From contig NZ_FYDE01000003.1 of NCBI RefSeq assembly GCF_900186535.1, positions 62,001 through 126,000 on the forward strand: a stretch of 64,000 nt of DNA, written 5' to 3'. The notes under the pieces were generated by a model, which saw only the letters and a list, made by a program, of their open reading frames with translations, did no database searches and was not told where the DNA came from. Below are positions 1 to 64,000 of this stretch, piece after piece. Each line of letters opens with the position of its first letter. Position 1 is the stretch's first letter. The translations under genes were made by a program, and so were the position numbers. Source of the DNA: Marasmitruncus massiliensis (lineage in GTDB: Bacteria; Bacillota; Clostridia; Oscillospirales; Ruminococcaceae).

Positions 1-707
1 TTGGCCCCGGCGGCAACAACCGAATCCGTATCGCAATAGTGTGTATTTTGACGCAGGGCGACCACATCGTCATCCCAGGAACGTACAAGATAAGGGCCGT
101 TGAAAATCATCGTTTCCTTCGTCAGCCCGTATCGGGCGGAGGTGGATTCAAAAAATGCCTTGTTGCAGGGTACCGCGTAACTGGAAGCAAGGCGCTCCAA
201 AAGCAGCTGATCGGGCCGTTCCAGCCGGATGACCAGCGTGCGGCTGTCGACGGCGGATACCCCCAGTGCCGACTGACCGGCGTCTCCACTCAAAATCAGG
301 CCCGCGTTTTCAATTGCGGAGAACTGGACGGCATAAGGGCTGAAAGCAGCGGAATCAAACATCCGACGCAGTGCAAATTCGAAATCCATTGCAGTGACGG
401 GATCACCGTTGGACCAGGAAACGTCGTCGCGCAGATGAAACGTATAAGTGAGCTTGTCCGGCGAAATCTCATAAGACTCGGCCAGGCAGTTTTCAATTTT
501 GCCTGAAGACAGCTGCCGGAACAGCCCTTCAAACGTATTGGAAATAATCATGTGGGCAGTTTCGCTGGTTGCAAACTGTGGATCTAAATTTTTAACCGCT
601 GCGGGAATATCATAAGCAATCACTTGCCCCGCAGAGGAATCGGAGCCGCAGGCGGACATGCTGAAAATCAGCAGCATCGCCAGAAACAGAGTGAGTGGTT
701 TTTTCAT
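1..707 (-). CDS. Solute-binding lipoprotein, ABC importer family 5 (partial)
   Basis: Extracytoplasmic lipoprotein that should capture peptides or a similar solute for an ABC importer. The coding frame starts at 707 and leaves the window before its stop, so only about 235 N-terminal residues are visible. Residues 1-20 form a lipoprotein signal (hydrophobic core, lipobox S-M-S-A-C, Cys20). NTFEGLFR followed by YTFHLRDDVSWSNGDPVTA is the hallmark N-lobe pattern of SBP_bac_5 (OppA/DppA/NikA-like) proteins. An AAAGGT ribosome site lies 8 bases before the ATG. The solute cannot be told from this half. The permease and ATPase genes would lie beyond the left edge. Confidence 0.88.
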   Translation of the reverse strand, partial: MKKPLTLFLAMLLIFSMSACGSDSSAGQVIAYDIPAAVKNLDPQFATSETAHMIISNTFEGLFRQLSSGKIENCLAESYEISPDKLTYTFHLRDDVSWSNGDPVTAMDFEFALRRMFDSAAFSPYAVQFSAIENAGLILSGDAGQSALGVSAVDSRTLVIRLERPDQLLLERLASSYAVPCNKAFFESTSARYGLTKETMIFNGPYLVRSWDDDVVALRQNTHYCDTDSVVAAGA

Positions 708-742
708 GCTGGCGTACCTTTCACAAAGTAATCAATATATGC

Positions 743-771
743 ATTTTAGCAGAAGAACAGACAGGTTGCAA
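743..771 (-). promoter_or_regulatory. Sigma-A-type promoter for the family-5 binding protein
   Basis: On the minus strand, -35 TTGCAA (771-766), a 17-base spacer and -10 TAAAAT (748-743) lie about 35 bases before the start codon at 707. The fit to the vegetative consensus is good (4/6 and 5/6). Confidence 0.6.
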
Positions 772-799
772 CGTAGAAAAAGAAATTCCCATTTTTATA

Positions 800-828
800 G
801 AAAAAGCGGCGCCCGGGAGGGACGCCGC
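800..828 (-). terminator. Rho-independent terminator of glnN
   Basis: A 9-bp G+C-rich stem (GCGGCGTCC pairing with GGGCGCCGC, one G-T) with a 5-base loop, followed on the minus strand by TTTTT. It sits 14 bases after the glnN stop and separates glnN from the downstream binding-protein gene. Confidence 0.85.
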
Positions 829-841
829 CGACTGGATGGTA

Positions 842-2923
842 TCAAACCCGGAGAAGCAAATCGGTATAGGTGGGGATTGGCCAGACCGCGCGGTCGGTGA
901 TTTTCTCGGCGGCGTCGCAGGCGGCACGCAGGCTGTCCATACGGCCGAGAACCTCATCGCGCATATAAGCGGCGCGATGGCGCGGGTCCTCCAGGGACTG
1001 GCTTCTCGCATAGACCTCCCGCAGGGAGCAAAGTTCGCTGTCAATCTGGTCGATGATGGCGGTCAGTGAATGAAGCTGGTTAACAACCGACTGGGAAACA
1101 AGGTTTGCGGTACGCATCCGGTTGACGATTTCCGCCACATCGCCCGCGTAACGCACAACCGCCGGATAGATCTGGCGGCATACCATCTCAATCATGGTAG
1201 CCGCTTCGATATTGACGACTTTGGCGTAATTTTCAAACAGGATTTCATGGCGGGACGCGCATTCCACTGCGGTGAATACCTTGTGGCGCTTAAAGAGCGC
1301 GATGTTCTTGGGATCGATGAACGCGTCAAAGGCGTCAACCGAAGAATTCAAAATCGGCAGCCCGCGGCGTTTTGCCTCCTGTACCCAGGCGTCCGAGTAG
1401 TTGTTGCCGTTAAAAATCACGCGGCCGTGTTCCCGCACAACATCCGCAAGAATGGCACTAAACTCCGCATTACGGTCGGAAGCCGCTTCCAGACGGTCTG
1501 AGAACTGTGAAAACACGTCGGCAAGAGCGGTGTTCATCACCACATTGGTCAGCGCAATCGACTGCGAAGAGCCCAGCATGCGGAATTCAAACTTGTTGCC
1601 GGTGAACGCAAAGGGCGAGGTGCGGTTGCGGTCGGAATCGTCTTTCACCAGATCGGGCAGGGCGGAAACGCCTGTTTTGATCAGTTCCAGATCATGCATA
1701 TCCGCCGCTCCGCCCGCAGCGGCGGAAAACAGCTGGGAGGTAAGGTTTTCGCCCAGGAACATCGAAATAATCGCGGGAGGGGCCTCGTTGCCGCCCAGAC
1801 GCTGGTCATTCCCGGCGGATGCGGCGGAAGCCCGCAGAAGGTCGGCGTACTCATCCACCGCCTGCACGAATCCGGCCAGAATCAGCAGGAAGGTGCGGTT
1901 TTTCGCGAAGTCTTTTGACGGGGAAAGAAGGTTCAGCCCGTCATCGGTCGAAAGGGAATAGTTGTCATGCTTGCCGGAGCCGTTGATGCCCGCGAACGGC
2001 TTCTCATGGAGCAGGCAGGCAAGCCCTTTCTTTTTCGCCACGATGCGGAGGGTCTCCATGGTCAGCTGGTTGTGGTCGCAGGCAATATTCGCGGAGTCAA
2101 ACACCGGCGCGAGCTCGTGCTGCGCGGGCGCCACCTCGTTATGCTTGGTTTTGCAGGGGATTCCCAGCGACCAGAGCTCTTCATCCAGCGCATGCATAAA
2201 ATCCGATACGCGCAGGCGAATACGCCCGCAGTAATGGTCGTCCAACTCCTGCCCCTTGGGCGGTTTCGCGCCCAAGAGGGTGCGCCCGCAGATTTTGAGA
2301 TCCAAACGGTTTTCATAAAGGCCGCGGTCAACCAAAAAATATTCCTGCTCGGCGCCCACGGTAGGCATCACCCGTTTTGAGGAGGTATTGCCAAGCAGCC
2401 GCAGCAGCCGCAGAGCCTGCGTATTGACAGCCTCCATCGAGCGCAGCAGCGGGGTCTTCTGGTCGAGCGCCTCACCCGTATAGGAACAGAAAGCGGTGGG
2501 GATATAGAGCGTACCGTCTTTGACAAACGCGGGACTGGTGGGGTCCCACGCGGTATAGCCGCGCGCTTCAAAGGTTGCGCGAAGCCCGCCTGACGGGAAG
2601 GAGGAGGCGTCCGGCTCTCCCTTGACAAGTGCCTTGGGAGAAAACTCCAGAACCGCATTGCCGTCGCTGACCGGCTCCAGAAAAGAATCGTGCTTTCCGG
2701 CGGTGATATTGTTCAGCGGCTGGAACCAATGGGTGTAATGGGTGGCGCCCTGCTCGGTCGCCCAGTCCTTCATTCCTTCCGCCACCGACGCCGCAATCGC
2801 GGGGTCGAGCGGAAGCCCGTCCCTCTGGGTGCGTTTCAGGCTTTCATAAACATCTCTGGATAAATATTTGCGCATAGCGGCATCACCGAATACACGGCTC
2901 CCGTAAAGCGTTGTCAGTTCCAT
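842..2923 (-). CDS. glnN: Glutamine synthetase type III
   Basis: ATP-dependent cytosolic ligation of ammonia to glutamate. The 693-aa length is typical of type III (GlnN) enzymes, well above the roughly 450 aa of type I. The visible catalytic blocks are VGAEQEYFLVDR, NEVAPAQHELAPVF, HEKPFAGINGSGKHDNYSLS and EFRMLGSSQS, all in the expected order. An in-frame TTG lies 15 bases upstream, but AGGAGG overlaps it and is properly spaced from the ATG at 2923, so the ATG is chosen. The gene is monocistronic, bounded by its own terminator. The leader carries a perfect hairpin (2971-2988), and a palindrome overlaps a candidate -35 box. It is divergent from the ChrB-like gene. Confidence 0.97.
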   Translation of the reverse strand: MELTTLYGSRVFGDAAMRKYLSRDVYESLKRTQRDGLPLDPAIAASVAEGMKDWATEQGATHYTHWFQPLNNITAGKHDSFLEPVSDGNAVLEFSPKALVKGEPDASSFPSGGLRATFEARGYTAWDPTSPAFVKDGTLYIPTAFCSYTGEALDQKTPLLRSMEAVNTQALRLLRLLGNTSSKRVMPTVGAEQEYFLVDRGLYENRLDLKICGRTLLGAKPPKGQELDDHYCGRIRLRVSDFMHALDEELWSLGIPCKTKHNEVAPAQHELAPVFDSANIACDHNQLTMETLRIVAKKKGLACLLHEKPFAGINGSGKHDNYSLSTDDGLNLLSPSKDFAKNRTFLLILAGFVQAVDEYADLLRASAASAGNDQRLGGNEAPPAIISMFLGENLTSQLFSAAAGGAADMHDLELIKTGVSALPDLVKDDSDRNRTSPFAFTGNKFEFRMLGSSQSIALTNVVMNTALADVFSQFSDRLEAASDRNAEFSAILADVVREHGRVIFNGNNYSDAWVQEAKRRGLPILNSSVDAFDAFIDPKNIALFKRHKVFTAVECASRHEILFENYAKVVNIEAATMIEMVCRQIYPAVVRYAGDVAEIVNRMRTANLVSQSVVNQLHSLTAIIDQIDSELCSLREVYARSQSLEDPRHRAAYMRDEVLGRMDSLRAACDAAEKITDRAVWPIPTYTDLLLRV

Positions 2924-2970
2924 AGCAACCTCCTGCAATTTTAATCAACACAACACAAACACACACGAAA

Positions 2971-2988
2971 GCCTGCCGACCGGCAGGC
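2971..2988. repeat. Perfect 8-bp inverted repeat in the glnN leader
   Basis: GCCTGCCG and CGGCAGGC are separated by two bases, between glnN and the divergent promoter. A closely related palindrome recurs at 39843-39859 in the chvE leader. On the glnN side it is followed only by a broken T-rich stretch, so a terminator or attenuator role is uncertain. Confidence 0.5.
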
Positions 2989-3014
2989 AAAGTTTGTAAC
3001 AGGAAAAGAACTAA

Positions 3015-3046
3015 ATTTTATTTTATCATTTCGCATGTCAACATGC
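3015..3046 (-). promoter_or_regulatory. Candidate glnN promoter with overlapping palindrome
   Basis: On the minus strand, TTGACA (3041-3036) is followed after 15 bases by TAAAAT (3020-3015). The -35 box sits inside a 14-base palindrome (GCATGT-CA-ACATGC, 3033-3046) that could be an operator. The spacer is short, so this is a tentative call. Confidence 0.4.
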
Positions 3047-3095
3047 AAGCAACGACGCCCATAACTGTAATATTTTTACCATAGTCAAATAAACA

Positions 3096-3124
3096 TTGAC
3101 GGAAAAGCTAACAGTTGTTACAAT
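3096..3124 (+). promoter_or_regulatory. Strong sigma-A promoter for the ChrB-like gene
   Basis: TTGACG, 17 bases, then TACAAT: five of six consensus bases in each box with ideal spacing. It lies 32 bases before the GTG start at 3156. Confidence 0.8.
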
Positions 3125-3155
3125 TAAGACAGAATTGTTTAAAGGAGTGGCATAT

Positions 3156-3692
3156 GTGCAGAGAACCATCTGGCTGGCACTGAGCTATAACGTACCGATC
3201 AATCCGTCGAAAGCGCGCGTTTATGTCTGGCGCAAGCTCAAGGAGTTCGGCGCGGAATACTTTAAGCAGGGGGTCGCGATTTTGCCGATTTCCGCGCAAA
3301 GTATGCAGCAGTTCGCCGCACTTGCCCAGAAAATCCGGCAGATGGGCGGGGAGGCATCTATTGTGGAGCTTCGTTTTACCGACCCGATCGACGAAGCCCA
3401 GATGACCGCCCGGTTTAAAAAACAGGCTGAGGACGAATATACCGCACTGCTCAACGACTGCAAAAACGCCCTGCGTGAGCTGCGCAATCTGCCTTCCGCC
3501 TTTTCTCTTTCCCAGCAGGAGGGGGAGCGCATGAAACAGGTAGTCAAACGCTACCGCAAGGCCCGCTCCAAGGACTATTTTAAAACCAGCACTTCGCGGG
3601 AAATTGAGGCGGGAATCGACGAGATGATTGACAGCGTGCGGGAAATCGCATCGGATTTCAGCAAACAGCTCCGCTCAATGATGGAAAACTGA
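3156..3692 (+). CDS. ChrB N-terminal-domain-like protein
   Basis: 178-aa soluble protein. The opening segment (TIWLALSYNVP, then ARVYVWRKLKEFGAEYFKQG and VAILP) matches the N-terminal domain of the chromate-resistance regulator ChrB. The C-terminal rhodanese-like part of full ChrB is absent and is replaced by a Lys/Arg/Glu-rich helical tail. GTG at 3156 is chosen because AAAGGAG sits 8 bases upstream; the longer reading frame would begin inside the -35 box. No chrA transporter is nearby, so a role in chromate response is not supported. It may be a stand-alone regulator or nucleic-acid-binding protein. It converges with lepA on a shared terminator. Confidence 0.75.
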   Translation: MQRTIWLALSYNVPINPSKARVYVWRKLKEFGAEYFKQGVAILPISAQSMQQFAALAQKIRQMGGEASIVELRFTDPIDEAQMTARFKKQAEDEYTALLNDCKNALRELRNLPSAFSLSQQEGERMKQVVKRYRKARSKDYFKTSTSREIEAGIDEMIDSVREIASDFSKQLRSMMEN

Positions 3693-3712
3693 ACCGCAGG
3701 TTTACCATTAAG

Positions 3713-3745
3713 AAAAGCCATGCATCCGCAGATGCATGGCTTTTT
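3713..3745. terminator. Bidirectional terminator between the ChrB-like gene and lepA
   Basis: A perfect 10-bp stem (GCCATGCATC / GATGCATGGC) with a CGCA loop, flanked by AAAA on the left and TTTTT on the right. It can therefore stop transcription on both strands of this convergent pair. Confidence 0.9.
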
Positions 3746-3753
3746 CAGATGCT

Positions 3754-5568
3754 TCAGTCGTTGGAATCCAGCTTGAGCACAGCCATAAACGCTTCCTGCG
3801 GAACCGAGACGCTGCCGAGCTGCCGCATGCGCTTTTTGCCTTCCTTCTGCTTTTCCAGCAGCTTTTTCTTACGCGTAATGTCACCGCCGTAGCACTTGGC
3901 AAGCACATCCTTGCGCATTGCCTTGACGGTTTCGCGTGCGATCACCTTCCCGCCGATTGCGGCCTGAATGGGAATCTCAAACATCTGACGCGGGATATGC
4001 TCCTTAAGATTTTCCACCATCTTCCGGGCGCGGGGATAGGCCTTGTCCGCATGTGCGATAAATGACAGCGCGTCTACAACGTCGCCGTTGAGCAGGATAT
4101 CCAGCTTGACGAGTCTGGAATCCCGATATCCGCAAAGCTCGTAATCGAAAGACGCATATCCTTTGGTGCGGGATTTGAGCGCGTCGAAAAAGTCGTAGAC
4201 GATTTCATTGAGCGGAAGCTCATAATGCAGTTCCACACGGTCGGTATCCAGATACTTCGTGTCAAAATAAATTCCGCGCCGGTCCTGGCAAAGCTCCATG
4301 ATGTTGCCGATATAGGCGGTCGGCGTGAAGATATTCGCTTTCACGAACGGCTCCTGTGCGCTGGCAATCAGCGCGGGATCGGGGTAACTGGTGGGGTTGT
4401 CGATCCAGCGTTCCTCGCCGTTTGTCATCGTCAGCTTATAAATAACGCTGGGGAGCGTCGTGATGATATCAAGGTTGAATTCACGCTCCAGCCGTTCCTG
4501 AATAATCTCCATATGCAGGAGCCCTAAGAATCCGCAGCGGAAACCAAATCCCAGCGCCACAGAAGTTTCCGGCTCATAGGAGAGGGAGGCGTCGTTAAGC
4601 TGCAGCTTTTCCAGAGCATCGCGCAGGTCGGGATATTTTGCACCGTCCAGCGGATAGATGCCCGAAAAGACCATCGGCTGCACCTTGCGGTAACCGGGGA
4701 GCGGTTCGGCGGCAGGACGGGATGCGTCAGTGACGGTATCACCGACGGCGGTGTCCTGTACGGTTTTGATAGAGGCGGCGATATACCCAACCTGTCCCGC
4801 ATACAGTTCACTGCGCGGAACCGGTGTAGTCGCGCCCATGACGCCGCATTCCACCACGTTAAATTCCGCGCCGGTCGCCATCATCCGGATGGCCATGCCG
4901 GGCTTTACAACGCCGTCCTTCACCCGAACATACACGATGACGCCGCGGTAGCTGTCATAATAGCTGTCGAAGATCAGCGCGCGCAGCGGTGCGTCCTCAT
5001 CGCCCACGGGCGGCGGGACGTCTTTTACAATGCGCTCCAGCACCTGATGCACGTTTTCGCCGGTCTTGGCGGAGATGCGGGGCGCGTCCATGCACGGAAT
5101 CCCGATAACATCCTCCACCTCCTGCGCCACGCGCTCCGGCTCGGCCGCGGGAAGGTCGATTTTGTTGATGACCGGCGTTACCTCCAGGTCATGTTCAATC
5201 GCCAGATAGGTATTGGCAAGAGTCTGCGCCTCTATGCCCTGGGAAGCGTCCACAATCAGCACAGCGCCTTCACAGGCGGCGAGCGAACGTGAAACCTCAT
5301 AGTTAAAGTCCACATGTCCAGGTGTGTCGATCAGGTTAAAGTTATAGTCCTGGCCGTCGTCGGCGTGATAGGTCAGGGAAACCGCGCGCGCCTTGATGGT
5401 GATGCCGCGTTCCCGCTCGATATCCATATTGTCAAGAATCTGGTCTTCCATATCCCGTTTGCTGACAGTCTCGGTCTGCTCAAGGATACGGTCGGCCAGC
5501 GTACTTTTGCCGTGGTCTATATGCGCGATGATGCAAAAATTGCGAATATTCTCTCTGCGGTCTGCCAT
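3754..5568 (-). CDS. lepA: Elongation factor 4 (back-translocating GTPase LepA)
   Basis: Ribosome-associated translational GTPase, 604 aa, full family length. It shows the P-loop [13 protein letters not shown] near the N-terminus, the G3 motif DTPGHVDF, the G4 motif NKIDLP, and the LepA-specific C-terminal tail with [20 protein letters not shown] and [17 protein letters not shown]. The start ATG at 5568 has GGCAGGT five bases upstream. It closes the gpr-spoIIP-small membrane gene-lepA series, an order shared with Bacillus. A terminator (5692-5723) before lepA suggests it also has its own promoter. Confidence 0.98.
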
Positions 5569-5691
5569 TTGATACCTGCCGTTTCCGCCCGCCGGACGGG
5601 CTTTTCAGTTGCTTTGTTCAATGCTAAATTATAACACATCCGGTCCGCACTATGCAACGGGAATCTGTGCGGCGAAAAGACCGGAAGCATC

Positions 5692-5723
5692 AAAAAAACG
5701 CCCTATGAGACAGGCGTTTTTTT
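5692..5723 (-). terminator. Terminator after the small membrane gene
   Basis: An inverted repeat AAAAAAACGCC / GGCGTTTTTTT with a 10-base loop. The stop codon of the gene ending at 5703 lies inside the loop side of the hairpin, and the descending arm supplies the T-run. Confidence 0.85.
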
Positions 5724-6083
5724 GATATTTTGTAGATATTGATCATTTAAATACTGATCGTAATATTTGATCCAGTAATATTTACAGAGGGATACTGCGA
5801 TTTCTCCATTCAGGAGGGTGCGCGGCGTTACGAGGCAGGCGTATTCTTTTCGCCAGCTTTCCCATTGATTGACGGAATCGAGGGAAAGATGGTATTCCTG
5901 TCCCAGCAGCGCGACACGATAATGTAGCGCGTCGGGTTGGGAAAGGGAAAGGGCGGGCACTGTATCTCCGCTTTCGTATTGGGAACTGCTGGAATCGACC
6001 AGCAGGAACGCGGCAATCCAGCCGCTGAGGAGCAGGGATAGAAGGAATGCGGAAAAGAAGAGTCGTAAATCATTTTTTGTCAT
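5703..6083 (-). CDS. Small membrane-anchored protein in the yqxA position
   Basis: 126 aa, function not recognised. Residues about 7-30 form one hydrophobic segment (LFFSAFLLSLLLSGWIAAFLL), preceded by a short charged tail, so the remaining ~95 residues probably face outside. The rest is polar with no clear motif. It lies between spoIIP and lepA, where Bacillus has yqxA, also a small membrane protein. The placement suggests a conserved sporulation-locus gene, but sequence similarity to YqxA is not visible by eye. Confidence 0.7.
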   Translation of the reverse strand: MTKNDLRLFFSAFLLSLLLSGWIAAFLLVDSSSSQYESGDTVPALSLSQPDALHYRVALLGQEYHLSLDSVNQWESWRKEYACLVTPRTLLNGEIAVSLCKYYWIKYYDQYLNDQYLQNIKKTPVS

Positions 6084-6108
6084 CCTGTATTTTCACCTTA
6101 GATTTATC

Positions 6109-7314
6109 CTATTTATTATTTTCCGTAAGGAGCTTTGCGAGGGATTTTCCGACCATATGGGCGGTATAGATGCTTTCCTCCAGTGTATTGGCGCTGGCGC
6201 CGACTTCCAGCAGCAGCGAGCCGGTTGTCTTATCCATATTGTATTTTCGGTAACAGAAGAAAATCGGGCGGGTCAGCTGCGGATAGTCCTGCTCAATGGC
6301 ATCCTGCAGAGAGGCCGCAAATCGCAAATTCTCCCGCCACTTGGGCACATTCATCGTGCCGTCGTCGCTTCCGGTAATGATCATCAGCTGGGCGGCCTTT
6401 TTGCCGTCAATTTCCACCACCGGCTTTACAATGAGCTTTTCTTCGCGTTGAATCGCGTCCCTGTGCACATCAAGCGCAATTTTGATGGACGGATATTGAT
6501 CGAGGTAGGACTGAATGGTCTTGGCGCTGCGCTCGTAAGCGCCGTTATAAGAGGGGTAGTCGTGCTGTGTGGTATCATGCAAGACCCCGATGCCGGCATC
6601 CTGCAGTTCCTTGGCCAGGGCGTTCCCAACCGCCACCATGTTTTTCGTATTATCGGTGGAACGCCACGTATTGCGGATATCATAGGCGCTGCTGTCATAG
6701 GGCTCAAAGCTTTCGGTTGCGTGGGTGTGGAAAATAAGCACCTGCGGCTCTTTTGTATCCTCAAGCTGGATATTTAAGCCCTGCTTCATGATGGAAACCA
6801 CTTCACTGTCCGGAACCTGTGTATAGTTTCGAAGAAGCCCTTCTCCATAAGCCAGCAGATTCGAACCGCTGCCGGACATGTTTTCCTGAATCAGGGTGCC
6901 CCGGTAGGCCTCGGGAACTTCGTGGGTGTTATCCGACGCGGGCGACGGGTCCTGGCTGGTTGCTTTTTGGGGCGTCCGGGGAGGGGCGGAGGAAGATGCG
7001 CCCGAAGAAGCAGAAGATGATGTATCCGAATTTTCTTCCTCCGGGAAAGGTTCCACATAAGGGGCAACTTCACTTTCGTTGCCGTTATAGTATTCCTTAT
7101 CCAGCTTGTCTGAAAAACGATTCTCCAAAAGGGATAACGAACCCTCCGGCATACTGATCATAGCCGAGACCAACGCGGCCTTCTCCGTAAAAGCGGACAT
7201 GTCCACTGAAAATACAGCCGCAATGGTTAAGCCGATCGGCAGTATCGCGGCAACAGCGAGCAGTATCCATGGCCTTTTGCCTGACTGCTGTTTACGACCG
7301 TAATGTTTCAGCAT
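6109..7314 (-). CDS. spoIIP: Stage II sporulation protein P (peptidoglycan amidase/endopeptidase)
   Basis: Membrane-anchored hydrolase that works with SpoIID and SpoIIM to thin septal peptidoglycan so that engulfment can proceed. 401 aa: an N-terminal membrane helix (about 19-40), a low-complexity Ser/Ala/Pro linker (about 95-130), then the catalytic domain with VLIFHTHATESFEP and the later DVHRDAI block, both characteristic of SpoIIP. It lies 83 bases downstream of gpr on the same strand and is probably co-transcribed with it in the mother cell or forespore, as in other endospore formers. Confidence 0.95.
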   Translation of the reverse strand: MLKHYGRKQQSGKRPWILLAVAAILPIGLTIAAVFSVDMSAFTEKAALVSAMISMPEGSLSLLENRFSDKLDKEYYNGNESEVAPYVEPFPEEENSDTSSSASSGASSSAPPRTPQKATSQDPSPASDNTHEVPEAYRGTLIQENMSGSGSNLLAYGEGLLRNYTQVPDSEVVSIMKQGLNIQLEDTKEPQVLIFHTHATESFEPYDSSAYDIRNTWRSTDNTKNMVAVGNALAKELQDAGIGVLHDTTQHDYPSYNGAYERSAKTIQSYLDQYPSIKIALDVHRDAIQREEKLIVKPVVEIDGKKAAQLMIITGSDDGTMNVPKWRENLRFAASLQDAIEQDYPQLTRPIFFCYRKYNMDKTTGSLLLEVGASANTLEESIYTAHMVGKSLAKLLTENNK

Positions 7315-7397
7315 CCCTGTTCCCCCCTAGCCGACAGAACCGTTTCTGTTCATTTTATGAGAGGTTTCGGGAAAATATGACAATGCGGCCGAAGCAA

Positions 7398-8267
7398 TTA
7401 CGAAACCAGATAGGTGATATCCTCCATGGAAAGCCGTGGCTGAAGCGCGCTGTTGATGGCAAGAGAAAGATGCCGCGCGCCGCGGGCGATCAGTGCGTCA
7501 ATATCACGCGGGGTGACCATGACGGTGCGCGCGCGTTCGGGAATTTTGTCCTGCTCCGATTCCAGCAGGTCGGATATCATAGTCGCGCCGTCCACAACGG
7601 TAGGAATTCCGATTGATACAACCGGGACACCGAGCGTCTGTTCGGAAAGTTCCTTGCGGGAGTTCAGCACACCCGCTCCGGGGGCGATTCCCTGATCGGA
7701 AAGCTGGATGGTCTTTCCAAGACGGTCAAGTGAACGGGCTGCCAGCGCGTCAATCACAAGGACGGCGGCGGGCTTCAGGTCGTGTATCATGCTGAGAATG
7801 ATTTCACTTGTTTCGATTCCGGTCTGTCCAAGCACACCGGGGGCAATCGCTGCAACCGGGCGAAGCCCGGTCAGCCCGGTCTGTTTGGCAACCTGAGCGG
7901 GAATATGCCGTGTTGCGAAAATCTGCCGCGCCGCCAGCGGACCCAGGGCGTCGGGTGTAATATCCGAGTTGCCGAGCCCCACAACGAGCACCAGCCCAAG
8001 GGATGGAAGCAGCGAGGCGAGCTCATCGGCGAGCAGATGCGTGGCGTCGTCGGCAGGGCTGACGGAAGAATCGACCGCGGGCAGTTCAATGGTAATATAC
8101 TGCCCCTGTGCCCGCCCGAGCGCGCGTGCGCCCTGTTCGCTGGATATTACAACCCGCGTCAGCCCCACTCCGTTTCGTGTGTATTCTTCCACTGTAACCC
8201 CGTCTGGGAGGGTATCCCGATATTGTTCGGTCTGTTCCACCACGAGGTCGGTTCTAAGCAGGGACAT
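7398..8267 (-). CDS. gpr: GPR endopeptidase (spore germination protease)
   Basis: Degrades small acid-soluble spore proteins at germination so that their amino acids can be reused. 289 aa, slightly shorter than the Bacillus enzyme. Family blocks seen are RTDLVVE at the start, the YITIELPAVD segment, LVVGLGNSDITPDALGP and the ISVGIPTVVDGATMI-like region (VSIGIPTVVDGATMI here). The start at 8267 has TAGGAGGT at a good distance. It heads the sporulation cluster. No sigma-G-like promoter could be picked confidently in the upstream 100 bases. Confidence 0.95.
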   Translation of the reverse strand: MSLLRTDLVVEQTEQYRDTLPDGVTVEEYTRNGVGLTRVVISSEQGARALGRAQGQYITIELPAVDSSVSPADDATHLLADELASLLPSLGLVLVVGLGNSDITPDALGPLAARQIFATRHIPAQVAKQTGLTGLRPVAAIAPGVLGQTGIETSEIILSMIHDLKPAAVLVIDALAARSLDRLGKTIQLSDQGIAPGAGVLNSRKELSEQTLGVPVVSIGIPTVVDGATMISDLLESEQDKIPERARTVMVTPRDIDALIARGARHLSLAINSALQPRLSMEDITYLVS

Positions 8268-8306
8268 GAATAACCTCCTAATAAAACGTTAAATTTTTGT
8301 GTTCGG

Positions 8307-8335
8307 TTGTAAATCAGGCGCAACGGGTGTATATT
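8307..8335 (+). promoter_or_regulatory. Promoter for the structured leader, small membrane gene and alr
   Basis: TTGTAA, 17 bases, then TATATT. A leader of about 130 bases follows before the next start codon. Confidence 0.55.
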
Positions 8336-8470
8336 AAACTTACGCGGTCAAAACGGCCGAAGCCGTACCGGCCACGGCAGGTTGTATCCGCCGGTGCGCT
8401 GCCCGGACACGGCTATCCGCAGTCGGCGGATATGCAGTCCTTATGAGCAAATGAAAAGGAATTGAGTATC
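8336..8470 (+). promoter_or_regulatory. G+C-rich structured 5' leader, function unknown
   Basis: Between a promoter and the 58-aa gene lies a leader with several complementary segments: ACGGC-CGAA-GCCGT (8353-8366), GGCAG/CTGCC (8376-8380 with 8399-8403), and TATCCGCC/GGCGGATA (8385-8392 with 8425-8432). The last two cannot both form fully, so alternative folds are possible. It matches no riboswitch class I recognise. Confidence 0.45.
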
Positions 8471-8647
8471 ATGTCAAAAAATAAATTAGGTCTTATCATC
8501 CTTTCCGTAGGCATACTTCTATTGTTGGTTGCACTGCTGCTTTTATTCAATACAAATTCAGTCTGGGCGCTGATTACGCTGGGTGCATCCATTATAGTGA
8601 ATACAGCCGGTCTGTCTGTGATTCTTGCGAAGAAAAGGGACGACTGA
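8471..8647 (+). CDS. 58-aa two-helix membrane protein
   Basis: Function unknown. Two hydrophobic segments (about residues 6-27 and 31-50) are joined by a short turn, with a basic cytoplasmic end (AKKRDD). AAAAGGA lies 10 bases before the ATG at 8471; an upstream in-frame TTG at 8462 is too close to that site. It precedes alr by 59 bases on the same strand and is probably in one transcript with it. Confidence 0.6.
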   Translation: MSKNKLGLIILSVGILLLLVALLLLFNTNSVWALITLGASIIVNTAGLSVILAKKRDD

Positions 8648-8706
8648 ACCGGGCTTTGCCGGAAACAGGCCGGCAGAAAACATATGACAAAAGGAGATCT
8701 TTTTCC

Positions 8707-9903
8707 ATGGATTATCTTCAGCGCACGTGGGCGAAGATTAATTTGGACAACGTCGTCCACAATTATTATGAACTGAAAAAAAAGCTGAAACCGGAATGCA
8801 AAACCATGGCAGTCGTCAAGGCGGATGCCTATGGCCATGGCGACGGATATGTTGCCGCCGCGCTTGAGAACGCCGGAGCCGACTGGTTTGCGGTTTCCAA
8901 TATTAATGAAGCGGTTTCCCTGCGTAAGCAGGAGATTACCCGCCCGATTCTGATTCTGGGTTATACGCCGCCGGAAATGGCCGGAATGCTGGCCGCCCAG
9001 ACAATTTCACAGACTGTCTATTCCCTCGAATATGCACAGGCGCTGTCCCGCTCGGCGCAGGCGGCAGGTGTTTGTGTGGACTGCCATATCAAGGTGGATA
9101 CGGGCATGTCGCGTATCGGCTTTTTTGCGCAGCATGGGCATGAGGCGGAAGCGGCGGAGGAAATCGCGGCGGCCTGCGCGCTGCCCGGACTGAACTGCAC
9201 CGGAATTTTCACGCATTTTGCCTGCGCCGATGAGTTTTCGGAGGACAGCCGCGCCTATACGCTCAGGCAATTTGACACTCTGATACGTACGGTTTCGCTG
9301 CTGGAACAGCGGGGAATCCGGTTTTCCATCCGCCACTGCTGCAACAGTGCGGCGGCGATGGCCTATCCGCAGATGCACCTGGATATGGTTCGTCTCGGCA
9401 TTGTCCTTTACGGGCTGAACCCTTCGGATGAATGTGCGGGTATGGCCGACCTTCGCCCGGCCATGTCGCTTTATACCATTGTGACAATGGTGAAGAAGCT
9501 GGAAACCGGCATCAGCATCAGCTACGGCAGGCGCTATACTACTCAGGAGGACGGCAAAACAATTGCGTCGATCGCGGTGGGCTATGCGGACGGTTACCGC
9601 CGGAATTTTACCAACCGCGGCAGGGTGATTGTGCGCGGAAAGTATGCCCCGATTACGGGAACGGTCTGTATGGACCAGCTGATGATCGACGTCAGCGGAA
9701 TTGAGGGGGTCCGGACCGGCGATACGGTGACCCTGATCGGCGAAAGCGGGGAAACCAAAATTACGCTGGATGATTTCGCTGCCTGCAACGGCACGATCAA
9801 TTATGAGGAAGCCTGCCTGATTGGAAGGCGTGTCCCGCGCGTCTATTGGAAAGACGGGCGGCAAATCGCGGCAGTGGATTATGTGATTTCCGCATGGGAA
9901 TAA
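8707..9903 (+). CDS. alr: Alanine racemase
   Basis: PLP enzyme interconverting L- and D-alanine for peptidoglycan. 398 aa. PLP-binding Lys38 lies in MAVVKADAYGHG, and the catalytic tyrosine is in the SIAVGYADGYRR segment, followed by TGTVCMDQLMIDVS. The longer frame is rejected because its extra codons run through the AAGGAG ribosome site. ATG at 8707 sits 10 bases after that site. murD follows from its own promoter, making this a small cell-wall precursor neighbourhood. Confidence 0.97.
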   Translation: MDYLQRTWAKINLDNVVHNYYELKKKLKPECKTMAVVKADAYGHGDGYVAAALENAGADWFAVSNINEAVSLRKQEITRPILILGYTPPEMAGMLAAQTISQTVYSLEYAQALSRSAQAAGVCVDCHIKVDTGMSRIGFFAQHGHEAEAAEEIAAACALPGLNCTGIFTHFACADEFSEDSRAYTLRQFDTLIRTVSLLEQRGIRFSIRHCCNSAAAMAYPQMHLDMVRLGIVLYGLNPSDECAGMADLRPAMSLYTIVTMVKKLETGISISYGRRYTTQEDGKTIASIAVGYADGYRRNFTNRGRVIVRGKYAPITGTVCMDQLMIDVSGIEGVRTGDTVTLIGESGETKITLDDFAACNGTINYEEACLIGRRVPRVYWKDGRQIAAVDYVISAWE

Positions 9904-9924
9904 GCAATTTGCACAAAAACATTC

Positions 9925-9953
9925 TTGATAATTGCGCGTTACGCGAATATAAT
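9925..9953 (+). promoter_or_regulatory. Sigma-A promoter of murD
   Basis: TTGATA, 17 bases, perfect TATAAT, located 55 bases before the murD start in the alr-murD gap. Confidence 0.8.
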
Positions 9954-10007
9954 AGTTTCGTTGGCTTTTTATCAGCAGAATAACGATTGTTTTGGAGGCA
10001 GTCATTT

Positions 10008-11402
10008 ATGGACAGCAGGGTTCAGCATTTTTTTGAACAGATCAAAGGTGTGAAAATCTGTATCATCGGCATTGGCGTTAGCCACTCCGACCTAATCAGC
10101 CGTCTGGCGGAATACGGCGCGAAGGTTACCGCGTGCGACAAACGTTCCCGGGAAGAGCTCGGGGAGGCGCTTTGCAACAATTTTGAAGCGCAGGGGATTG
10201 AGCTGCGCCTGGGGCCCGGCTATCTCGACAGCATTGACGCCGAGATTGTCCTGCGCACGCCGGGAATGAAATTCTACCAGCCTGTGTTTGACGAGCTGCG
10301 CCGCAACGGTGTGGTGGTTACCAGCGAGATGGAGTTGTTTTTCGACCTTTGCCCCTGCAAAACCATTGCCGTAACGGGTTCGGACGGCAAGACCACCACC
10401 ACTACCCTGATCGCTGAAATCTTAAAGGAAGCAGGGCGCCGCGTCCATATTGGCGGCAACATCGGCCGCCCGCTAATGCCTTTGATCCGTGACATCCGTG
10501 AGAATGATTTTGCCGTTGTGGAGCTTTCCAGCTTCCAGCTGATTTCTATGCGCCAGAGCCCGGATATTGCCGTCATCACCAATATTACACCGAACCATCT
10601 GGACATTCATAAGGATATGCAGGAATATGTGGATGCAAAGAAAAACATCTTTCTGCATCAGGGTGCGTTTTCCCGCACTGTGCTTGGTGTTGACAATGAA
10701 CTGGCCGCTTCTTTTGAGAATGAAACGCGCGGACAGACGTTTTCTTTCTCGGTCAAACATCCGGTTCGCACCGGTGCTTATCTCGGAGAAGACGGCATCA
10801 TTTATCTGTCGGTGAACGGGAAGCCGCAGAAGATCATGCACGCAAGCGAGATTAAACTGCCGGGCATGCATAATGTGGAAAACTATCTGGCGGCGATCTG
10901 CGCTGTCTGGGGTTATGCCGACGCGGAAGCCATTTATAATGTTGCGGTGGAATTCGGCGGCGTTGAGCACCGGATTGAACTGGTGCGGGAAAGAAACGGC
11001 GTAAAATGGTATAACGACTCCATCGCCACCACCCCCACCCGTACTATCGCGGGGCTGGACAGCTTTGCGCAGAAGCTGATTCTGATTGCCGGCGGCTATG
11101 ATAAAAAGATTCCGTTTGAACCGCTGGCGCCCAAACTGATGGAAAAAGTAAAGGTTTTGATTCTGACAGGCACGACCGCGGATAAAATTGAACAGGCGGT
11201 CAAAGCTTATAGCGGGTATGATGCTTCTCAGCTGAAAATCCTGCGTGCAAAGGATCTGCCCGACGCGGTGCAGCTTGCCGACGGGCAGGCGAAAGACGGG
11301 GATATTGTATCGCTGTCCCCGGCCTGCGCCAGTTTTGACGCCTATCCCAATTTTGAATCCCGCGGGCAGCATTTCAAGGAGCTTGTCAGGGCACTTTCAT
11401 GA
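10008..11402 (+). CDS. murD: UDP-N-acetylmuramoylalanine--D-glutamate ligase
   Basis: Cytosolic Mur ligase adding D-glutamate to UDP-MurNAc-L-alanine. 464 aa with an N-terminal nucleotide-fold domain (KICIIGIGVSHSDL), the ATP-binding loop AVTGSDGKTTTTTLI (about 121-135), the central domain (NITPNHLDIHK) and the C-terminal Mur domain (VKWYNDSIATTPTRT, LIAGGYDKKIPFE). The start is ATG 10008 with GGAGG nine bases upstream. It is unlinked to the dcw cluster, as happens in some Clostridia. Confidence 0.97.
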   Translation: MDSRVQHFFEQIKGVKICIIGIGVSHSDLISRLAEYGAKVTACDKRSREELGEALCNNFEAQGIELRLGPGYLDSIDAEIVLRTPGMKFYQPVFDELRRNGVVVTSEMELFFDLCPCKTIAVTGSDGKTTTTTLIAEILKEAGRRVHIGGNIGRPLMPLIRDIRENDFAVVELSSFQLISMRQSPDIAVITNITPNHLDIHKDMQEYVDAKKNIFLHQGAFSRTVLGVDNELAASFENETRGQTFSFSVKHPVRTGAYLGEDGIIYLSVNGKPQKIMHASEIKLPGMHNVENYLAAICAVWGYADAEAIYNVAVEFGGVEHRIELVRERNGVKWYNDSIATTPTRTIAGLDSFAQKLILIAGGYDKKIPFEPLAPKLMEKVKVLILTGTTADKIEQAVKAYSGYDASQLKILRAKDLPDAVQLADGQAKDGDIVSLSPACASFDAYPNFESRGQHFKELVRALS

Positions 11403-11407
11403 AAGCG

Positions 11408-11428
11408 GGGCGGCATTTTGTGCCGCCC
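11408..11428 (+). terminator. Hairpin after murD, weak terminator
   Basis: A perfect 8-bp stem GGGCGGCA / TGCCGCCC with a TTTTG loop, five bases after the murD stop, followed by TTTACAGTTT. The T-run is short and interrupted, so partial read-through into the peptidase genes is likely. Confidence 0.6.
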
Positions 11429-11453
11429 TTTACAGTTTAGGAGGCGAAAAATT

Positions 11454-12479
11454 ATGACGACCAGAGAACTGCTTTTTACCCTCTGCGAAGCGACCGGTGT
11501 TTCAGGACTGGAAACCGGCGCGGTTGCCGAAGCAGAGAAGCTGCTGTCCGGTCTGGGCGGCTGCGAAGTCACCACGCTCGGCTCGCTCGTCTGTCGGGTG
11601 AAAACGCGGCCGGAAAAGCCGCATGTGATGCTGACGGCGCATATCGACACGATCGGGCTGATTGTTTCCTATATCGAGGACAGCGGATTTCTGCGCGTTT
11701 CCAACTGCGGCGGCATTGACCGCTCCCTGCTGCTGGCGTCCCATGTGGTGGTGCACAGCGACAGCGGCGATTACGACGGGGTGGTGTGCAGTATCCCGCC
11801 GCACCTGAATCCGGATGATTCCGTGATCCCGAAAGTGGAGGATATTTATATTGACGTCGGCTTCGACGGAGAAACCGTCCGCAAAAAAATTGCGCTCGGC
11901 GACCGGGTTTCTTTTTACGGACAGTCCCATGAACTGCTGAACGGGCGCGTCAGCGCAAGGACGCTGGACGACCGCGCGGGATGCGCGGCGGTCATCCTTG
12001 CGGCGCGCAGGCTTGCGGACTGCAACCTGAACTGTTCGCTCTCCGTCGTCCTTGCAACGATGGAGGAAGTCGGCAGCCAGGGTGCCAAAACGGCGTCGAA
12101 CCTGCTTTCGCCCACTCATGCCATTGTGGTGGATGTTTCTTTCGGCCACACGCCAGATGCGCCCCGCCAGAAGTGCGGCGTTTTGGGCAAAGGCCCGATG
12201 ATCGGCATTTCGCCGATTCTCGATAACAATATGACCGCGAATCTCAGGGAAACCGCCGAAAAGGAGAAAATCCCCTATCAGCTTGAAATTATGGGGGGAA
12301 ACACCGGGACCGACGCGGACGCGGTCGCGTCTTCGGGCGCAGGTGTGCGCTGCGGCCTGGTTTCGATCCCTCAGCGGTATATGCATACCCCGATTGAAGT
12401 GGTGGAAATTGCCGACGTGGAAGCAGCGGCAAACCTGATTGCCGCCTATGTCCACGACGAGTTTGGAGGTGCGTGCTGA
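11454..12479 (+). CDS. M42 family metallo-aminopeptidase (first of two)
   Basis: Cytosolic dinuclear-metal aminopeptidase (glutamyl aminopeptidase/"cellulase M" family), probably degrading small peptides. 341 aa. Metal and catalytic motifs are MLTAHIDTIGLIV (His and Asp), ARTLDDRAGCA (bridging Asp), ATMEEVGSQGAK (catalytic Glu pair) and VDVSFGHTPD. The later GGNTGTDADAV and RYMHTPIEVVE contain the remaining His ligand. The usual second metal-site Asp-rich block is intact, so it looks active. ATG 11454 has AGGAGG at 11439-11444. It is translationally coupled to a second M42 gene. Confidence 0.93.
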   Translation: MTTRELLFTLCEATGVSGLETGAVAEAEKLLSGLGGCEVTTLGSLVCRVKTRPEKPHVMLTAHIDTIGLIVSYIEDSGFLRVSNCGGIDRSLLLASHVVVHSDSGDYDGVVCSIPPHLNPDDSVIPKVEDIYIDVGFDGETVRKKIALGDRVSFYGQSHELLNGRVSARTLDDRAGCAAVILAARRLADCNLNCSLSVVLATMEEVGSQGAKTASNLLSPTHAIVVDVSFGHTPDAPRQKCGVLGKGPMIGISPILDNNMTANLRETAEKEKIPYQLEIMGGNTGTDADAVASSGAGVRCGLVSIPQRYMHTPIEVVEIADVEAAANLIAAYVHDEFGGAC

Positions 12480-13492
12480 TGCTTTTGGAAACGATCAGAC
12501 AGCTGAGCGAAATCCCGGGGGTTTCCGGCTGCGAGGAGCAGGTGCGGTACGCAATCCTGAACCTGATTGAGGGACATTGCATCTACAAGGTGGACGCGCT
12601 CGGCAATGTCCTCGCGTTCAAAAAAGGCAGACGGGAGCCAAACCATAAACTATTGCTTTCCGCCCATATGGATGAAGTGGGGCTGATTATTACCTACGCC
12701 GAAGAGGACGGCTTGCTGCGGTTTTCCCCTGTCGGGGGAATCGACAAGCGCGTGATTGTCGGCAGGTCGGTTCAGATCGGCGATGTATACGGAGTCATCG
12801 GTATGAAAGCGCTGCACATGCGTTCGACGGAAGAAAAAGACAAAGTGGTTGAATCCGACAAGCTGACGATTGATATCGGAGCGAATAGCAGGGAAGAGGC
12901 GCTTGCGGTGGTTTCGCTCGGCGACCGCGCGGTATTTACTTCCCAATTTGCCCCGTTTGGGGAGGGGTTCCTCCGCGGGCGCGCGCTGGACGACCGGGCG
13001 GGCTGTGCGCTGCTGGTGGAATTGATTGAAAGCGAACTGGAATATGACACCCACTTCGCGTTTACCGTGCAGGAGGAGACCGGCACGACGGGCGCAAAAA
13101 CTGCGGCCGCGCAGGTGGAACCGGAAATCGCGATTGCGGTGGAAACCACAACGGCGGGCGATATCCCCGGTACGGACCCTTCCAAAACGGTCTGCGGCCT
13201 GAAAAAAGGGCCGGTGCTTTCCTTTATGGACAAGGGCACGATTTATGACCGGACGCTGTACCAGAAAGCGCTTGCCGTGGCCGAGGAAAAAGGAATCCCC
13301 TGCCAGATCAAGGCGGGCGTCTATGGCGGAAACGAGGCGCGCTCGGTTCAGGTAGCGGGGAACGGCGCGCGGGTGCTGGCCGTGTCGCTGCCCTGCCGAT
13401 ATCTGCATACCCCGTCCTGTGTGCTGCATGAATCGGATATCCGGGAAACCGCCCGCCTGCTGCCCGCGCTGATCGGCGCTTTCGGGGAATGA
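12479..13492 (+). CDS. M42 family metallo-aminopeptidase (second of two)
   Basis: A paralogue of the preceding peptidase, 337 aa. It keeps LLSAHMDEVGLII, RALDDRAGCALL, TVQEETGTTGAK, AVETTTAGDIPG and RYLHTPSCV, the complete M42 metal-site set. The ATG overlaps the previous stop (TGATG), and GGAGGT at 12465-12470 serves it. The upstream paralogue has VDVSFG where this one has VETTTAGD, so the two may differ in substrate. They may form a hetero-oligomer, as M42 enzymes assemble into large dodecamers; that is inference. Confidence 0.93.
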   Translation: MLLETIRQLSEIPGVSGCEEQVRYAILNLIEGHCIYKVDALGNVLAFKKGRREPNHKLLLSAHMDEVGLIITYAEEDGLLRFSPVGGIDKRVIVGRSVQIGDVYGVIGMKALHMRSTEEKDKVVESDKLTIDIGANSREEALAVVSLGDRAVFTSQFAPFGEGFLRGRALDDRAGCALLVELIESELEYDTHFAFTVQEETGTTGAKTAAAQVEPEIAIAVETTTAGDIPGTDPSKTVCGLKKGPVLSFMDKGTIYDRTLYQKALAVAEEKGIPCQIKAGVYGGNEARSVQVAGNGARVLAVSLPCRYLHTPSCVLHESDIRETARLLPALIGAFGE

Positions 13493-14244
13493 TCCGGTTT
13501 ATTTCCCCGGAACTGGAAGCGCGGCTTCTGGATTGTTGCAATACAAATGATGTATTTTCTGCGAAAATATACTCACAGTATCAAACTTACGGTGCACAAA
13601 GCGGAATGATTCATTTTTGGATGCTGTTCAGCGGCGATACTCCGACAGGCGCGGTGTCAGGATGCGGCGATTATTTCACGCTGGCGGCAAAGACCGTACC
13701 GGATACGGGCGAACTGGCCGCGTTTTTGCGGGCATCCGGCTGCCGTACCATAGAGGCAAAACGGGCGTTACTGGAAGGTCTCGGAACAGTCACATGTTCC
13801 GGTTTGATTCTATGCGCGGATCAGCCGCCCGGACAAGCCGGAGGCGTAAAGCGGGCGGGAAAACTGTCCGCTGTCTGGGAACTGCTGTGCGAAGCCGACC
13901 CGGAATTTGCCAAAGGAACATGCTATGACGCGTGGCTGACTGAGCTTTCCCATAAAATCCGGCATGGCTTGGCGGAATGCTATACACTTGAAGTTGAAAA
14001 CAGAATCGTATCAACATCCAGTATATTATTTCATAATCATCAAACGGCCGTTATCGCTGCCGTTGCCACGCGTCCCGCATTTCGGGGGCGTGGGTTTGGG
14101 CGGCGTGTAGTGAATCAGGCGGCAGCTTCCGCGTTTGCACAGGGGCTGAGCCCGCAGATGCTGATCAAAGCCCCCGGGCTGGCCGCGTTTTACGCTGCCT
14201 GCGGGTTTCAGCCGGCAGGTGAATGGGGGCGGGCGGCACTCTGA
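13489..14244 (+). CDS. GNAT family N-acetyltransferase
   Basis: 251 aa, probably acetylates a small amine or a protein N-terminus using acetyl-CoA. The acetyl-CoA pyrophosphate loop is in VATRPAFRGRGFGRRVV (about residues 196-212), with the C-terminal strand AFYAACGFQPAGEW. The N-terminal half is divergent. The start codon overlaps the stop of the upstream M42 gene (ATGA), implying translational coupling, perhaps acting on the peptidase products. Substrate unknown. Confidence 0.8.
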   Translation: MIRFISPELEARLLDCCNTNDVFSAKIYSQYQTYGAQSGMIHFWMLFSGDTPTGAVSGCGDYFTLAAKTVPDTGELAAFLRASGCRTIEAKRALLEGLGTVTCSGLILCADQPPGQAGGVKRAGKLSAVWELLCEADPEFAKGTCYDAWLTELSHKIRHGLAECYTLEVENRIVSTSSILFHNHQTAVIAAVATRPAFRGRGFGRRVVNQAAASAFAQGLSPQMLIKAPGLAAFYAACGFQPAGEWGRAAL

Positions 14245-14279
14245 AAACCGCAGGATTCTGATTTTTGAGGAGATTACGT

Positions 14280-15551
14280 ATGCTCGAACAATTTTTTCAG
14301 ATTGACCCTTACATACTGACCCTTGCGCGGGAGGCTGAGGAGACCTGCGCGGGGGCTTTTGCGCGCATTGACCGCAATGCGGAATACAATTCCGCAAAGG
14401 TGCTTTCCGCGTTCATTCAAAACGGCGTCAGTGAAAGCCATTTTTCCGGTTCTACCGGCTACGGCTACGGCGATCGCGGACGTGAGGTACTGGACGCCGT
14501 TCTGGCACAGATTTTTGGCGCAGAGGACGCTTTAATCCGCCACAATTTTGTATCGGGTACCCACGCCATTACGACCGCGCTGTTTGGCGTACTTCGCCCG
14601 GGCGACCGGATTGTTTCGCTCACTGGTTTGCCCTATGACACCCTTCAGCCGGTGCTCGGTATCGTGGAAGGCGGGAGCGGTTCGCTGAAAGAATTCGGTG
14701 TGCGCTATGAACAGCTCGACCTCTTGCCGGACGGAACCCCCGACTTTGATCGTGTCGGCGAAGCGGTGAAGGGCGCGAAAGTTGCTTATATGCAGCGCTC
14801 GCGGGGCTATTCCCTGCGGGAATCGCTTTCCGTTTCCCAAATTGAAAAGATCATCGGGCTGGTGCGCAAGACCAATCCGCAGGCCATTGTCATCGTCGAT
14901 AATTGTTACGGTGAGTTTGTGGAACAGCAGGAGCCGACACAGGCAGGCGCCGACCTGATCATTGGTTCCCTGATTAAAAACCCGGGCGGCGGGATTGCCA
15001 AGACCGGCGGCTATATCGCTGGACGCGCCGGCCTGATTGAACAGTGCGCCTGCCGCCTGACAGCGCCGGGCGTCGGCAAAGAGGTTGGGTGCACGCTGGG
15101 TGAACTGCGGGGTATGTTTTTGGGCCTGTTCTTCGCGCCGACCGTGGTGGCTTCCGCGTTAAAAACCGCTGTTTTTGCCGCGGCGCTGTTTGAACGTCTG
15201 GGCTTCGAGGTTTTCCCGCACTGGGATGCCCCCCGGACCGACATCATTCAGGCGGTCAAGCTCGGGACGCCGCAGGGACTGGAGGCTTTCTGTCAGGGAG
15301 TTCAGCGGGGAGCGCCGGTGGATGCGTTTGTCCGCCCGGAACCGTGGGACATGCCCGGTTACGACAGCAAGGTCATTATGGCGGCGGGGGCGTTTACGCT
15401 GGGAGCTTCCATCGAGCTTTCCGCCGACGGGCCGATGCGTGCGCCGTATGCTGCCTGGATGCAGGGGGGGCTTACCTACCCCAGCGGTAAAACAGGTGTC
15501 ATTCTTGCCGCACAGTCGTTGCTGGAAGCGGGCGTCATCGCTGCCGGTTGA
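14280..15551 (+). CDS. Methionine gamma-lyase family PLP enzyme (aluminium-resistance-like)
   Basis: Fold-type I PLP enzyme of the Met_gamma_lyase/"aluminium resistance" (YnbB-like) family, 423 aa. Family landmarks are NAEYNSAKVLSAFIQNGVSE, FSGSTGYGYGDRGRE, the VSGTHAITTALFGVLRPGD substrate region and GSLIKNPGGGIAKTGGYIAG, which holds the presumed PLP lysine. The reaction has not been firmly assigned for this family. ATG 14280 has GAGGAGA 7 bases upstream. The gene's last bases overlap the -35 box of the tRNA-Leu promoter. Confidence 0.9.
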   Translation: MLEQFFQIDPYILTLAREAEETCAGAFARIDRNAEYNSAKVLSAFIQNGVSESHFSGSTGYGYGDRGREVLDAVLAQIFGAEDALIRHNFVSGTHAITTALFGVLRPGDRIVSLTGLPYDTLQPVLGIVEGGSGSLKEFGVRYEQLDLLPDGTPDFDRVGEAVKGAKVAYMQRSRGYSLRESLSVSQIEKIIGLVRKTNPQAIVIVDNCYGEFVEQQEPTQAGADLIIGSLIKNPGGGIAKTGGYIAGRAGLIEQCACRLTAPGVGKEVGCTLGELRGMFLGLFFAPTVVASALKTAVFAAALFERLGFEVFPHWDAPRTDIIQAVKLGTPQGLEAFCQGVQRGAPVDAFVRPEPWDMPGYDSKVIMAAGAFTLGASIELSADGPMRAPYAAWMQGGLTYPSGKTGVILAAQSLLEAGVIAAG

Positions 15552-15576
15552 CAACCCCTGTCCGGGATGCTATAAT
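15548..15576 (+). promoter_or_regulatory. Consensus promoter of tRNA-Leu
   Basis: Perfect TTGACA, 17 bases, perfect TATAAT, 35 bases before the tRNA. It overlaps the stop codon of the preceding gene. Confidence 0.92.
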
Positions 15577-15610
15577 AACTGTTGTTTCTGCCGCCGGATG
15601 CGGCAGTTTT

Positions 15611-15692
15611 GCGGGCGTGGCGGAATGGCAGACGCGCTGGTCTTAGGAGCCAGTACTTCGGTGTAAGGGTTCAAGTCCCTTCGCCCGCACCA
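15611..15692 (+). tRNA. tRNA-Leu (anticodon UAG)
   Basis: 82 bases including an encoded CCA. Acceptor arms GCGGGCG / CGCCCGC pair perfectly, and the TTCAAGT T-loop region is present. The anticodon loop CTTAGGA gives UAG, and the extended variable arm fits a class II tRNA. An A+T-rich defence island starts just beyond it, a common position for acquired DNA. Confidence 0.96.
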
Positions 15693-15699
15693 AATCATG

Positions 15700-15750
15700 A
15701 TAATCCGAACCTTGCCCCCATTGGGGATGGGTTCGGATTATTGCTTTATT
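15700..15750 (+). terminator. Terminator of the tRNA-Leu transcript
   Basis: A 12-bp stem ATAATCCGAACC / GGTTCGGATTAT whose interior carries a further CCCC/GGGG pairing, followed by TGCTTTATTT. Confidence 0.8.
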
Positions 15751-15787
15751 TATAACATCCTAAACTGTAGTCATTAAGTTCATGATT

Positions 15788-15836
15788 ACTCAAAACCAGC
15801 CCCATCTTCTCCGGAATGGAAAATACGGGGCTGGTT
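15788..15836 (-). terminator. Terminator of the defence operon
   Basis: On the minus strand a 10-bp stem AACCAGCCCC / GGGGCTGGTT lies just after the stop of the last operon gene (15839) and is followed by TTTTGAG. Confidence 0.75.
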
Positions 15837-15838
15837 CT

Positions 15839-16312
15839 CTATTTGAAAATAAGTAGCAACATACGGACACTTGATAGAAAAAATACTATTCCCTGCACGA
15901 AAAGAGCAACAGATAAATATTCGATATATTTCTTGGTCCTTACATATGCTTCGGATACCTGCTCTAACAGATTTATATCAATTATCATAATTAATAAAGA
16001 TAATGTGAGCAAGATTATTGAATGAAAAAACAACTTGTATATTGTCTTGTCGCTCCCAATTTCTTTTATTGACTGGAATTTTTGATTTCCATTGAGTGAT
16101 ATTAATAAAGCTACCCCGGCCAGCTCAAAGCCTGCAATGGTAGCTGAAAGTGATATAACGTCGGAATTAACCAGTGAGGAAATCTTGGATATAGGAACAA
16201 TTTCCGATTGTTTAACTGCTAAATATACTATGGACATAATGATAATTCCAACTGCCCAATGAAAGCACGCGAAAAATTTATCATGATAAAGCAACTTGTT
16301 AATTGCTTTCAC
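15839..16312 (-). CDS. Four-helix membrane protein, last gene of the defence operon
   Basis: 157 aa, not recognised. Four hydrophobic segments (about 14-34, 52-74, 94-113 and 130-155) with short connecting loops, a basic N-terminus and almost no soluble domain. It overlaps the end of the 337-aa gene by 14 bases (GTG start at 16312, AGAGGTGG upstream; GTG 16321 is an alternative), so the two are translationally coupled. In known defence pairs a small multi-helix protein next to a soluble partner often acts as a membrane-disrupting effector. Applied here that is inference from size, topology and position only. Confidence 0.7.
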   Translation of the reverse strand: MKAINKLLYHDKFFACFHWAVGIIIMSIVYLAVKQSEIVPISKISSLVNSDVISLSATIAGFELAGVALLISLNGNQKFQSIKEIGSDKTIYKLFFHSIILLTLSLLIMIIDINLLEQVSEAYVRTKKYIEYLSVALFVQGIVFFLSSVRMLLLIFK

Positions 16313-17312
16313 CGCTACCACCTCTCATATATTGCTTTGCTAAATCTTGTTTTTCTCTAAAGGCATCTTGAATGGCTGAGAACATTTGCTGGGAATTGAT
16401 ATACTTAGTTTTCGCAGAGATTTTCTCTACCCTTACTACTTGCAACAGCTTTTCATCTAACAAATCATATGGGATTATTTTGCATTCATCTGCATCGTAT
16501 CCCCGCATTTTCGCCTTTTTTAAAAGCGGTTCATCCTTATTTATAGTTTCCTCGTCTTCTTCCGCTGCTTTCTTAACTGCACTAATGACTTTATTTAAAA
16601 ATTTCCCGACATTCTTTACAGGAAGATTTTTTCCTCTTTTTCCGCCTGATAGTTCAACATCAACATAAAATGGCTCACTGATATCAAGGTTGTCCGAAGC
16701 AATATCGTATGCGTTGATGATGCCTTCCTCTTTTAGTAGCTTTAGTCCCGGTTTAGCAACTTTGAATTGGATTTTTGATATAGCTTTGCAGTTGGCAATT
16801 TTCTTATAATAATCAGGAATAATGATGGGAAGTACTTCAATATCATATATTCTGCTGGGATAGATGTCCTGTACCATTCGGCAAAGATGGCTCCCCAATC
16901 GCTCTATTCGAGCACCATGAAAATTGAATTCGCTAACAATCAGTCCTTGGTCTATGTAGCAGTAAAAATGAGTTTGCTCCATCAAGGTGTCATCTGCATT
17001 CGCAGTAATTTCTTGGCGTCTTCCATCTAGGACATTGAATAAATATGGGAAATCGGTTCTTCGAAGACTGTAAAACAAACCTCGATACACGTTCTTATCA
17101 CTCTTATGCGAATGCAAGTCGAGATAATGGTATTTGTCAAAATATTCAACGGCAAGCCCCCTTTCAATGAGCTTACTGTTATCTCCATTGGATTTCTTGA
17201 TATAAGCATCGAATACTTCCCTTATAGGAGCTATTTTCCCATTGTATGAGCAGGTGAATTTATAGAAATAAATTTTTCTTTCAACCGTCTGAGGTTTTGG
17301 GGGCTTTGCCAT
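16299..17312 (-). CDS. Soluble 337-aa protein of unknown function in the defence operon
   Basis: No family recognised with confidence. No signal or membrane segment. Notable blocks are KIYFYKFTCSYNG near the N-terminus, EQTHFYCYIDQGLIVSEFNF followed by HGARIERLGSHL in the centre (about 110-145), VLPIIIPDYYKKI, a Lys/Glu-rich low-complexity stretch (about 245-270), and a C-terminal KISAKTKYINSQQM. There is no visible Walker, nuclease or HTH motif. It follows hsdR by 23 bases and overlaps the four-helix membrane gene, so a sensor-plus-effector pair appended to a restriction operon is plausible but unproven. Confidence 0.7.
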   Translation of the reverse strand: MAKPPKPQTVERKIYFYKFTCSYNGKIAPIREVFDAYIKKSNGDNSKLIERGLAVEYFDKYHYLDLHSHKSDKNVYRGLFYSLRRTDFPYLFNVLDGRRQEITANADDTLMEQTHFYCYIDQGLIVSEFNFHGARIERLGSHLCRMVQDIYPSRIYDIEVLPIIIPDYYKKIANCKAISKIQFKVAKPGLKLLKEEGIINAYDIASDNLDISEPFYVDVELSGGKRGKNLPVKNVGKFLNKVISAVKKAAEEDEETINKDEPLLKKAKMRGYDADECKIIPYDLLDEKLLQVVRVEKISAKTKYINSQQMFSAIQDAFREKQDLAKQYMRGGSGESN

Positions 17313-17335
17313 GAAACTTCCTCCTCTACTGAATT

Positions 17336-20300
17336 TTAGTTTTTATCTGTCCACATCTCACATTGTGCCATTACAGTCTGTATCGCACCCTCAAGCCCTT
17401 CAGGAGGATACTTATACTTTTTAAGCAAGCGCTTTACCAGCATGCGCATTCCAGCACGTGCGCTGTCTTTTTTCTGCCAATCAATCGTGCGACTTTTTTG
17501 AAGTGCTGTGGTCAGCTCTTTCGTCATATCACAAAGCTGGTCATGTGTAAAAAAGTCTTTTATCGCTTCGGGTTTTGTAATTGCATCGTAGAAAGCCAGT
17601 TCCTCCGGTGAAAGTCCTAGATCATCACCTTCTTGATGGACTTTTCGTATATCTGATGCCATTTTCCGAAGTTCTTCAATTACTTCTGCATTGCTGAGTT
17701 GTCCATTTCGATATAAATTCATAATACGCTGCATACGTTCTGAGAACTTTTCTGCCTGCACGAGATTTGTTCGCTGATATGCTGAAATTTGCTCACTCAA
17801 TAGTTTTCGGAGTAATTCAGCAGCAAGATTCTTTTCCCTCATTTTACCGACCTCTTCGAGAAAAGCGGGATCAAATAACGAAAACTCCTCATTCTTGTCC
17901 GAAAACAGATTGATAACACCTTCACTGCGTATACTTTGCTTAAGCATTTCGTTGATTTGCTCGTTAATTTCCTTAAATGACAGCTTGCGAGGGGCAGATA
18001 TTTTACTGATTGCAACGCGAATCGCCTCAAAATAAGCTGATTCCATGCGCTGCTGTTTATTCAGCAGGCTTTGGCATAAGGTTTTTGCCTGACGAAGTAA
18101 TAACGCCTCTTTTTGAAACAGCTTTTGTGCATCTTCATTTTTCCCAAGTATGAAGTTAATTCCACCAGTAATCAAATTAGCACGTATTTTATCGTTACTA
18201 TCTTCTGCCAAGAAATAATCATATGTAAACCCGTAGAAAAACTCTCCGCATACTCTCAGTTTTTCTTCAAATTTAGGAAGTGCGGTTTTGGCAATATCCA
18301 TATCTCCATAGTTTTTGCGGTCACGAAGGGTATAATCGTTCATAGCCTCCTTGAGCGCACGAGCAATGCCTACGTAGTCCACAACCAAACCGCCTTCTTT
18401 ATCCTTAAAGACACGGTTTACACGAGCAATGGCCTGCATAAGGTTGTGACCGGACATAGGCTTGTATACATACATAGTAGCAAGGCTTGGAACATCAAAG
18501 CCTGTCAGCCACATATCCACCACAATAGCAATTTTCATTGGGTCATTATTATCCTTGAACTTACGTGCAAGCTCTTTTTTATATGCCTTATTTCCTATAA
18601 TAGCTCGCCATTCCTCCGGGTCGTTATTGCCCGAGGTCATAACTACTTTAACCTTTTCTGTCCAATCTGGGCGTAGCTCCAGTATCTTTCGGTGGATATC
18701 CAGAGCAATGGGGCGGGAATAGGCTACAATCATTGCCTTTCCAGTAAGCAAGTTCTCGCGGTTGTCCTCATAATGTGTGATAATATCTCTGCATAGTGTA
18801 TCAATGGTTTCAGGTGCCGCTAAGATAGCCTCCATACTGCCGAGCTCTTTTTTGCTGCGCTCAATATCCTGTTCATTGGCATTGAGTGCCAAAAGCTCAT
18901 AGGTAGTATCAATTTGCCGTAATACATCCTCTTTAAGTCCGAGGTTCATAACCCGGCTTTCATAATACACCGGGCGAGTGGCGCCATCCTCCACAGCTTG
19001 TGTCATGTCGTAAATATCTATGTAGTCACCAAATATTTCTCTTGTATTGCGTTCTTTCGATGAAACTGGCGTTCCGGTAAATCCAATAAAAGTGGCTTTG
19101 GGTAAGCAATCGCGCATAATGCGAGCCGTACCAATAACAACAGTTCCATCCTTTTTTACTCGCTCACTTAGTCCATACTGACTGCGATGAGCTTCATCTG
19201 CCATGACAATGATATTCCGCCGTTCTGAAAGCGGCTCTGAGGATTCCTCAAACTTTTGCATAGTGGTAAATATAATACCGTTTGCTTGTCGCCCATCCAG
19301 ATAATCTTTCAATCCAACTTCTTTTTTAACCGCTTTTTCTCCGATAGCAAGGGATTCTTTATATTCATCACTCAAACTCCGGCAAGTTGCCTGTACCGGG
19401 GTTTGGCGCAGAAAATCTTTACAGCTTGCAAATTGCAAATAAAGCTGATCATCCAAATCATTACGATCCGTAATGACTACAATTGTTAGACTGTCCAACT
19501 CCTGCTGTAAAAGGCCAGCGTAAAATACCATAGAAAGGCTCTTTCCACTGCCCTGCGTATGCCAGAATACCCCGCCCTTGCCATCGGTCTGAGTAGCATA
19601 ACAGGTGGATTCTACGGCTTTCCGGACAGCGAAATATTGATGGTATCCTGCTAGAATTTTATTATCCTCGGGCGTGTCTTGAGAAAACAGAACAAAATGC
19701 TGTATAATATCCAAAAATCGTTTGGGTTCCAGCATCCCTTGAAACAAAACATCGTATCGGGCATATTGCGTTTCTTCATAGTTTCCGTCAACTGTTTTCC
19801 AGTTAACGAATCGATCAAACCCCGAAGTAATTGTGCCGACCTTGGAATCAACTAAATCGCTGATGATACAAAAAGCATTGTATTGAAAAAGCACCGGTAT
19901 CTCATGCATATAGTTTTTAATCTGGCGATAGCCATTAGAAAAATCGGTGTCCTCTCGCATACAGCTTTTTAGCTCGATAACCACGAGAGGAAGTCCGTTA
20001 ACAAATATTGTGATGTCTGGGCGTTTCGTCTCATTTTCTACCACTGTCCATTGATTAATTGCATAAAATAGATTGTTATTAACATTGTGATAGTCAATCA
20101 ACTTGATAATATCGTGCTTGGTTTCACCATTTTTTTGATAACTGACTTCCATGCCGTTTTGGAGCCAGTCCGTAAACTGTTTGTTTTGCTGAATAAGCAA
20201 ACCATGTGCCATATGGGTCAGCTTATAAAGAGCCTCGTCTACTGCCTGTTTGTCCGCTTTGGAATTGATATGCGGGAGCCGCTCTGTCAATATATCCATA

Positions 20301-20413
20301 TATAGAGGATTGTGGAAATCCCGCTCAATGTCAGGGCCGTATAAACGAGTATAGCCTAGCTCATCCAGCAAAATCATCACGGCATTTTCGTAGTTGGATT
20401 CAAGGAAAGACAT
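17336..20413 (-). CDS. hsdR: Type I restriction enzyme, R subunit
   Basis: ATP-driven translocase and endonuclease subunit, 1025 aa. The N-terminal PD-(D/E)xK nuclease core is RPDITIFVNGLPLVVIELKS. Superfamily 2 helicase motifs follow: Walker A HTQGSGKSLSMVF, motif II MADEAHRSQYG, GFTGTP (motif III) and the QAIARVNRVFKDKEGG region (motif VI). The C-terminal helical domain binds the methylase core. ATG 20413 (with GAGGTGA upstream) is preferred over the longer frame, which would overlap the PLD-like gene. All motifs look intact. Confidence 0.97.
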   Translation of the reverse strand: MSFLESNYENAVMILLDELGYTRLYGPDIERDFHNPLYMDILTERLPHINSKADKQAVDEALYKLTHMAHGLLIQQNKQFTDWLQNGMEVSYQKNGETKHDIIKLIDYHNVNNNLFYAINQWTVVENETKRPDITIFVNGLPLVVIELKSCMREDTDFSNGYRQIKNYMHEIPVLFQYNAFCIISDLVDSKVGTITSGFDRFVNWKTVDGNYEETQYARYDVLFQGMLEPKRFLDIIQHFVLFSQDTPEDNKILAGYHQYFAVRKAVESTCYATQTDGKGGVFWHTQGSGKSLSMVFYAGLLQQELDSLTIVVITDRNDLDDQLYLQFASCKDFLRQTPVQATCRSLSDEYKESLAIGEKAVKKEVGLKDYLDGRQANGIIFTTMQKFEESSEPLSERRNIIVMADEAHRSQYGLSERVKKDGTVVIGTARIMRDCLPKATFIGFTGTPVSSKERNTREIFGDYIDIYDMTQAVEDGATRPVYYESRVMNLGLKEDVLRQIDTTYELLALNANEQDIERSKKELGSMEAILAAPETIDTLCRDIITHYEDNRENLLTGKAMIVAYSRPIALDIHRKILELRPDWTEKVKVVMTSGNNDPEEWRAIIGNKAYKKELARKFKDNNDPMKIAIVVDMWLTGFDVPSLATMYVYKPMSGHNLMQAIARVNRVFKDKEGGLVVDYVGIARALKEAMNDYTLRDRKNYGDMDIAKTALPKFEEKLRVCGEFFYGFTYDYFLAEDSNDKIRANLITGGINFILGKNEDAQKLFQKEALLLRQAKTLCQSLLNKQQRMESAYFEAIRVAISKISAPRKLSFKEINEQINEMLKQSIRSEGVINLFSDKNEEFSLFDPAFLEEVGKMREKNLAAELLRKLLSEQISAYQRTNLVQAEKFSERMQRIMNLYRNGQLSNAEVIEELRKMASDIRKVHQEGDDLGLSPEELAFYDAITKPEAIKDFFTHDQLCDMTKELTTALQKSRTIDWQKKDSARAGMRMLVKRLLKKYKYPPEGLEGAIQTVMAQCEMWTDKN

Positions 20414-20429
20414 GACAATCACCTCGCAG

Positions 20430-20969
20430 TTAAATAAGATTCTCTGATGTAAGAAAAGCAAATATATCAGATACATCAGCGTCATCAATGGCATTAACAT
20501 AGAATATTCGCTTACCCAAAATTCCGTTTAGTGATGTTCCCAAGATAAAACCACGACCGCTTTCTTTGATTATCCAAAACCGGTCATGAAAAGCACTGCA
20601 ATTCCTTTGTATTAAACAGATGCCTTTATCCTTAAGGATACTGGTAAAGAAGTGTAACGTGCTTGGGCAGATGTTTTTTTGCGGACACAATACACATATT
20701 TCCTTTGGCGCAATACCAATAATTGTTGACAAGAAAAAATCTATAATGTCTGGAGTGTTACATGAAAGGAAATATGGATCGGTAATTATTAGTGTGTGGG
20801 ATTTAGCGTCGACGTCTTCTAACATCCTCGTAAATTCAGTCTTTACATCACCTGTTAGCCTACCTCCATAAACCTTTTCTTCCTCATACACTACATTATC
20901 GCCCTTTTTGCGAAGCATACTACTAATTCCCTCAAAGAAACAATTCTTGCGTTTTATCACCAGTTCCAT
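20430..20969 (-). CDS. PLD-like protein inserted between hsdS and hsdR
   Basis: 179-aa soluble protein. LIITDPYFLS (about 60-69) and AFHDRFWII with FILGTSLNG (H128, R130; G144-N148) resemble one half of a phospholipase D-type fold. The usual HxK is HxR here and there is only one such motif, so an active enzyme would need to dimerise or may be non-catalytic. AAGGAGG lies 7 bases before ATG 20969; the longer frame is discarded. It sits 20 bases after hsdS and 16 before hsdR, so it belongs to the same transcript. Activity on DNA or nucleotides is inference. Confidence 0.7.
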   Translation of the reverse strand: MELVIKRKNCFFEGISSMLRKKGDNVVYEEEKVYGGRLTGDVKTEFTRMLEDVDAKSHTLIITDPYFLSCNTPDIIDFFLSTIIGIAPKEICVLCPQKNICPSTLHFFTSILKDKGICLIQRNCSAFHDRFWIIKESGRGFILGTSLNGILGKRIFYVNAIDDADVSDIFAFLTSENLI

Positions 20970-20989
20970 TATACATCCTCCTTCATCAT

Positions 20990-22201
20990 TCACACTTCAA
21001 TTTCACCGCTCATGAGCTTGGGTAACAGAGCATCGCGCAGGGCGGCAAGCGTCTGATTCTCTTTACGTAAGCCGGTTATCTTTTTTTGAAACTCCAACAC
21101 CATTATGTTGAGTTGCTGTATATAAATACTACTATCGGGTATTTCAGGTAACGCTATAGGATAGCTCATGATAGCTGTTTTGTCACCACGTGGCATCTTG
21201 GTGCCTTTAGATGTGGCAGTTGCATGCTCGAAAAAAGTATCACTATATAGAACGCTGTACAGTACCCCTATAAACGCTGCGTGTTTTGCCCGAAAAACAA
21301 GAACATCATTAGAGCATCCACCAACTTTATCCGAAAACCAAATCTTTTTAAAATATGGCCTAATATTTGATATCAATATATCGTGTTCCTCATATCTGCT
21401 TACCGCAGGCATGGAAGGTAAAGAGGTAGCCTCAATAACCCCTTGCTTATTTACTTGCATATTTTCTGTGGATATGTAATTTTCTGTATTACAATGACTG
21501 ACGGGTATTCGTTCCCCCACATATCGTGCAATATCTCCAAGTTTCCCTACCCGCCAGCCCTTTGGAATAAGGCCGAGCTCGCTCTCCACAAACTCACCAT
21601 CCTGAAACGGCTCAAAATCCACAAACCAACTTTTGAAGATAGCCTGCGCCTGCGCTTCCAGATTGGCATTGATCTTGTTGTTTAGCTCTATTTTGTTATC
21701 AAGGCAGGAGAGGGTAGCAGCCATAGCACGTTGTTCAGAGAGGGAGATATAGGGTATTTGTAGGCTTTCCAAGTGTGGAATACGCAGGTTACTAACGGTT
21801 GTACCAGTTCCATCACTCCATGAAATTTGGTGCTGAACATATTTTGACATAAGTATGTAGAGCAAGTATCTATTATCACAAACCGCCTTATTAGGCTTCA
21901 ATAATACCATTCTCTGCCCAAGGCAACACTCAAGTCCCTCGGGAATCATGCATACTTCACCCATCGGTGCCTCGCGTGTGATAATAATATCCCCCGCACA
22001 AGGTTTAGCTCTTTTCCGTCTTAGCAAGTAGCTTTGCTCAGTTGTATAAGATGGATTAGATAAATCCATCTTTCCATTCTTAATATATTGATTCCTAATT
22101 ACCAGTTTACCACCATTTGTCCATTCGGGTGTTGAATGGGGGCAGTCGGTAATGGAAATACATAACTCAATTAATTTTTTTGAAATCATACGCTCACTCA
22201 T
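20990..22201 (-). CDS. hsdS: Type I restriction-modification specificity subunit
   Basis: DNA-recognition subunit shared by methylase and restriction complexes, 403 aa. Two target-recognition domains (about 5-150 and 210-350) are separated by the conserved helical spacer NLEAQAQAIFKSWFVDFEPF, and the second conserved helix ends TLAALRDALLPKLMSGEIEV. The pseudo-repeat architecture is complete, so a bipartite target is expected; the recognised sequence cannot be read from here. Its start overlaps the Cys4 mini-gene by 8 bases. Confidence 0.95.
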   Translation of the reverse strand: MSERMISKKLIELCISITDCPHSTPEWTNGGKLVIRNQYIKNGKMDLSNPSYTTEQSYLLRRKRAKPCAGDIIITREAPMGEVCMIPEGLECCLGQRMVLLKPNKAVCDNRYLLYILMSKYVQHQISWSDGTGTTVSNLRIPHLESLQIPYISLSEQRAMAATLSCLDNKIELNNKINANLEAQAQAIFKSWFVDFEPFQDGEFVESELGLIPKGWRVGKLGDIARYVGERIPVSHCNTENYISTENMQVNKQGVIEATSLPSMPAVSRYEEHDILISNIRPYFKKIWFSDKVGGCSNDVLVFRAKHAAFIGVLYSVLYSDTFFEHATATSKGTKMPRGDKTAIMSYPIALPEIPDSSIYIQQLNIMVLEFQKKITGLRKENQTLAALRDALLPKLMSGEIEV

Positions 22202-22412
22202 TCTTCACATTTAATTTGGCAAATTGTTTTTTCCATGCAGATGATGGTTTCCTGCATATGCCGTCTTCCCGACTAAACGCGCAAATATTTGCCAACCCAT
22301 TTGAGCCACAAATATCTGGATTTGTATGGCGACAGCCGATGGTTTGAAAAGGTGTATCATTCGTCTTTAAAGGCGAATTGAACGGTACACGAAGCTCTTT
22401 ATCAGGCCTCAT
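22194..22412 (-). CDS. Cys4 mini-protein between hsdM and hsdS
   Basis: 72-aa protein with four cysteines (C27, C35, C44, C53; spacing x7, x8, x8) in IGCRHTNPDIC, NICAF and DGICRKPSSAW. This suggests a small metal-binding module. ATG 22412 has a G-rich site just upstream and overlaps the end of hsdM by 11 bases, while its stop overlaps the hsdS start. Such compact coupling argues for a real gene. I have an impression that similar small genes occur in other type I operons, but cannot name a family. It could modulate specificity or assembly. Confidence 0.6.
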   Translation of the reverse strand: MRPDKELRVPFNSPLKTNDTPFQTIGCRHTNPDICGSNGLANICAFSREDGICRKPSSAWKKQFAKLNVKNE

Positions 22413-23904
22413 AACCAATCGCCCCCAATCTCCGGCGAATTTCATCTTCTAATTCATGGCTTTGTGCGAATAAATTAGACAATTCGCTCGTCAGACGTGC
22501 CATTTTTTCCTCAAAAGGCTCACCATCATCCTCTTGCTCGGCCAGCCCAACATAACGCCCCGGAGTCAAAATATAATCTTGTTTAGCGATTTCTTCCGTT
22601 GAAGCAGCAGCGCAAAAGCCAGCTTCATCCGCTAACGTACCTTCCTCGAAAGCAATAAAAGTATCAGCAATCTTAGCAATGTCTTCGTCTGCCATTTCTC
22701 GCAGGCGACGGCTAATCATAGTTCCCATATTACGGGCATCAATAAACAAGGTTTTACCAGGCTGTTTTTTGGCACGATTTAAAAACCACAGCGAAACAGG
22801 AATTTGTGTGGTATAGAATAGTTGTGGCGGCATGGCGACAATACCTTCCACTAAGTCATCTTCAATAATCTTTTTGCGGATTTCGCCCTCGCCACCGCTC
22901 TGGCTGGAGAGTGAGCCGTTAGCCAACACCATGCCAAGGCGACCCTTGGCGCTTAAATGGTGAATCATATGCTGCATCCATGCAAAGTTCGCGTTGCCAG
23001 CAGGGGGAATACCATATTTCCAACGTATATCATCAGCCAGCTTATCTGCTCCCCAGTTGGAAAGATTAAACGGAGGATTGGCCAAAATATAATCAGCCTT
23101 CATAGTGGGATGAAGGTCTTTAAAGAATGTATCCTCCGATGTCCTTCCAAGGTCAGCTTCAATACCATGAATGGCAAGATTCATTTTGCACAGCTTCCAT
23201 GTAGTGGGGTTTGAATCTTGTCCATAAATGGATAAGTTATTGATATTTCCTCTGTGAGCCTGCACGAAGTTTGCAGACTGTATAAACATACCGCCGCTAC
23301 CACAGCAGGGGTCATATACACGTCCATTAAAAGGCTGAATTACTTCTACCAAAGTGCGGACTACACACGCAGGAGTGTAAAATTCTCCAGCTAGCTTGCC
23401 TTCCTGTTCAGCAAAGCGTCCAAGGCAGTATTCATATGCTCGTCCCAACAAATCCATCGTGCCACCATTAGCAGCTACGGCTATGTTGGTAAACAAATCA
23501 ACCACTTCACCCAACCTACGTTTATCCAACTCTGGTCGAGCAAAGTTTTTTGGTAAAACACCTTTTAGAATTTTATTAGCTTGCTCAATAGCGTCTAATG
23601 CGAAATCAATCACTTTTCCGATTTCCGGTGTATGTGCCTGCGATTTGATATTAGTCCATCTGGCTGCGGCGGGAACAAAGAAGATATTATCTTCCAAATA
23701 GGCATCTTTATCTTCTTCAAATCCTTCTCCTTCTTCAAGTAATTTCTTATATTTATGTTCAAACCGATCCGATATGTATTTTAAAAATATAAGTCCCAAT
23801 ATAACATGTTTATATTCAGCAGCGTCCATGTTTCCACGCATAATGTCGGCTGCCTTCCAAATTTCTTTCTCAAATCCAAGTTCTACACTATTATTTACTG
23901 CCAT
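22402..23904 (-). CDS. hsdM: Type I restriction-modification methylase subunit
   Basis: N6-adenine methyltransferase subunit, 500 aa. The HsdM N-terminal helical domain (KAADIMRGNMDAAEYKHVIL) is followed by the SAM-binding motif I VYDPCCGSGGMFIQS and catalytic motif IV LANPPFNLSNW. The overall look is of the EcoR124 (IC-like) group. ATG 23904, with GGAGG seven bases upstream, follows the XRE gene's stop by two bases. With HsdS it protects host DNA. Confidence 0.97.
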   Translation of the reverse strand: MAVNNSVELGFEKEIWKAADIMRGNMDAAEYKHVILGLIFLKYISDRFEHKYKKLLEEGEGFEEDKDAYLEDNIFFVPAAARWTNIKSQAHTPEIGKVIDFALDAIEQANKILKGVLPKNFARPELDKRRLGEVVDLFTNIAVAANGGTMDLLGRAYEYCLGRFAEQEGKLAGEFYTPACVVRTLVEVIQPFNGRVYDPCCGSGGMFIQSANFVQAHRGNINNLSIYGQDSNPTTWKLCKMNLAIHGIEADLGRTSEDTFFKDLHPTMKADYILANPPFNLSNWGADKLADDIRWKYGIPPAGNANFAWMQHMIHHLSAKGRLGMVLANGSLSSQSGGEGEIRKKIIEDDLVEGIVAMPPQLFYTTQIPVSLWFLNRAKKQPGKTLFIDARNMGTMISRRLREMADEDIAKIADTFIAFEEGTLADEAGFCAAASTEEIAKQDYILTPGRYVGLAEQEDDGEPFEEKMARLTSELSNLFAQSHELEDEIRRRLGAIGYEA

Positions 23905-23906
23905 AA

Positions 23907-24116
23907 TTAATCCTCCGCATCCATCAAATTGTCTATATCCACTCCGTGTAGTTTGCAAAAATCAAAAAATACTGACTGGGTTAATTTGTTAGGACGTGTT
24001 TTTCCATTTTCCCATCGGTTGATGGTGGCAAAGCTCACATTTAAAGCACGTGCCAGATCTTCTTGGCTCATGCCTGTCTTTTCTCTTATTAATCTTACAA
24101 TTTCGTAAAAATTCAT
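23907..24116 (-). CDS. XRE-type HTH regulator leading the hsd operon
   Basis: 69 aa, essentially a single Cro/C1-type HTH domain: IREKTGMSQEDLARALNVSF (recognition region SFATINRWENGKTRPN). It is the first gene of the operon, two bases before hsdM. A 12-base-period direct repeat lies between its start and the probable promoter. By analogy with control proteins of restriction systems it may time expression of the methylase and nuclease; this is inferred from position. Confidence 0.88.
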   Translation of the reverse strand: MNFYEIVRLIREKTGMSQEDLARALNVSFATINRWENGKTRPNKLTQSVFFDFCKLHGVDIDNLMDAED

Positions 24117-24136
24117 GGTTTTTCACCTCTGTTTAA

Positions 24137-24165
24137 AGTATAACACATGCTATAACACAAGTATA
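24137..24165 (-). promoter_or_regulatory. Direct-repeat operator and probable promoter of the defence operon
   Basis: TATAACACA occurs twice (24139-24147 and 24151-24159), exactly 12 bases apart, 20-45 bases before the XRE start. On the minus strand TATACT (24142-24137) is a good -10 candidate; no strong -35 is seen, consistent with a regulated promoter. The repeats overlap the promoter. Confidence 0.55.
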
Positions 24166-24200
24166 GAGTATTATGGGAATTTATTACTCCACAGAATAGC

Positions 24201-24231
24201 AGGGCGGCGGTTCATTTTGAACCGCCGCCCT
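24201..24231. terminator. Strong hairpin separating mobile genes from the defence operon
   Basis: A perfect 14-bp stem AGGGCGGCGGTTCA / TGAACCGCCGCCCT with a 3-base loop, ten bases after the 55-aa gene's stop on the minus strand. There is no long T-run, so termination may be incomplete. Confidence 0.65.
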
Positions 24232-24240
24232 GCTTATATA

Positions 24241-24408
24241 TCATTTAGCTTCTTTCGTAGCCTCTTGTGCCTGCTGCTGTTTCCACTCATCAAATTCCCG
24301 CTGTCCTTCCTCGCTTTTAAAGAATAGGCGGATTTTCGGCAGGAGCAACCTTGCAAGACTCTCAATCTCGTGCTGTGGGATTTCTACCCCGATGTCGTCT
24401 TTTGCCAT
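24241..24408 (-). CDS. 55-aa conserved mobile-element accessory protein
   Basis: Acidic helical mini-protein beginning MAKDDIGVEIPQHEIESLAR and ending in a Gln/Ala/Lys-rich tail. The ribosome site GGAGG lies 6 bases upstream, and a near-consensus promoter is 90 bases upstream. I recognise this N-terminal pattern from small genes accompanying recombinases in clostridial mobilizable elements; no biochemical role is known to me. It lies between the defence operon and the mobilization remnants. Confidence 0.7.
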   Translation of the reverse strand: MAKDDIGVEIPQHEIESLARLLLPKIRLFFKSEEGQREFDEWKQQQAQEATKEAK

Positions 24409-24497
24409 TTGCCCTCCTAGGTCTTAGGCAAATGCCACGGCATCCTGTGAAGCTGACTATTCAATTTTTGTGGGCATTTTTACCCTTTAATATAATT

Positions 24498-24526
24498 ATT
24501 GTAGCGCTCACCAAATGACTTGTCAA
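24498..24526 (-). promoter_or_regulatory. Near-consensus promoter for the 55-aa gene
   Basis: On the minus strand, perfect TTGACA (24526-24521), 17 bases and TACAAT (24503-24498). The 90-base leader contains a small palindrome ATGCC-GT-GGCAT. Confidence 0.75.
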
Positions 24527-24559
24527 GCTGCAAAACTTAACCGTATCTAGTTTCGCAAA

Positions 24560-24703
24560 TTACGTAAAGCGGCTGGTTAAGGTAGGAATAAAGTTGTCAA
24601 ACAACTCATGGTTATCGCATTCAGTCAAGGCCTGCAATGTTGTTAAATCCTTCTTCGCTCTGTTAAAAAGTGCATAGAACCCCGGTAGCGGCTTTATCCG
24701 TAA
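24560..24703 (-). pseudogene. Possible C-terminal remnant of an unidentified gene
   Basis: An open minus-strand stretch without a start codon reads KPLPGFYALFNRAKKDLTTL then QALTECDNHELFDNFIPTLT before its stop. The composition looks protein-like rather than random, but I cannot name the source family. It lies among other mobile-element debris, and the promoter for the 55-aa gene is just beyond its stop. Confidence 0.3.
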
Positions 24704-24804
24704 CGATTTATGATAATGCTGGAACCCCTATACCCAAAAATCAAGTGTATGGAACCCCAAATGGGTGACATTAAAAATAATGTCCGAATCCTTGCTGAAT
24801 GTCG

Positions 24805-24876
24805 TTGCCGCCCTTGGCGGCAAGCGGTCTGGAGGGAGTTTTGGAACTCCCCTATTCCTGCCTTAACTTCGTTAAG
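24805..24876. repeat. Three consecutive hairpins, oriT- or recombination-site-like
   Basis: Perfect inverted repeats follow one another: TTGCCGCC-CTT-GGCGGCAA (24805-24823), GGGAGTT-TTGG-AACTCCC (24834-24851) and CTTAAC-TTC-GTTAAG (24862-24876). They end 48 bases from the HTH gene's stop. Stacked hairpins next to a small DNA-binding protein are typical of transfer origins of mobilizable elements. No relaxase gene remains here. Confidence 0.5.
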
Positions 24877-24923
24877 TTCTCCTTGCTGCTTTGGCGCAAG
24901 GGAAAAGCGAAGGGCTGTTGCGT

Positions 24924-25316
24924 CTACTCAGTACCGTTTCCGTGTTCACCACGTACAATTTCTCCAACGGTCGTTCGACTAATGACAATTTCAAACTCCT
25001 CAAAAATAGCTTTTGAGATATTTTGCTGCGATAAACCTTCCTGACGCAGCTCCAAAACCCGCAAAATGACTTGATTTGTTGCCTTTTTCCTGCGTCCGGC
25101 ACCACGCTCATTATGTTTTTGTGATTGACGATTATTAATTTCCGCTATTTCCTGTGCATGTTTTTCTTGGAGCAAAGCAATAGCCTTTTCATGCTCCTGT
25201 ATGGTAATGCGCTCCTTTAACTGTTCTCTCATGAGGTCGATTTTCTTGTTGAGCTTCTCGGTATATTCTATTTCTCGGTCAAGCGCAGCTTGAAGTTGTT
25301 CGGCTGTTTTTTTCAT
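24924..25316 (-). CDS. Coiled-coil plus resolvase-type HTH protein
   Basis: 130 aa. Residues about 3-60 are a charged coiled-coil (repeated Lys/Glu/Gln heptads). Residues about 72-125 (GAGRRKKATNQVILRVLELR then QEGLSQQNISKAIF) form an HTH like the DNA-binding tail of resolvases. ATG 25316 has GGGGAG seven bases upstream. Placed next to the stacked hairpins, it may be the accessory DNA-binding protein of a mobilization or recombination site; that assignment is contextual. Confidence 0.6.
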   Translation of the reverse strand: MKKTAEQLQAALDREIEYTEKLNKKIDLMREQLKERITIQEHEKAIALLQEKHAQEIAEINNRQSQKHNERGAGRRKKATNQVILRVLELRQEGLSQQNISKAIFEEFEIVISRTTVGEIVRGEHGNGTE

Positions 25317-25635
25317 GGTAATCTCCCCATATATGACGATATTTAATTACCGTCAATCTATAATGGATCAATTTCAAGGAATTGTCCAGTATCACAAAAA
25401 GTTTAAAAAGTTCTTGCAGTCAATTTTTAATGGCATTATGTTTTATTAAGGATATCCCTCATAAATCAATTGATAGAAACGGAAGAAAATCACTATCATT
25501 TACAACCTCGTCGGGCAAACCGGTTAACCGTCAGCTTTATGGAGAGATTGACTGGCAGGCGCTAGGGGGGTAGCAATACCGAACAACTCTGCTTTTATAA
25601 AAAGCTGAAGCTGTTCGGTTAAAATTCGTATATCC
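25317..25635. other. Gene-poor stretch with a terminator hairpin
   Basis: No convincing gene. A short plus-strand frame (25382-25573) ends PVNRQLYGEIDWQALGG but lacks a ribosome site. A hairpin CCGAACA/TGTTCGG with an inner GCTTTT-ATA-AAAAGC stem (25579-25618) lies just after the minus-strand gene that stops at 25636 and is the probable terminator for it. Confidence 0.5.
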
Positions 25636-26511
25636 TTACACTGAGCCAGATAGCCACATTGGAAACAATGCTGAAACCCATTCCGATGCTTTGCACCTGC
25701 TTTCAAAGCAGACATAGCCTTTATAACTGTATAGATAATCTATCTTCCATTGGTTTGCCTCTATTTGTTTCTCTTGCAAAAGGCGTAACAATGCTGCGCT
25801 GTCTTCACTTGCCGTTAACCGCCTTTTTCCGACAATATAAATTAAGTCTGTAAGTGAGAGTGCGTAACTTTGCGGAAACATGATATCTGTAATATGAGCG
25901 CTGATTGGTTGTCCATCCGATAATTTTTGAAACATTTTATGGCGAAGCATATAGTCTGTCCCTTGTATCAAGAGCTTTTCCACGTTCTGGTTTTCATACT
26001 TAACGCACTCTGAATAGGTGGTGAGCGCACGGACGGTTTTGCCAATACCAATATAACATGGCGTTTTTCCAAGGCAACCACCATGTTTGCAAACACCTTT
26101 ATAAGGCCATAAAGTGGTTTGATTGCGCCCCAAAAGCTGATATTGCTCTATCCAACTTAAAGCTGCCTGTGCTTCTTTGCTGGTAGCAAGGCCAAGTCTG
26201 CAATAGGCTTCCAATAGCATTGCATTGTAGCAAGGGACAATTTCTTCAACTCCGCCTAAACATGAAAATCCATGTGCAGTCGCTATGTTCTGGTTAATAT
26301 AGGCTATCATTTTCTGCGTGTAAGGCAGTCTTTCAATATATGGGATTTCACTCAGACCCATAATCCGAAAGACAGCAAATAGAGGGTGACCCACAAAATC
26401 TGCCGTGAGTTTTCCCACTAATGCCGATTGACTCAGTAGACTGGCAATTTCGTTACTCGCAAAATGCTGGTTTTTCTCAGAAGCAATTCTTAATATTAAT
26501 GCGGTATCCAC
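25636..26511 (-). CDS. Alpha-toroid (prenyltransferase/squalene-cyclase-like) protein, Cys-rich
   Basis: 291 aa, no signal or membrane helix. Repeated helical pairs such as CYNAMLLEAYCRLGL, EAQAALSWIEQYQLLGR and GIGKTVRALTTYSE recall the alpha/alpha-toroid of terpenoid cyclases and prenyltransferase repeats. A cysteine group (C84, C94, C104, C141, C146, C152), including GVCKHGGCLGKTPC, suggests a metal or redox role. GTG 26511 has AAGGGGGTG upstream. It lies among transposon genes, so probably mobile cargo. The fold is inferred by pattern only; the reaction is unknown. Confidence 0.6.
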   Translation of the reverse strand: MDTALILRIASEKNQHFASNEIASLLSQSALVGKLTADFVGHPLFAVFRIMGLSEIPYIERLPYTQKMIAYINQNIATAHGFSCLGGVEEIVPCYNAMLLEAYCRLGLATSKEAQAALSWIEQYQLLGRNQTTLWPYKGVCKHGGCLGKTPCYIGIGKTVRALTTYSECVKYENQNVEKLLIQGTDYMLRHKMFQKLSDGQPISAHITDIMFPQSYALSLTDLIYIVGKRRLTASEDSAALLRLLQEKQIEANQWKIDYLYSYKGYVCFESRCKASEWVSALFPMWLSGSV

Positions 26512-26796
26512 GGTACACCCCCTTAGAATTCATTACTTATGGCTTCTACGCTGTATGGAAAAGTCAAGTTTTTACAAGGGAAGCATACCATATTTTTTAG
26601 AGACTTTCCACTACCTTTATGCAAGTATTGACTAGGAGATGGTGGGAATGTAATTTACATCCGCTTCTCTTTTTATTCCGGATGCCAAGGGCAGAATAGA
26701 ACTGAATAGAGAGCATGTCGAACCCATATTTGAAGATGAAATTTAACGAATTTGTTTTACTGTAGTTACACTGTTTAATTTTCCATAAATAGAACT
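26512..26796. other. Intergenic stretch, no supported gene
   Basis: About 285 bases between the toroid gene start and the tnpV terminator. A plus-strand tail reading GRIELNREHVEPIFEDEI before a stop may be the last residues of a lost gene, but no start or domain is present. On the minus strand a TTGACT is visible without a convincing -10. Confidence 0.35.
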
Positions 26797-26823
26797 GCCC
26801 TGCTGACCGTAAATCAGCAGGGC
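26797..26823 (-). terminator. Terminator of tnpV
   Basis: A perfect 10-bp stem GCCCTGCTGA / TCAGCAGGGC with a 7-base loop, ten bases after the tnpV stop, followed on the minus strand by AGTTCTATTT. Confidence 0.75.
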
Positions 26824-26832
26824 GGCTATCTT

Positions 26833-27177
26833 TTAGGCATATATCAAATCATGCAGTACATATTCGTCGGCAATATCTTGTGCCAGTGTAAATACCTGTA
26901 TCCTTGCTAATGTATCCTCAAGAGGCGGGGGATTTTGCTCCAAATACTGTCCTCGAATCCGCTCCACCATGTCAAAAGCGGATTTCTCAATATCGGCACA
27001 GTGCCTTGACAGCTTGCCCAAAAACAGCAGTTCCCGATACATTTCTGGCTTTTGTCCGTGCAAATATTTCAGCCGTAGATTGCCGTATTTACCAAGGTGG
27101 CTATAAAGCCCCTCATCGTCCAAAGCAATGTTGGGATATAGGAGACCGTCTATTTCTATATAGTCCAACTCAATCAT
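26833..27177 (-). CDS. tnpV: Transposon-encoded protein TnpV
   Basis: 114 aa. YIEIDGLLYPNI, LGKYGNLRLKYLHGQKPEMY and LLFLGKLSRHCADIEKSA match the TnpV family carried by clostridial mobilizable transposons of the Tn4451 type; the end VLHDLIYA is also family-like. Its role is not established. It overlaps the upstream small gene by 8 bases, so both are read from one transcript that diverges from the recombinase pair. Confidence 0.88.
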   Translation of the reverse strand: MIELDYIEIDGLLYPNIALDDEGLYSHLGKYGNLRLKYLHGQKPEMYRELLFLGKLSRHCADIEKSAFDMVERIRGQYLEQNPPPLEDTLARIQVFTLAQDIADEYVLHDLIYA

Positions 27178-27448
27178 CTTTTCTCACCTCCAAAACCTCC
27201 AACATCAATTGTGCACCCAACCTGAACCCGTCTGAAAATGCCTGCTCCATATGATAAGCGGTAACGTCCGATTCCTTGGAAAGATACTCGTCCAGTTCCC
27301 CTTTCATAGATTGGCACAGCTTTTCTTCAAAGGCATCATGAGCCAGTACCGCCGCATTTTTTGCTGTATAAAATTCTGCAATGCATACCTTGGAACGCTC
27401 TGCCGGACACAATTCACCACTGTAAATCTGCTTGATTACACTCTGCAT
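27170..27448 (-). CDS. DUF6809-like small protein
   Basis: 92 aa, starting MQSVIKQIYSGELCPAERSK. This opening and the later HMEQAFSDGFRLGAQLMLEV match the small helical proteins that commonly sit next to clostridial recombinases (DUF6809 type). AGGAGGTGG precedes ATG 27448, so the longer frame is not used. Function unknown; it is coupled to tnpV. Confidence 0.65.
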   Translation of the reverse strand: MQSVIKQIYSGELCPAERSKVCIAEFYTAKNAAVLAHDAFEEKLCQSMKGELDEYLSKESDVTAYHMEQAFSDGFRLGAQLMLEVLEVRKDD

Positions 27449-27605
27449 CTTCACCACCTCCTGTTTACTATGGTAGCCAAAAAGGAAGTGCGCGTCCAGA
27501 CGGAATCCCGGACAAAGTTTTAGCGCTTTAAAGTGCGGTTTCCGGTAAAGGCCCACAAAAACAATCCGAATCGTTATGAGAATCCATATCGAATCTAAAT
27601 ATGAG

Positions 27606-27634
27606 TTGATTTTGTTTTGCATATGGGTTAATAT
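27606..27634 (+). promoter_or_regulatory. Promoter of the XRE-recombinase pair
   Basis: TTGATT, 17 bases, TAATAT, 27 bases before the XRE start. Divergent from the tnpV transcript. Confidence 0.6.
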
Positions 27635-27661
27635 AAGGATAAAAGAAAGCGAGGGCTGTAC

Positions 27662-28024
27662 ATGAAAGAGGTTGCGGAAAAAATCAAATTGCTGCGAGAA
27701 AGCGTGAATTTATCGCAGGCAAAACTTGCGACATTGGCCGGGGCCACTCAATCCAGCATTAACCGATATGAAAACGACCAGTCTGCTCCGCCTTTGCCAT
27801 TGCTCGTCTGGTATGCGGATTATTTTGACGTATCTCTGGATTATATCTTTGGCAGAACGGACAAGCCGGAAGGCAGACTATACGACTATAAACCGAAATT
27901 CTCTGAAGAAAACCAACAGCTTCGGCAGTTTATCGAAATGTGCTTTGACCCCAAATCCCCCATGAATGATAAGCTAAAACAGGCTCTGATAGAAATGATT
28001 TCGAAAGGCGGTGACAGTGTGTGA
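27662..28024 (+). CDS. XRE-family HTH regulator
   Basis: 120 aa. The N-terminal Cro/C1-type domain is IKLLRESVNLSQAKLATLAG with ATQSSINRYENDQSAP, followed by YFDVSLDYIFGRTDKPEG, the usual linker of this regulator type, and a helical C-terminus that may dimerise. Its stop overlaps the recombinase start (GTGA), so the two are co-translated. It probably represses the recombinase and itself. Confidence 0.9.
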   Translation: MKEVAEKIKLLRESVNLSQAKLATLAGATQSSINRYENDQSAPPLPLLVWYADYFDVSLDYIFGRTDKPEGRLYDYKPKFSEENQQLRQFIEMCFDPKSPMNDKLKQALIEMISKGGDSV

Positions 28025-29655
28025 ATGGTGTGATTTATGCTCGCTACTCTTCTGATAATCAGCGGGAGGAAAGCATTGAAGGTCAGTTACGAGAATGTAT
28101 GGCATTTGCCGAAAGCAACGGCATCAACATTTTAAGTAGCTATATTGACCGTGCGCTGTCTGCTAAAACGGATAACCGTCCGCAATTTCAGCAGATGATT
28201 AAAGACAGCGGCAAGGGTATGTTTGAAACCATTATTGTATGGAAGTTGGACCGGTTTGCCCGTAACCGTTACGATTCGGCTCATTACAAAGCGATGCTCC
28301 GCAAAAATGGTGTTACCGTGGTGTCCGCTACCGAGAATATCTCCCGTGGCTCTGAGGGTATTTTGCTGGAATCTATGCTGGAGGGAATGGCAGAATACTA
28401 CTCCGCCGAGCTTTCGGAGAAGGTCATCAGAGGGTTAACCGACAATGCCCTCAAATGCCGCTACAACGGTGGTACACTGCCGATTGGTTATGTAGTAGAT
28501 AAGGAACAGCAATTCCAAATTGACCCTGTTACGGCTCCCGTGGTGTTGGAGGTGTTCACGGCTTACAGTGAGGGCGCGACCATGCAGCAGCTTGTCAATC
28601 TGCTCAACGAGCGTGGTATCCGCACAAGCAGAGGAACGAAAATTACGCTAAACATTATGGCGCACATGCTGAAAAACCGCCGCTATATCGGAGAATACAG
28701 CTATCGTGATGTGGTAGTGCCGGAGGGTATTTCTGCCATTATCCCGAAAGAATTGTTTGACAGGGTGCAGGAGCGAATGCGCAAAAACAAGAAAGCCCCT
28801 GCCCGGCATAAGGCAGAGGATGATTACATACTGACCACCAAACTTCACTGTGGAAAATGCGGGCGGTACATGGTAGGAGAAAGCGGAACCAGTCATACAG
28901 GAAATGTCCACCGCTATTATCGGTGCCATAATACCAAGAAAAAGAAACTGTGTGACAAAAAGGCGGTAAAGAAGAATTGGATTGAAACTCTGGTTATTCA
29001 GCAAACCATGTGGGTGGTCATGGATAACGAGGTTATCAATAAAATTGCTGACACTGTATTTGCTCTGCAATGCAAGGAAAGCGATGCTATCCCCATGCTG
29101 AAAAAACAACTTGTCGAAACACAGAAAGGCATTGAAAATATGCTTAATGCGATACAGGCCGGTATCTTTAATGAATCTACCAAGAAGCGGCTGGATGAAT
29201 TGGAAGAACGCAAAAATCAATTAGAGGTCAGTATTCTACAAGAAGAATTACAGCATCCAGTTCTCACAAAGGAGCAGATATTATTCTGGCTACACAAATT
29301 CCGTACCACCGATATTTCGGATAAAACAGAGCGCCAACGGCTGATAGATAGCTTTGTGAATGCGATATATCTGTATGACGATAAAATTGTACTGGTTTGG
29401 AATTATAAAGACGGTACAAAAACGGTATCTCTCAAAGACATTGAGGGTTCGGATTTATCATTAAACACTGCACCAAACAAGACATACTTTCCCGTAAGGG
29501 GAGGGTATGTCTTGTCTTATATAAAAGGTATGATACAATGGATATGGGTTATTTGTATGTTATTCGGGGGTGTCGAAAATGAAAAAAGTCCTGATACTCT
29601 TATTGGCGGCTATAATTCTCATATCGGTTGTTGCATGTACATCAGGGAATTCTAA
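28021..29655 (+). CDS. Large serine recombinase
   Basis: Site-specific integrase/excisionase of a mobile element, 544 aa as read. The catalytic serine is in YARYSSDNQREESIEGQ (S10), and the resolvase domain includes VWKLDRFARNRYDSAHYKA. The recombinase domain is around 150-260, a Cys-zinc ribbon (LHCGKCGRYMVGES... CHN...LCDKK) lies at about 277-318, and a coiled coil and C-terminal domain end near KDGTKTVSLKDIEGSDL. The last ~58 residues after that are unlike the family, run through a hairpin and a promoter, and overlap the next gene. The natural end was therefore probably earlier and was changed at integration. The GTG start overlaps the XRE stop. Confidence 0.93.
   Translation: MNGVIYARYSSDNQREESIEGQLRECMAFAESNGINILSSYIDRALSAKTDNRPQFQQMIKDSGKGMFETIIVWKLDRFARNRYDSAHYKAMLRKNGVTVVSATENISRGSEGILLESMLEGMAEYYSAELSEKVIRGLTDNALKCRYNGGTLPIGYVVDKEQQFQIDPVTAPVVLEVFTAYSEGATMQQLVNLLNERGIRTSRGTKITLNIMAHMLKNRRYIGEYSYRDVVVPEGISAIIPKELFDRVQERMRKNKKAPARHKAEDDYILTTKLHCGKCGRYMVGESGTSHTGNVHRYYRCHNTKKKKLCDKKAVKKNWIETLVIQQTMWVVMDNEVINKIADTVFALQCKESDAIPMLKKQLVETQKGIENMLNAIQAGIFNESTKKRLDELEERKNQLEVSILQEELQHPVLTKEQILFWLHKFRTTDISDKTERQRLIDSFVNAIYLYDDKIVLVWNYKDGTKTVSLKDIEGSDLSLNTAPNKTYFPVRGGYVLSYIKGMIQWIWVICMLFGGVENEKSPDTLIGGYNSHIGCCMYIREF
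29478..29514 (+). terminator. Hairpin inside the recombinase 3' end
   Basis: A perfect 10-bp stem CAAGACATAC / GTATGTCTTG with an inner CCC/GGG pair. It lies in the last part of the recombinase frame and directly before a promoter for the next gene. It may be the original terminator or mark the element's end. Confidence 0.5.
29512..29539 (+). promoter_or_regulatory. Promoter of the lipoprotein gene
   Basis: TTGTCT, 16 bases, TACAAT, 40 bases before the lipoprotein start and within the recombinase reading frame. Confidence 0.55.
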
Positions 29656-30280
29656 TAAACAAATTGAGAGTCAATCGGGAGTCGACGCACAAAGTGATAA
29701 CAGTGAAATATTGTTTGCTCAGACAATTACATTTCCTGTAAGCGATGCCGGAAAAACAGAAAGTAATACTGAAATCTTTGACGTCGAACCATTTACGCTG
29801 TCAATGAAGTTGCCAAAAGGCTGGACTTTAACAGGGCGGTCACAAGACACAAAAATTTTTCCATTGATAGGCGTATGGTCGGTTATGGGAATTTACAACA
29901 AGAATAATGAGTATGTAGGGGCTGTCGGATACAATATTTACGAAGAATATGAGGGGGCTGAAAAGATACCGCAGGCAATCTACAGCCCAATTGCCTTAGG
30001 CAATGGCTATTTTTTTGATGCACGCCCCAAAGAAAACGGCGGTAGCTATACTCCAATTAGCGAAAAAGAAAATGGTGTTACTGCAATAACAGATGTCTAT
30101 TATGCTGCCTGCTTGAGTAATGATTTGGGATATGGCGAAAACGAAAAGTATAATAAAGGAATTCTTTCCTACAACGACACCTTACTTGTATATGTCGCTT
30201 TTGAATTTGATGCGGATAGTCTGTCTGATGAGGAACTAAGCGCTATTGCCCAGAGCATAGATATTCAACCTGTACAGTAA
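29579..30280 (+). CDS. Lipoprotein of unknown function
   Basis: 233 aa. The lipoprotein signal ends at Cys20 (S-V-V-A-C), followed by a polar linker. The folded part begins near FDVEPFTLSMKLPKGWTL and contains GVWSVMGIYNKNNEYVGAVG and a C-terminal LSDEELSAIAQSIDIQ; this resembles PsbP/LpqN-like small extracytoplasmic domains only loosely. GGGGGTG lies 8 bases before ATG 29579. It is not obviously tied to the recombinase and may be chromosomal DNA at the element's edge. Confidence 0.75.
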   Translation: MKKVLILLLAAIILISVVACTSGNSNKQIESQSGVDAQSDNSEILFAQTITFPVSDAGKTESNTEIFDVEPFTLSMKLPKGWTLTGRSQDTKIFPLIGVWSVMGIYNKNNEYVGAVGYNIYEEYEGAEKIPQAIYSPIALGNGYFFDARPKENGGSYTPISEKENGVTAITDVYYAACLSNDLGYGENEKYNKGILSYNDTLLVYVAFEFDADSLSDEELSAIAQSIDIQPVQ

Positions 30281-30348
30281 AGTTTACATATAAATGAATG
30301 AGCGTAATCTCCGTCTAATCGTAAACCCCTTTTCCCAGTATACTCCCT

Positions 30349-30390
30349 AAAGACATGGCTTTCCGACAATGGACAGCGATGTCTTTTTTT
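30349..30390 (+). terminator. Terminator of the lipoprotein gene
   Basis: AAAGACAT / ATGTCTTT arms flank a 22-base loop containing smaller pairings, followed by a run of T. Confidence 0.65.
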
Positions 30391-30468
30391 ATAGGGAAAA
30401 ACGTGATATGATAAATATAGAAAAGATTTTCTATACGGATAAACGGGAATATGTTGAGGTGATTTATC

Positions 30469-30696
30469 TTGAAAGGATTTCTGGGCACATTTGTGATTTG
30501 CCTTGTTTTGTGCGTAATTGCGGCGTTTTTATTTGCAGGGCTTTTGGTAAGCAACATTTGGGCGGATATCATTGCGATAGCATTTCTGTTGGCGATATTG
30601 GTCACCGTTCTCATGAATCAGGATTCCAGAATCGAAGAACTGGAGAAAAAGATACAGCAATTGCAAAGTGAGAAAGAATCATCCTCCGAGGAATAA
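30469..30696 (+). CDS. Small membrane protein with coiled-coil tail
   Basis: 75 aa. Two hydrophobic segments (about 4-24 and 29-48), then a charged coiled coil (RIEELEKKIQQLQSEKE) ending in acidic residues. The start is TTG 30469, served by TTGAGGTG seven bases upstream; no ATG alternative covers the first helix. It may scaffold partners at the membrane. The YoaK-like gene follows after 34 bases and may be in the same transcript. Confidence 0.65.
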   Translation: MKGFLGTFVICLVLCVIAAFLFAGLLVSNIWADIIAIAFLLAILVTVLMNQDSRIEELEKKIQQLQSEKESSSEE

Positions 30697-30730
30697 ACTC
30701 CTATGCATCCGAATAAGGGGAATAGATACA

Positions 30731-31393
30731 ATGGAAAAATCTCAACAAATATCAGAATCTTTACCGCTTGTAATTTTACTGACGCTGTCCGGCGGATTCA
30801 TGGATGCATATTCCTATCTATGCAGGGAACATGTTTTCGCAAATGCCCAAACAGGAAATATTCTGCTGTTTGGGGTCAATCTCTCAACGGGCAATTTTTC
30901 GTCTGCGCTGCGGTATCTTTTTCCTGTTCTGGCATTTGCTTTTGGTATCGCTGCTGCGGAAATCATCAGAAATCGCTTTGGCGGAACAAAGCGTTTCCAC
31001 TGGCGCCAGCTGGTGCTTCTGGCTGAAGCGATTATTTTGCTTGCCGTATCCTTGATGCCTCAAAGTTTCAATCTGCTTGCAAACAGCCTGGCTTCATTTG
31101 CCTGCGGCGCACAGGTGGAGAGTTTTCGGAAGATGAATGGAAATGGAATTGCCACTACGATGTGCATCGGTAATCTGCGGGCGGCTACGCAAGCTATTTG
31201 CGATTACGGTTTTACCAAAAACACAACAGCAAAAGAAAATGGGTTTTTATATCTTGGCGTCATCGGAATATTTGTCATTGGGGCGATTATAGGAAACTTT
31301 TGTGTAAATATGTGGCAGGAAAAGGCAATCATGGTCAGTGTCATACTATTGCTGGCAGGTTTTGCATTTATGTTCATCAATCAAGAAAATTAA
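30731..31393 (+). CDS. YoaK/DUF1275 family membrane protein
   Basis: 220 aa, about six membrane helices. Family signatures are LSGGFMDAYSYLCREHVFAN with AQTGNILLFG near the N-terminus, and ACGAQVESFRKMNGNGIATT in the second half. The family is widespread and thought to be transporter-like, but its substrate is unknown. ATG 30731 has AAGGGGAA about 10 bases upstream. A strong terminator follows. Confidence 0.9.
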   Translation: MEKSQQISESLPLVILLTLSGGFMDAYSYLCREHVFANAQTGNILLFGVNLSTGNFSSALRYLFPVLAFAFGIAAAEIIRNRFGGTKRFHWRQLVLLAEAIILLAVSLMPQSFNLLANSLASFACGAQVESFRKMNGNGIATTMCIGNLRAATQAICDYGFTKNTTAKENGFLYLGVIGIFVIGAIIGNFCVNMWQEKAIMVSVILLLAGFAFMFINQEN

Positions 31394-31414
31394 TAGAATG
31401 AAAAAGCCATACCC

Positions 31415-31453
31415 AAAAACCTCCTGCATCCGGGCCGGATGCGGGAGGTTTTT
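31415..31453 (+). terminator. Terminator after the YoaK-like gene
   Basis: A long stem AAAAACCTCCtGCATCCG / CGGATGCgGGAGGTTTTT with one internal mismatch; the descending arm ends in TTTTT. Confidence 0.88.
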
Positions 31454-31572
31454 GCCTACACAGCGGATGTGCGGCGCAAAATCGTTATATTGCATTTATT
31501 TCCATCAAGTGGTTTAATGAAATTGGCTATTTCTGTTAACTATATGCGTCAAAATTGCGAGGTGGGAATGAT

Positions 31573-33204
31573 ATGCTCAAAATTTTTCTTGTAGAAGATG
31601 AAATGGTTGTCCGGGAAGGAATCAAGAATAAAATTGACTGGGCGGAACATGGGTTTGAATTTGCCGGGGAAGCAAGCGACGGGGAACTGGCCTATCCGCT
31701 GATCCAAAAGCTGCGGCCGGATGTCCTGATTACAGACATTAAAATGCCGTTTATGGACGGATTGGAGCTGGCGCGGCTGGTCCGTCAGGAGATTCCCCGC
31801 ATGAAGATTATCATTTTGAGCGGATATGATGAGTTCCAGTATGCGAAGGAAGCGATTGCGATCGGCGTGACAGAGTATCTTCTCAAGCCGGTTGCAAGCG
31901 CCAAAATTGTGGAAACAATCCAGCATGTCAAAAAAATCATAGACGAGGAACGCCTGCAGGAAACCTATTTGCAGCGGTACCGGCAGGAAATGCAGGAACA
32001 GGCCGGGTTGGAGAACAAGCGGTTCTTTGAGGAACTGGTGTCGGGAAAACAATCGGTTTCCGACCTTTTAAAGAAAGCAAAAGATCTGGGATTTGAGCTG
32101 ATTGCCCAAAACTATCAAATCGTACTGTTCAAGTTTTTTAAAGAGACGGGTGTAAACGATCTCTATTCCGAAAAGCTGGTGCAGCTGCAAAAAAAGCTGG
32201 AAGAACATCTAGGTGGTCAGCCCAACGTCCTGCTCTTTAAACGCGGGCTGGAAGGATATGCGCTGCTTGTGAAAGGCAGCGCCGAAATACCGGCGGAAAC
32301 AGCCTCCCGGGCTTGCGCGGAGCGAATTACCCAGATTTTTCAGCAGGAACCGGGTATTTATTATTTTATCGGGATCGGGGAACCGGTCTGCCGGCTGCTG
32401 GAAATTTCCAAAGCCTTTGACACCGCAAGCAGGGCGTTTGCATACCATTATATTTTTGAAAAAAGCCGTGTGGTTAACTACTGTGAGATGCGCAAGCTTT
32501 CAGCGACGCAGGACGCGGATATCAGCCTGAAAACCCTCGATACCTCCAAAATTGACAAAATGATCGTGGAACGTTTTCTGAAAAGCGGGTCACGGGAAAA
32601 TACGGATCATTTTGTGGAAGATTATTTTGAAAGCCTTGGCACAGTACATATCCAGTCGTTTCTGTTCCGGCAGTACATTGTCATGGATATCCGCCTTGCC
32701 GCTGCTGCTTTTCTGGAAGAACTGGGACACGGACAGAGCACATTAATTGAGCGCTGCGGCGATCTTGACCGCGTGGTCGGCATGGCTTCGACGGTGCAGG
32801 ATGCGAAAAGCTATGTAAAGACCGTTCTCTCCGAAACACTGGCTCTGCGCGACCTTTTTTCCCGTAAAAAGTACGATGGACTTCTCCAGCGCGCGCAGGA
32901 ATACATCCGGAAAAACTATAGCTGCGACGATATTTCGCTGAACCATGTGGCACAGGCAGTCAACATCAGTCCTACCCATTTCAGCGCAATCTTCAGCCAG
33001 GAAACCGGCGAAACCTTCATCGAATACCTGACGGGCGTGCGTATGGAAAAGGCAAAGGAGCTGCTGCGCTGTTCGGGAATGAAATCCTCTGAAATCAGTT
33101 ATGCGGTGGGGTACAAAGACCCTCATTATTTCAGTTACCTGTTTAAGAAAATGCAGGGCTGCACCCCGAGTGAATTCCGTATGGGGAGGCAGAAGGAACT
33201 ATGA
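31573..33204 (+). CDS. Response regulator with AraC-type output (YesN-like)
   Basis: 543 aa. The receiver domain (1-120) has acidic pocket residues in FLVEDE, phospho-acceptor Asp55 in LITDIKMPFMDG and Lys in LLKPVAS. A middle region (~130-420) of unknown role follows, and then two AraC HTHs at the C-terminus (VAQAVNISPTHFSAIFSQET and EISYAVGYKDPHYFSYLFKK). It overlaps its histidine kinase by four bases (ATGA). With the adjacent sugar importer it matches the usual YesMN-plus-sugar-ABC arrangement, so it probably activates that importer. Confidence 0.95.
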   Translation: MLKIFLVEDEMVVREGIKNKIDWAEHGFEFAGEASDGELAYPLIQKLRPDVLITDIKMPFMDGLELARLVRQEIPRMKIIILSGYDEFQYAKEAIAIGVTEYLLKPVASAKIVETIQHVKKIIDEERLQETYLQRYRQEMQEQAGLENKRFFEELVSGKQSVSDLLKKAKDLGFELIAQNYQIVLFKFFKETGVNDLYSEKLVQLQKKLEEHLGGQPNVLLFKRGLEGYALLVKGSAEIPAETASRACAERITQIFQQEPGIYYFIGIGEPVCRLLEISKAFDTASRAFAYHYIFEKSRVVNYCEMRKLSATQDADISLKTLDTSKIDKMIVERFLKSGSRENTDHFVEDYFESLGTVHIQSFLFRQYIVMDIRLAAAAFLEELGHGQSTLIERCGDLDRVVGMASTVQDAKSYVKTVLSETLALRDLFSRKKYDGLLQRAQEYIRKNYSCDDISLNHVAQAVNISPTHFSAIFSQETGETFIEYLTGVRMEKAKELLRCSGMKSSEISYAVGYKDPHYFSYLFKKMQGCTPSEFRMGRQKEL

Positions 33205-34640
33205 AACGGACATTTTTTCAGAATTTCCAGCACATGCCGCTGGAAGTCAAGCTGAAGCAGCTGTTTGCCGGCATTCTGATACCGCTTGCCTTTCTGATCA
33301 GCCTGCTTCTGATTGCGCTTATCCGGTATAACAGCCAGTACAACATGATTGTCCGGAATGTAACGGTTGCCAGCGAGTTCAGCTTTGACTTTAAAAAGAC
33401 ATTGGATTATAAAATGTACCGCTATGTGATCAGCGGCAGCAATTTTGAAATGTTTGCGCCGCTGGACGATGTGGAACATGCACGCGCAATCGTTGAAAAG
33501 CTCAACCAGACCACAACGCGGGCAGACAGCCGTGACCGCCTGCAATACATCGGAAAATTCCTCGACAGCCTGGAAGCCAGAATTCTGGATATCAAAAGCG
33601 GAATAGGCGGCTATGACTGGAATATGGACAGGTTGGAACATAATATTTATATTCTCACCGAGCTGATCAGCGACAGCATGCATGAGTATATCTATTATGA
33701 AACCTGCAATCTGGCCGATATTCAGCAGCGTACCTATCTCGAAATCCGGCGCACGGTTCTGATTATTGCGGCAGCATCGGTGATCATGGTGTGTCTGCTG
33801 TGGCTGGTTGCCGTGCGGACATCCAAAGGCATCACGAGGCCGCTTAAAGAGCTGTGCGAAAATATCCGGATGGTAGGGGAGGGGGACTTCACTGTCCGCC
33901 CCGTTGCCAGCCAGAACGATGAGGTGCAGACGCTCAGCGAGAGCTTTGACAGGATGGTCGGACGGATCGGGACGCTGATGATGGACGTCCGTCAGGAGCA
34001 GGTGAATTTGAGGCGTACGGAGCTTAAGCTGCTGCAGGCGCAGATCAACCCGCACTTTCTTTATAATACATTTGATACGGTAATCTGGCTGGCGGAAGAC
34101 CATAAGGACGAACAGGTGGTGGAGCTGATCTCCTCGCTCTCCACATTTTTCCGGACGACGCTGAGCAAAGGGGAGGATTTTATCCGGCTGCGGGAAGAAG
34201 CGCTCCATGTGAAAAGCTATCTCGAAATCCAGCAGGTACGATACTGCGACATTATGGAGTATGAAATCTGCATTCCCGAGCAGCTTGGAGAATATACTGT
34301 CTTAAAGCTGACCTTGCAGCCGCTGGTGGAAAACGCTCTTTACCATGGCATCAAAAATAAGCGCGGAAAGGGGAAGATTACGGTTTGCGGCCATAAGGAT
34401 GGCCAGCTTCTGGAGCTAAGGGTCAGGGACAATGGAATCGGCATCTGCCCAGACCAGCTAAGCAAGCTGAGAAACTCCATATACAGCGGCAACAAGGTCG
34501 GTTTCGGCCTGACTAATGTGCATGAACGGATCCAGTTGTATTATGGAAAGGAGTATGGGCTCAGGATTAACAGTGAATACGGGGTTGGAACGGAAGTAAC
34601 TATACGGCTGCCGGCGAAAATTATTCAACCGGTATCATAA
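33201..34640 (+). CDS. Sensor histidine kinase (YesM/LytS type)
   Basis: 479 aa. Membrane helices at about 20-42 and 185-206 flank an extracellular sensor region of ~140 residues. A HAMP domain lies at ~207-260, and the His_kinase domain has phospho-acceptor His285 in QINPHFLYNTFDT. The ATPase domain shows N-box QPLVENALYHGIK and the G-box segment VRDNGIGICPDQL/GFGLTNVHERI. It probably senses a sugar or the loaded binding protein and phosphorylates the upstream regulator. It is translated from the regulator's overlapping stop. Confidence 0.95.
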   Translation: MKRTFFQNFQHMPLEVKLKQLFAGILIPLAFLISLLLIALIRYNSQYNMIVRNVTVASEFSFDFKKTLDYKMYRYVISGSNFEMFAPLDDVEHARAIVEKLNQTTTRADSRDRLQYIGKFLDSLEARILDIKSGIGGYDWNMDRLEHNIYILTELISDSMHEYIYYETCNLADIQQRTYLEIRRTVLIIAAASVIMVCLLWLVAVRTSKGITRPLKELCENIRMVGEGDFTVRPVASQNDEVQTLSESFDRMVGRIGTLMMDVRQEQVNLRRTELKLLQAQINPHFLYNTFDTVIWLAEDHKDEQVVELISSLSTFFRTTLSKGEDFIRLREEALHVKSYLEIQQVRYCDIMEYEICIPEQLGEYTVLKLTLQPLVENALYHGIKNKRGKGKITVCGHKDGQLLELRVRDNGIGICPDQLSKLRNSIYSGNKVGFGLTNVHERIQLYYGKEYGLRINSEYGVGTEVTIRLPAKIIQPVS

Positions 34641-34699
34641 GAAAATCAACCGGAGGGGAAAAGCCCCAAATTATTGAAACGAATCCGTAAGATACTGCA

Positions 34700-34728
34700 T
34701 TGTAACCGCGCGGAGTTGTATGTACAAT
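34700..34728 (+). promoter_or_regulatory. Promoter with AraR-type operator before the first sugar importer
   Basis: -35 TTGTAA, 17 bases, -10 TACAAT. The palindrome TTGTATGTACAA (34716-34727) covers the spacer end and the -10 box, an ideal place for repression. It has the same TTGTA-NN-TACAA form as the site before araB. Confidence 0.75.
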
Positions 34729-34791
34729 ATAGGAAAGATCAATCAGGCTTGAACAACAACTGCATTCAAGAAAGTCTAAGGAGGAGAAAGA

Positions 34792-35835
34792 ATGAGAAAG
34801 ATTGTTAGCTTATTGTTAGGTGTCGCATTGGCCGCCGGCATGATGACGGGCTGCGGCTCCGCGGCTCCTGCATCCAGTGCTGCCCCGGCATCATCCGATT
34901 CGAACGCTCCCGCCGCTCCGGCTGCATCCGCCGCGGAAGAAAAGGGCACGATTGTAGTCGGCTATGCGCAGGTGGGCGCGGAATCTGACTGGCGCACAGC
35001 AAATACAAAATCTTTCCAGACCACATTTGTTCCGGAAAACGGATACACCTTGATTTTTGACGACGCGCAGCAGAAACAGGAAAACCAGATCAAAGCCATC
35101 CGCAACTTTATCGCGCAGGAAGTGGACTACATAGTGCTTGCTCCCGTCGTGGAAACCGGTTGGGAGACTGTTTTGGGCGAAGCAAAAGCTGCGGGCATTC
35201 CGGTGATCCTGTCCGACCGTATGATTGACGTATCAGATGATACACTGTATACCTGCTGGGTCGGCGGAAACTTCATTAAAGAAGGCGAAGACGGCGTTAA
35301 GTGGCTGAACGACTATCTTAAGGCGCAGGGCCGTGATAACGAAGACATCAATGTCGTGATGCTGCAGGGAACCATCGGCGCCTCTGCTGAAATCGGGCGT
35401 ACCGAGGGCGTTGAAAAGATGCTGAAAGAGAATCCGCACTACAAGCTGCTTGAGAAGCAGACCGGCGAATTTACCCAAACAAAGGGTCAGGAAGTTATGG
35501 AATCCTTCCTGAAAGCTTACGATGACATTGACGTTGTCATTGCGCAGAACGACAATATGGCGTTCGGAGCAATCGACGCGATCAAAGCAGTCGGTAAGGT
35601 TCCCGGAAAAGATGTGATCATCGTTTCTTTTGATGCTGTTCACGCAGCTTTTGAATCGATGATTGCCGGCGACATGAATGTTTCTGTTGAGTGCAACCCG
35701 CTGCATGGGCCCCGCGTCGCGGAAATCATTCAGAAGCTGGAAAAAGGCGAAGCTGTTGAGAAGATCCAGTATGTCGATGAAAAGGTTTATGACCAGACCA
35801 ACGCGGAAAAAGAACTGCCCAACCGTCTGTATTAA
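34792..35835 (+). CDS. ytfQ: Sugar-binding lipoprotein, YtfQ-like
   Basis: Periplasmic-binding-protein-like domain 4 lipoprotein of a ribose/galactofuranose-type ABC importer, 347 aa. The signal ends at Cys21 (M-T-G-C) and an Ala/Ser/Pro linker (22-48) precedes the domain. Recognisable blocks are VGYAQVGAESDWRTANTKSF, YIVLAPVVETGWE, VILSDRMIDV, GRTEGVEKML and VIAQNDNMAFGAIDAIKAVG, as in YtfQ. The start has AGGAGG upstream. The substrate is probably a furanose or pentose; the AraR-type operator suggests an arabinose-containing ligand. It is separated from the ATPase gene by 126 bases. Confidence 0.93.
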   Translation: MRKIVSLLLGVALAAGMMTGCGSAAPASSAAPASSDSNAPAAPAASAAEEKGTIVVGYAQVGAESDWRTANTKSFQTTFVPENGYTLIFDDAQQKQENQIKAIRNFIAQEVDYIVLAPVVETGWETVLGEAKAAGIPVILSDRMIDVSDDTLYTCWVGGNFIKEGEDGVKWLNDYLKAQGRDNEDINVVMLQGTIGASAEIGRTEGVEKMLKENPHYKLLEKQTGEFTQTKGQEVMESFLKAYDDIDVVIAQNDNMAFGAIDAIKAVGKVPGKDVIIVSFDAVHAAFESMIAGDMNVSVECNPLHGPRVAEIIQKLEKGEAVEKIQYVDEKVYDQTNAEKELPNRLY

Positions 35836-35961
35836 TCAGTGATGGAAACTGGCAGAATCATAACCAAATAGCAAACGGCAGGTATGAACCAGGGAACCAT
35901 CCGTATGGTTCTCCGGCATACCTGCCGTTTTATGAATCATTTTCGGAAAAGGGGGAGCGCA

Positions 35962-37485
35962 GTGGGCAGTGCAATTTTGACCATGCGGAATATCAGCAAA
36001 AATTTTCCCGGCGTGAAAGCGCTCGATCAGGTGGATTTCACCCTGCGGGCAGGCGAAATTCACGCACTGATGGGGGAAAACGGCGCCGGGAAATCAACGC
36101 TCATTAAAGTGCTGACCGGTGTTGAGGAATTGGAGACGGGAGAGATCCGGGTGGAAGGGATTCCCCACCCCATCGTCAACCGTTCGCCGCAGGAAGCACA
36201 GGCCAACGGCATCAGTACGGTGTATCAGGAGGTCAATCTTTGCCTGAACCTTTCGGTTGCGGAAAATATTTTCATCGGGCGGGAACCTCGGAAGCTGGGA
36301 GCAATTCACTGGAAAGAGATCAACCGCCGCGCCAAAACCGTTATGGAAAACCTGAACATCCACATTGATGTAACCAAGGCACTGGAAAACTATTCAGTCG
36401 CGATTCAGCAGATGGTTGCAATTGCGAGAGCGGTCGACATATCCGCCAAGGTTCTGATTCTCGATGAACCCACCTCCAGCCTTGACGAACAGGAGGTTCA
36501 GAAGCTGTTCCGCGTCATGAATCAGCTGAAGGAACGCGGAATCGGCATCATATTCGTTACGCATTTTCTGGAGCAGATGTATGAGATCAGCGACCGGGTC
36601 ACCGTTCTGCGAAACGGAGGCCTCGTAGGGGAATATGAGGTGGAAAGCCTGCCCCGCGTCCAGCTGGTTGCTAAGATGATGGGAAAGGAATTCGACGATC
36701 TGGCTTCCATCAAGAATGAAAGCAGTTCCCAGAAAAACCATTCCGGTGAAGAACCGGTTGTCAGCGCAAGGGGGCTGGGACATGCGGGCACCATCAAACC
36801 GTTTGACCTTGATATCTATCAGGGGGAGGTCATCGGCCTTACCGGCCTTTTAGGTTCCGGACGCTCTGAATTGGCGAGGGCAATTTACGGAGCGGATAAA
36901 GCTGATTGCGGAGTCCTACATGTAAAAGGCAAAAAGGTACAGATTCATGCACCGATTGACGCTATGAAGGCGGGTATGGGATTTCTGCCGGAAAACCGCA
37001 AGGAAGAGGGCGTGATTGCCGATCTTTCCGTCCGCGAGAATATTATCATTGCGCTGCAGGCCAAACGGGGTATGTTCCGCCTGCTGACGCAGCGGGAACA
37101 GGAAAAAATCACCGACGAGTATATTAAAATGCTGCAGATCAAGACCGCCGGCAGGGAAACCCCGGTGAAACAGCTTTCCGGCGGCAACCAGCAGAAAGTG
37201 ATTCTCGGCAGATGGCTGCTGACGCATCCGGATTTTCTGATTCTGGATGAGCCGACCAGAGGAATTGACGTCGGCACCAAAACTGAAATTCAGAAGCTGG
37301 TGCTCAAACTGGCCGGAGAAGGGATGGCCATCATGTTTATTTCGTCGGAGATCGAGGAAATGCTGCGAACCGTAAGCCGGATGGGCGTTCTGCGCGACGG
37401 CGCGAAGGTTGGCGAACTGGAGGAAATTCAGCTGACACAGACAGAAGTGATGGCGGCAATTGCGGGAGGTGGAAACGGTGAATAA
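35962..37485 (+). CDS. ytfR: Sugar ABC importer ATPase (tandem nucleotide-binding domains), YtfR-like
   Basis: 507 aa, two ABC modules. The first has Walker [11 protein letters not shown] and Walker B VLILDEPTSSLD; the second has a degenerate Walker A (GLLGSGRSELARA), signature [16 protein letters not shown] and [14 protein letters not shown], the normal pattern in the ribose/galactose/YtfR class. GTG 35962 after AAAAGGGGGAG is chosen; an in-frame upstream ATG (35884) would add residues lying in the untranslated leader and has no ribosome site. Overlaps the permease gene by 8 bases. Confidence 0.94.
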   Translation: MGSAILTMRNISKNFPGVKALDQVDFTLRAGEIHALMGENGAGKSTLIKVLTGVEELETGEIRVEGIPHPIVNRSPQEAQANGISTVYQEVNLCLNLSVAENIFIGREPRKLGAIHWKEINRRAKTVMENLNIHIDVTKALENYSVAIQQMVAIARAVDISAKVLILDEPTSSLDEQEVQKLFRVMNQLKERGIGIIFVTHFLEQMYEISDRVTVLRNGGLVGEYEVESLPRVQLVAKMMGKEFDDLASIKNESSSQKNHSGEEPVVSARGLGHAGTIKPFDLDIYQGEVIGLTGLLGSGRSELARAIYGADKADCGVLHVKGKKVQIHAPIDAMKAGMGFLPENRKEEGVIADLSVRENIIIALQAKRGMFRLLTQREQEKITDEYIKMLQIKTAGRETPVKQLSGGNQQKVILGRWLLTHPDFLILDEPTRGIDVGTKTEIQKLVLKLAGEGMAIMFISSEIEEMLRTVSRMGVLRDGAKVGELEEIQLTQTEVMAAIAGGGNGE

Positions 37486-38521
37486 AATAAACGCATACTG
37501 GCAGAAACTCAGAAAGCAGCCTCTGTTCTTACCGATCCTTTGCCTGTGCCTGGTGCTGCTGTTCAATGTAATCAAGACACCGGCGTTCTTTAACATCTCG
37601 ATCCAGAACGGTGTTTTTTACGGCTATATCATCGACATTATCAATCGTTCCAGCGAACTGGTCATTATGGCTGTGGGGATGACGCTGGTGGCGGCATCTT
37701 CCGGCGGTGCGGATATCTCCGTGGGTGCTGTCAGTGCGGTGGCGGGAGGCATGTGCATCTTCGCGCTGGGCTCGGACAGCGTCTATCATATCCCTTATTT
37801 GGCGGGATTCCTGCTCGCAATGCTTACCGGTATTGCCTGCGGCGCATGGAACGGATTCCTGGTTGCAAAAATGAAAATTCAGCCGATGGTTGCAACCCTC
37901 ATCCTGTTTACGGCGGGACGAGGCATCGCTCAGCTCCTGACAGAGGGACAGATCCTGTATGTACGCGTGGAAAGCTATAAACGGCTGGGCGCGTTTCTGC
38001 CGGGAGTCCCGCTGCCAACGCCGGTGTTTGTGGCGGCAATTGTGGTGATTCTTACAACGCTGATGCTCCGGTATACCGCACTCGGGCTTTATATCGAGGC
38101 CGTCGGCATCAACCGCAGGGCCGGCCGGCTGGTGGGGCTGAACTCCTCCCTGATTATTTTCCTGACCTACACCTTCTGCGGACTATGCTCCGGAATCGCC
38201 GGCATGATCATCACATCCCGCGTGTATTCCATCGACGCCAACAATGCCGGACTGAACATGGAGTTGGATGCCATCCTTGCGGTTGCGCTGGGCGGCAACA
38301 GCCTCGGGGGCGGAAAATTCTCTCTGGCAGGCAGCGTGATCGGCGCAATCACCATTCAGGCCCTGACCACTTCGCTTTACGCGATGAAGGTGACGGCGGA
38401 TCAACTGCCGATTTATAAGGCAATCGTGGTAGTCATCATCGTATCCCTGCAATCCCCGGAACTGAAAAAGATGTTAACCGGCTTAAGGAACAGGCTGGCG
38501 TTGAGGGAGAGGGTGGCATGA
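37478..38521 (+). CDS. ytfT: Sugar ABC importer permease, YtfT-like
   Basis: 347 aa, about 8-10 membrane helices, of the BPD_transp_2 family. Conserved blocks are MAVGMTLVAASSGGADISVG near residue 65 and LDAILAVALGGNSLGGGKFS near 265. The start is GTG 37478, preceded by GGAGGTGG within the end of the ATPase gene. It likely pairs with the following permease to form the hetero-dimeric channel, as YtfT/YjfF do. Confidence 0.93.
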   Translation: MNKINAYWQKLRKQPLFLPILCLCLVLLFNVIKTPAFFNISIQNGVFYGYIIDIINRSSELVIMAVGMTLVAASSGGADISVGAVSAVAGGMCIFALGSDSVYHIPYLAGFLLAMLTGIACGAWNGFLVAKMKIQPMVATLILFTAGRGIAQLLTEGQILYVRVESYKRLGAFLPGVPLPTPVFVAAIVVILTTLMLRYTALGLYIEAVGINRRAGRLVGLNSSLIIFLTYTFCGLCSGIAGMIITSRVYSIDANNAGLNMELDAILAVALGGNSLGGGKFSLAGSVIGAITIQALTTSLYAMKVTADQLPIYKAIVVVIIVSLQSPELKKMLTGLRNRLALRERVA

Positions 38522-39546
38522 TGATTCAAAAGCTGAAGAATAAAATAACCGGAAACAGTTTTCTGCTGATGATTACGATTCTGCTGTTTGCGGCGATGTA
38601 CATAGCGGGCGTATTCATATTTGCGGATAAAAACTTCGGGAAGATGCAGGTATTTCTGAACCTGTTCATCAGCAATGCCGGATTAATCGTTGCAGCCGTG
38701 GGCATGACCATGGTGCTGATCACGGGCGGTATCGATATCTCGATTGGCTCGGTAATTGGCATGACCTGCATGCTGCTGGCATGGATGATGGAGAAGAAAA
38801 GCATCGGAGCGGTACCGGCAATTGCAATCGTATTGCTGGTGGGAATTGTGTTCGGTTTTGCGCAAGGATTTCTGGTGGCTTACCTGAAAATCCAGCCGTT
38901 TATCGTCACGCTGGCGGGCATGTTCTTCGCGCGCGGCATGACCGCTATTATCAGCTCGGAAATGATCAGCATTCAGAACCCGACTTTTCTTGCAATGGCA
39001 AACGCGAAGCTCTACCTGCCGTTTGGCGGCGCAGTCAATAAAAAAGGGGTTATGATCTATCCCTATATTTATCCCAGCGTAATCATTGCCCTGATTGTGC
39101 TTGCAATCCTCTTCGTGGTGCTGAAATATACGAAGCTGGGACGCGCGATCTACGCGGTAGGCGGCAATGAACAGTCGGCGCTGCTCATGGGGCTGAATGT
39201 GCGCAGAACAAAGATGAAGGTCTATGTGATTAACGGGTTCCTTGCCGCTCTGGCCGGGTTTGTCTTTGCCCTCAATTCCTGCGGTGGATTTGTCGAACAG
39301 GCCCGGGGGTTTGAAATGGAGGCGATAGCATCGGCTGTCATCGGCGGAACGCTGCTGACCGGCGGTGTCGGAAATGTTATCGGGAGCCTGTTCGGGGTGT
39401 TGATTAAAGGAACGATTGAGACCTTTATCACTTTCCAGGGAACGCTGTCTTCCTGGTGGACCAGAATTGTGATTGCGTCTCTGCTTTGTTTTTTCATTGT
39501 GCTGCAAAGTATTTTTGCCGCGATCAAACTCAGAAGAGCCAAGTAA
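38518..39546 (+). CDS. yjfF: Sugar ABC importer permease, YjfF-like
   Basis: 342 aa, BPD_transp_2 family. Seen are VAAVGMTMVLITGGIDISIG, LKIQPFIVTLAGMFFARGMT and MEAIASAVIGGTLLTGGVGN. YtfQ/R/T/YjfF-type systems use two different permeases, and this locus has both. The start overlaps the upstream stop (ATGATGA). It is the last gene of the operon and is followed by a hairpin. Confidence 0.93.
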   Translation: MMIQKLKNKITGNSFLLMITILLFAAMYIAGVFIFADKNFGKMQVFLNLFISNAGLIVAAVGMTMVLITGGIDISIGSVIGMTCMLLAWMMEKKSIGAVPAIAIVLLVGIVFGFAQGFLVAYLKIQPFIVTLAGMFFARGMTAIISSEMISIQNPTFLAMANAKLYLPFGGAVNKKGVMIYPYIYPSVIIALIVLAILFVVLKYTKLGRAIYAVGGNEQSALLMGLNVRRTKMKVYVINGFLAALAGFVFALNSCGGFVEQARGFEMEAIASAVIGGTLLTGGVGNVIGSLFGVLIKGTIETFITFQGTLSSWWTRIVIASLLCFFIVLQSIFAAIKLRRAK

Positions 39547-39557
39547 CTGTACAGAAT

Positions 39558-39589
39558 GCAGGGCGGTTGGTACCGGCTGGCTGCCCTGC
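39558..39589 (+). terminator. Probable terminator of the first sugar importer operon
   Basis: GCAGGGC / GCCCTGC arms with an inner CGG/CCG pairing, 12 bases after the yjfF stop; a T-rich tract (TTTAATTTTTA) follows a few bases later. Confidence 0.65.
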
Positions 39590-39617
39590 CTGAGCAGTTT
39601 AATTTTTATGGCATGTG

Positions 39618-39629
39618 ATGTACGTACAA
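39618..39629. promoter_or_regulatory. AraR-type operator upstream of the second sugar importer
   Basis: ATGTACGTACAA, containing a perfect 10-base TGTACGTACA palindrome. It is followed immediately by TTGACA (39631-39636), for which no good -10 exists, and lies about 110 bases before the clear promoter at 39741. Repression from there would need looping or an unrecognised second site. Confidence 0.6.
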
Positions 39630-39740
39630 GTTGACAAAAAGACAAACGAAAATAGAGATTATCGTGCAAAATGCTCGAAGAAAGAACAAATTGCACAGAG
39701 GGAAGCAGGCATCATTGGTCAGGTTTTTAGTAAAGATGTA

Positions 39741-39769
39741 TTGACAACTTTCTTTCGATCCTGTATATT
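39741..39769 (+). promoter_or_regulatory. Promoter of the second sugar importer
   Basis: Perfect TTGACA, 17 bases, TATATT. A leader of about 120 bases follows, containing the palindrome at 39843-39859. Confidence 0.8.
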
Positions 39770-39842
39770 TAGAGCATAAAATATTTATAACCAATAAAAA
39801 AAGAGGATTTAATGTCATTTTTTTGAACATTATGTTGGTAAA

Positions 39843-39859
39843 GCCTGCTGACGGCAGGC
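39843..39859. repeat. Inverted repeat in the chvE leader
   Basis: GCCTGC-TGACG-GCAGGC, very like the palindrome before glnN (2971-2988). It lies in the transcribed leader, 36 bases before the start codon. Confidence 0.45.
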
Positions 39860-39895
39860 AAGTGAATAGTATAACTTTAAGAAGGAGAGAAAGAA

Positions 39896-41050
39896 ATGAA
39901 AAGGTTGTTAGCAGTATTCGTATCCGCGGCAATGATGTTATCTCTGGCGGCTTGCGGTTCCTCCGCATCCCCCGCTGCGTCTTCCTCTGCGGCCCCTTCT
40001 GCTTCCGCGCCGGCATCCAGTGCCGCGGCGACGGAAAGTAAACCCGAGGCTTCCGGCGCCGGCAAGAAAATCGGCGTGGCGATGCCAACCCAGTCCTCCC
40101 AAAGATGGATTCAGGACGGAGGCAACATGAAGGAAAAGCTGGAGGAGCTTGGCTATGAAGTCGACCTGCAGTATGCGGAAGACGATGTCCAGATGCAGGT
40201 TTCCCAGCTGGAAAATATGATTACCAACGGTGCAAGCTGCCTTGTCGTCGCCTCCATCGACTCGAGCGCGCTGGTTAACGTGCTTGCGCAGGCGAAAGCC
40301 GCGGGAATTCCAGTCGTGGCTTATGACCGTCTGCTGATGGACACAGACGCCGTTGATTATTACGCAACCTTCGATAACAAAGGGGTCGGCACCGCGATCG
40401 GCCAGTACATTGAAGAAAAAATGGGCCTGAAGGAAGGCAAAGGACCGTACAACATTGAGTTCTTTGCAGGTTCTCCGGACGATAACAACGCGCATATGTT
40501 AAATGCAGGGATGTTCGAAGTGCTCCAGCCGTATCTGGACAGCGGAAAACTGGTGTGCGTATCCGGACAGACGGATTTCGATACCATCTGCACCCTCCGC
40601 TGGTCTCAGGAAACCGCTCAGCAGCGCATGGAAAACCTGCTCTCCGCGAACTACAGCACCGGCAAGGATGTTGACATCGTAGTCAGCCCGTTTGACGGCA
40701 TTTCCTACGGTATCGCCGCTGCTCTTGAGGGCGCAGGCTATAAAGTTGGCGAGAAATGGCCGCTGATCACCGGCCAGGATGCGGAACTGATGGCCGCGAA
40801 GAACATTCTCTCGGGCAAACAGTCGCAGACGATCTTTAAAGATACCCGTGTGCTCGCTGAAAAATGCGTCACCATGGTGCAGGCGGTTCTGGAAGGCTCC
40901 CAGCCGGAAATCAACGATACCGAAACCTATAATAACAATGTCAAGGTGGTTCCGTCCTATCTGTGCACCCCGGTTTCCGTTGACAAGGACAATCTCACCG
41001 AGATGCTTGTGGATACCGGCTATTATACCGCTGATCAGCTTAAAGGCTGA
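39896..41050 (+). CDS. chvE: Multiple-monosaccharide-binding lipoprotein, ChvE-like
   Basis: 384-aa lipoprotein (Cys20, L-A-A-C) with an Ala/Ser/Pro-rich linker (21-55). The periplasmic binding domain has [73 protein letters not shown] and [20 protein letters not shown], a pattern specific to ChvE/xylose-type proteins. Known relatives bind several pentoses and hexoses. GGAGAG lies before the ATG. With MmsA/MmsB it makes one importer; in this setting L-arabinose or xylose is likely. Confidence 0.93.
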
Positions 41051-41085
41051 GTCTGAAAAAACAATTTCATCAGCTCCTAAGGATT

Positions 41086-41113
41086 GAGGCGGCGGCATCA
41101 AAGCCGCCGCCTC
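41086..41113 (+). terminator. Intra-operon hairpin after chvE
   Basis: A perfect 11-bp stem GAGGCGGCGGC / GCCGCCGCCTC with a 6-base loop and no T-run. Such hairpins after binding-protein genes usually stabilise that part of the message and reduce transport-gene expression. Confidence 0.6.
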
Positions 41114-41154
41114 ATCGCTTACGGGATCCAATTCAGCAAAGAAGGAGGCTGCTT

Positions 41155-42708
41155 ATGTCCGATATACTGCTGGAAATGCGGCATATTACCAAGGAATTCT
41201 CCGGGGTAAAGGCATTGGACGATGTCAATCTTGTTGTCAAACGCGGGGAAATCCACGCACTTTGCGGTGAGAACGGCGCGGGGAAGTCAACGCTGATGAA
41301 TGTCCTGTCGGGGGTTTACCCTTTCGGGGACTATTCCGGGGAAATCATTTATAAAGGGGAGGAATGTCAGTTCCGCGATATCCGTGACAGTGAGCGCAAA
41401 GGGATTGTTATCATTCATCAGGAGCTTGCGCTCAGTCCGTATATGAGCATCGCGGAAAATGTATTTCTCGGCAATGAGGTCACATCGCAGAAAGGCGTGA
41501 TTGACTGGGATAAAACCCAGGCGAAGGCAATCGAGATCCTGCAGAAGGTTGGTCTGGAAAATGAAAGTGTAGATATACTTGTCAGTGAGCTCGGTGTCGG
41601 CAAGCAGCAGCTTGTGGAAATCGCGAAAGCACTGGCTAAAAAAGTGGAACTGCTCATCCTTGACGAACCCACAGCCTCGCTGAATGATGAGGACAGCAAA
41701 AAATTGCTCGGAATCATGCTTTCCCTGAAAGAGCAGGGAATTACCTGCATTATGATTTCGCATAAGCTAAATGAAATCAGCTATGTTGCGGATTCCATTA
41801 CGGTCATCCGGGATGGGCATACCATTGAAACGCTTGACAAATCTATGGATGAAATCAGCGAGGACCGCATCATCAAGGGAATGGTGGGCCGCGAGCTGAC
41901 CAACCGTTACCCTGCCCGGGAAAGCCATATCGGGGACGTCATTTTTGAGGTAAAACACTGGAATGTGTTTCATCCGGAGGACCCCCACCGCCAGGTGGTA
42001 CGGGATGTTTCCTTCAGTGTCCGGCAGGGGGAGGTTGTGGGCTTCGCGGGGCTGATGGGAGCCGGAAGAACCGAGCTTGCCATGAGCATATTCGGCAGGG
42101 CCTACGGCAGCAAAATTTCGGGGGAAATTTATAAAAACGGAAAACAGCTGCATCTACACAGCGTGAAAGACGCAATTGATAACGGAATTGCTTATGTTTC
42201 TGAGGACCGCAAAAATTTGGGATTAATTTCCATAAACGATATCAAGTGGAATATGACGCTTGCAAGCATGGACCGAGACCGTTTCTCCAACAAAAATGTA
42301 ATCAACGCCAACGAGGAAATTCTTGCGGCGGAGGAATACCGGCGCAAAATCAATATCAAGTGTATGTCGATCGAACAGCCGGTCAGCTCCCTGTCGGGCG
42401 GAAACCAGCAGAAGGTTGTTTTAGCCAAGTGGATGATGTCCGAACCCGAGGTGCTCCTGATGGACGAACCCACCCGGGGAATCGACGTGGGCGCAAAGTA
42501 TGAGATTTACAGTATCATTAACGATCTTGCAGGCGCGGGGAAGGCAATCGTTGTAATATCCTCTGAAATGCCGGAACTGCTGGGTATCTGCGACAGAGTG
42601 TATGTCATCAACGAGGGGGAAATTGCAGGGGAACTGCAAAAAGAAGAACTTTCTCAGGAACTCATCATGAAGAAAATCATGGCGCATATCGGAAGGGAGA
42701 AAGACTGA
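41155..42708 (+). CDS. mmsA: Multiple-monosaccharide ABC importer ATPase (MmsA/GguA)
   Basis: 517 aa, two ABC modules. The first has [20 protein letters not shown] and [17 protein letters not shown]; the second has [39 protein letters not shown] and [37 protein letters not shown] is typical of the GguA subgroup that pairs with ChvE. The ribosome site AGGAGG precedes ATG 41155. Its stop overlaps the permease start (TGATG). Confidence 0.95.
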
Positions 42709-43895
42709 TGGAGACGAAAGCTGTTATCAAAAACCGCACAGGCGTGCAGATCAATCTGAAGCAGTACGGAATGATGATTGCGCTGGTTGTAATCTTTGTT
42801 ATTTTTACAATGCTTTCGCTCGGGAAAAACGCGTCGGCTATGAACATCAATAACCTTGTGATGCAGAATAGCTATGTTGTCATCCTGGCGGTTGGCATGC
42901 TGCTCTGTATTATCACCGGCAATGTAGACCTTTCGGTTGGGTCTGTCGTTGCTTTCACGGGCGCTGCGTGCGCAATCTTTGTCTTGGACTATGGAATGCC
43001 GATTTTCCCGGCTTTTCTGCTGATCTTGGTCGGCGGCCTGATCGTTGGTATGTGGCAGGGCGTTTTTATTGCAAAGCTGCATGTCCCGCCGTTCATCGTT
43101 ACGTTGGCGAACATGCTGATCTTCCGGGGCCTGACGATGTCCATCCTGAAAGGGCAGACCAAGGGCCCGCTGCCTGATGCCTATACGCAGGTAGGCGCGG
43201 GCTATCTGCCTACATTCTACATTCATTTTGGGAATTCCAAGCTGGATTTGGTTGCTGTTCTGGCAGGAATTATCGGATCTCTGCTGATCATTTACGGTGA
43301 GTTCCGGGGGATTGCCAATAAGAAAAAATACAACTTCCAAACGCCTCCGCTTTGGCAGACCACTGTCAAGCTGGTGATCATTGTGGCGATTTTGAATTTC
43401 TTTACATTGAAATTGGCGGCGTATAACGGTCTTCCGTTTGTACTGACCATTATGCTTGCGCTGATTCTGATTTATACGTTTATTTGCAGCAAAATGGTGG
43501 TTGGGCGCCAGATCTATGCGGTTGGCGGCAATGCCAAAGCGGCGAAGCTGTCCGGTATCAAAACTGACAAAGTCATGTTCTGGGTTTATGCCAACATGGG
43601 GATGCTTTGCGCACTGGCCGGTATTGTGCTCTCCGCGCGTAATGCTTCTGCAACGCCGAAAGCCGGAGACGGCTTTGAGCTTGACGCTATTGCGAGCTGC
43701 TATATCGGCGGGGCGTCTGCCTATGGTGGCACCGGCACCATTATCGGTTCTGTGGTCGGCGCGCTAATTATGGGCGTGCTCAATAACGGCATGTCCCTGA
43801 TCGGCTGGTCGGTGGATATGCAGAAAGTGGTAAAAGGGCTTGTTCTGCTGGGCGCGGTGACCGTCGACCTGATTTCCAAACAAAAAAACAAATAG
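42708..43895 (+). CDS. mmsB: Multiple-monosaccharide ABC importer permease (MmsB/GguB)
   Basis: 395 aa, longer than most family permeases because of an extra loop and helix around 195-235 (EFRGIANKKKYNFQTPP), which is characteristic of GguB/XylH-like proteins. Conserved blocks are VGMLLCIITGNVDLSVGSVV and LDAIASCYIGGASAYGGTGT. As the only permease here it probably forms a homodimer. It ends the operon; the araR promoter follows. Confidence 0.94.
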   Translation: METKAVIKNRTGVQINLKQYGMMIALVVIFVIFTMLSLGKNASAMNINNLVMQNSYVVILAVGMLLCIITGNVDLSVGSVVAFTGAACAIFVLDYGMPIFPAFLLILVGGLIVGMWQGVFIAKLHVPPFIVTLANMLIFRGLTMSILKGQTKGPLPDAYTQVGAGYLPTFYIHFGNSKLDLVAVLAGIIGSLLIIYGEFRGIANKKKYNFQTPPLWQTTVKLVIIVAILNFFTLKLAAYNGLPFVLTIMLALILIYTFICSKMVVGRQIYAVGGNAKAAKLSGIKTDKVMFWVYANMGMLCALAGIVLSARNASATPKAGDGFELDAIASCYIGGASAYGGTGTIIGSVVGALIMGVLNNGMSLIGWSVDMQKVVKGLVLLGAVTVDLISKQKNK

Positions 43896-43964
43896 TGTGA
43901 ATCTGAACTATCCGCTTTTGCGCTGTAGGGACGGGACCTCCTGACATGTGGATGCGAATTGGAC

Positions 43965-43993
43965 TGTACAACCGGAGTAAAAATTGCTATACT
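43965..43993 (+). promoter_or_regulatory. Candidate araR promoter
   Basis: TGTACA, 17 bases, TATACT. The -35 region contains GTACAA, half of an AraR-type site within an imperfect palindrome (TTGGACTGTACAA, 43959-43971), so autoregulation is possible. Confidence 0.5.
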
Positions 43994-44094
43994 ATTCAAA
44001 ACGTAAAAAATGTCGATTGCCGTCGAACCGGGGAAAGCAGATACAGTCCGATTTGCGGCTGCCGCATAAATCCACGTAGAAACGAGGGGACTCT

Positions 44095-45171
44095 ATGGCA
44101 CAGGAACTGCCCAAGTATTTGGTACTGGTCAACTGGATGAAAGAACAGGTGATGAGCGGCCACCTGAAATACGGGGAAAAGATCTATTCCGAAAATGAAC
44201 TGAGCGCAATGTTTGGAATCAGCCGCCAGACCGTCCGGCAGGCGGTTGGGATTTTGGAACAGGAAAAGTTTGTGGAGCGCCGGCGGGGCAGCGGGACTTT
44301 TGTGACCTACAGCCCCATAAAACGCCGCGAAAAAACAATGAATATCGGTGTCATATCCACCTATCTGGACGACTATATTTTTACCAGTATTATTCGCGGA
44401 ATCGAGACAGTGCTTACAAAGAACGGCTATTCCATGCAGCTCACCTTCACCCATAACCTTGTTGAAAATGAGTCGCGTGCGCTGCGGATGATGATTGATA
44501 AAAATGTGGACGGCATCATCGTCGAACCGACCAAAAGCGGCCTGCCCAACCCGAACCGCTCTTTTTATGATGAGATTCATCAGAAAGGAATTCCGCTAGT
44601 GTTTTTTAACGCCTATTATCAGGGCTTGCCGTTTCCGCATGTGGCAATGGATGATACGATAGCCGGGCGCCTCGCTACCGAAGCTCTGATCAATGCGGGA
44701 CACCGGGAAATAGCGGGAATCTTTCAGTCTGATGACCTGCAGGGACATCTGCGCTATTCCGGTTATCTGGACGCAATGCGCGCCGCGGGGCTGGAGCTTC
44801 ACTCGGAGCACATCCTGTGGTATTCCACGGAAGACAAGGCGTGCATGGCGGAAGATTTTCATAGGATTCTGCGCTGCCTGAAAGGCTGCACCGCGTTTGT
44901 CTGCTATAATGATCAGCTGGCGGTCGGTCTGATTCCGCTCCTTCGCGCCCGCGGGATCATTGTTCCCGATCAGATTTCCGTTGCAAGCATTGATAATTCC
45001 GATCTGGCATCCCTGTGCGAAGTTCCGCTTACATCAGTTGCTCACCCGATGGCGCTTTTGGGTGAGACTGCGGCCAATAATCTGCTAAAACTGGTTGCAA
45101 ACCCTCGTTTTAACGCAACCGTAGACTTTACACCGAATTTAGTGGAACGCGCGTCAATCCGCAAGCTGTGA
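44095..45171 (+). CDS. araR: AraR-type transcriptional repressor (GntR HTH plus LacI-like domain)
   Basis: 358 aa. The N-terminal GntR winged helix (about 1-75) is KIYSENELSAMFGISRQTVR with ERRRGSGTFVTY. The rest is a LacI/GalR ligand-binding domain (MNIGVISTYLDDYIFTSIIR, VDGIIVEPTKSG, AFVCYNDQLAVGLIPLLRAR, VASIDNSDLASLCEVPLTSV). This fusion is diagnostic of AraR, which leaves its operators when L-arabinose binds. It lies directly before araBAD, with TTGTA-NN-TACAA operators nearby. Probable targets are araBAD and the two sugar importers. Confidence 0.93.
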   Translation: MAQELPKYLVLVNWMKEQVMSGHLKYGEKIYSENELSAMFGISRQTVRQAVGILEQEKFVERRRGSGTFVTYSPIKRREKTMNIGVISTYLDDYIFTSIIRGIETVLTKNGYSMQLTFTHNLVENESRALRMMIDKNVDGIIVEPTKSGLPNPNRSFYDEIHQKGIPLVFFNAYYQGLPFPHVAMDDTIAGRLATEALINAGHREIAGIFQSDDLQGHLRYSGYLDAMRAAGLELHSEHILWYSTEDKACMAEDFHRILRCLKGCTAFVCYNDQLAVGLIPLLRARGIIVPDQISVASIDNSDLASLCEVPLTSVAHPMALLGETAANNLLKLVANPRFNATVDFTPNLVERASIRKL

Positions 45172-45201
45172 GCGGGCGGGCTTGTGGTAGATTTCTGTAA
45201 A

Positions 45202-45234
45202 TTGTTGTATTTACAACTATTGAAATATTATAAC
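45202..45234 (+). promoter_or_regulatory. araBAD promoter with AraR-type operator
   Basis: The perfect palindrome TTGTA-TT-TACAA is at 45205-45216. A weak promoter overlaps it: TTGTTG (45202-45207), then TATTAT or TATAAC about 18 bases later. The arrangement fits repression in the absence of arabinose. Confidence 0.7.
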
Positions 45235-45251
45235 ACAAGGAGGAAGACAAC

Positions 45252-46916
45252 ATGGCGGCATATACGATCGGTGTCGATTTTGGTACGCTGTCAGGCCGGG
45301 CGGTTTTGGTAAATGTAAAGACAGGAGAGGAACTTGCAGACAGCGTTTTTGATTATCCTCATGCGGTCATGGACCGTGAACTTCCCGACGGTACCAAACT
45401 GGGGGTAGACTGGGCGCTCCAGCATCCGCAGGATTATTTGGATGTATTTTACCATACCATCCCCGAGGTGCTGAAAAAAAGCGGCGTCAGTCCCTCCGAA
45501 GTAGCAGGCATCGGAATCGATTTTACCGCCTGTACGTTTATGCCGGTAAAAGCGGACGGAACCCCCCTGTGTTTCCTGAAAGAGTTCCAGTCGGACCCCA
45601 ATGCGTGGGTGAAGCTCTGGAAGCACCATGCGGCGCAGGACAAAGCCAACCGGCTGAATGAAATCGCACATGCCCGCGGCGAAAAGTGGATTGAACGCTA
45701 CGGCGGAAAAATCTCCTCCGAATGGGAAGTACCGAAGGTCTGGCAGGTGCTGGAGGAATCCCCCGCAGCTTACGACGCAACAGACTGCTTTATGGAAGCG
45801 GCCGACTGGGTGGTCTGGGCGCTCTGCGGGAAACTGACCCGAAACACCTGCACCGCCGGATATAAGGGAATCTGGCATAAACAGGACAGCTATCCTTCAA
45901 AGGATTTTTATAAGGCGCTTGACCCCCGTCTCGAGAACTATGTAGAGGAAAAGCTTAGCTATCCGCTAGCGGAACTCGGCTCCCGCGTAGGCGGTCTTAC
46001 CGCCGAAATGGCGGCCAGAACAGGGCTTTTGGAGGGAACGGCGGTTGCCGCCGCAAATGTGGATGCGCATGTCACGGTGCCGGCGGTCAAGATTGAACAC
46101 GCAGGCGCGATGCTGGCGATTATGGGGACCTCTACCTGCCATATTCTGCTGGGAACCGAAGAGCATACCGTCCCCGGCATGTGCGGCGTGGTGGAAGGCG
46201 GCGTCTATCCCGGATTCTATGGGTATGAAGCGGGGCAGTCCTGCGTCGGGGACCACTTTGCCTGGTTTATCGATAACTGCCTGCCCGCCTCCTATTACGA
46301 GGAAGCCAAAAAGGAAGGCAAAAATATCCATGTTTTCCTGCGGGAAAAAGCCGAAACCCTCGAAGTTGGCGAAAGCGGCCTGCTGGCGCTTGACTGGTGG
46401 AACGGGAACCGTTCGGTGCTGGTGGATGTGGACCTGACCGGCATGATGCTTGGGATGACCCTGCAGACCAAGCCGGAGGAAATCTATCGCGCGCTGATTG
46501 AAGCGACCGCGTTCGGAACCCGCAAAATTATTGAAACCTTCCGTGAGAACGGAGTACCGGTGGAAGAATTCTACGCGTCGGGCGGCATCTCCCAAAAGGA
46601 CCCGATGACTATGCAGATTTATGCGGACGTCATCAATCTGCCGATCCGGATTGCCGGCTCCAAGCAGGGCCCGGCACTTGGCAGCGCTATTTTCGCGGCG
46701 GTAGCCGCCGGTTCGGAAAACGGCGGATATGACGACGTTTTCTCAGCAGCGCGCGCGATGGGCAAGCTGCGGGATCAGATTTACCTGCCGATTCCGGCAA
46801 ATGTCGCGGCATATGACAAGCTGTACGCCGAATACAGCGCTCTGCATGATTATTTCGGCCGAGGCGCGAACGATGTGATGAAACGGCTGAAAGCACTGAA
46901 AAAAACTGTGAAATAG
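45252..46916 (+). CDS. araB: Ribulokinase
   Basis: ATP-dependent phosphorylation of L-ribulose to L-ribulose-5-phosphate. 554 aa, FGGY-kinase fold: [16 protein letters not shown] (phosphate-1 loop) at the N-terminus, [49 protein letters not shown] and the C-terminal [20 protein letters not shown] and [14 protein letters not shown]. These are typical AraB rather than xylulokinase features. AAGGAGG before ATG 45252. First gene of araBAD. Confidence 0.96.
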
Positions 46917-46935
46917 AAGAAACGGAGGGTATGTC

Positions 46936-48414
46936 ATGTCTGGTTTGAAACAATATGAGTTTTGGTTCCTTGTGGGGTCGCAGTTTTTATATGGACCCGA
47001 GGTTCTGGAGAAAGTGGCGGAGCACGCGGCAATCATTGCCGAGAGTCTCAACACCTCTCAAAAGATTCCCTGCAAGGTGGTTTATAAAGCAACGCTGAAA
47101 ACGCCGGATGAGATCACCCAGCTGATCAAAGAGGCAAACTACACCGACAGCTGTGCCGGAATTATCACCTGGATGCATACTTTTTCACCGTCGAAAATGT
47201 GGATTAACGGGCTGGAACTGCTGCAGAAACCCTATTGCCACCTGCATACCCAATTTAACCGCTGCATCCCGAACGAAGAAATCGACATGGACTTCATGAA
47301 CCTCAACCAGTCCGCCCATGGTGATCGCGAGCACGGCTTTATCGGCGCGCGTATGCGGATGGCGCGCAAGGTGGTCGTCGGCTATTGGGAGGATGAGGAT
47401 GTTCAGGCTAAACTGGGCAGCTGGATGCGCGCGGCCGTCGGCGTTGCGGTCAGCAAAAAACTCAAGGTCATGCGTTTCGGAGACAACATGCGCAATGTTG
47501 CGGTAACCGAGGGCGACAAAGTTGAGGTTCAGCGCAAGCTGGGCTGGCAGATCAACACCTGGGCGGTCGGCGATCTGGTGAAGGAAATTGATGCCGTCAC
47601 CGAGGAGCAGATTGACGCGCTGATAGCCGAATACAGGGAAAAATACACACTGAACACCGATAACATGGAGTCTGTGCGTTATCAGGCGCGCGAAGAAATC
47701 GCGATGAAAACGATTCTCGAGCGGGAGGGCTGCAAAGCTTATACCAACACCTTCGAGGATTTGTATGGCATGAAGCAGCTCCCGGGGCTTGCGTCCCAGC
47801 GTCTGATGGAACGGGGCTACGGCTACGGCGGAGAGGGCGACTGGAAGGTTTCCGCGCTGACCCATATCCTCAAACAGATGTCTGAGGGCGTACCGGGGGG
47901 TACCGCGTTTATGGAGGATTACACCTATGACCTGACGCGCGGCAAAGAACTTTCGCTTGGCGCGCATATGCTGGAGGTATGCCCGTCGCTTGCAGCGGAC
48001 AAACCGAGAATTGAAGTGCACCCGCTGGGAATCGGGGGCCGTGAAGACCCCGCGCGGCTGGTGTTTGAAGGGCATCCGGGCAGCGCGATCGTAGTTTCGC
48101 TTATTGACATGGGCGGCCGCCTGCGGATGATTGTGCAGGATATCGAGGCGGTCAAACCAATCTATGAGATGCCGAACCTGCCGGTGGCGCGCGTTATGTG
48201 GCGCGCAATGCCGGATCTGCGTACGGGCGCGGAAGCATGGATTCTCGCGGGCGGCGCACACCATACGGTGCTCAGCTACGCGGTAACCGCCGGGCAGATG
48301 GAAGATTGGGCAGAAATGATGGGCATTGAATTTGTACATATCACGAAAGATACCACCATTGCCGGGTTGAAACAGCAGCTTTTCCTGGCGGATCTTGCCT
48401 GGAAGCTGAAATAG
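46936..48414 (+). CDS. araA: L-arabinose isomerase
   Basis: Mn-dependent isomerisation of L-arabinose to L-ribulose, cytosolic. 492 aa. Landmarks are [16 protein letters not shown] at the start, the [17 protein letters not shown] block (catalytic Glu), [13 protein letters not shown] (second Glu), and [11 protein letters not shown] (C-terminal His pair). All metal-binding residues appear in place. It starts 19 bases after araB with GGAGG, and is probably translated from the same transcript. Confidence 0.97.
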
Positions 48415-48424
48415 GAGGCCCCGT

Positions 48425-49120
48425 ATGCTGGAAGAACTGAAGCAGCAGGTTTTTGAGGCAAATATGCAGCTGCCAAAACACGGGCTGGTCACGTTTACCT
48501 GGGGCAATGTCTCCGGGATCGACCGGGCCGGTGGATTGATGGTCATTAAGCCTTCCGGGGTCGAATATGACGTGATGTGCGCGGAAGACATGGTGGTTGT
48601 GGATCTGGAAACCGGCAGACGGGTGGAAGGTAAGTTGAAACCGTCGTCGGATACCCCGACACATCTGGAACTTTATAAGGCGTTTTCCGGAATCGGAGGC
48701 GTTGTTCATACCCACAGCCGGTGGGCGACGATCTTTGCCCAATCCGGCAGGGGAATCCCCGCGCTCGGTACCACGCAGGCCGATTACTTCTATGGGGAGA
48801 TCCCCTGTACCCGCAGAATGAAGCCGGAAGAAATCCGGGGGGAATATGAAAAGGAAACCGGAACAGTCATTGTTGAACGGTTTCTGGATTTAAGCCCGCA
48901 GGATATGCCCGCGGTTCTGGTGCACAGCCACGGCCCGTTTGCGTGGGGCGCCGACCCCGCCAACGCGGTGCATAACGCGGTGGTGCTGGAGGAGTGCGCC
49001 ATGATGGCATGGCACAATCTTGCGCTGTCAGGGTGCACCATCGAACCGATGCAGCAGGAATTGCTCGATAAGCACTATCTGCGTAAGCACGGTGTAAACG
49101 CCTACTACGGGCAGGGATAA
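48425..49120 (+). CDS. araD: L-ribulose-5-phosphate 4-epimerase
   Basis: Zinc-dependent class II aldolase-fold epimerase giving D-xylulose-5-phosphate, the entry to the pentose phosphate pathway. 231 aa. [10 protein letters not shown] and KPSGVEYD bind phosphate; zinc ligands are in [14 protein letters not shown] (two His) and [12 protein letters not shown] (third His), and the tyrosine-bearing C-terminus is [12 protein letters not shown]. The gene is ten bases after araA, with AGGAGG, and completes the pathway. A strong terminator follows. Confidence 0.97.
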
Positions 49121-49130
49121 AAAAACTGAT

Positions 49131-49161
49131 AAAGCCCCGCGGAATTTTCCGCGGGGCTTTT
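49131..49161 (+). terminator. Terminator of araBAD
   Basis: AAAGCCCCGCGGAA / TTCCGCGGGGCTTT with a very short loop and a final TTTT, ten bases after the araD stop. It may also serve the convergent gene. Confidence 0.9.
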
Positions 49162-49177
49162 GTATAGCAGGATTCTG

Positions 49178-50113
49178 TCAGGGCTGTTTTTGTGCGGGTG
49201 TTTTGCGAAACAGGAACGACAGATAGCAGATCAGGACATATAGGACCGCGATTACGGCGACTCCGGTTTCGACCGGTACAAGAGCGTTCAGGAACCCAAC
49301 GGGTGTTCCAGCTTTGGAGAAAAACCCGCTTGTCTGTTTAAGCGAGATGGCGGTGATGACAAGCGGAAAGGTAAATCCCGAATAACTGGGGAAAAACCCG
49401 GCTTTCATCATAGCGGGCATTCCGCACAGAACCGCAAGATAAAGCAGCTGGGATAAAATGAGCAGGAAAACAATCATCGCAGTACTTTTCTGTTCGAACG
49501 AAGCCAGATAGCCGGCAAGGCAGAGCGCCGCCGGTGCGGCAAAAATTGCGTTGGTGGGTTTCACCGGGTTTGCAAAGTTTTTGATTGTCAGCAGCCGATA
49601 GAGCACCAATAGTAGCAGCGGCAGATAGGCGGCGAACCCGAACCAGAACATCGCGCGTCCCAGCCCGGTTTGTCCGAAAGCTGGTGCGGTTACGCTGACG
49701 GTGACTATCCCGACATAAACAATGAAATAGCTGGCGAATACCTTCTGAAAGTCAAAGTGAAAAAGGAATTTTACCGTAAAATACAGAATAAACAGCCAGT
49801 GCAGGGCAATTGCCGCGATCCAGAGCGCAAAAGCAACCGGGACAGACATCTTTACAAGATAGCCCGCCAACAGGATCAGCCCCATGGAAAAGGTGGGCGC
49901 GACACTGGCCATCACCGGGTTTTGCAGATCTTTGCGGACATCGCCAAAGTAAAGAACCGCTTTCGCAGTGAGCAGTAAAGCGAGTGCCGCAGACAGGATT
50001 CCAAAAAACAGGCGTACCGATTCAGAGTAGGATTGGAGCAGATTTCCCAGGGCGGCCAGCGCGAGCATCAGCCCCGCCATGGGGACAGGCAGCTTTTGAA
50101 TGAAATTTTTCAT
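49178..50113 (-). CDS. TDT/SLAC1-type transporter
   Basis: 311 aa with ten predicted hydrophobic segments, of the tellurite-resistance/dicarboxylate transporter family (TehA, Mae1 and plant SLAC1 share the fold). FIQKLPVPMAGLMLALAALG at the N-terminus and NPVMASVAPTFSMGLILLAG are the family's opening. Known relatives move anions, sulfite or C4-dicarboxylates; the substrate here cannot be told. It is followed on the minus strand by the araD terminator region and preceded 12 bases upstream by the Cys-motif gene, probably as one transcript. Confidence 0.88.
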   Translation of the reverse strand: MKNFIQKLPVPMAGLMLALAALGNLLQSYSESVRLFFGILSAALALLLTAKAVLYFGDVRKDLQNPVMASVAPTFSMGLILLAGYLVKMSVPVAFALWIAAIALHWLFILYFTVKFLFHFDFQKVFASYFIVYVGIVTVSVTAPAFGQTGLGRAMFWFGFAAYLPLLLLVLYRLLTIKNFANPVKPTNAIFAAPAALCLAGYLASFEQKSTAMIVFLLILSQLLYLAVLCGMPAMMKAGFFPSYSGFTFPLVITAISLKQTSGFFSKAGTPVGFLNALVPVETGVAVIAVLYVLICYLSFLFRKTPAQKQP

Positions 50114-50125
50114 ATGGCCTCCTGC

Positions 50126-50599
50126 CTACGCCGGCTGCATTTCGTCGGCATTTACAAAGTCAAGTTCGCGTACCACAATCTGTGCGACTTTTTCCGCGAC
50201 TTCTCCGGTGAACCGGATGCACTGCTCTTTATGTTCCCCGGCCGCCATATCCATGCCTTTGGTCAATATCCGACAGCACAGGGCGCTGTTCTTTTCCCTG
50301 AACCAGTCATGCAGTTCCTTGGACAGCACCAGATTCTTTTCGACCTTGGGATCCTTCTGCTTTGTGCGCCCGAAGAAATAACCGAGCATCATGACGCCGC
50401 CCGAGACTGCCCCGCAAAGGCATTTGGAACGGCCGATGCCCACCGGAAATCCGGAGGCCATCGCAACGATCTGTTCGGGAATATCCAGTTCAAAATTGGT
50501 CCTGAAGGAGCTGACAAGCGCTTCCGAACAGAAAAACCCTCCGCGGAACAAATCCATGGCATCCTGTTTGATTTTCTGAATACTGACTTCCCGTTTCAT
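50126..50599 (-). CDS. C_GCAxxG_C_C family protein
   Basis: 157 aa. The cysteine pattern defining this family is present: FFCSEALVSSF, SKCLCGAVSGGVMMLGYFFG, SALCCRIL and HKEQCIRF. Members are predicted redox or metal-binding proteins of unknown reaction. ATG 50599 has GGAGG upstream; the longer frame is not used. It is probably co-transcribed with the transporter 12 bases downstream, so a role in supplying or exporting a redox-active anion is possible but speculative. Confidence 0.85.
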   Translation of the reverse strand: MKREVSIQKIKQDAMDLFRGGFFCSEALVSSFRTNFELDIPEQIVAMASGFPVGIGRSKCLCGAVSGGVMMLGYFFGRTKQKDPKVEKNLVLSKELHDWFREKNSALCCRILTKGMDMAAGEHKEQCIRFTGEVAEKVAQIVVRELDFVNADEMQPA

Positions 50600-51028
50600 T
50601 ATCGCAACCTCCATATGATGCTCAAAATTTTTTAGGCAGAATCATTCATATTGATTTCATTATATCAACCCAGTCACAAAAGTCGAATTCATAATTTAAA
50701 TAAATGCGGCCGATTTATTGATGCCTGCCGCGTACAGGAAAAGGCAGGGAGATTTTGTGGAAGAAAATCTGATTTCTTCCTCTTTACACTACACTTTTTT
50801 ATCAGGATTATGGTATAATAACCGCAAAGCGGCTATTATACCGAATTATGGCCAGGGCGATGCGTTCGCAAAGCTCGCTCCCGCTCCAATGGCCAATGAT
50901 ACCACTGCGTGCTTTGCACTTGTGGTATCATAACCGCGAAGTGATTATTATACCAATAAGTGTCGCCGAGACATTCTGAGCTGTGCGGAAATTTCTAAAC
51001 AATTCAAAGAATATGTGGGGGAATCTGA
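50600..51028. repeat. Intergenic region with a palindromic repeat element
   Basis: No gene. Two related palindromes, 50812-50842 (GGTATAATAACCGC-AAA-GCGGCTATTATACC in separate arms) and 50924-50954 (GGTATCATAACCGC-GAA-GTGATTATTATACC), are direct copies about 112 bases apart. They enclose a third pair, TGATACCAC / GTGGTATCA (50897-50905, 50922-50930). The block looks like a MITE- or REP-type unit. It is followed by the ribosome site of the phosphohexomutase gene. Confidence 0.6.
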
Positions 51029-52552
51029 ATGGCAATTCAAAAAGAACGACTGATGAAGTTGCAAAACGGCAGCGATGTGCGCGGTGTTGCCGTGGAAGGT
51101 GTGGAGGGGCAGCCTGTTAACCTGACAAGTGAAGCTGCCAACGTGATTTCTATCTCATTTGCAAGATGGCTGTCCCAAAAAACCGGAAAACCGGCAAGTG
51201 AACTGAAGATCGGGGTTGGACATGATTCCCGGGTTTCCGCGCCGGCTTTGAAGCTCGCGGTTTTGCAGGGACTGGCAGCAAGCGGAGCCAAGGCGGTGGA
51301 CTGCGGCCTTGCATCAACCCCATCCATGTTTATGTCCATCGTGTACCCGGAAACCAATTATGACGGATCCATCATGATTACAGCCAGCCACCTGCCCTAT
51401 AACCGCAATGGACTCAAGTTTTTTGATGTGGATGGCGGCTTGGAGCACGATGACATCACCGACCTTCTGGTGTATGCCGCGAGGCAGGAGCCTCAAACCG
51501 CAAGCGCAGCACATGCGGAAACCTATGACCTGCTGCCGCTCTATGCGGCAAACCTCTGCGAGAAAATCCGCATGGGGGTATCTTCTGAGGAGGATTACGC
51601 GCATCCGCTGTCGGGTCTGCATGTTGTGGTGGACGCGGGCAACGGCGCGGGCGGATTCTTTGCGCAGCAGGTGCTGGAGCCGCTGGGCGCGGATATCTCC
51701 GGCAGCCAGTTCCTGGAGCCTGACGGCATGTTCCCGAACCACATTCCGAACCCGGAAAACAAGGCTGCTATGGACGCCATCAGCAAGGCCACCGTGGAAA
51801 ACCACGCGGATCTGGGCATTATTTTTGATACCGATGTGGACCGTATGTCGGCTGTCCTGCATGACGGCACAGAGGTCAATCGGGATGCCATTATCGCGAT
51901 GATGGCCGCCATTCTTGCAAAAGAGTATCCGGGCGGGACGATTGTCACCGACTCCGTTACGTCCGACAAGCTGACCGATTTTCTGGAGAATACACTGAAA
52001 ATGAAGCACCATCGGTTTAAGCGCGGTTATAAAAACGTGATCAACGAGTCCAAGCGACTGAACGCTGAAGGCATTGTTTCTCCGCTCGCAATCGAGACTT
52101 CGGGTCACGGGGCACTCTCCGAAAACTATTTTCTGGATGACGGCGCTTATCTGGCGGTTAAGCTGCTGATTGCCGCCGCGAAGTCCAAAAAAGAAGGAAA
52201 ATCAGTCGACGCCCTGATCTCTGCACTTCCGCCCCAGTTTGAGTGCCGGGAATACCGTATGAACCTTTTGACGGAGGACTTCAAAACCTACGGTAAAGAG
52301 GTGCTCAGGCAGTTTGAGGAGCGCACGAAGGCGGCGGGCTATGCCGTTGCGCCGAATTCCTACGAAGGCGTGCGCCTTTCGTTCAGCGGGGAAGAAACGC
52401 AGGGCTGGATGCTGCTGCGCCTGTCTTTGCATGATCCGTTGATGCCGCTGAACCTGGAGGGCAACCGCCCCGGGGACTGCGGCAGGCTGACCGCCATCGC
52501 AAAGGAACTGCTTGCAGGCTTTGACAAGCTGGATACCAGTGTGCTGAAATAG
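51029..52552 (+). CDS. Phosphoglucomutase/phosphomannomutase family protein
   Basis: Interconverts sugar 1- and 6-phosphates, cytosolic, 507 aa. The catalytic phosphoserine is in SIMITASHLPYNRNGLKFFD; the Mg loop is IIFDTDVDRMSAVL; sugar specificity is set near AIETSGHGALSENYFLDD; the phosphate-binding loop is in the C-terminal NSYEGVRLSFSGEETQGWML. It is longer than the usual PMM/PGM (about 450 aa). Substrate preference is not evident. A palindromic repeat precedes it. Confidence 0.9.
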   Translation: MAIQKERLMKLQNGSDVRGVAVEGVEGQPVNLTSEAANVISISFARWLSQKTGKPASELKIGVGHDSRVSAPALKLAVLQGLAASGAKAVDCGLASTPSMFMSIVYPETNYDGSIMITASHLPYNRNGLKFFDVDGGLEHDDITDLLVYAARQEPQTASAAHAETYDLLPLYAANLCEKIRMGVSSEEDYAHPLSGLHVVVDAGNGAGGFFAQQVLEPLGADISGSQFLEPDGMFPNHIPNPENKAAMDAISKATVENHADLGIIFDTDVDRMSAVLHDGTEVNRDAIIAMMAAILAKEYPGGTIVTDSVTSDKLTDFLENTLKMKHHRFKRGYKNVINESKRLNAEGIVSPLAIETSGHGALSENYFLDDGAYLAVKLLIAAAKSKKEGKSVDALISALPPQFECREYRMNLLTEDFKTYGKEVLRQFEERTKAAGYAVAPNSYEGVRLSFSGEETQGWMLLRLSLHDPLMPLNLEGNRPGDCGRLTAIAKELLAGFDKLDTSVLK

Positions 52553-52574
52553 GGCATAAAAAGCGCGCAAAGCC

Positions 52575-52603
52575 TTGACCCCGCCGGTTTCAGCCTATAT
52601 AAT
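52575..52603 (+). promoter_or_regulatory. Promoter of the glycyl-tRNA synthetase gene
   Basis: TTGACC, 17 bases, perfect TATAAT. Only about 30 bases of leader follow, so there is no room for a T-box, unlike many Firmicutes synthetase genes. Confidence 0.85.
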
Positions 52604-52642
52604 AAATGTTTAGGATACTAAAATGAGAGGGTGCAAACGTCA

Positions 52643-54034
52643 TTGAATCATGCTGATAAAACAATGGAAAAGGTCGTAAACCTTTGTAAAAACCGCGGAT
52701 TTGTATATGCCGGCTCCGAAATTTATGGGGGCCTTTCCAATACCTGGGATTACGGCCCGCTGGGCGTTGAATTCAAGAACAATGTCAAACGCGCATGGTG
52801 GAAAAAGTTCGTGCAGGAATCCCCTTATAACGTCGGGCTTGATTCCGCCATCCTGATGAACCCGCAGGTATGGGTCGCGTCCGGGCATGTGGGCGGCTTT
52901 TCCGACCCGCTGATGGACTGCAAGGACTGCAAGACCCGCCACCGCGCGGACAAGCTGATCGAAGATGTCAGCGGCGAGCCTGCCGACGGCTGGACCAATG
53001 AACAGATGATCAGCTATATCAAGGAGCACCACATCAAATGCCCGGAATGCGGCGGTGAAAATTTCACCGATATCCGCAAATTTAACCTGATGTTCAAAAC
53101 CTTTCAGGGAGTCACCGAGGACGCGAAGAATGAGATTTATCTGCGTCCGGAGACCGCACAGGGGATTTTCGTCAACTTCATGAATGTACAGCGCACTTCC
53201 CGCAAAAAGATTCCGTTTGGCGTCGCTCAGGTGGGCAAATCCTTCCGTAATGAAATTACGCCCGGAAACTTCACTTTCCGTACCCGCGAATTCGAGCAGA
53301 TGGAGCTTGAGTTCTTCTGCAAGCCGGACACCGACCTTGAGTGGTTCCAGTATTGGAGAAGCTACTGCGAAAACTTTTTGCTGAATCTGGGCATGACAAA
53401 AGAACACATGCGCCTGCGTGACCACGCCAAGGAAGAGCTGTCCTTCTATTCCAAGGCAACCACTGATATTGAATACCTGTTCCCATTTGGCTGGGGCGAG
53501 CTGTGGGGCATTGCCGACCGCACGGATTATGACCTGGGCCGCCATTCCGAGGTTTCGGGCAAGGCTTTGGAGTATTTTGACCAGGAGACCAACGAGCATT
53601 ACACCCCTTATGTTGTAGAGCCGTCTCTTGGCGCGGACCGCGTGGCGCTTGCTTTCCTCTGCGACGCCTACGACGAAGAAGTTGTCGGTACCGACGATAA
53701 AGGCAAACAGGATACCCGCGTCGTCATGCGTCTGCATCCTGCGCTTGCGCCGTTTAAGGCGTGTGTCCTGCCGCTTTCCAAAAAGCTGGCCGAGGGCGCG
53801 GGCAAGGTTTACGCCGAACTGTCCCGCGATTATATGATCGACTATGATGATGCGGGCTCGATCGGCAAGCGTTACCGCCGTCAGGATGAAATCGGTACCC
53901 CGGTTTGTGTGACTTACGATTTCGAAAGCGAGAACGATGGCTGTGTTACCGTGCGTGACCGCGATACAATGGCGCAGGAGCGCATCCCGATTGCTTCGCT
54001 GAACGACTATATCAAGCAAAAAATGCAGTTTTAA
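52643..54034 (+). CDS. glyS: Glycyl-tRNA synthetase (class II, homodimeric type)
   Basis: Charges tRNA-Gly, 463 aa. [20 protein letters not shown] with [13 protein letters not shown] (motif 1 region), [23 protein letters not shown] (motif 2 region), [20 protein letters not shown], and [16 protein letters not shown] (motif 3) are all present. Two zinc-type Cys pairs ([21 protein letters not shown]) lie in the insertion. No ATG sits close enough to the GAGAGGG site, so TTG 52643 is chosen; ATG 52664 is the alternative. Confidence 0.96.
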
Positions 54035-54041
54035 AAGGCCA

Positions 54042-54077
54042 ACAAAGGCGTCCGTAGATTACGGGCGCCCTTGTTTC
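54042..54077 (+). terminator. Terminator of glyS
   Basis: ACAAAGGCGTCCGT / ACGGGCGCCCTTGT with one mismatch and one G-T pair, then TTT. The hairpin begins eight bases after the stop. Confidence 0.65.
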
Positions 54078-54113
54078 TATCGCAATTGCATCAATAGAAG
54101 AGGAAGAGATGAA

Positions 54114-54314
54114 GTGAAAAATAAGGTACGAAAATGGTTTTTAGCTCTTCTTGGCGGAGTTAATGTAGTCGGTTCAATTCTTGGAGCATCTCTTTTTTAT
54201 ATGATGAACGGGAAATTTAATGTAAGCGTTATTCTTGGGTCATTGACTGGAGCGTCGGCACTTCTTATTATTAATGTAGCGATAGTTTTTCTAAGAAAGC
54301 ATAAAATGCCCTGA
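54114..54314 (+). CDS. 66-aa two-helix membrane protein
   Basis: Unknown function. Two hydrophobic segments (about 8-31 and 38-60) with a basic N-terminus and basic C-terminal tail (FLRKHKMP). GTG 54114 follows GAGGAAGAGATGAA. A+T-rich compared with its neighbours. It is not clearly linked to glyS or to the tRNA. Confidence 0.5.
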   Translation: MKNKVRKWFLALLGGVNVVGSILGASLFYMMNGKFNVSVILGSLTGASALLIINVAIVFLRKHKMP

Positions 54315-54372
54315 GACAGATGGTCGAACAACTCAGGATAGGATTTGCAAATTCAATCGTAAGAGGGCATGC

Positions 54373-54401
54373 TTGACAAACTACATGTGCAATGGTACAA
54401 T
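54373..54401 (+). promoter_or_regulatory. Promoter of tRNA-Pro
   Basis: Perfect TTGACA, 17 bases, TACAAT, about 115 bases before the tRNA. Confidence 0.8.
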
Positions 54402-54516
54402 GTAGAATGCACTGTTTATTATGCCGCCCACGCAGGACACGCGCAGGACATATGCTATGAGGCACAAAAACCCGTCGGCGCGGGCAGGTACAGCGTAATT
54501 TTCCGTGCATCAATAT

Positions 54517-54592
54517 CCGGGTGTAGCGCAGCTGGTAGCGCGCCTGCTTTGGGAGCAGGATGCCGTGAGTTCGAATCTCGCCACTCGGACCA
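54517..54592 (+). tRNA. tRNA-Pro (anticodon UGG)
   Basis: 76 bases with encoded CCA. Acceptor arms CCGGGTG / CACTCGG pair with one G-T, and the C1-G72 pair is typical of bacterial tRNA-Pro. The anticodon stem CCTGC/GCAGG encloses TTTGGGA, giving UGG. T-arm TTCGAAT is present. An integrative-element region begins a few hundred bases downstream. Confidence 0.96.
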
Positions 54593-54647
54593 AAACATTT
54601 GCCCAATATAGATGCATGGCCCATAAAGCCAGTGTTTATGCGGGCTG

Positions 54648-54685
54648 CGGGAGTTTTGAATGAGAAATTCAAGACTCCCGTTTTT
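54648..54685 (+). terminator. Terminator of tRNA-Pro
   Basis: A 14-bp stem CGGGAGTTTTGAAT / ATTCAAGACTCCCG with one G-T pair, loop GAGAA, then TTTTT. Confidence 0.88.
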
Positions 54686-54816
54686 CATAGATGCACACCC
54701 TCTTTTTGAGGGCTAAATCATATATAGCATAAAGAGATCAGAGGTCGTGCCAAATGGTATGGCCTCTTTTCCATACATTCGAAAATAAAATAACGCTCCC
54801 TGCCGGGTAATCTTTG

Positions 54817-54860
54817 AGCGGCTGTGTTCTTCGTAACTGAAAAACACAGCCGCTTTTTTT
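54817..54860 (+). terminator. Terminator hairpin at the start of the integrative element
   Basis: AGCGGCTGTGTT / AACACAGCCGCT, followed by seven T. It lies just before the first gene of the island. No gene ends between the tRNA-Pro terminator and this one, so it may end a short untranslated transcript or shield the island. Confidence 0.8.
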
Positions 54861-54916
54861 GTTGCCATTTTTCAAAAAGTACTGTCCTGCAGAGCGTGAT
54901 GAAAGGAATGAGAACA

Positions 54917-55609
54917 ATGCCAGCGAGGTTCATGAGAGGTACGCCTCTCGCTTTAACTGAAATAGAAATGCAATTAATTCCCGGCTTTTCTTCCCGAAGC
55001 ACCGGAGTCATGAGAAGCCGTTACAAATATACCTGCACCGACTGCGATTGCCGGTTCTGTACACAAACAACAGAAAAGAAAAAATGCTGCGGCTTCGCAG
55101 GCTGTATTTGTCTTCCGGAACGAATCGCAGCCGGTTGCGTATCCTATGGGGAACTGCTCCGGCTGTTCCTAAGCGAAATCCAGCTTCGGACATTTGCTTC
55201 GCGGATAGAGAAGCTGCTCAAAGAAAGCGAGGCGAATCCGATGTTTTTCAGAAACGCAGAACACTGCAGAAGATTTCAAAGTCTGCGAAGAAGCGGATTG
55301 TTTCCGCTTTTGAATCTTTCCGAAGCCTATGCGGCGGCTGTTTTCCTGCTGACTTCAGACACCTTCCTCTGGAAGCAATCAAAAAACTATATAGATCAGA
55401 GCAGTATCCACTTTAAAGATATTCGTATCCATGGTGTGGATCTGGATGGCTACGCTATATTCCATACGGCAAAGGATCTGTATCACGGTACAGACCATAT
55501 CGCCATTTCGGAACTGAGCGATCCGGAACTGATCAATGATAGGCTGCTCCGCCTGATCATTAACGCCTTTCTCGTAAGGCGGCACGGCATAGTGGCAATC
55601 CCGGTCTAA
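54917..55609 (+). CDS. Conserved island protein with Cys cluster
   Basis: 230 aa, no known function. The N-terminus (MRGTPLALTEIEMQLIPGFS, then RSRYKYTCTDCDCRFC) contains a cluster of about ten Cys, CTDCDCRFC...KKKCCGFAGCIC, suggesting metal binding. The second half has NPMFFRNAEHCRRFQSLRR and AAVFLLTSDTFLW, similar in style to DUF6075 helical proteins. ATG 54917 has AAAGGA 10 bases upstream. First gene of a long same-strand series typical of clostridial integrative elements. Confidence 0.65.
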   Translation: MPARFMRGTPLALTEIEMQLIPGFSSRSTGVMRSRYKYTCTDCDCRFCTQTTEKKKCCGFAGCICLPERIAAGCVSYGELLRLFLSEIQLRTFASRIEKLLKESEANPMFFRNAEHCRRFQSLRRSGLFPLLNLSEAYAAAVFLLTSDTFLWKQSKNYIDQSSIHFKDIRIHGVDLDGYAIFHTAKDLYHGTDHIAISELSDPELINDRLLRLIINAFLVRRHGIVAIPV

Positions 55610-55641
55610 ATGGAAGAAAAAATTATAGAGACAAGGAGGTG

Positions 55642-56610
55642 ATGTTTATCAATAGCTTTATCAGTTGGATCGGCGGCAAGAAAGCGCTCCGCAAAATTAT
55701 ATACCGCCTCTTCCCCAAGGATTACGGCAGATATATTGAGGTGTTCGGTGGCGGCGGCTGGGTATTGTTCGGCAAAAAGCCGGAACAAAATGCAATGGAG
55801 GTTTACAATGACTTCAATTCCAACCTGGCTAATCTTTTTTACTGCGTCAAAACCCGCACATGGGAATTTCTACGGCACCTTGGCTTTCTTCCCATTAATT
55901 CAAGGGATGAGTTTCATGTCATCCGTAAATTTATTGAAAAAGAAGAGTTTATACAAGAGTATCTCTCGGAAGAACTGGAACTGGCGCAGCACAACCTTTC
56001 CCCTCCGGAATTTGAAGATATGAAGGAGCTGATGCTGGAAAACGCAAAAAAGAGCGATGTACGTCGGGCCGCCGCCTTTTACAAGCTCATCCGATACAGC
56101 TATGGCAGCGGCTGCACTTCCTACAGCTGCCAGCCATGCGATGTACGGAAAACCTTCTTCCTCATATGGGAGGCGTCCCGCAGGCTTGCGGATACGGTAG
56201 TGGAGAATAAAGATTTTGAGGCATTGATCCGGCAGTACGACCGGGACAATGCCTTTTTTTATTGCGATCCGCCCTACTACGAAACCGAGGGGCATTACGC
56301 CGTGGTGTTCCGAAAAGAAGATCATAAACGCCTCCGGGATACGCTCAAAAGCTGCAAAGGAAAATGGATGGTGTCCTACAACGACTGTGAGTACATCCGT
56401 GAGCTATACGCCGGATTCTACATTCTGTCTGTTACCCGCATCAACAACCTCGCGCAGCGGTATGATGGCGGCTGTGAATACCCGGAGGTAATCATCACCA
56501 ACTACGATCCAAAGGAGCGCCGGAACGCCGAACCGAAACAGCTTAATCTTTTTTCTGATGAGAACGGAGATGACGGGGATGAATGGTATCGAACAAATGA
56601 GATGGGCTAA
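55642..56610 (+). CDS. D12-class adenine-specific DNA methyltransferase (Dam-like)
   Basis: N6-adenine methylation of DNA, 322 aa. Motif I-type FISWIGGKKALRKII at the N-terminus and YIEVFGGGGWVLFGK; motif IV AFFYCDPPYYETEGH; a target-recognition part lies between. AAGGAGG is only 2-3 bases from ATG 55642, so the exact start is uncertain. No partner nuclease is next to it, so it likely modifies the element's own DNA to escape restriction or control replication. It overlaps the next gene by 32 bases. Confidence 0.92.
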   Translation: MFINSFISWIGGKKALRKIIYRLFPKDYGRYIEVFGGGGWVLFGKKPEQNAMEVYNDFNSNLANLFYCVKTRTWEFLRHLGFLPINSRDEFHVIRKFIEKEEFIQEYLSEELELAQHNLSPPEFEDMKELMLENAKKSDVRRAAAFYKLIRYSYGSGCTSYSCQPCDVRKTFFLIWEASRRLADTVVENKDFEALIRQYDRDNAFFYCDPPYYETEGHYAVVFRKEDHKRLRDTLKSCKGKWMVSYNDCEYIRELYAGFYILSVTRINNLAQRYDGGCEYPEVIITNYDPKERRNAEPKQLNLFSDENGDDGDEWYRTNEMG

Positions 56611-56968
56611 AGACCTGATCTCAGAAAAAACAAACGGTTTGCAAGAGATTGTCGTCGGTAACATGCATGATGAGCTGTATATCCGCACATCGGACAAGGC
56701 AACGGTCGGGCTGTATCTTTCCGTGCTGCCCAACTGGAAAACCGGGCTGTATGACTGCCTGTTCAAAGCCTACACCCGCACCTGCGGCGGCTACAATACA
56801 TCGGAAAAAATGCAGGTTATTACCGACGAGTATCAGAACATCACAGATCTTCTGAGTCAGCTTGAAGTGGCAAAGATTTCACTCACTGGAGATGAGCTGA
56901 ATACCTTTGTCGGTGAAATGAAATCAGCAGAAGAACAACAAACAACTGCCCCCCGAATGGGAATCTGA
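56579..56968 (+). CDS. Conserved island protein, unknown
   Basis: 129 aa. DKATVGLYLSVLPNWKTGLYDC and the C-terminal KISLTGDELNTFVGEMKSAE show no recognised domain. It starts within the methylase gene and lies 13 bases before the next gene, so the three are co-expressed. Confidence 0.6.
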   Translation: MNGIEQMRWAKDLISEKTNGLQEIVVGNMHDELYIRTSDKATVGLYLSVLPNWKTGLYDCLFKAYTRTCGGYNTSEKMQVITDEYQNITDLLSQLEVAKISLTGDELNTFVGEMKSAEEQQTTAPRMGI

Positions 56969-56981
56969 AGGAGGAAAGCCT

Positions 56982-57230
56982 ATGAAACCAGAAAATACCG
57001 ACCTCTGCGAGCTTGACGATCTTGTCATTCCAAGATGCCTTCTGGAAGCTGCAGAGATTACCGGGAACTGCGACTTAGAGATACAGTGCGTTCCCGGTGC
57101 AATCATCATCACTGCAAGCAATGTACTGGACGGTGTCCCCGCGCCGCTGATAACTCTGTTCCACGAATTGGGAATCAGCGATGCCGCCGTTCGAAGTGTT
57201 CTGATGGAAGGAGGACTGCCAAATGAGTAA
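56982..57230 (+). CDS. Small conserved island protein
   Basis: 82 aa, acidic. CELDDLVIPRCLLEAAEITG and CVPGAIIITASNVLDGVP look like a swapped-hairpin (AbrB-like) half: the IPRCLLEAAEI and IIITAS strands resemble AbrB strands. Together with the next protein it may form a hetero-AbrB-type DNA-binding unit; that is inference. It overlaps the next gene by eight bases, with GGAGG for both. Confidence 0.6.
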   Translation: MKPENTDLCELDDLVIPRCLLEAAEITGNCDLEIQCVPGAIIITASNVLDGVPAPLITLFHELGISDAAVRSVLMEGGLPNE

Positions 57231-57510
57231 CGGAAAACCTATTTATAAACTGATCGACGGTAAAGGCCGCGTCCTGATTCCCAAGGAACTGCGTATCGCC
57301 GCAGGCATGGATTACGGCGACATTGTGCGCCTTGGAATGTCAAACGGCAAGGTGTCTGTGCGTAAAGTAGACATCATCGAAGTCGGCGATCAGTCTCCGG
57401 ATGCTGTGGAAGCCTATGTCCGCGCAGCCTTCAAGACCATGCCGGATGATACCCGCCTCAGTCTGATTACCGAGCTGACGGAGCTGTTGAAGCAGAAAAA
57501 GGAGGTGTGA
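57223..57510 (+). CDS. AbrB/SpoVT-type DNA-binding protein
   Basis: 95 aa. The N-terminal swapped-hairpin domain KLIDGKGRVLIPKELRIAAG then MDYGDIVRLGMSNGKVSV (1-50) is the AbrB/MazE/SpoVT fold; the C-terminal half is helical and acidic. Probably a transcription regulator or antitoxin-like component of the element. No toxin partner is recognised next to it. Start overlaps the upstream gene. Confidence 0.85.
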   Translation: MSNGKPIYKLIDGKGRVLIPKELRIAAGMDYGDIVRLGMSNGKVSVRKVDIIEVGDQSPDAVEAYVRAAFKTMPDDTRLSLITELTELLKQKKEV

Positions 57511-57513
57511 GAA

Positions 57514-58083
57514 TTGGACGCAAAGGAAATCTATACGGAAAACGATTGTGCGGAAACAGGCTCTTCCTGCTCCATCAAGGGTAAGGTCGTAGTTTTGAAC
57601 CGTGAGGCGCTTCCATCGTGCAACCCAAATCAACTGTATTTTTGTCTCTGCGGAAACGGGGCCGGTACCAACCCAAGTGGATGTGCTGTATTTCTGGTAT
57701 CCCTGCGTACCGGGGAGTTTTCCCTGAAAAAGCGCAATGAAGTAATCGGCGTTCTGAAAACGGAACTGCTGCCGGACAGCGCAAAACTGCAGCTTTCCCA
57801 AATCAGGCCGGTCGGAGCGCTGGATTTAATAAATCATGAACCCAAGTACAGTGGCTACTGTTTTCTGCCTGATGGCCGGTACGCAGCAGGCGTCTGGCTG
57901 TGCAGCGAACAAGAAGTGTTGAACTATGTGGAAATGCAGAAGTCCTATCAGCACCGCATCATGATCTGCGACCGGGACGATTTCTGTGTTTTGGAAATGG
58001 AGACCGGCAGGCTCCTGCATCCATCCCAAGAGGAACTGGAAGCCTTTCGCAACCCGCAGAACGGAGGAATGCAAATGAAATAG
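57514..58083 (+). CDS. Conserved island protein, unknown
   Basis: 189 aa. LYFCLCGNGAGTNPSGCAVF and EVIGVLKTELLPDSAKLQLS are repeatedly seen in clostridial integrative elements, to my recollection, without known function. TTG 57514 follows AAGGAGG with a 7-base spacer. It begins three bases after the AbrB-like gene and ends near the YodL gene. Cys content is high, including a tight cluster at residues about 43-58. Confidence 0.65.
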   Translation: MDAKEIYTENDCAETGSSCSIKGKVVVLNREALPSCNPNQLYFCLCGNGAGTNPSGCAVFLVSLRTGEFSLKKRNEVIGVLKTELLPDSAKLQLSQIRPVGALDLINHEPKYSGYCFLPDGRYAAGVWLCSEQEVLNYVEMQKSYQHRIMICDRDDFCVLEMETGRLLHPSQEELEAFRNPQNGGMQMK

Positions 58084-58098
58084 AAAAGGAGGATCGCC

Positions 58099-58647
58099 AT
58101 GCGCGGTATTCGAATGGAAAAGGACATCATCCTGTATTACGGCAACACAGCCGGGTATGTTTCGGGAGGCAAGGCTGTGGTCGATCCGCTGTTTGAATCG
58201 CAGGAGCTGAAGGATTTTCTCTTCCGGCAGAAAGATGTGTCCGAGGTGAAATGGACGGACGGTGTGTTTGACCGTCTCATGAACGGACAAAGAGAAAACC
58301 GTGAAATCACTTCGTTGAAGAACTGCCGCATCTGGCAGCTCAAACCGGAATCGGACATCCTGATGCGCTTCATCGGCTACGATGAGATGGTCGAAAAATT
58401 CGGGGAACCCAATATGCGGGATTACGAGGCGGTTTATGACGGCGAGGTGGAAACCAACAATCTGGAAAGCATCTACGCCAAATTCAATATGGAGCATTCC
58501 GAAGGTTTTACCGGACATTCCCTCTCCATGTCAGATGTGGTGGAGCTTTACGACGATGCCGGAAGCGAGTTTCACTATGTTGACCGGTTCGGCTTCAAAC
58601 AGATCGACTTCAAGCCTCCCGCCCAAACACAGACCATGCAGCTATAA
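58099..58647 (+). CDS. YodL-domain protein
   Basis: 182 aa. The C-terminal segment (SEGFTGHSLSMSDVVELYDD with FHYVDRFGFKQIDF) is the YodL-like pattern found in proteins of clostridial conjugative elements. The N-terminal half (LYYGNTAGYVSGGKAVVDPL) is a second, unnamed region. Function unknown; may serve element maintenance. ATG 58099 has GGAGG upstream. The 61-base gap to spoVG contains a good ribosome site but no obvious promoter. Confidence 0.75.
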   Translation: MRGIRMEKDIILYYGNTAGYVSGGKAVVDPLFESQELKDFLFRQKDVSEVKWTDGVFDRLMNGQRENREITSLKNCRIWQLKPESDILMRFIGYDEMVEKFGEPNMRDYEAVYDGEVETNNLESIYAKFNMEHSEGFTGHSLSMSDVVELYDDAGSEFHYVDRFGFKQIDFKPPAQTQTMQL

Positions 58648-58708
58648 CTCAACGACAGCACAGGCTGTCTTTTTTTGTACCCAAAATCAATTTACAGGAG
58701 GAATTGCT

Positions 58709-59062
58709 ATGGAAAACACGCAAAATCAGCTTCCAATGAAAGTGGATGTAAAGATCGGCTCCATCCGCCCGGAAGGCAGCATAAAGGCCATCGCATCCGT
58801 CAATCTGAACGATTGCTTCGCCATCCGCAATGTCAAGGTGGTGGACAGCAGCAAGGGACTGTTCGTGGCCATGCCCAGCTATAAAGCGGGAAACGGTGAA
58901 TACAAGGACATCTGCTTCCCGGTAACCAAAGAATTCAGGGAGCAGCTCAATCAGGCCGTCATTGGAGCTTACAATCAGGCTCTTGCGCAAAGCCAGAACG
59001 CAGCGCCTCATCAGGCAGAAGCGCCGAAGCAGAACGCGGGCATGCAAATGGGCGGCATGTAA
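58709..59062 (+). CDS. spoVG: SpoVG family regulator
   Basis: 117 aa. VDVKIGSIRPEGSIKAIASV, NDCFAIRNVKVVDSSKGLFV and AMPSYKAGNGEYKDICFPVT are the SpoVG core (residues 9-78); the Gln/Ala-rich tail is an addition. SpoVG proteins bind RNA and DNA and modulate gene expression and sporulation in Bacillus. Here it is an accessory gene of the element and may alter host or element expression. AGGAGGAATTGCT precedes the ATG. Confidence 0.93.
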   Translation: MENTQNQLPMKVDVKIGSIRPEGSIKAIASVNLNDCFAIRNVKVVDSSKGLFVAMPSYKAGNGEYKDICFPVTKEFREQLNQAVIGAYNQALAQSQNAAPHQAEAPKQNAGMQMGGM

Positions 59063-59105
59063 ACCGTCCAGTCAAATCACAAAAAATAATTTGGAGGTAA
59101 TCGCA

Positions 59106-59336
59106 ATGAAAGAATTCGCTGTCAAGGTTAGAAATCAAATGATCGGTAAAATGCTAAAGGTTCAGTCCGTGTTGAGTTCAAGAGAGGCCGAGGGTTTTGT
59201 GGATACTGCCATTAAAATTTTAATGGCAGTCGTAATTGGCGCACTGATCCTCGCGGGACTTTATGCCCTGTTTGGGAAAACGATCCTGCCTACACTCACG
59301 CAGCGCATTAAGGATATGTTCAACTATGCAGGCTAA
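59106..59336 (+). CDS. Pilin-like membrane protein (DUF6133/Flp-type)
   Basis: 76 aa. A basic leader (KVRNQMIGKMLKVQ) is followed by EAEGFVDTAIKILMAVVIGA and a hydrophobic run (about 40-62), like a short type IVb prepilin processed after the Gly before Phe. It is directly upstream of, and overlaps, the prepilin peptidase. GGAGGTAATCGCA precedes ATG 59106. It could be the pilus subunit of the Tad apparatus or a membrane anchor; the canonical Flp Glu at +5 is not evident (Asp at +3), so the label is tentative. Confidence 0.65.
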   Translation: MKEFAVKVRNQMIGKMLKVQSVLSSREAEGFVDTAIKILMAVVIGALILAGLYALFGKTILPTLTQRIKDMFNYAG

Positions 59337-59784
59337 TTGCATTAGCCTCGGTAATTTGCCGCTCCTGTTTCAGGGCGGTCTTTTCATTATCCTGCTTCTC
59401 ACGGCATCCATCTTTGACATCAGAAAAAGGATGATTCCCGATACTGTCTGTCTGCTGATTGCTATGACTGGCCTGATCGGTTTTCAACCGGTGAAGCTGT
59501 TCGGCATGCTTACAGCTCTGCCGCTTCTGCTCGCCGCCCTCCTGTGGGGCGGCATGGGCGGCGGAGATATCAAGCTGACGGCGGCGTCAGGGATTGTCCT
59601 CGGTTTTCAAAGAGGCTTGGCGGCTATGGTGATCGGCCTCACCGCCCTGCTTCTTTTCTATTTCTTTTATACCATCATACAAAGACTGCGCAAGAGGGAG
59701 CGTCAGAAAGCGTTCCCCCTTGCGCCTTTTTTATCGGTCGGCTGTATCGCCGCCTATTTCATGAACGGAGGGATTATTCTATGA
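59326..59784 (+). CDS. tadV: Prepilin peptidase (A24 family, TadV/CpaA-like)
   Basis: Integral membrane aspartic peptidase that cleaves and may methylate prepilins. 152 aa, short form lacking the zinc domain. Catalytic aspartates are in DIRKRMIPD and the GxGD motif MGGGDIKLTAASG; four to six membrane helices surround them. The start overlaps the pilin-like gene, ensuring joint synthesis. Confidence 0.88.
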   Translation: MQANCISLGNLPLLFQGGLFIILLLTASIFDIRKRMIPDTVCLLIAMTGLIGFQPVKLFGMLTALPLLLAALLWGGMGGGDIKLTAASGIVLGFQRGLAAMVIGLTALLLFYFFYTIIQRLRKRERQKAFPLAPFLSVGCIAAYFMNGGIIL

Positions 59785-60602
59785 GCTTTTTCAAAAACAG
59801 AACGGTTCTCGGTGTGCTCTGCATTGTATTGTCACTATTGATCTGCTTTGCGGTCACACCGCTTTTTAACGCAGGAATCTCACAAAAGACAAGCATTGTG
59901 CGTGTTACGAAGGACATCAAATCTGGAGATCAGATTACCAAGGACATGGTACAAACTGTCGAGATCGGCGGTTACAATCTGCCGGAAAATGTATTGAAAA
60001 ACAAAGACAGCGTCATCGGCAAATATGCCGCCTCGGACTTATCCGTCGGCGACTATATTCTGAACTCCAAGCTCACCGACACACCCGTCGCCGACAACGC
60101 CTATCTGTACAACCTCAACGGAGAAAAGCAGGCCATCTCCGTAACGGTGAAAAACCTTGCCAACGGCCTGTCCGGCAAGCTGGCATCCGGCGACATTGTG
60201 TCGGTCATCGCACCGGATTACAAAAAACAGGGCGCGACTGTCATTCCTCCGGAACTGCAGTATGTTCAGGTGATCGGAGTGACCGCCAGCACCGGCTACG
60301 ATACGGACACGCAAAAAAATAATGATAAATCGTCAGATCAATCGGCAGACAAAGAAAAAAGTTTGCCAAGCACTGTTACTCTGCTGGCGACGCCGGAACA
60401 GAGTAAAATTCTTGCCGAATTGGAGTCGGACGGCAAGCTGCACCTTTCCCTTGTGTACAGGGGCAGCAAGGACAACACAGCCAAATTCATAGCGGCGCAG
60501 GACAAGGTTCTGGCCGGGATATATCCATCCGCCACGGATAAAACGGCAGATGAAAAGAGTGATTCTTCTGCCGCAGCTGCTTCCGGCGAGGGAGGCAGGT
60601 AA
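59781..60602 (+). CDS. cpaB: CpaB/RcpC-type Flp pilus assembly protein
   Basis: 273 aa. One N-terminal membrane helix (about 8-30), a SAF domain (RVTKDIKSGDQITKDMVQTV, ~45-115) and the CpaB-type beta region (GEKQAISVTVKNLANGLSGK with LASGDIVSVIAP, ~115-240). A Ser/Lys/Asp-rich tail follows. Outer-membrane partners are lacking in Gram-positives, so it may act at the cell wall. ATG overlaps the upstream stop (ATGA). Confidence 0.9.
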   Translation: MSFFKNRTVLGVLCIVLSLLICFAVTPLFNAGISQKTSIVRVTKDIKSGDQITKDMVQTVEIGGYNLPENVLKNKDSVIGKYAASDLSVGDYILNSKLTDTPVADNAYLYNLNGEKQAISVTVKNLANGLSGKLASGDIVSVIAPDYKKQGATVIPPELQYVQVIGVTASTGYDTDTQKNNDKSSDQSADKEKSLPSTVTLLATPEQSKILAELESDGKLHLSLVYRGSKDNTAKFIAAQDKVLAGIYPSATDKTADEKSDSSAAAASGEGGR

Positions 60603-60603
60603 T

Positions 60604-61419
60604 ATGTTCAATTTCAAAACAGGGAGTATTTTCTCCCGAAGCTCCGGTTGTGAGCCAAAGGAAACAGAGCCGGAAAAAGGCGTGCAGGTGCTGGCCGTGT
60701 GGGGCAGCCCTTCCTCCGGCAAGACCGCAGTCAGTGTAAAGCTTGCGAAATACCTCGCCGACAGGCATAAAAACGTATTGCTGCTCCTGTGCGACATGAC
60801 CGCGCCCATGTTGCCGTGCATCTGTTCTCCATCCGATCTTGAGTGCGAGAAATCTCTCGGAAGCATCCTCGCGGCGACTCATGTGACGGATTCCCTGATC
60901 CGGCAGAACTGTGTCACGCATAAGAAAATCAGTTATCTGACCATGATCGGCATGCTCAAGGGCGAGAATGTGTTCACATATCCGCCGTATAACGCGGAGC
61001 TGGCGACAGAGTTAATTGAGCATCTGCGGGATATCGCGCCTTATGTCATCATCGACTGCGGCAGCTATATCGCCAACGACATCCTGTCCGCTGTGGCGCT
61101 CATGGAAGCCGATTCCGTTTTGCGGCTTGTGAATTGCGACCTGAAATCCGTCAGCTATCTTTCCTCCCAGCTTCCGCTGTTGAAAGACAAAAAGTGGGAC
61201 GCTGACAAGCAGTACAAGGCAGCCAGCAATATAAAAACCAATGAGGCCAGCGAAAACGTCGAACAGGTGCTGGGCAGCGTGGCGTTCAAGATCCCCCATT
61301 CTGAAGAATTGGAGAATCAGGCACTCGCCGGGGATCTGTTCCGCGAGTTGGCACTCAAAGACAGCCGTGGCTTCCGGAAGGAGATTCAAAAAATCAGCAA
61401 GGAGGTGTTTGGCGTATGA
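60604..61419 (+). CDS. tadZ: TadZ/CpaE-type ParA-like ATPase
   Basis: 271 aa. A P-loop variant GSPSSGKTAVSVKLAKYLAD and the ParA-type switch region (NVLLLLCDMTAP; YVIIDCGSYIANDILSAVAL) mark a MinD/ParA relative, which in Tad systems places the pilus machine at a pole. The receiver-like N-terminal domain of CpaE is absent. ATG 60604 follows GGCAGGTAAT. The last codons overlap tadA. Confidence 0.85.
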   Translation: MFNFKTGSIFSRSSGCEPKETEPEKGVQVLAVWGSPSSGKTAVSVKLAKYLADRHKNVLLLLCDMTAPMLPCICSPSDLECEKSLGSILAATHVTDSLIRQNCVTHKKISYLTMIGMLKGENVFTYPPYNAELATELIEHLRDIAPYVIIDCGSYIANDILSAVALMEADSVLRLVNCDLKSVSYLSSQLPLLKDKKWDADKQYKAASNIKTNEASENVEQVLGSVAFKIPHSEELENQALAGDLFRELALKDSRGFRKEIQKISKEVFGV

Positions 61420-62801
61420 AAGAAGCTTTGCAAAGCATTCAGCCTGCAGGTATTGCGGATAATCACAGTCTGTTCTTTTCTCCCGGCGACGGCACCAAGG
61501 ATTTCGGGAATGTTCTGCATGAGGTGCAGGAGTATATCTCCGGAAAATATTCTTCTCTCATAATCGATGGAGAAACAGAAGATGGGAAAGCACAGGTCAA
61601 ACGGTACATCGGCAAATACCTCATGGATCACCGTGTCGCTGTGAAAGGCATGACGGATCAGCAGCTTGTCGACGCCCTCTATACCGAAATGGCCGAGTTC
61701 AGCTTTCTGACAAAATATATCTTTGGCACAGGAATTGAAGAAATCGACGTGAACGCCTGGAATGACATCGAAGTCCAGTACAGCAACGGAAATACCGTGA
61801 AGCTTGACGAACACTTTGACTCGCCGGAGCATGCCGTCAATGTTATCCGAAGGATGCTCCATGTGTCCGGCATGGTGCTGGACAACGCAAGCCCTGCCAT
61901 TCTCGGACACCTGTCTAAAAATATCCGAATCGCCGTGCTGAAAACGCCTCTTGTGGATGAGGACGTCGGCGTCTGTGCATCCATCCGTATTGTCAATCCG
62001 CAGAATCTCAAAAAAGAGGATTTTGTAAAGGAAGGCACGGCAACCGGAGAAATGCTGGATTTCCTCTCGGAATGCCTGAGATACGGCATTTCGGTGTGCG
62101 TGGCAGGCGCGACTTCATCTGGCAAAACCACCGTGGCGGGCTGGCTCCTGACCACAGTTCCCGACACCAAAAGGATTTTTACCATAGAAAACGGTTCGCG
62201 TGAGCTGGCGCTGGTTCGGGAAAAAGACGGCAAGGTCGTAAACAGCGTCATCCATACACTTACGCGCTCCAGCGAAAATGAAAAGCAGGACATCGATCAG
62301 GATCTGCTTCTGGATATGGCGCTCCGCTTTAATCCGGAAATCATCTGCGTCGGCGAAATGAGAAGCGCGGAAGCCTATTCCGCGCAGGAGGCCGCCCGAA
62401 CCGGGCATACGGTGCTGACCACCATCCACTCAAACAGCTGCGAGGCTACCTACCGCAGGATGGTAACCCTGTGCAAACGAAAATACGACATGGCCGACGA
62501 TACCCTCATGGACTTAGTGACCGAGGCATTCCCGATTGTTGTTTTCACAAAGCAGCTTGAAAATAAACAACGCAAAATGATGGAAATCATGGAATGCGAG
62601 ATTCTGCCTGATGGCACCCGCAACTTCCGCACTTTGTTCAGGTTCCGCATCACAGAGAACCGCATTGATGGCGATAAATTCATCATCAACGGTCACCATG
62701 AACAGGTCAGCCGGATTTCCGACAGTCTGCAAAAGCGCTTCCTTGAAAACGGTATGCCGCAGGAGGTGCTTGACCGGCTCGCGAAGGGAGGCGTTGCCTG
62801 A
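61416..62801 (+). CDS. tadA: TadA/CpaF-type secretion ATPase
   Basis: Hexameric ATPase that powers pilus assembly or conjugative secretion, 461 aa. Walker A AGATSSGKTTVAGWLL, Asp box and Walker B NPEIICVGEMRSAEAY, His box GHTVLTTIHSNS. The N-terminal winged domain precedes the core (about 60-220). ATGA overlap with tadZ. Motor of the locus. Confidence 0.95.
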   Translation: MKEALQSIQPAGIADNHSLFFSPGDGTKDFGNVLHEVQEYISGKYSSLIIDGETEDGKAQVKRYIGKYLMDHRVAVKGMTDQQLVDALYTEMAEFSFLTKYIFGTGIEEIDVNAWNDIEVQYSNGNTVKLDEHFDSPEHAVNVIRRMLHVSGMVLDNASPAILGHLSKNIRIAVLKTPLVDEDVGVCASIRIVNPQNLKKEDFVKEGTATGEMLDFLSECLRYGISVCVAGATSSGKTTVAGWLLTTVPDTKRIFTIENGSRELALVREKDGKVVNSVIHTLTRSSENEKQDIDQDLLLDMALRFNPEIICVGEMRSAEAYSAQEAARTGHTVLTTIHSNSCEATYRRMVTLCKRKYDMADDTLMDLVTEAFPIVVFTKQLENKQRKMMEIMECEILPDGTRNFRTLFRFRITENRIDGDKFIINGHHEQVSRISDSLQKRFLENGMPQEVLDRLAKGGVA

Positions 62802-63730
62802 TGACTTTCATACAACTGATTGCATGCATTGGCCTGATCGCCGGTGCTTTTATTTTACTTGGCATTTCGCCGATTGCATTCACGGACGGCCTGTTCAGTT
62901 TTCTGATCAAGCGTCCAAGAAGTATCCGAGATGAGATTAACGAGGCAGCCAGAAGGAAAAAGCCATCCTTTTTGCGCCGTGAGATTACGGAAGCACAGGA
63001 TATTCTTGTCCTAACCGGACGAAGCAGCCGTTTCTCTCTTGTATGCGCATGCTCGCTGCTGCTGTTTGCTATTGGCGCGAGCATCGCCATCCTGATGCAA
63101 AATGTGTTCCTCGTGCCGGTGCTGGCAATCGGATTGATGTTCCTGCCGTTCTGGTACATCCGGCTCACCGCGACGCATTACAAAAAGAACATCGCCGCCG
63201 AGCTGGAAACGGCGCTGTCCATCATCACCACGGCCTATCTCAGAAATGAGGATATCCTTACCGCCGTGGAGGAAAACATCCAGTATCTGAACCCGCCCGT
63301 TCAGGGTGTATTCAGGGATTTTCTCACGAGAATAAAGCTCATCAACCCGGATGTGGACGCGGCGCTCAAGGCGATGAAACCCAAGATCGAAAACGAGGTT
63401 TTTCAGGAATGGTGCGACGCTATGGCTGCCTGCCAGTATGACCGAAGCCTCAAAACTACTCTGACGCCTATTGTCGGCAAGCTGTCAGACATGCGGATCG
63501 TCAACTCGGAGTTGGAGTACCTTGTGTTTGAGCCGCGAAAGGAATTTATTATTATGACGCTCCTTGTGGTCGGCAATATTCCGCTGATGTATTTTCTCAA
63601 TAAGAGCTGGTATGAAACGCTGATGCACACCGCTGTCGGTCAGATCGTCCTTGCGGTCTGCGCTGCGGCGATTTTTATCTCTACGGCCTTTGTCATCAAG
63701 CTGACCAAGCCCATTGAGTACAGGAGGTGA
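62801..63730 (+). CDS. tadB: TadB-type membrane platform protein
   Basis: 309 aa. Type II secretion F domain (about 120-270): NIAAELETALSIITTAYLRN, PPVQGVFRDFLTRIK and FQEWCDAMAACQYDRSL. Hydrophobic segments lie at about 3-30, 65-110, 245-265 and 275-300. It anchors TadA at the membrane with TadC. Starts on the stop of tadA. Confidence 0.9.
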   Translation: MTFIQLIACIGLIAGAFILLGISPIAFTDGLFSFLIKRPRSIRDEINEAARRKKPSFLRREITEAQDILVLTGRSSRFSLVCACSLLLFAIGASIAILMQNVFLVPVLAIGLMFLPFWYIRLTATHYKKNIAAELETALSIITTAYLRNEDILTAVEENIQYLNPPVQGVFRDFLTRIKLINPDVDAALKAMKPKIENEVFQEWCDAMAACQYDRSLKTTLTPIVGKLSDMRIVNSELEYLVFEPRKEFIIMTLLVVGNIPLMYFLNKSWYETLMHTAVGQIVLAVCAAAIFISTAFVIKLTKPIEYRR

Positions 63731-63738
63731 CGGATAGG

Positions 63739-64000
63739 ATGACATTGTTATTTTTGTTCGCAGTCCTGCTTGCCACAGGGCTGTTTTTCATCTTTGCCGA
63801 CGCACTGAAGTTGCCGACCATGGGTGCGGCCAAAGCTATGCTTAGTGCCGGGAAGGAAAGTAAAAAAGCTTCCAAGACTGTGGAAGCGTATCTCATGTCC
63901 GGCGCTGTAAAGCTTTCAAAAATCATCCGCATGGACGAGTACAAAAAAAGCCGGATGCAGAATGTTCTCAAGGCGGCGGACATTGCCATGACACCGGAAA
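63739..64000 (+). CDS. tadC: TadC-type membrane platform protein (partial)
   Basis: 87 residues before the right edge: MTLLFLFAVLLATGLFFIFA (hydrophobic) and then ALKLPTMGAAKAMLSAGK and KIIRMDEYKKSRMQNVLKAA, the N-terminal part of a second F-domain platform protein. ATG 63739 follows GGAGGTGACGGATAGG. The rest, and any TadE-like and transfer genes, lie outside. Confidence 0.75.
   Translation, partial: MTLLFLFAVLLATGLFFIFADALKLPTMGAAKAMLSAGKESKKASKTVEAYLMSGAVKLSKIIRMDEYKKSRMQNVLKAADIAMTPE

Follow-up and report, generated by a model that had tools for sequence, protein, structure and literature searches.

A Candidate RexAB-Type Abortive-Infection Pair Closing a Type I Restriction Operon

Introduction

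What is the role of a soluble protein and a small membrane protein whose genes close a type I restriction operon in Marasmitruncus massiliensis? These genes lie in a 64,000-nucleotide stretch of contig NZ_FYDE01000003.1 (positions 62,001 to 126,000; the whole stretch is called the window here), and the initial annotation, made from the letters alone, had guessed that they formed an anti-phage pair of the kind that kills through membrane damage. That guess gained support from the analyses described below, as a profile link to RexA of phage lambda points to that class of system. Our preferred reading, to which we give a probability of about 0.62, is that the pair is a RexAB-type abortive-infection module at the end of the restriction operon; its design is known, its restriction-modification (RM) setting new and its sequence distant.

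PMC11077077 describes lambda RexA as a dimer whose two-domain fold is RdgC-like and which binds DNA irrespective of sequence; the paper also reports that in RexA mutants DNA binding did not track with exclusion, and that some bacterial RexA homologues lie outside prophages or lack RexB. In Pseudomonas putida, overproduction of the RexA-type protein led to growth arrest and membrane damage through the RexB-type protein, the membrane damage affecting a small fraction of cells, with no measurable depolarisation (PMC12894663). That paper, published in 2026, notes that 70 years after the discovery of lambda RexAB its activation is still not understood, and it lists five RexAB-like systems described so far, which it names as phage- or prophage-borne. 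A literature search found DUF6731 and PDC-M67 (two family labels that recur below) absent from full texts, and no RM-coupled Rex pair in titles or the starts of abstracts among the matches listed, bioRxiv preprints and most subscription papers lying beyond its scope.

The Gene Pair and Its Operon

On the minus strand of the window the genes run hsdM, hsdS, a 187-aa ORF, hsdR, the soluble gene and the membrane gene, and 23 bases separate hsdR from the ATG of the soluble gene (Table 1). The second GTG of the membrane gene, at 16312, has the better ribosome site (by eye) and aligns with the starts of homologous membrane proteins; a product of 157 aa from this codon is more likely than one of 160 aa from GTG 16321, and with this start the two genes overlap by 14 bases. 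Four hydrophobic stretches are spread along the 157 residues (19-residue windows starting at about 11-24, 50-58, 89-104 and 128-139). The hairpin at the operon end has a folding energy of -32 kcal/mol (z -7.1, equalled by 0 of 200 shuffles) and is followed by a short U run; it is absent from the list of a consensus terminator scanner that permits loops of 3-8 only. The pair probably shares its transcript with the RM genes. The initial annotation had given lengths of 337 and 157 aa, an overlap and four helices, all of which were confirmed by the ORFs and their hydrophobicity, and its placing of the pair after a complete type I system and before a terminator agrees with the three hsd genes upstream and the strong hairpin downstream.

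Two minor points concern the upstream genes. For HsdR, an in-frame ATG near 20413 is the likelier start (by eye). The 187-aa ORF overlaps hsdS by 4 bases, and its C-terminal part resembles the VPA1262 N-terminal domain (1.5e-5, below cut-off) and PADLOC PDC-S05 (3e-4); it may be another gene of defence or accessory function embedded in the operon.

Table 1. Features of the operon in the window, and the genes directly upstream of the pair in its near relatives.
Locus	Feature	Position	Strand	Basis or remark
Window	Soluble RexA-like / DUF6731-superfamily protein, 337 aa, ATG start	16299..17312	-	ORF, homologues, profile match via intermediates; putative DNA-binding sensor
Window	Membrane protein with four helices, RexB-like (160 aa if begun at GTG 16321)	15839..16321	-	ORF, clade profile match; putative membrane effector
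Window	HsdR, type I restriction subunit, 1054-aa ORF	17336..20500	-	Family scans
Window	187-aa ORF between hsdS and hsdR	20430..20993	-	Weak VPA1262 N-terminal domain / PADLOC PDC-S05 similarity
Window	HsdS, type I specificity subunit	20990..22201	-	Family scans
Window	HsdM, type I methyltransferase subunit	22402..23958	-	PF02384, 366 bits at window 22528-23457
Window	Terminator-like hairpin at operon end	15780..15845	-	Folding energy vs shuffles
Window	tRNA-Leu adjoining operon end	15611-15692
L014	Type I system (HsdM, HsdS, HsdR) and YgjP-like peptidase
L008, L009, L010	Cytosine methylase and EcoO109I-type endonuclease			Pfam on L009 record
L011	End of cytosine methylase and Eco47II-type ORF
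L012	Amino-methylase (by eye), Vsr-like ORF (by eye), methylase-nuclease fusion, then 196-aa ORF
L013	Double cytosine methylase and 412-aa ORF			Weak REase_II match of the 412-aa ORF, 5.3e-4
L007	D12 adenine methylase, HerA-like ATPase, 461-aa ORF	3803-7967

A Likely Distant Relative of RexA

The soluble protein had been annotated as lacking a recognised family, and in direct Pfam and NCBIfam scans of the window protein that description held; neither PADLOC RexA nor PF20505 (DUF6731) matched it at E ≤ 1, and the libraries scanned placed it in no housekeeping family. The direct scans (Pfam, PADLOC, PHROGs, NCBIfam) returned weak matches only, those to SoFic-like_C (0.09), Tom6 (0.42) and AmaP (0.45) being noise. 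Two PHROG matches, 10865 (3.8e-6) and 7651 (1.1e-4), are to families of unknown function, and the PADLOC PDC-M67A model matched the window protein at 4.3e-4 over 86 residues, its best match being the protein of locus L011 (8.2e-7 over ~100 residues). In sequence searches against solved structures, one query (A1) returned nothing beyond DUF507 (0.12) and phycocyanobilin lyase (2), which were disregarded, and another (A4) gave no match.

The description failed once relatives were brought in. A homologue that is 55% identical (from genome G290) passes DUF6731 with 30.4 bits, and a more distant one from C. symbiosum (L015) does so with 33.0, the cut-off being 27. As no gene of its own genome matched PF20505 at E ≤ 1e-4 either, the window protein is, judged by sequence, a relative outside DUF6731 as that family is now drawn.

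The link to RexA came from comparisons of profiles (hhalign) built from eight near-clade proteins (W, from which the broken L014 protein was excluded), six distant proteins (V), five intact proteins of a DUF6731 set (D) and eight RexA proteins (R). W matched V with a probability of 99.7% (E 2.8e-26) and D with 90.6% (E 1.3e-6), and V matched D with 98.3%. Against R, the probability was 68.2% for D (E 4.7e-5), 93.4% for V (E 2.5e-7), 95.6% for W+V (E 1.3e-8) and 97.6% for W+V+D (19 sequences; E 4.7e-12 over 266 columns). For the five pairs that the controls covered (W-V, W-D, V-R, WV-R and WVD-R; V-D and D-R were outside them), neither reversal nor any of 40 column shuffles per pair reached an E below 0.02. 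W alone did not match the RexA set significantly (E 0.13), and the RexA link of the window clade therefore needs the intermediates. Against a single RexA, E was 6.6e-7 for W+V+D, 0.002 for V, 0.06 for D and 0.57 for W. A 100% match between a further profile (A9) and RexA was discounted, since A9 itself includes RexA sequences. Taken through the intermediates, these similarities support homology between the soluble protein and lambda RexA, and make the window protein a putative distant relative of both the DUF6731 and the RexA families.

The Membrane Partner

Corresponding profiles were made of the partners of W, V and D (MW, MV and MD) and of RexB (MR). The three partner groups resemble one another, with probabilities of 97.3% for MW-MV, 88.0% for MW-MD and 94.0% for MV-MD, and a reversed MD control against MV reached E 0.0078. 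Towards RexB, MV-MR reached 51.9%, MW-MR (E 0.07) and MD-MR (E 0.38) were not significant, and the widest membrane profile gave 15% at E 1.7e-3. The W+V membrane match to RexB proves little, as the best of 40 shuffles had E 0.0058 against the observed 0.0024. PADLOC RexB was matched by the membrane proteins of L006 (3.1e-6) and L015 (0.0049), and not by those of the window, L007, L012 or L013. The likeness to RexB is therefore held more weakly than that to RexA, and is carried by the L006 and L015 matches together with the fixed gene order.

A Pair That Recurs

Among 391 genomes of the class there were three matches to the soluble protein, in the own genome, in G290 and in G375, the last of which (L004) was dropped as spurious: it contains two stops and is antisense to a long ORF, judged by eye to encode glycogen phosphorylase. 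Searches of the phylum and the order each found two genomes, the own genome and G403 among 398, and the own genome and G814 among 345; DUF6731 was detected in four of the 398 phylum genomes and was absent from the own genome. A tblastn search of phage and plasmid sets, a single-sequence scan of genome contigs and a two-row scan of viral contigs produced no match. A pattern scan of genome contigs with a two-row alignment matched 107 stretches, of which nine encode relatives (L007-L015; L009 is the G290 record and L014 the G814 record).

In all, 22 distinct loci were examined: nine of the near clade (the window and L007-L014), six more distant (L006/L052, L026, L044/L049, L045/L046, L047 and L015; L048, listed with the same match as L047, was left out) and seven of the DUF6731 set (L016/L053, L017/L020/L056, L018/L021/L055, L019/L054, L058, L059 and L060). 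The ORF directly after the soluble gene encodes a multi-helix protein in every one of them (a rough count gives 3 to 6 hydrophobic stretches), e.g., a 163-aa protein with four such stretches in G290, and 3-5 helices in 7/7 loci of the DUF6731 set. Because the same order recurs in other genomes, with the soluble proteins 48-66% and the membrane proteins 35-69% identical, the pair is not a product of chance. That two unrelated genes merely happened to follow hsdR is barely credible: the absence of the soluble gene from the ten other genomes of the genus (it was found in one of 11, its own) would suit such an accident, and against it stand the pairing in 22/22 loci and the position beside RM genes in 9/9 near-clade loci.

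A side observation from the DUF6731 set is that in L056 (at ~8801-10027; also L017/L020) the DUF6731 gene is interrupted by an ORF that by eye is TnpB-like.

Restriction Neighbourhoods

In all nine loci of the near clade, i.e., the window and its eight relatives at 48-66% identity, RM or RM-like genes immediately precede the pair on its own strand, and across the loci they are of at least five unlike kinds (Table 1). The expectation that the pair would be conserved outside close relatives and beside other defence genes was thus borne out in 9/9 loci, the window included. In six loci the last upstream ORF and the soluble gene are 17-33 bases apart; the gap is 57 bases in L014, 132 in L013 and 310 in L011. 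The three EcoO109I loci share both RM genes and pair, the RM genes of L008 and L010 being 79-93% identical to those of L009 or to each other, and they were counted as one arrangement. The Eco47II-type ORF of L011 is probably broken, since it covers 130 of 202 profile positions. RM partners were weakly or not recognised in L007 (461 aa), L012 (196 aa) and L013 (412 aa), and searches of these three ORFs against solved structures came back empty; the D12/HerA/461-aa system of L007 is possibly an undescribed RM-like defence. In the window's own genome there are two strong N6_Mtase loci, three more barely above cut-off and a single DNA_methylase gene split into two pieces, and with so few methylase loci (two families counted) a random gene would seldom fall directly behind RM genes.

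Similar pairs stand beside dissimilar RM genes. The window and L007 pairs group together at 99/98 and are 66% (soluble) and 69% (membrane) identical, and the first is behind a type I system and the second behind the D12-methylase/HerA system. Between the window and L014, both type I operons, the soluble proteins are 61% identical (over the first 196 aa) and the membrane proteins 52%, as against 30% for HsdM and 31% for HsdR over the matched parts. The best reading of these identities is that the pair moves between unlike RM operons.

Outside the near clade, one of the six distant loci (L052, its soluble protein 24% identical to that of the window) ends a type I operon of the order hsdM-hsdS-hsdR-YgjP-pair, the third type I operon with a pair. 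By eye, no RM gene was seen in 12 kb at the C. symbiosum locus (L015), and in the DUF6731 set, with neighbours judged in the same way, 0/7 loci showed one. Of the other distant loci, L026 belongs to an archaeal virus, and viral contigs carry L044, L045 and L047. As an aside, a YgjP-like metallopeptidase gene sits between hsdR and the pair in two distant type I operons (L014, 7215-7943; L052, 10937-11350).

These neighbourhoods bear on two alternatives that would tie the pair more closely to restriction. It could be a guard or addiction module that kills cells losing their RM enzymes, or whose phage inhibits them, and RM-linked suicide is known (HSD proteins, latent anticodon nuclease); the tight placement behind several kinds of RM operon would fit. 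We consider this quite unlikely: as one pair family stands behind unlike RM enzymes, there is no one protein that it could guard by contact, and the more distant pairs occur in phage contigs, where no RM genes were seen. Alternatively, the pair could be a restriction accessory or regulator with no abortive role, e.g., one that tames self-cutting or alters DNA passage at the membrane, as its position at the ends of RM operons and its hydrophobic partner might suggest. We regard this as very unlikely, given the profile similarity of the soluble protein to RexA and the homologous pairs in phage contigs and C. symbiosum beside which no RM gene was seen by eye.

Comparison with Known Systems

With lambda RexA/RexB the pair shares the succession of a soluble protein (279 aa in lambda) and a four-helix protein (144 aa), in identical order, and a profile match via intermediates across nearly the whole soluble protein. 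It differs in that the window's soluble protein is 58 aa longer, with a similarity that is invisible in direct HMM scans, in the weak link of its membrane protein to RexB, and in its setting: lambda RexAB is behind the phage repressor, whereas the window pair ends an hsd operon next to tRNA-Leu. The prophage/repressor setting typical of RexAB is thus missing here, though it is a setting and not a mechanistic requirement. The DUF6731 proteins of Bacillota phages and prophages are alike in their profile match to the near clade and their multi-helix ORF downstream, and unlike in that several adjoin terminase genes in phage records or lie, by eye, in prophage-like stretches, with no RM gene seen (by eye). 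RexABpp of P. putida (PP_5643/PP_5644) is likewise a two-gene system, of a DNA-binding RexA-like protein and a four-helix membrane-damaging one (PMC12894663); it is prophage-encoded, and its likeness to the window pair lies in the published description.

Systems of the DUF4747/CarolAnn type share the general design, and PMC13373217 reports loci in which RM operons lie upstream of some CapKS-linked immune operons, with CapK/CapS between, and names DUF4747/CarolAnn as an example. In contrast, the pair of the window clade begins 17-132 bases after the last upstream ORF in 8/9 loci (L011 aside), which leaves no room for capK/capS. The Rex-like proteins of CarolAnn, Sbash and Sejanus (L080, L081, L082) had no profile similarity to W, V or D, a comparison of three sequences for which a deeper profile might find some.

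Kiwa (KwaA/KwaB) was also considered, for its like make-up of a multi-helix protein and a soluble partner of ~315 aa and for a sub-threshold KwaA match (E 0.19). A Kiwa relationship is nonetheless highly improbable. One Kiwa pair was compared (L079, in which KwaB passes PF16162 and KwaA was taken by position and hydrophobicity), and there the membrane ORF comes first, the opposite order; its KwaB matched W, V, D and WVD at E 0.12-0.44 (WVD 0.44) and its KwaA matched MW, MV, MD and MWVD at E 0.18-0.7. A KwaA search of 61 genomes found no match.

Several observations on Rex-like pairs arose along the way. Compared with the lambda RexA set, the RexA-like proteins of CarolAnn, Sbash and Sejanus likewise showed no similarity of profile (E 0.49; three sequences), and the published Rex-like label may for that reason join unrelated proteins. 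The CarolAnn and Sbash pairs have been experimentally tested and that of Sejanus is annotated; in the accounts given, the label goes back to a DUF4747 motif in common or to weak HHpred similarity to DUF4747 (PMC6426596, PMC6426606, PMC7542560). In the archaeal pleolipovirus GahPV1 (L026, 1600-3459), gp17-gp19 are a winged-helix regulator followed by a RexA-like/multi-helix pair, a layout that resembles cI-rexA-rexB, and gp18 is 28% identical to the L006 protein. Rex-like pairs of phage contigs occupy late-gene positions: in L058 and L059 they precede annotated terminase genes, and by eye they precede terminase in L045 and adjoin a lysin gene in L047.

How the Pair May Act

If the pair is of RexAB type, a dimer of the soluble protein would handle DNA without sequence specificity, as RexA does, sense a DNA or DNA-protein state associated with infection and then switch on the membrane protein. 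The latter, by analogy with what is proposed for RexB, would open or damage the inner membrane, so that growth stops and the infection is aborted. Placed as it is, the pair might act as a second line once restriction has failed or has begun cutting.

The roles could also be reversed, i.e., the soluble protein could be the antiviral effector and the membrane protein its bound silencer, as is reported for gp30/gp31 of mycobacteriophage Butters (PMC12894663). The membrane gene is open while the soluble gene is broken in L014 (a stop), L018/L055 (two pieces in different frames) and L017/L020/L056 (an inserted ORF), and the membrane protein alone therefore seems to be tolerated. Such losses are also expected if the soluble protein is no more than the switch, and in lambda, P. 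putida, CarolAnn and Sbash the membrane protein is described as the effector (PMC12894663); we consider the reversed arrangement unlikely.

As for the trigger of a RexAB-type pair, closely related pairs sit behind unlike RM systems, which tentatively favours a shared signal, be it the phage itself or its DNA when broken or recombining, over contact with a particular RM protein. A bolder and more doubtful proposal is that a RexAB-like clade has moved out of prophages and turned into a second, mobile stage of RM systems, set off by cut or recombining foreign DNA and shutting down the membrane when cutting is insufficient. That DNA damage made by RM systems might summon a later abortive system has already been proposed (PMC13373217), and a layout in which RM genes and abortive-infection genes directly adjoin would add to the RM/CapKS/immune-operon layout of that paper. 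The RM setting has DNA cutting, a plausible trigger, built in, and if the second-stage proposal were true, the natural trigger of Rex would become testable by supplying restriction cuts. In addition, a bacterial clade adjoining RM genes would widen the RexAB family, and DUF6731 proteins would gain a testable function.

A Possible Mobile Element

The flank with tRNA-Leu matches, at least partly, in all 11 genomes of the genus, and its match to four relatives (of the ten found) stops at or before the tRNA-Leu end. A search for direct repeats returned no convincing attachment sites. The stretch between tRNA-Leu and a large serine recombinase gene at 28021-29655 (+) may be a mobile element; its GC content is 0.36-0.43, compared with 0.56 upstream, and near the recombinase gene an ORF at 27662-28024 encodes, by eye, an HTH repressor.
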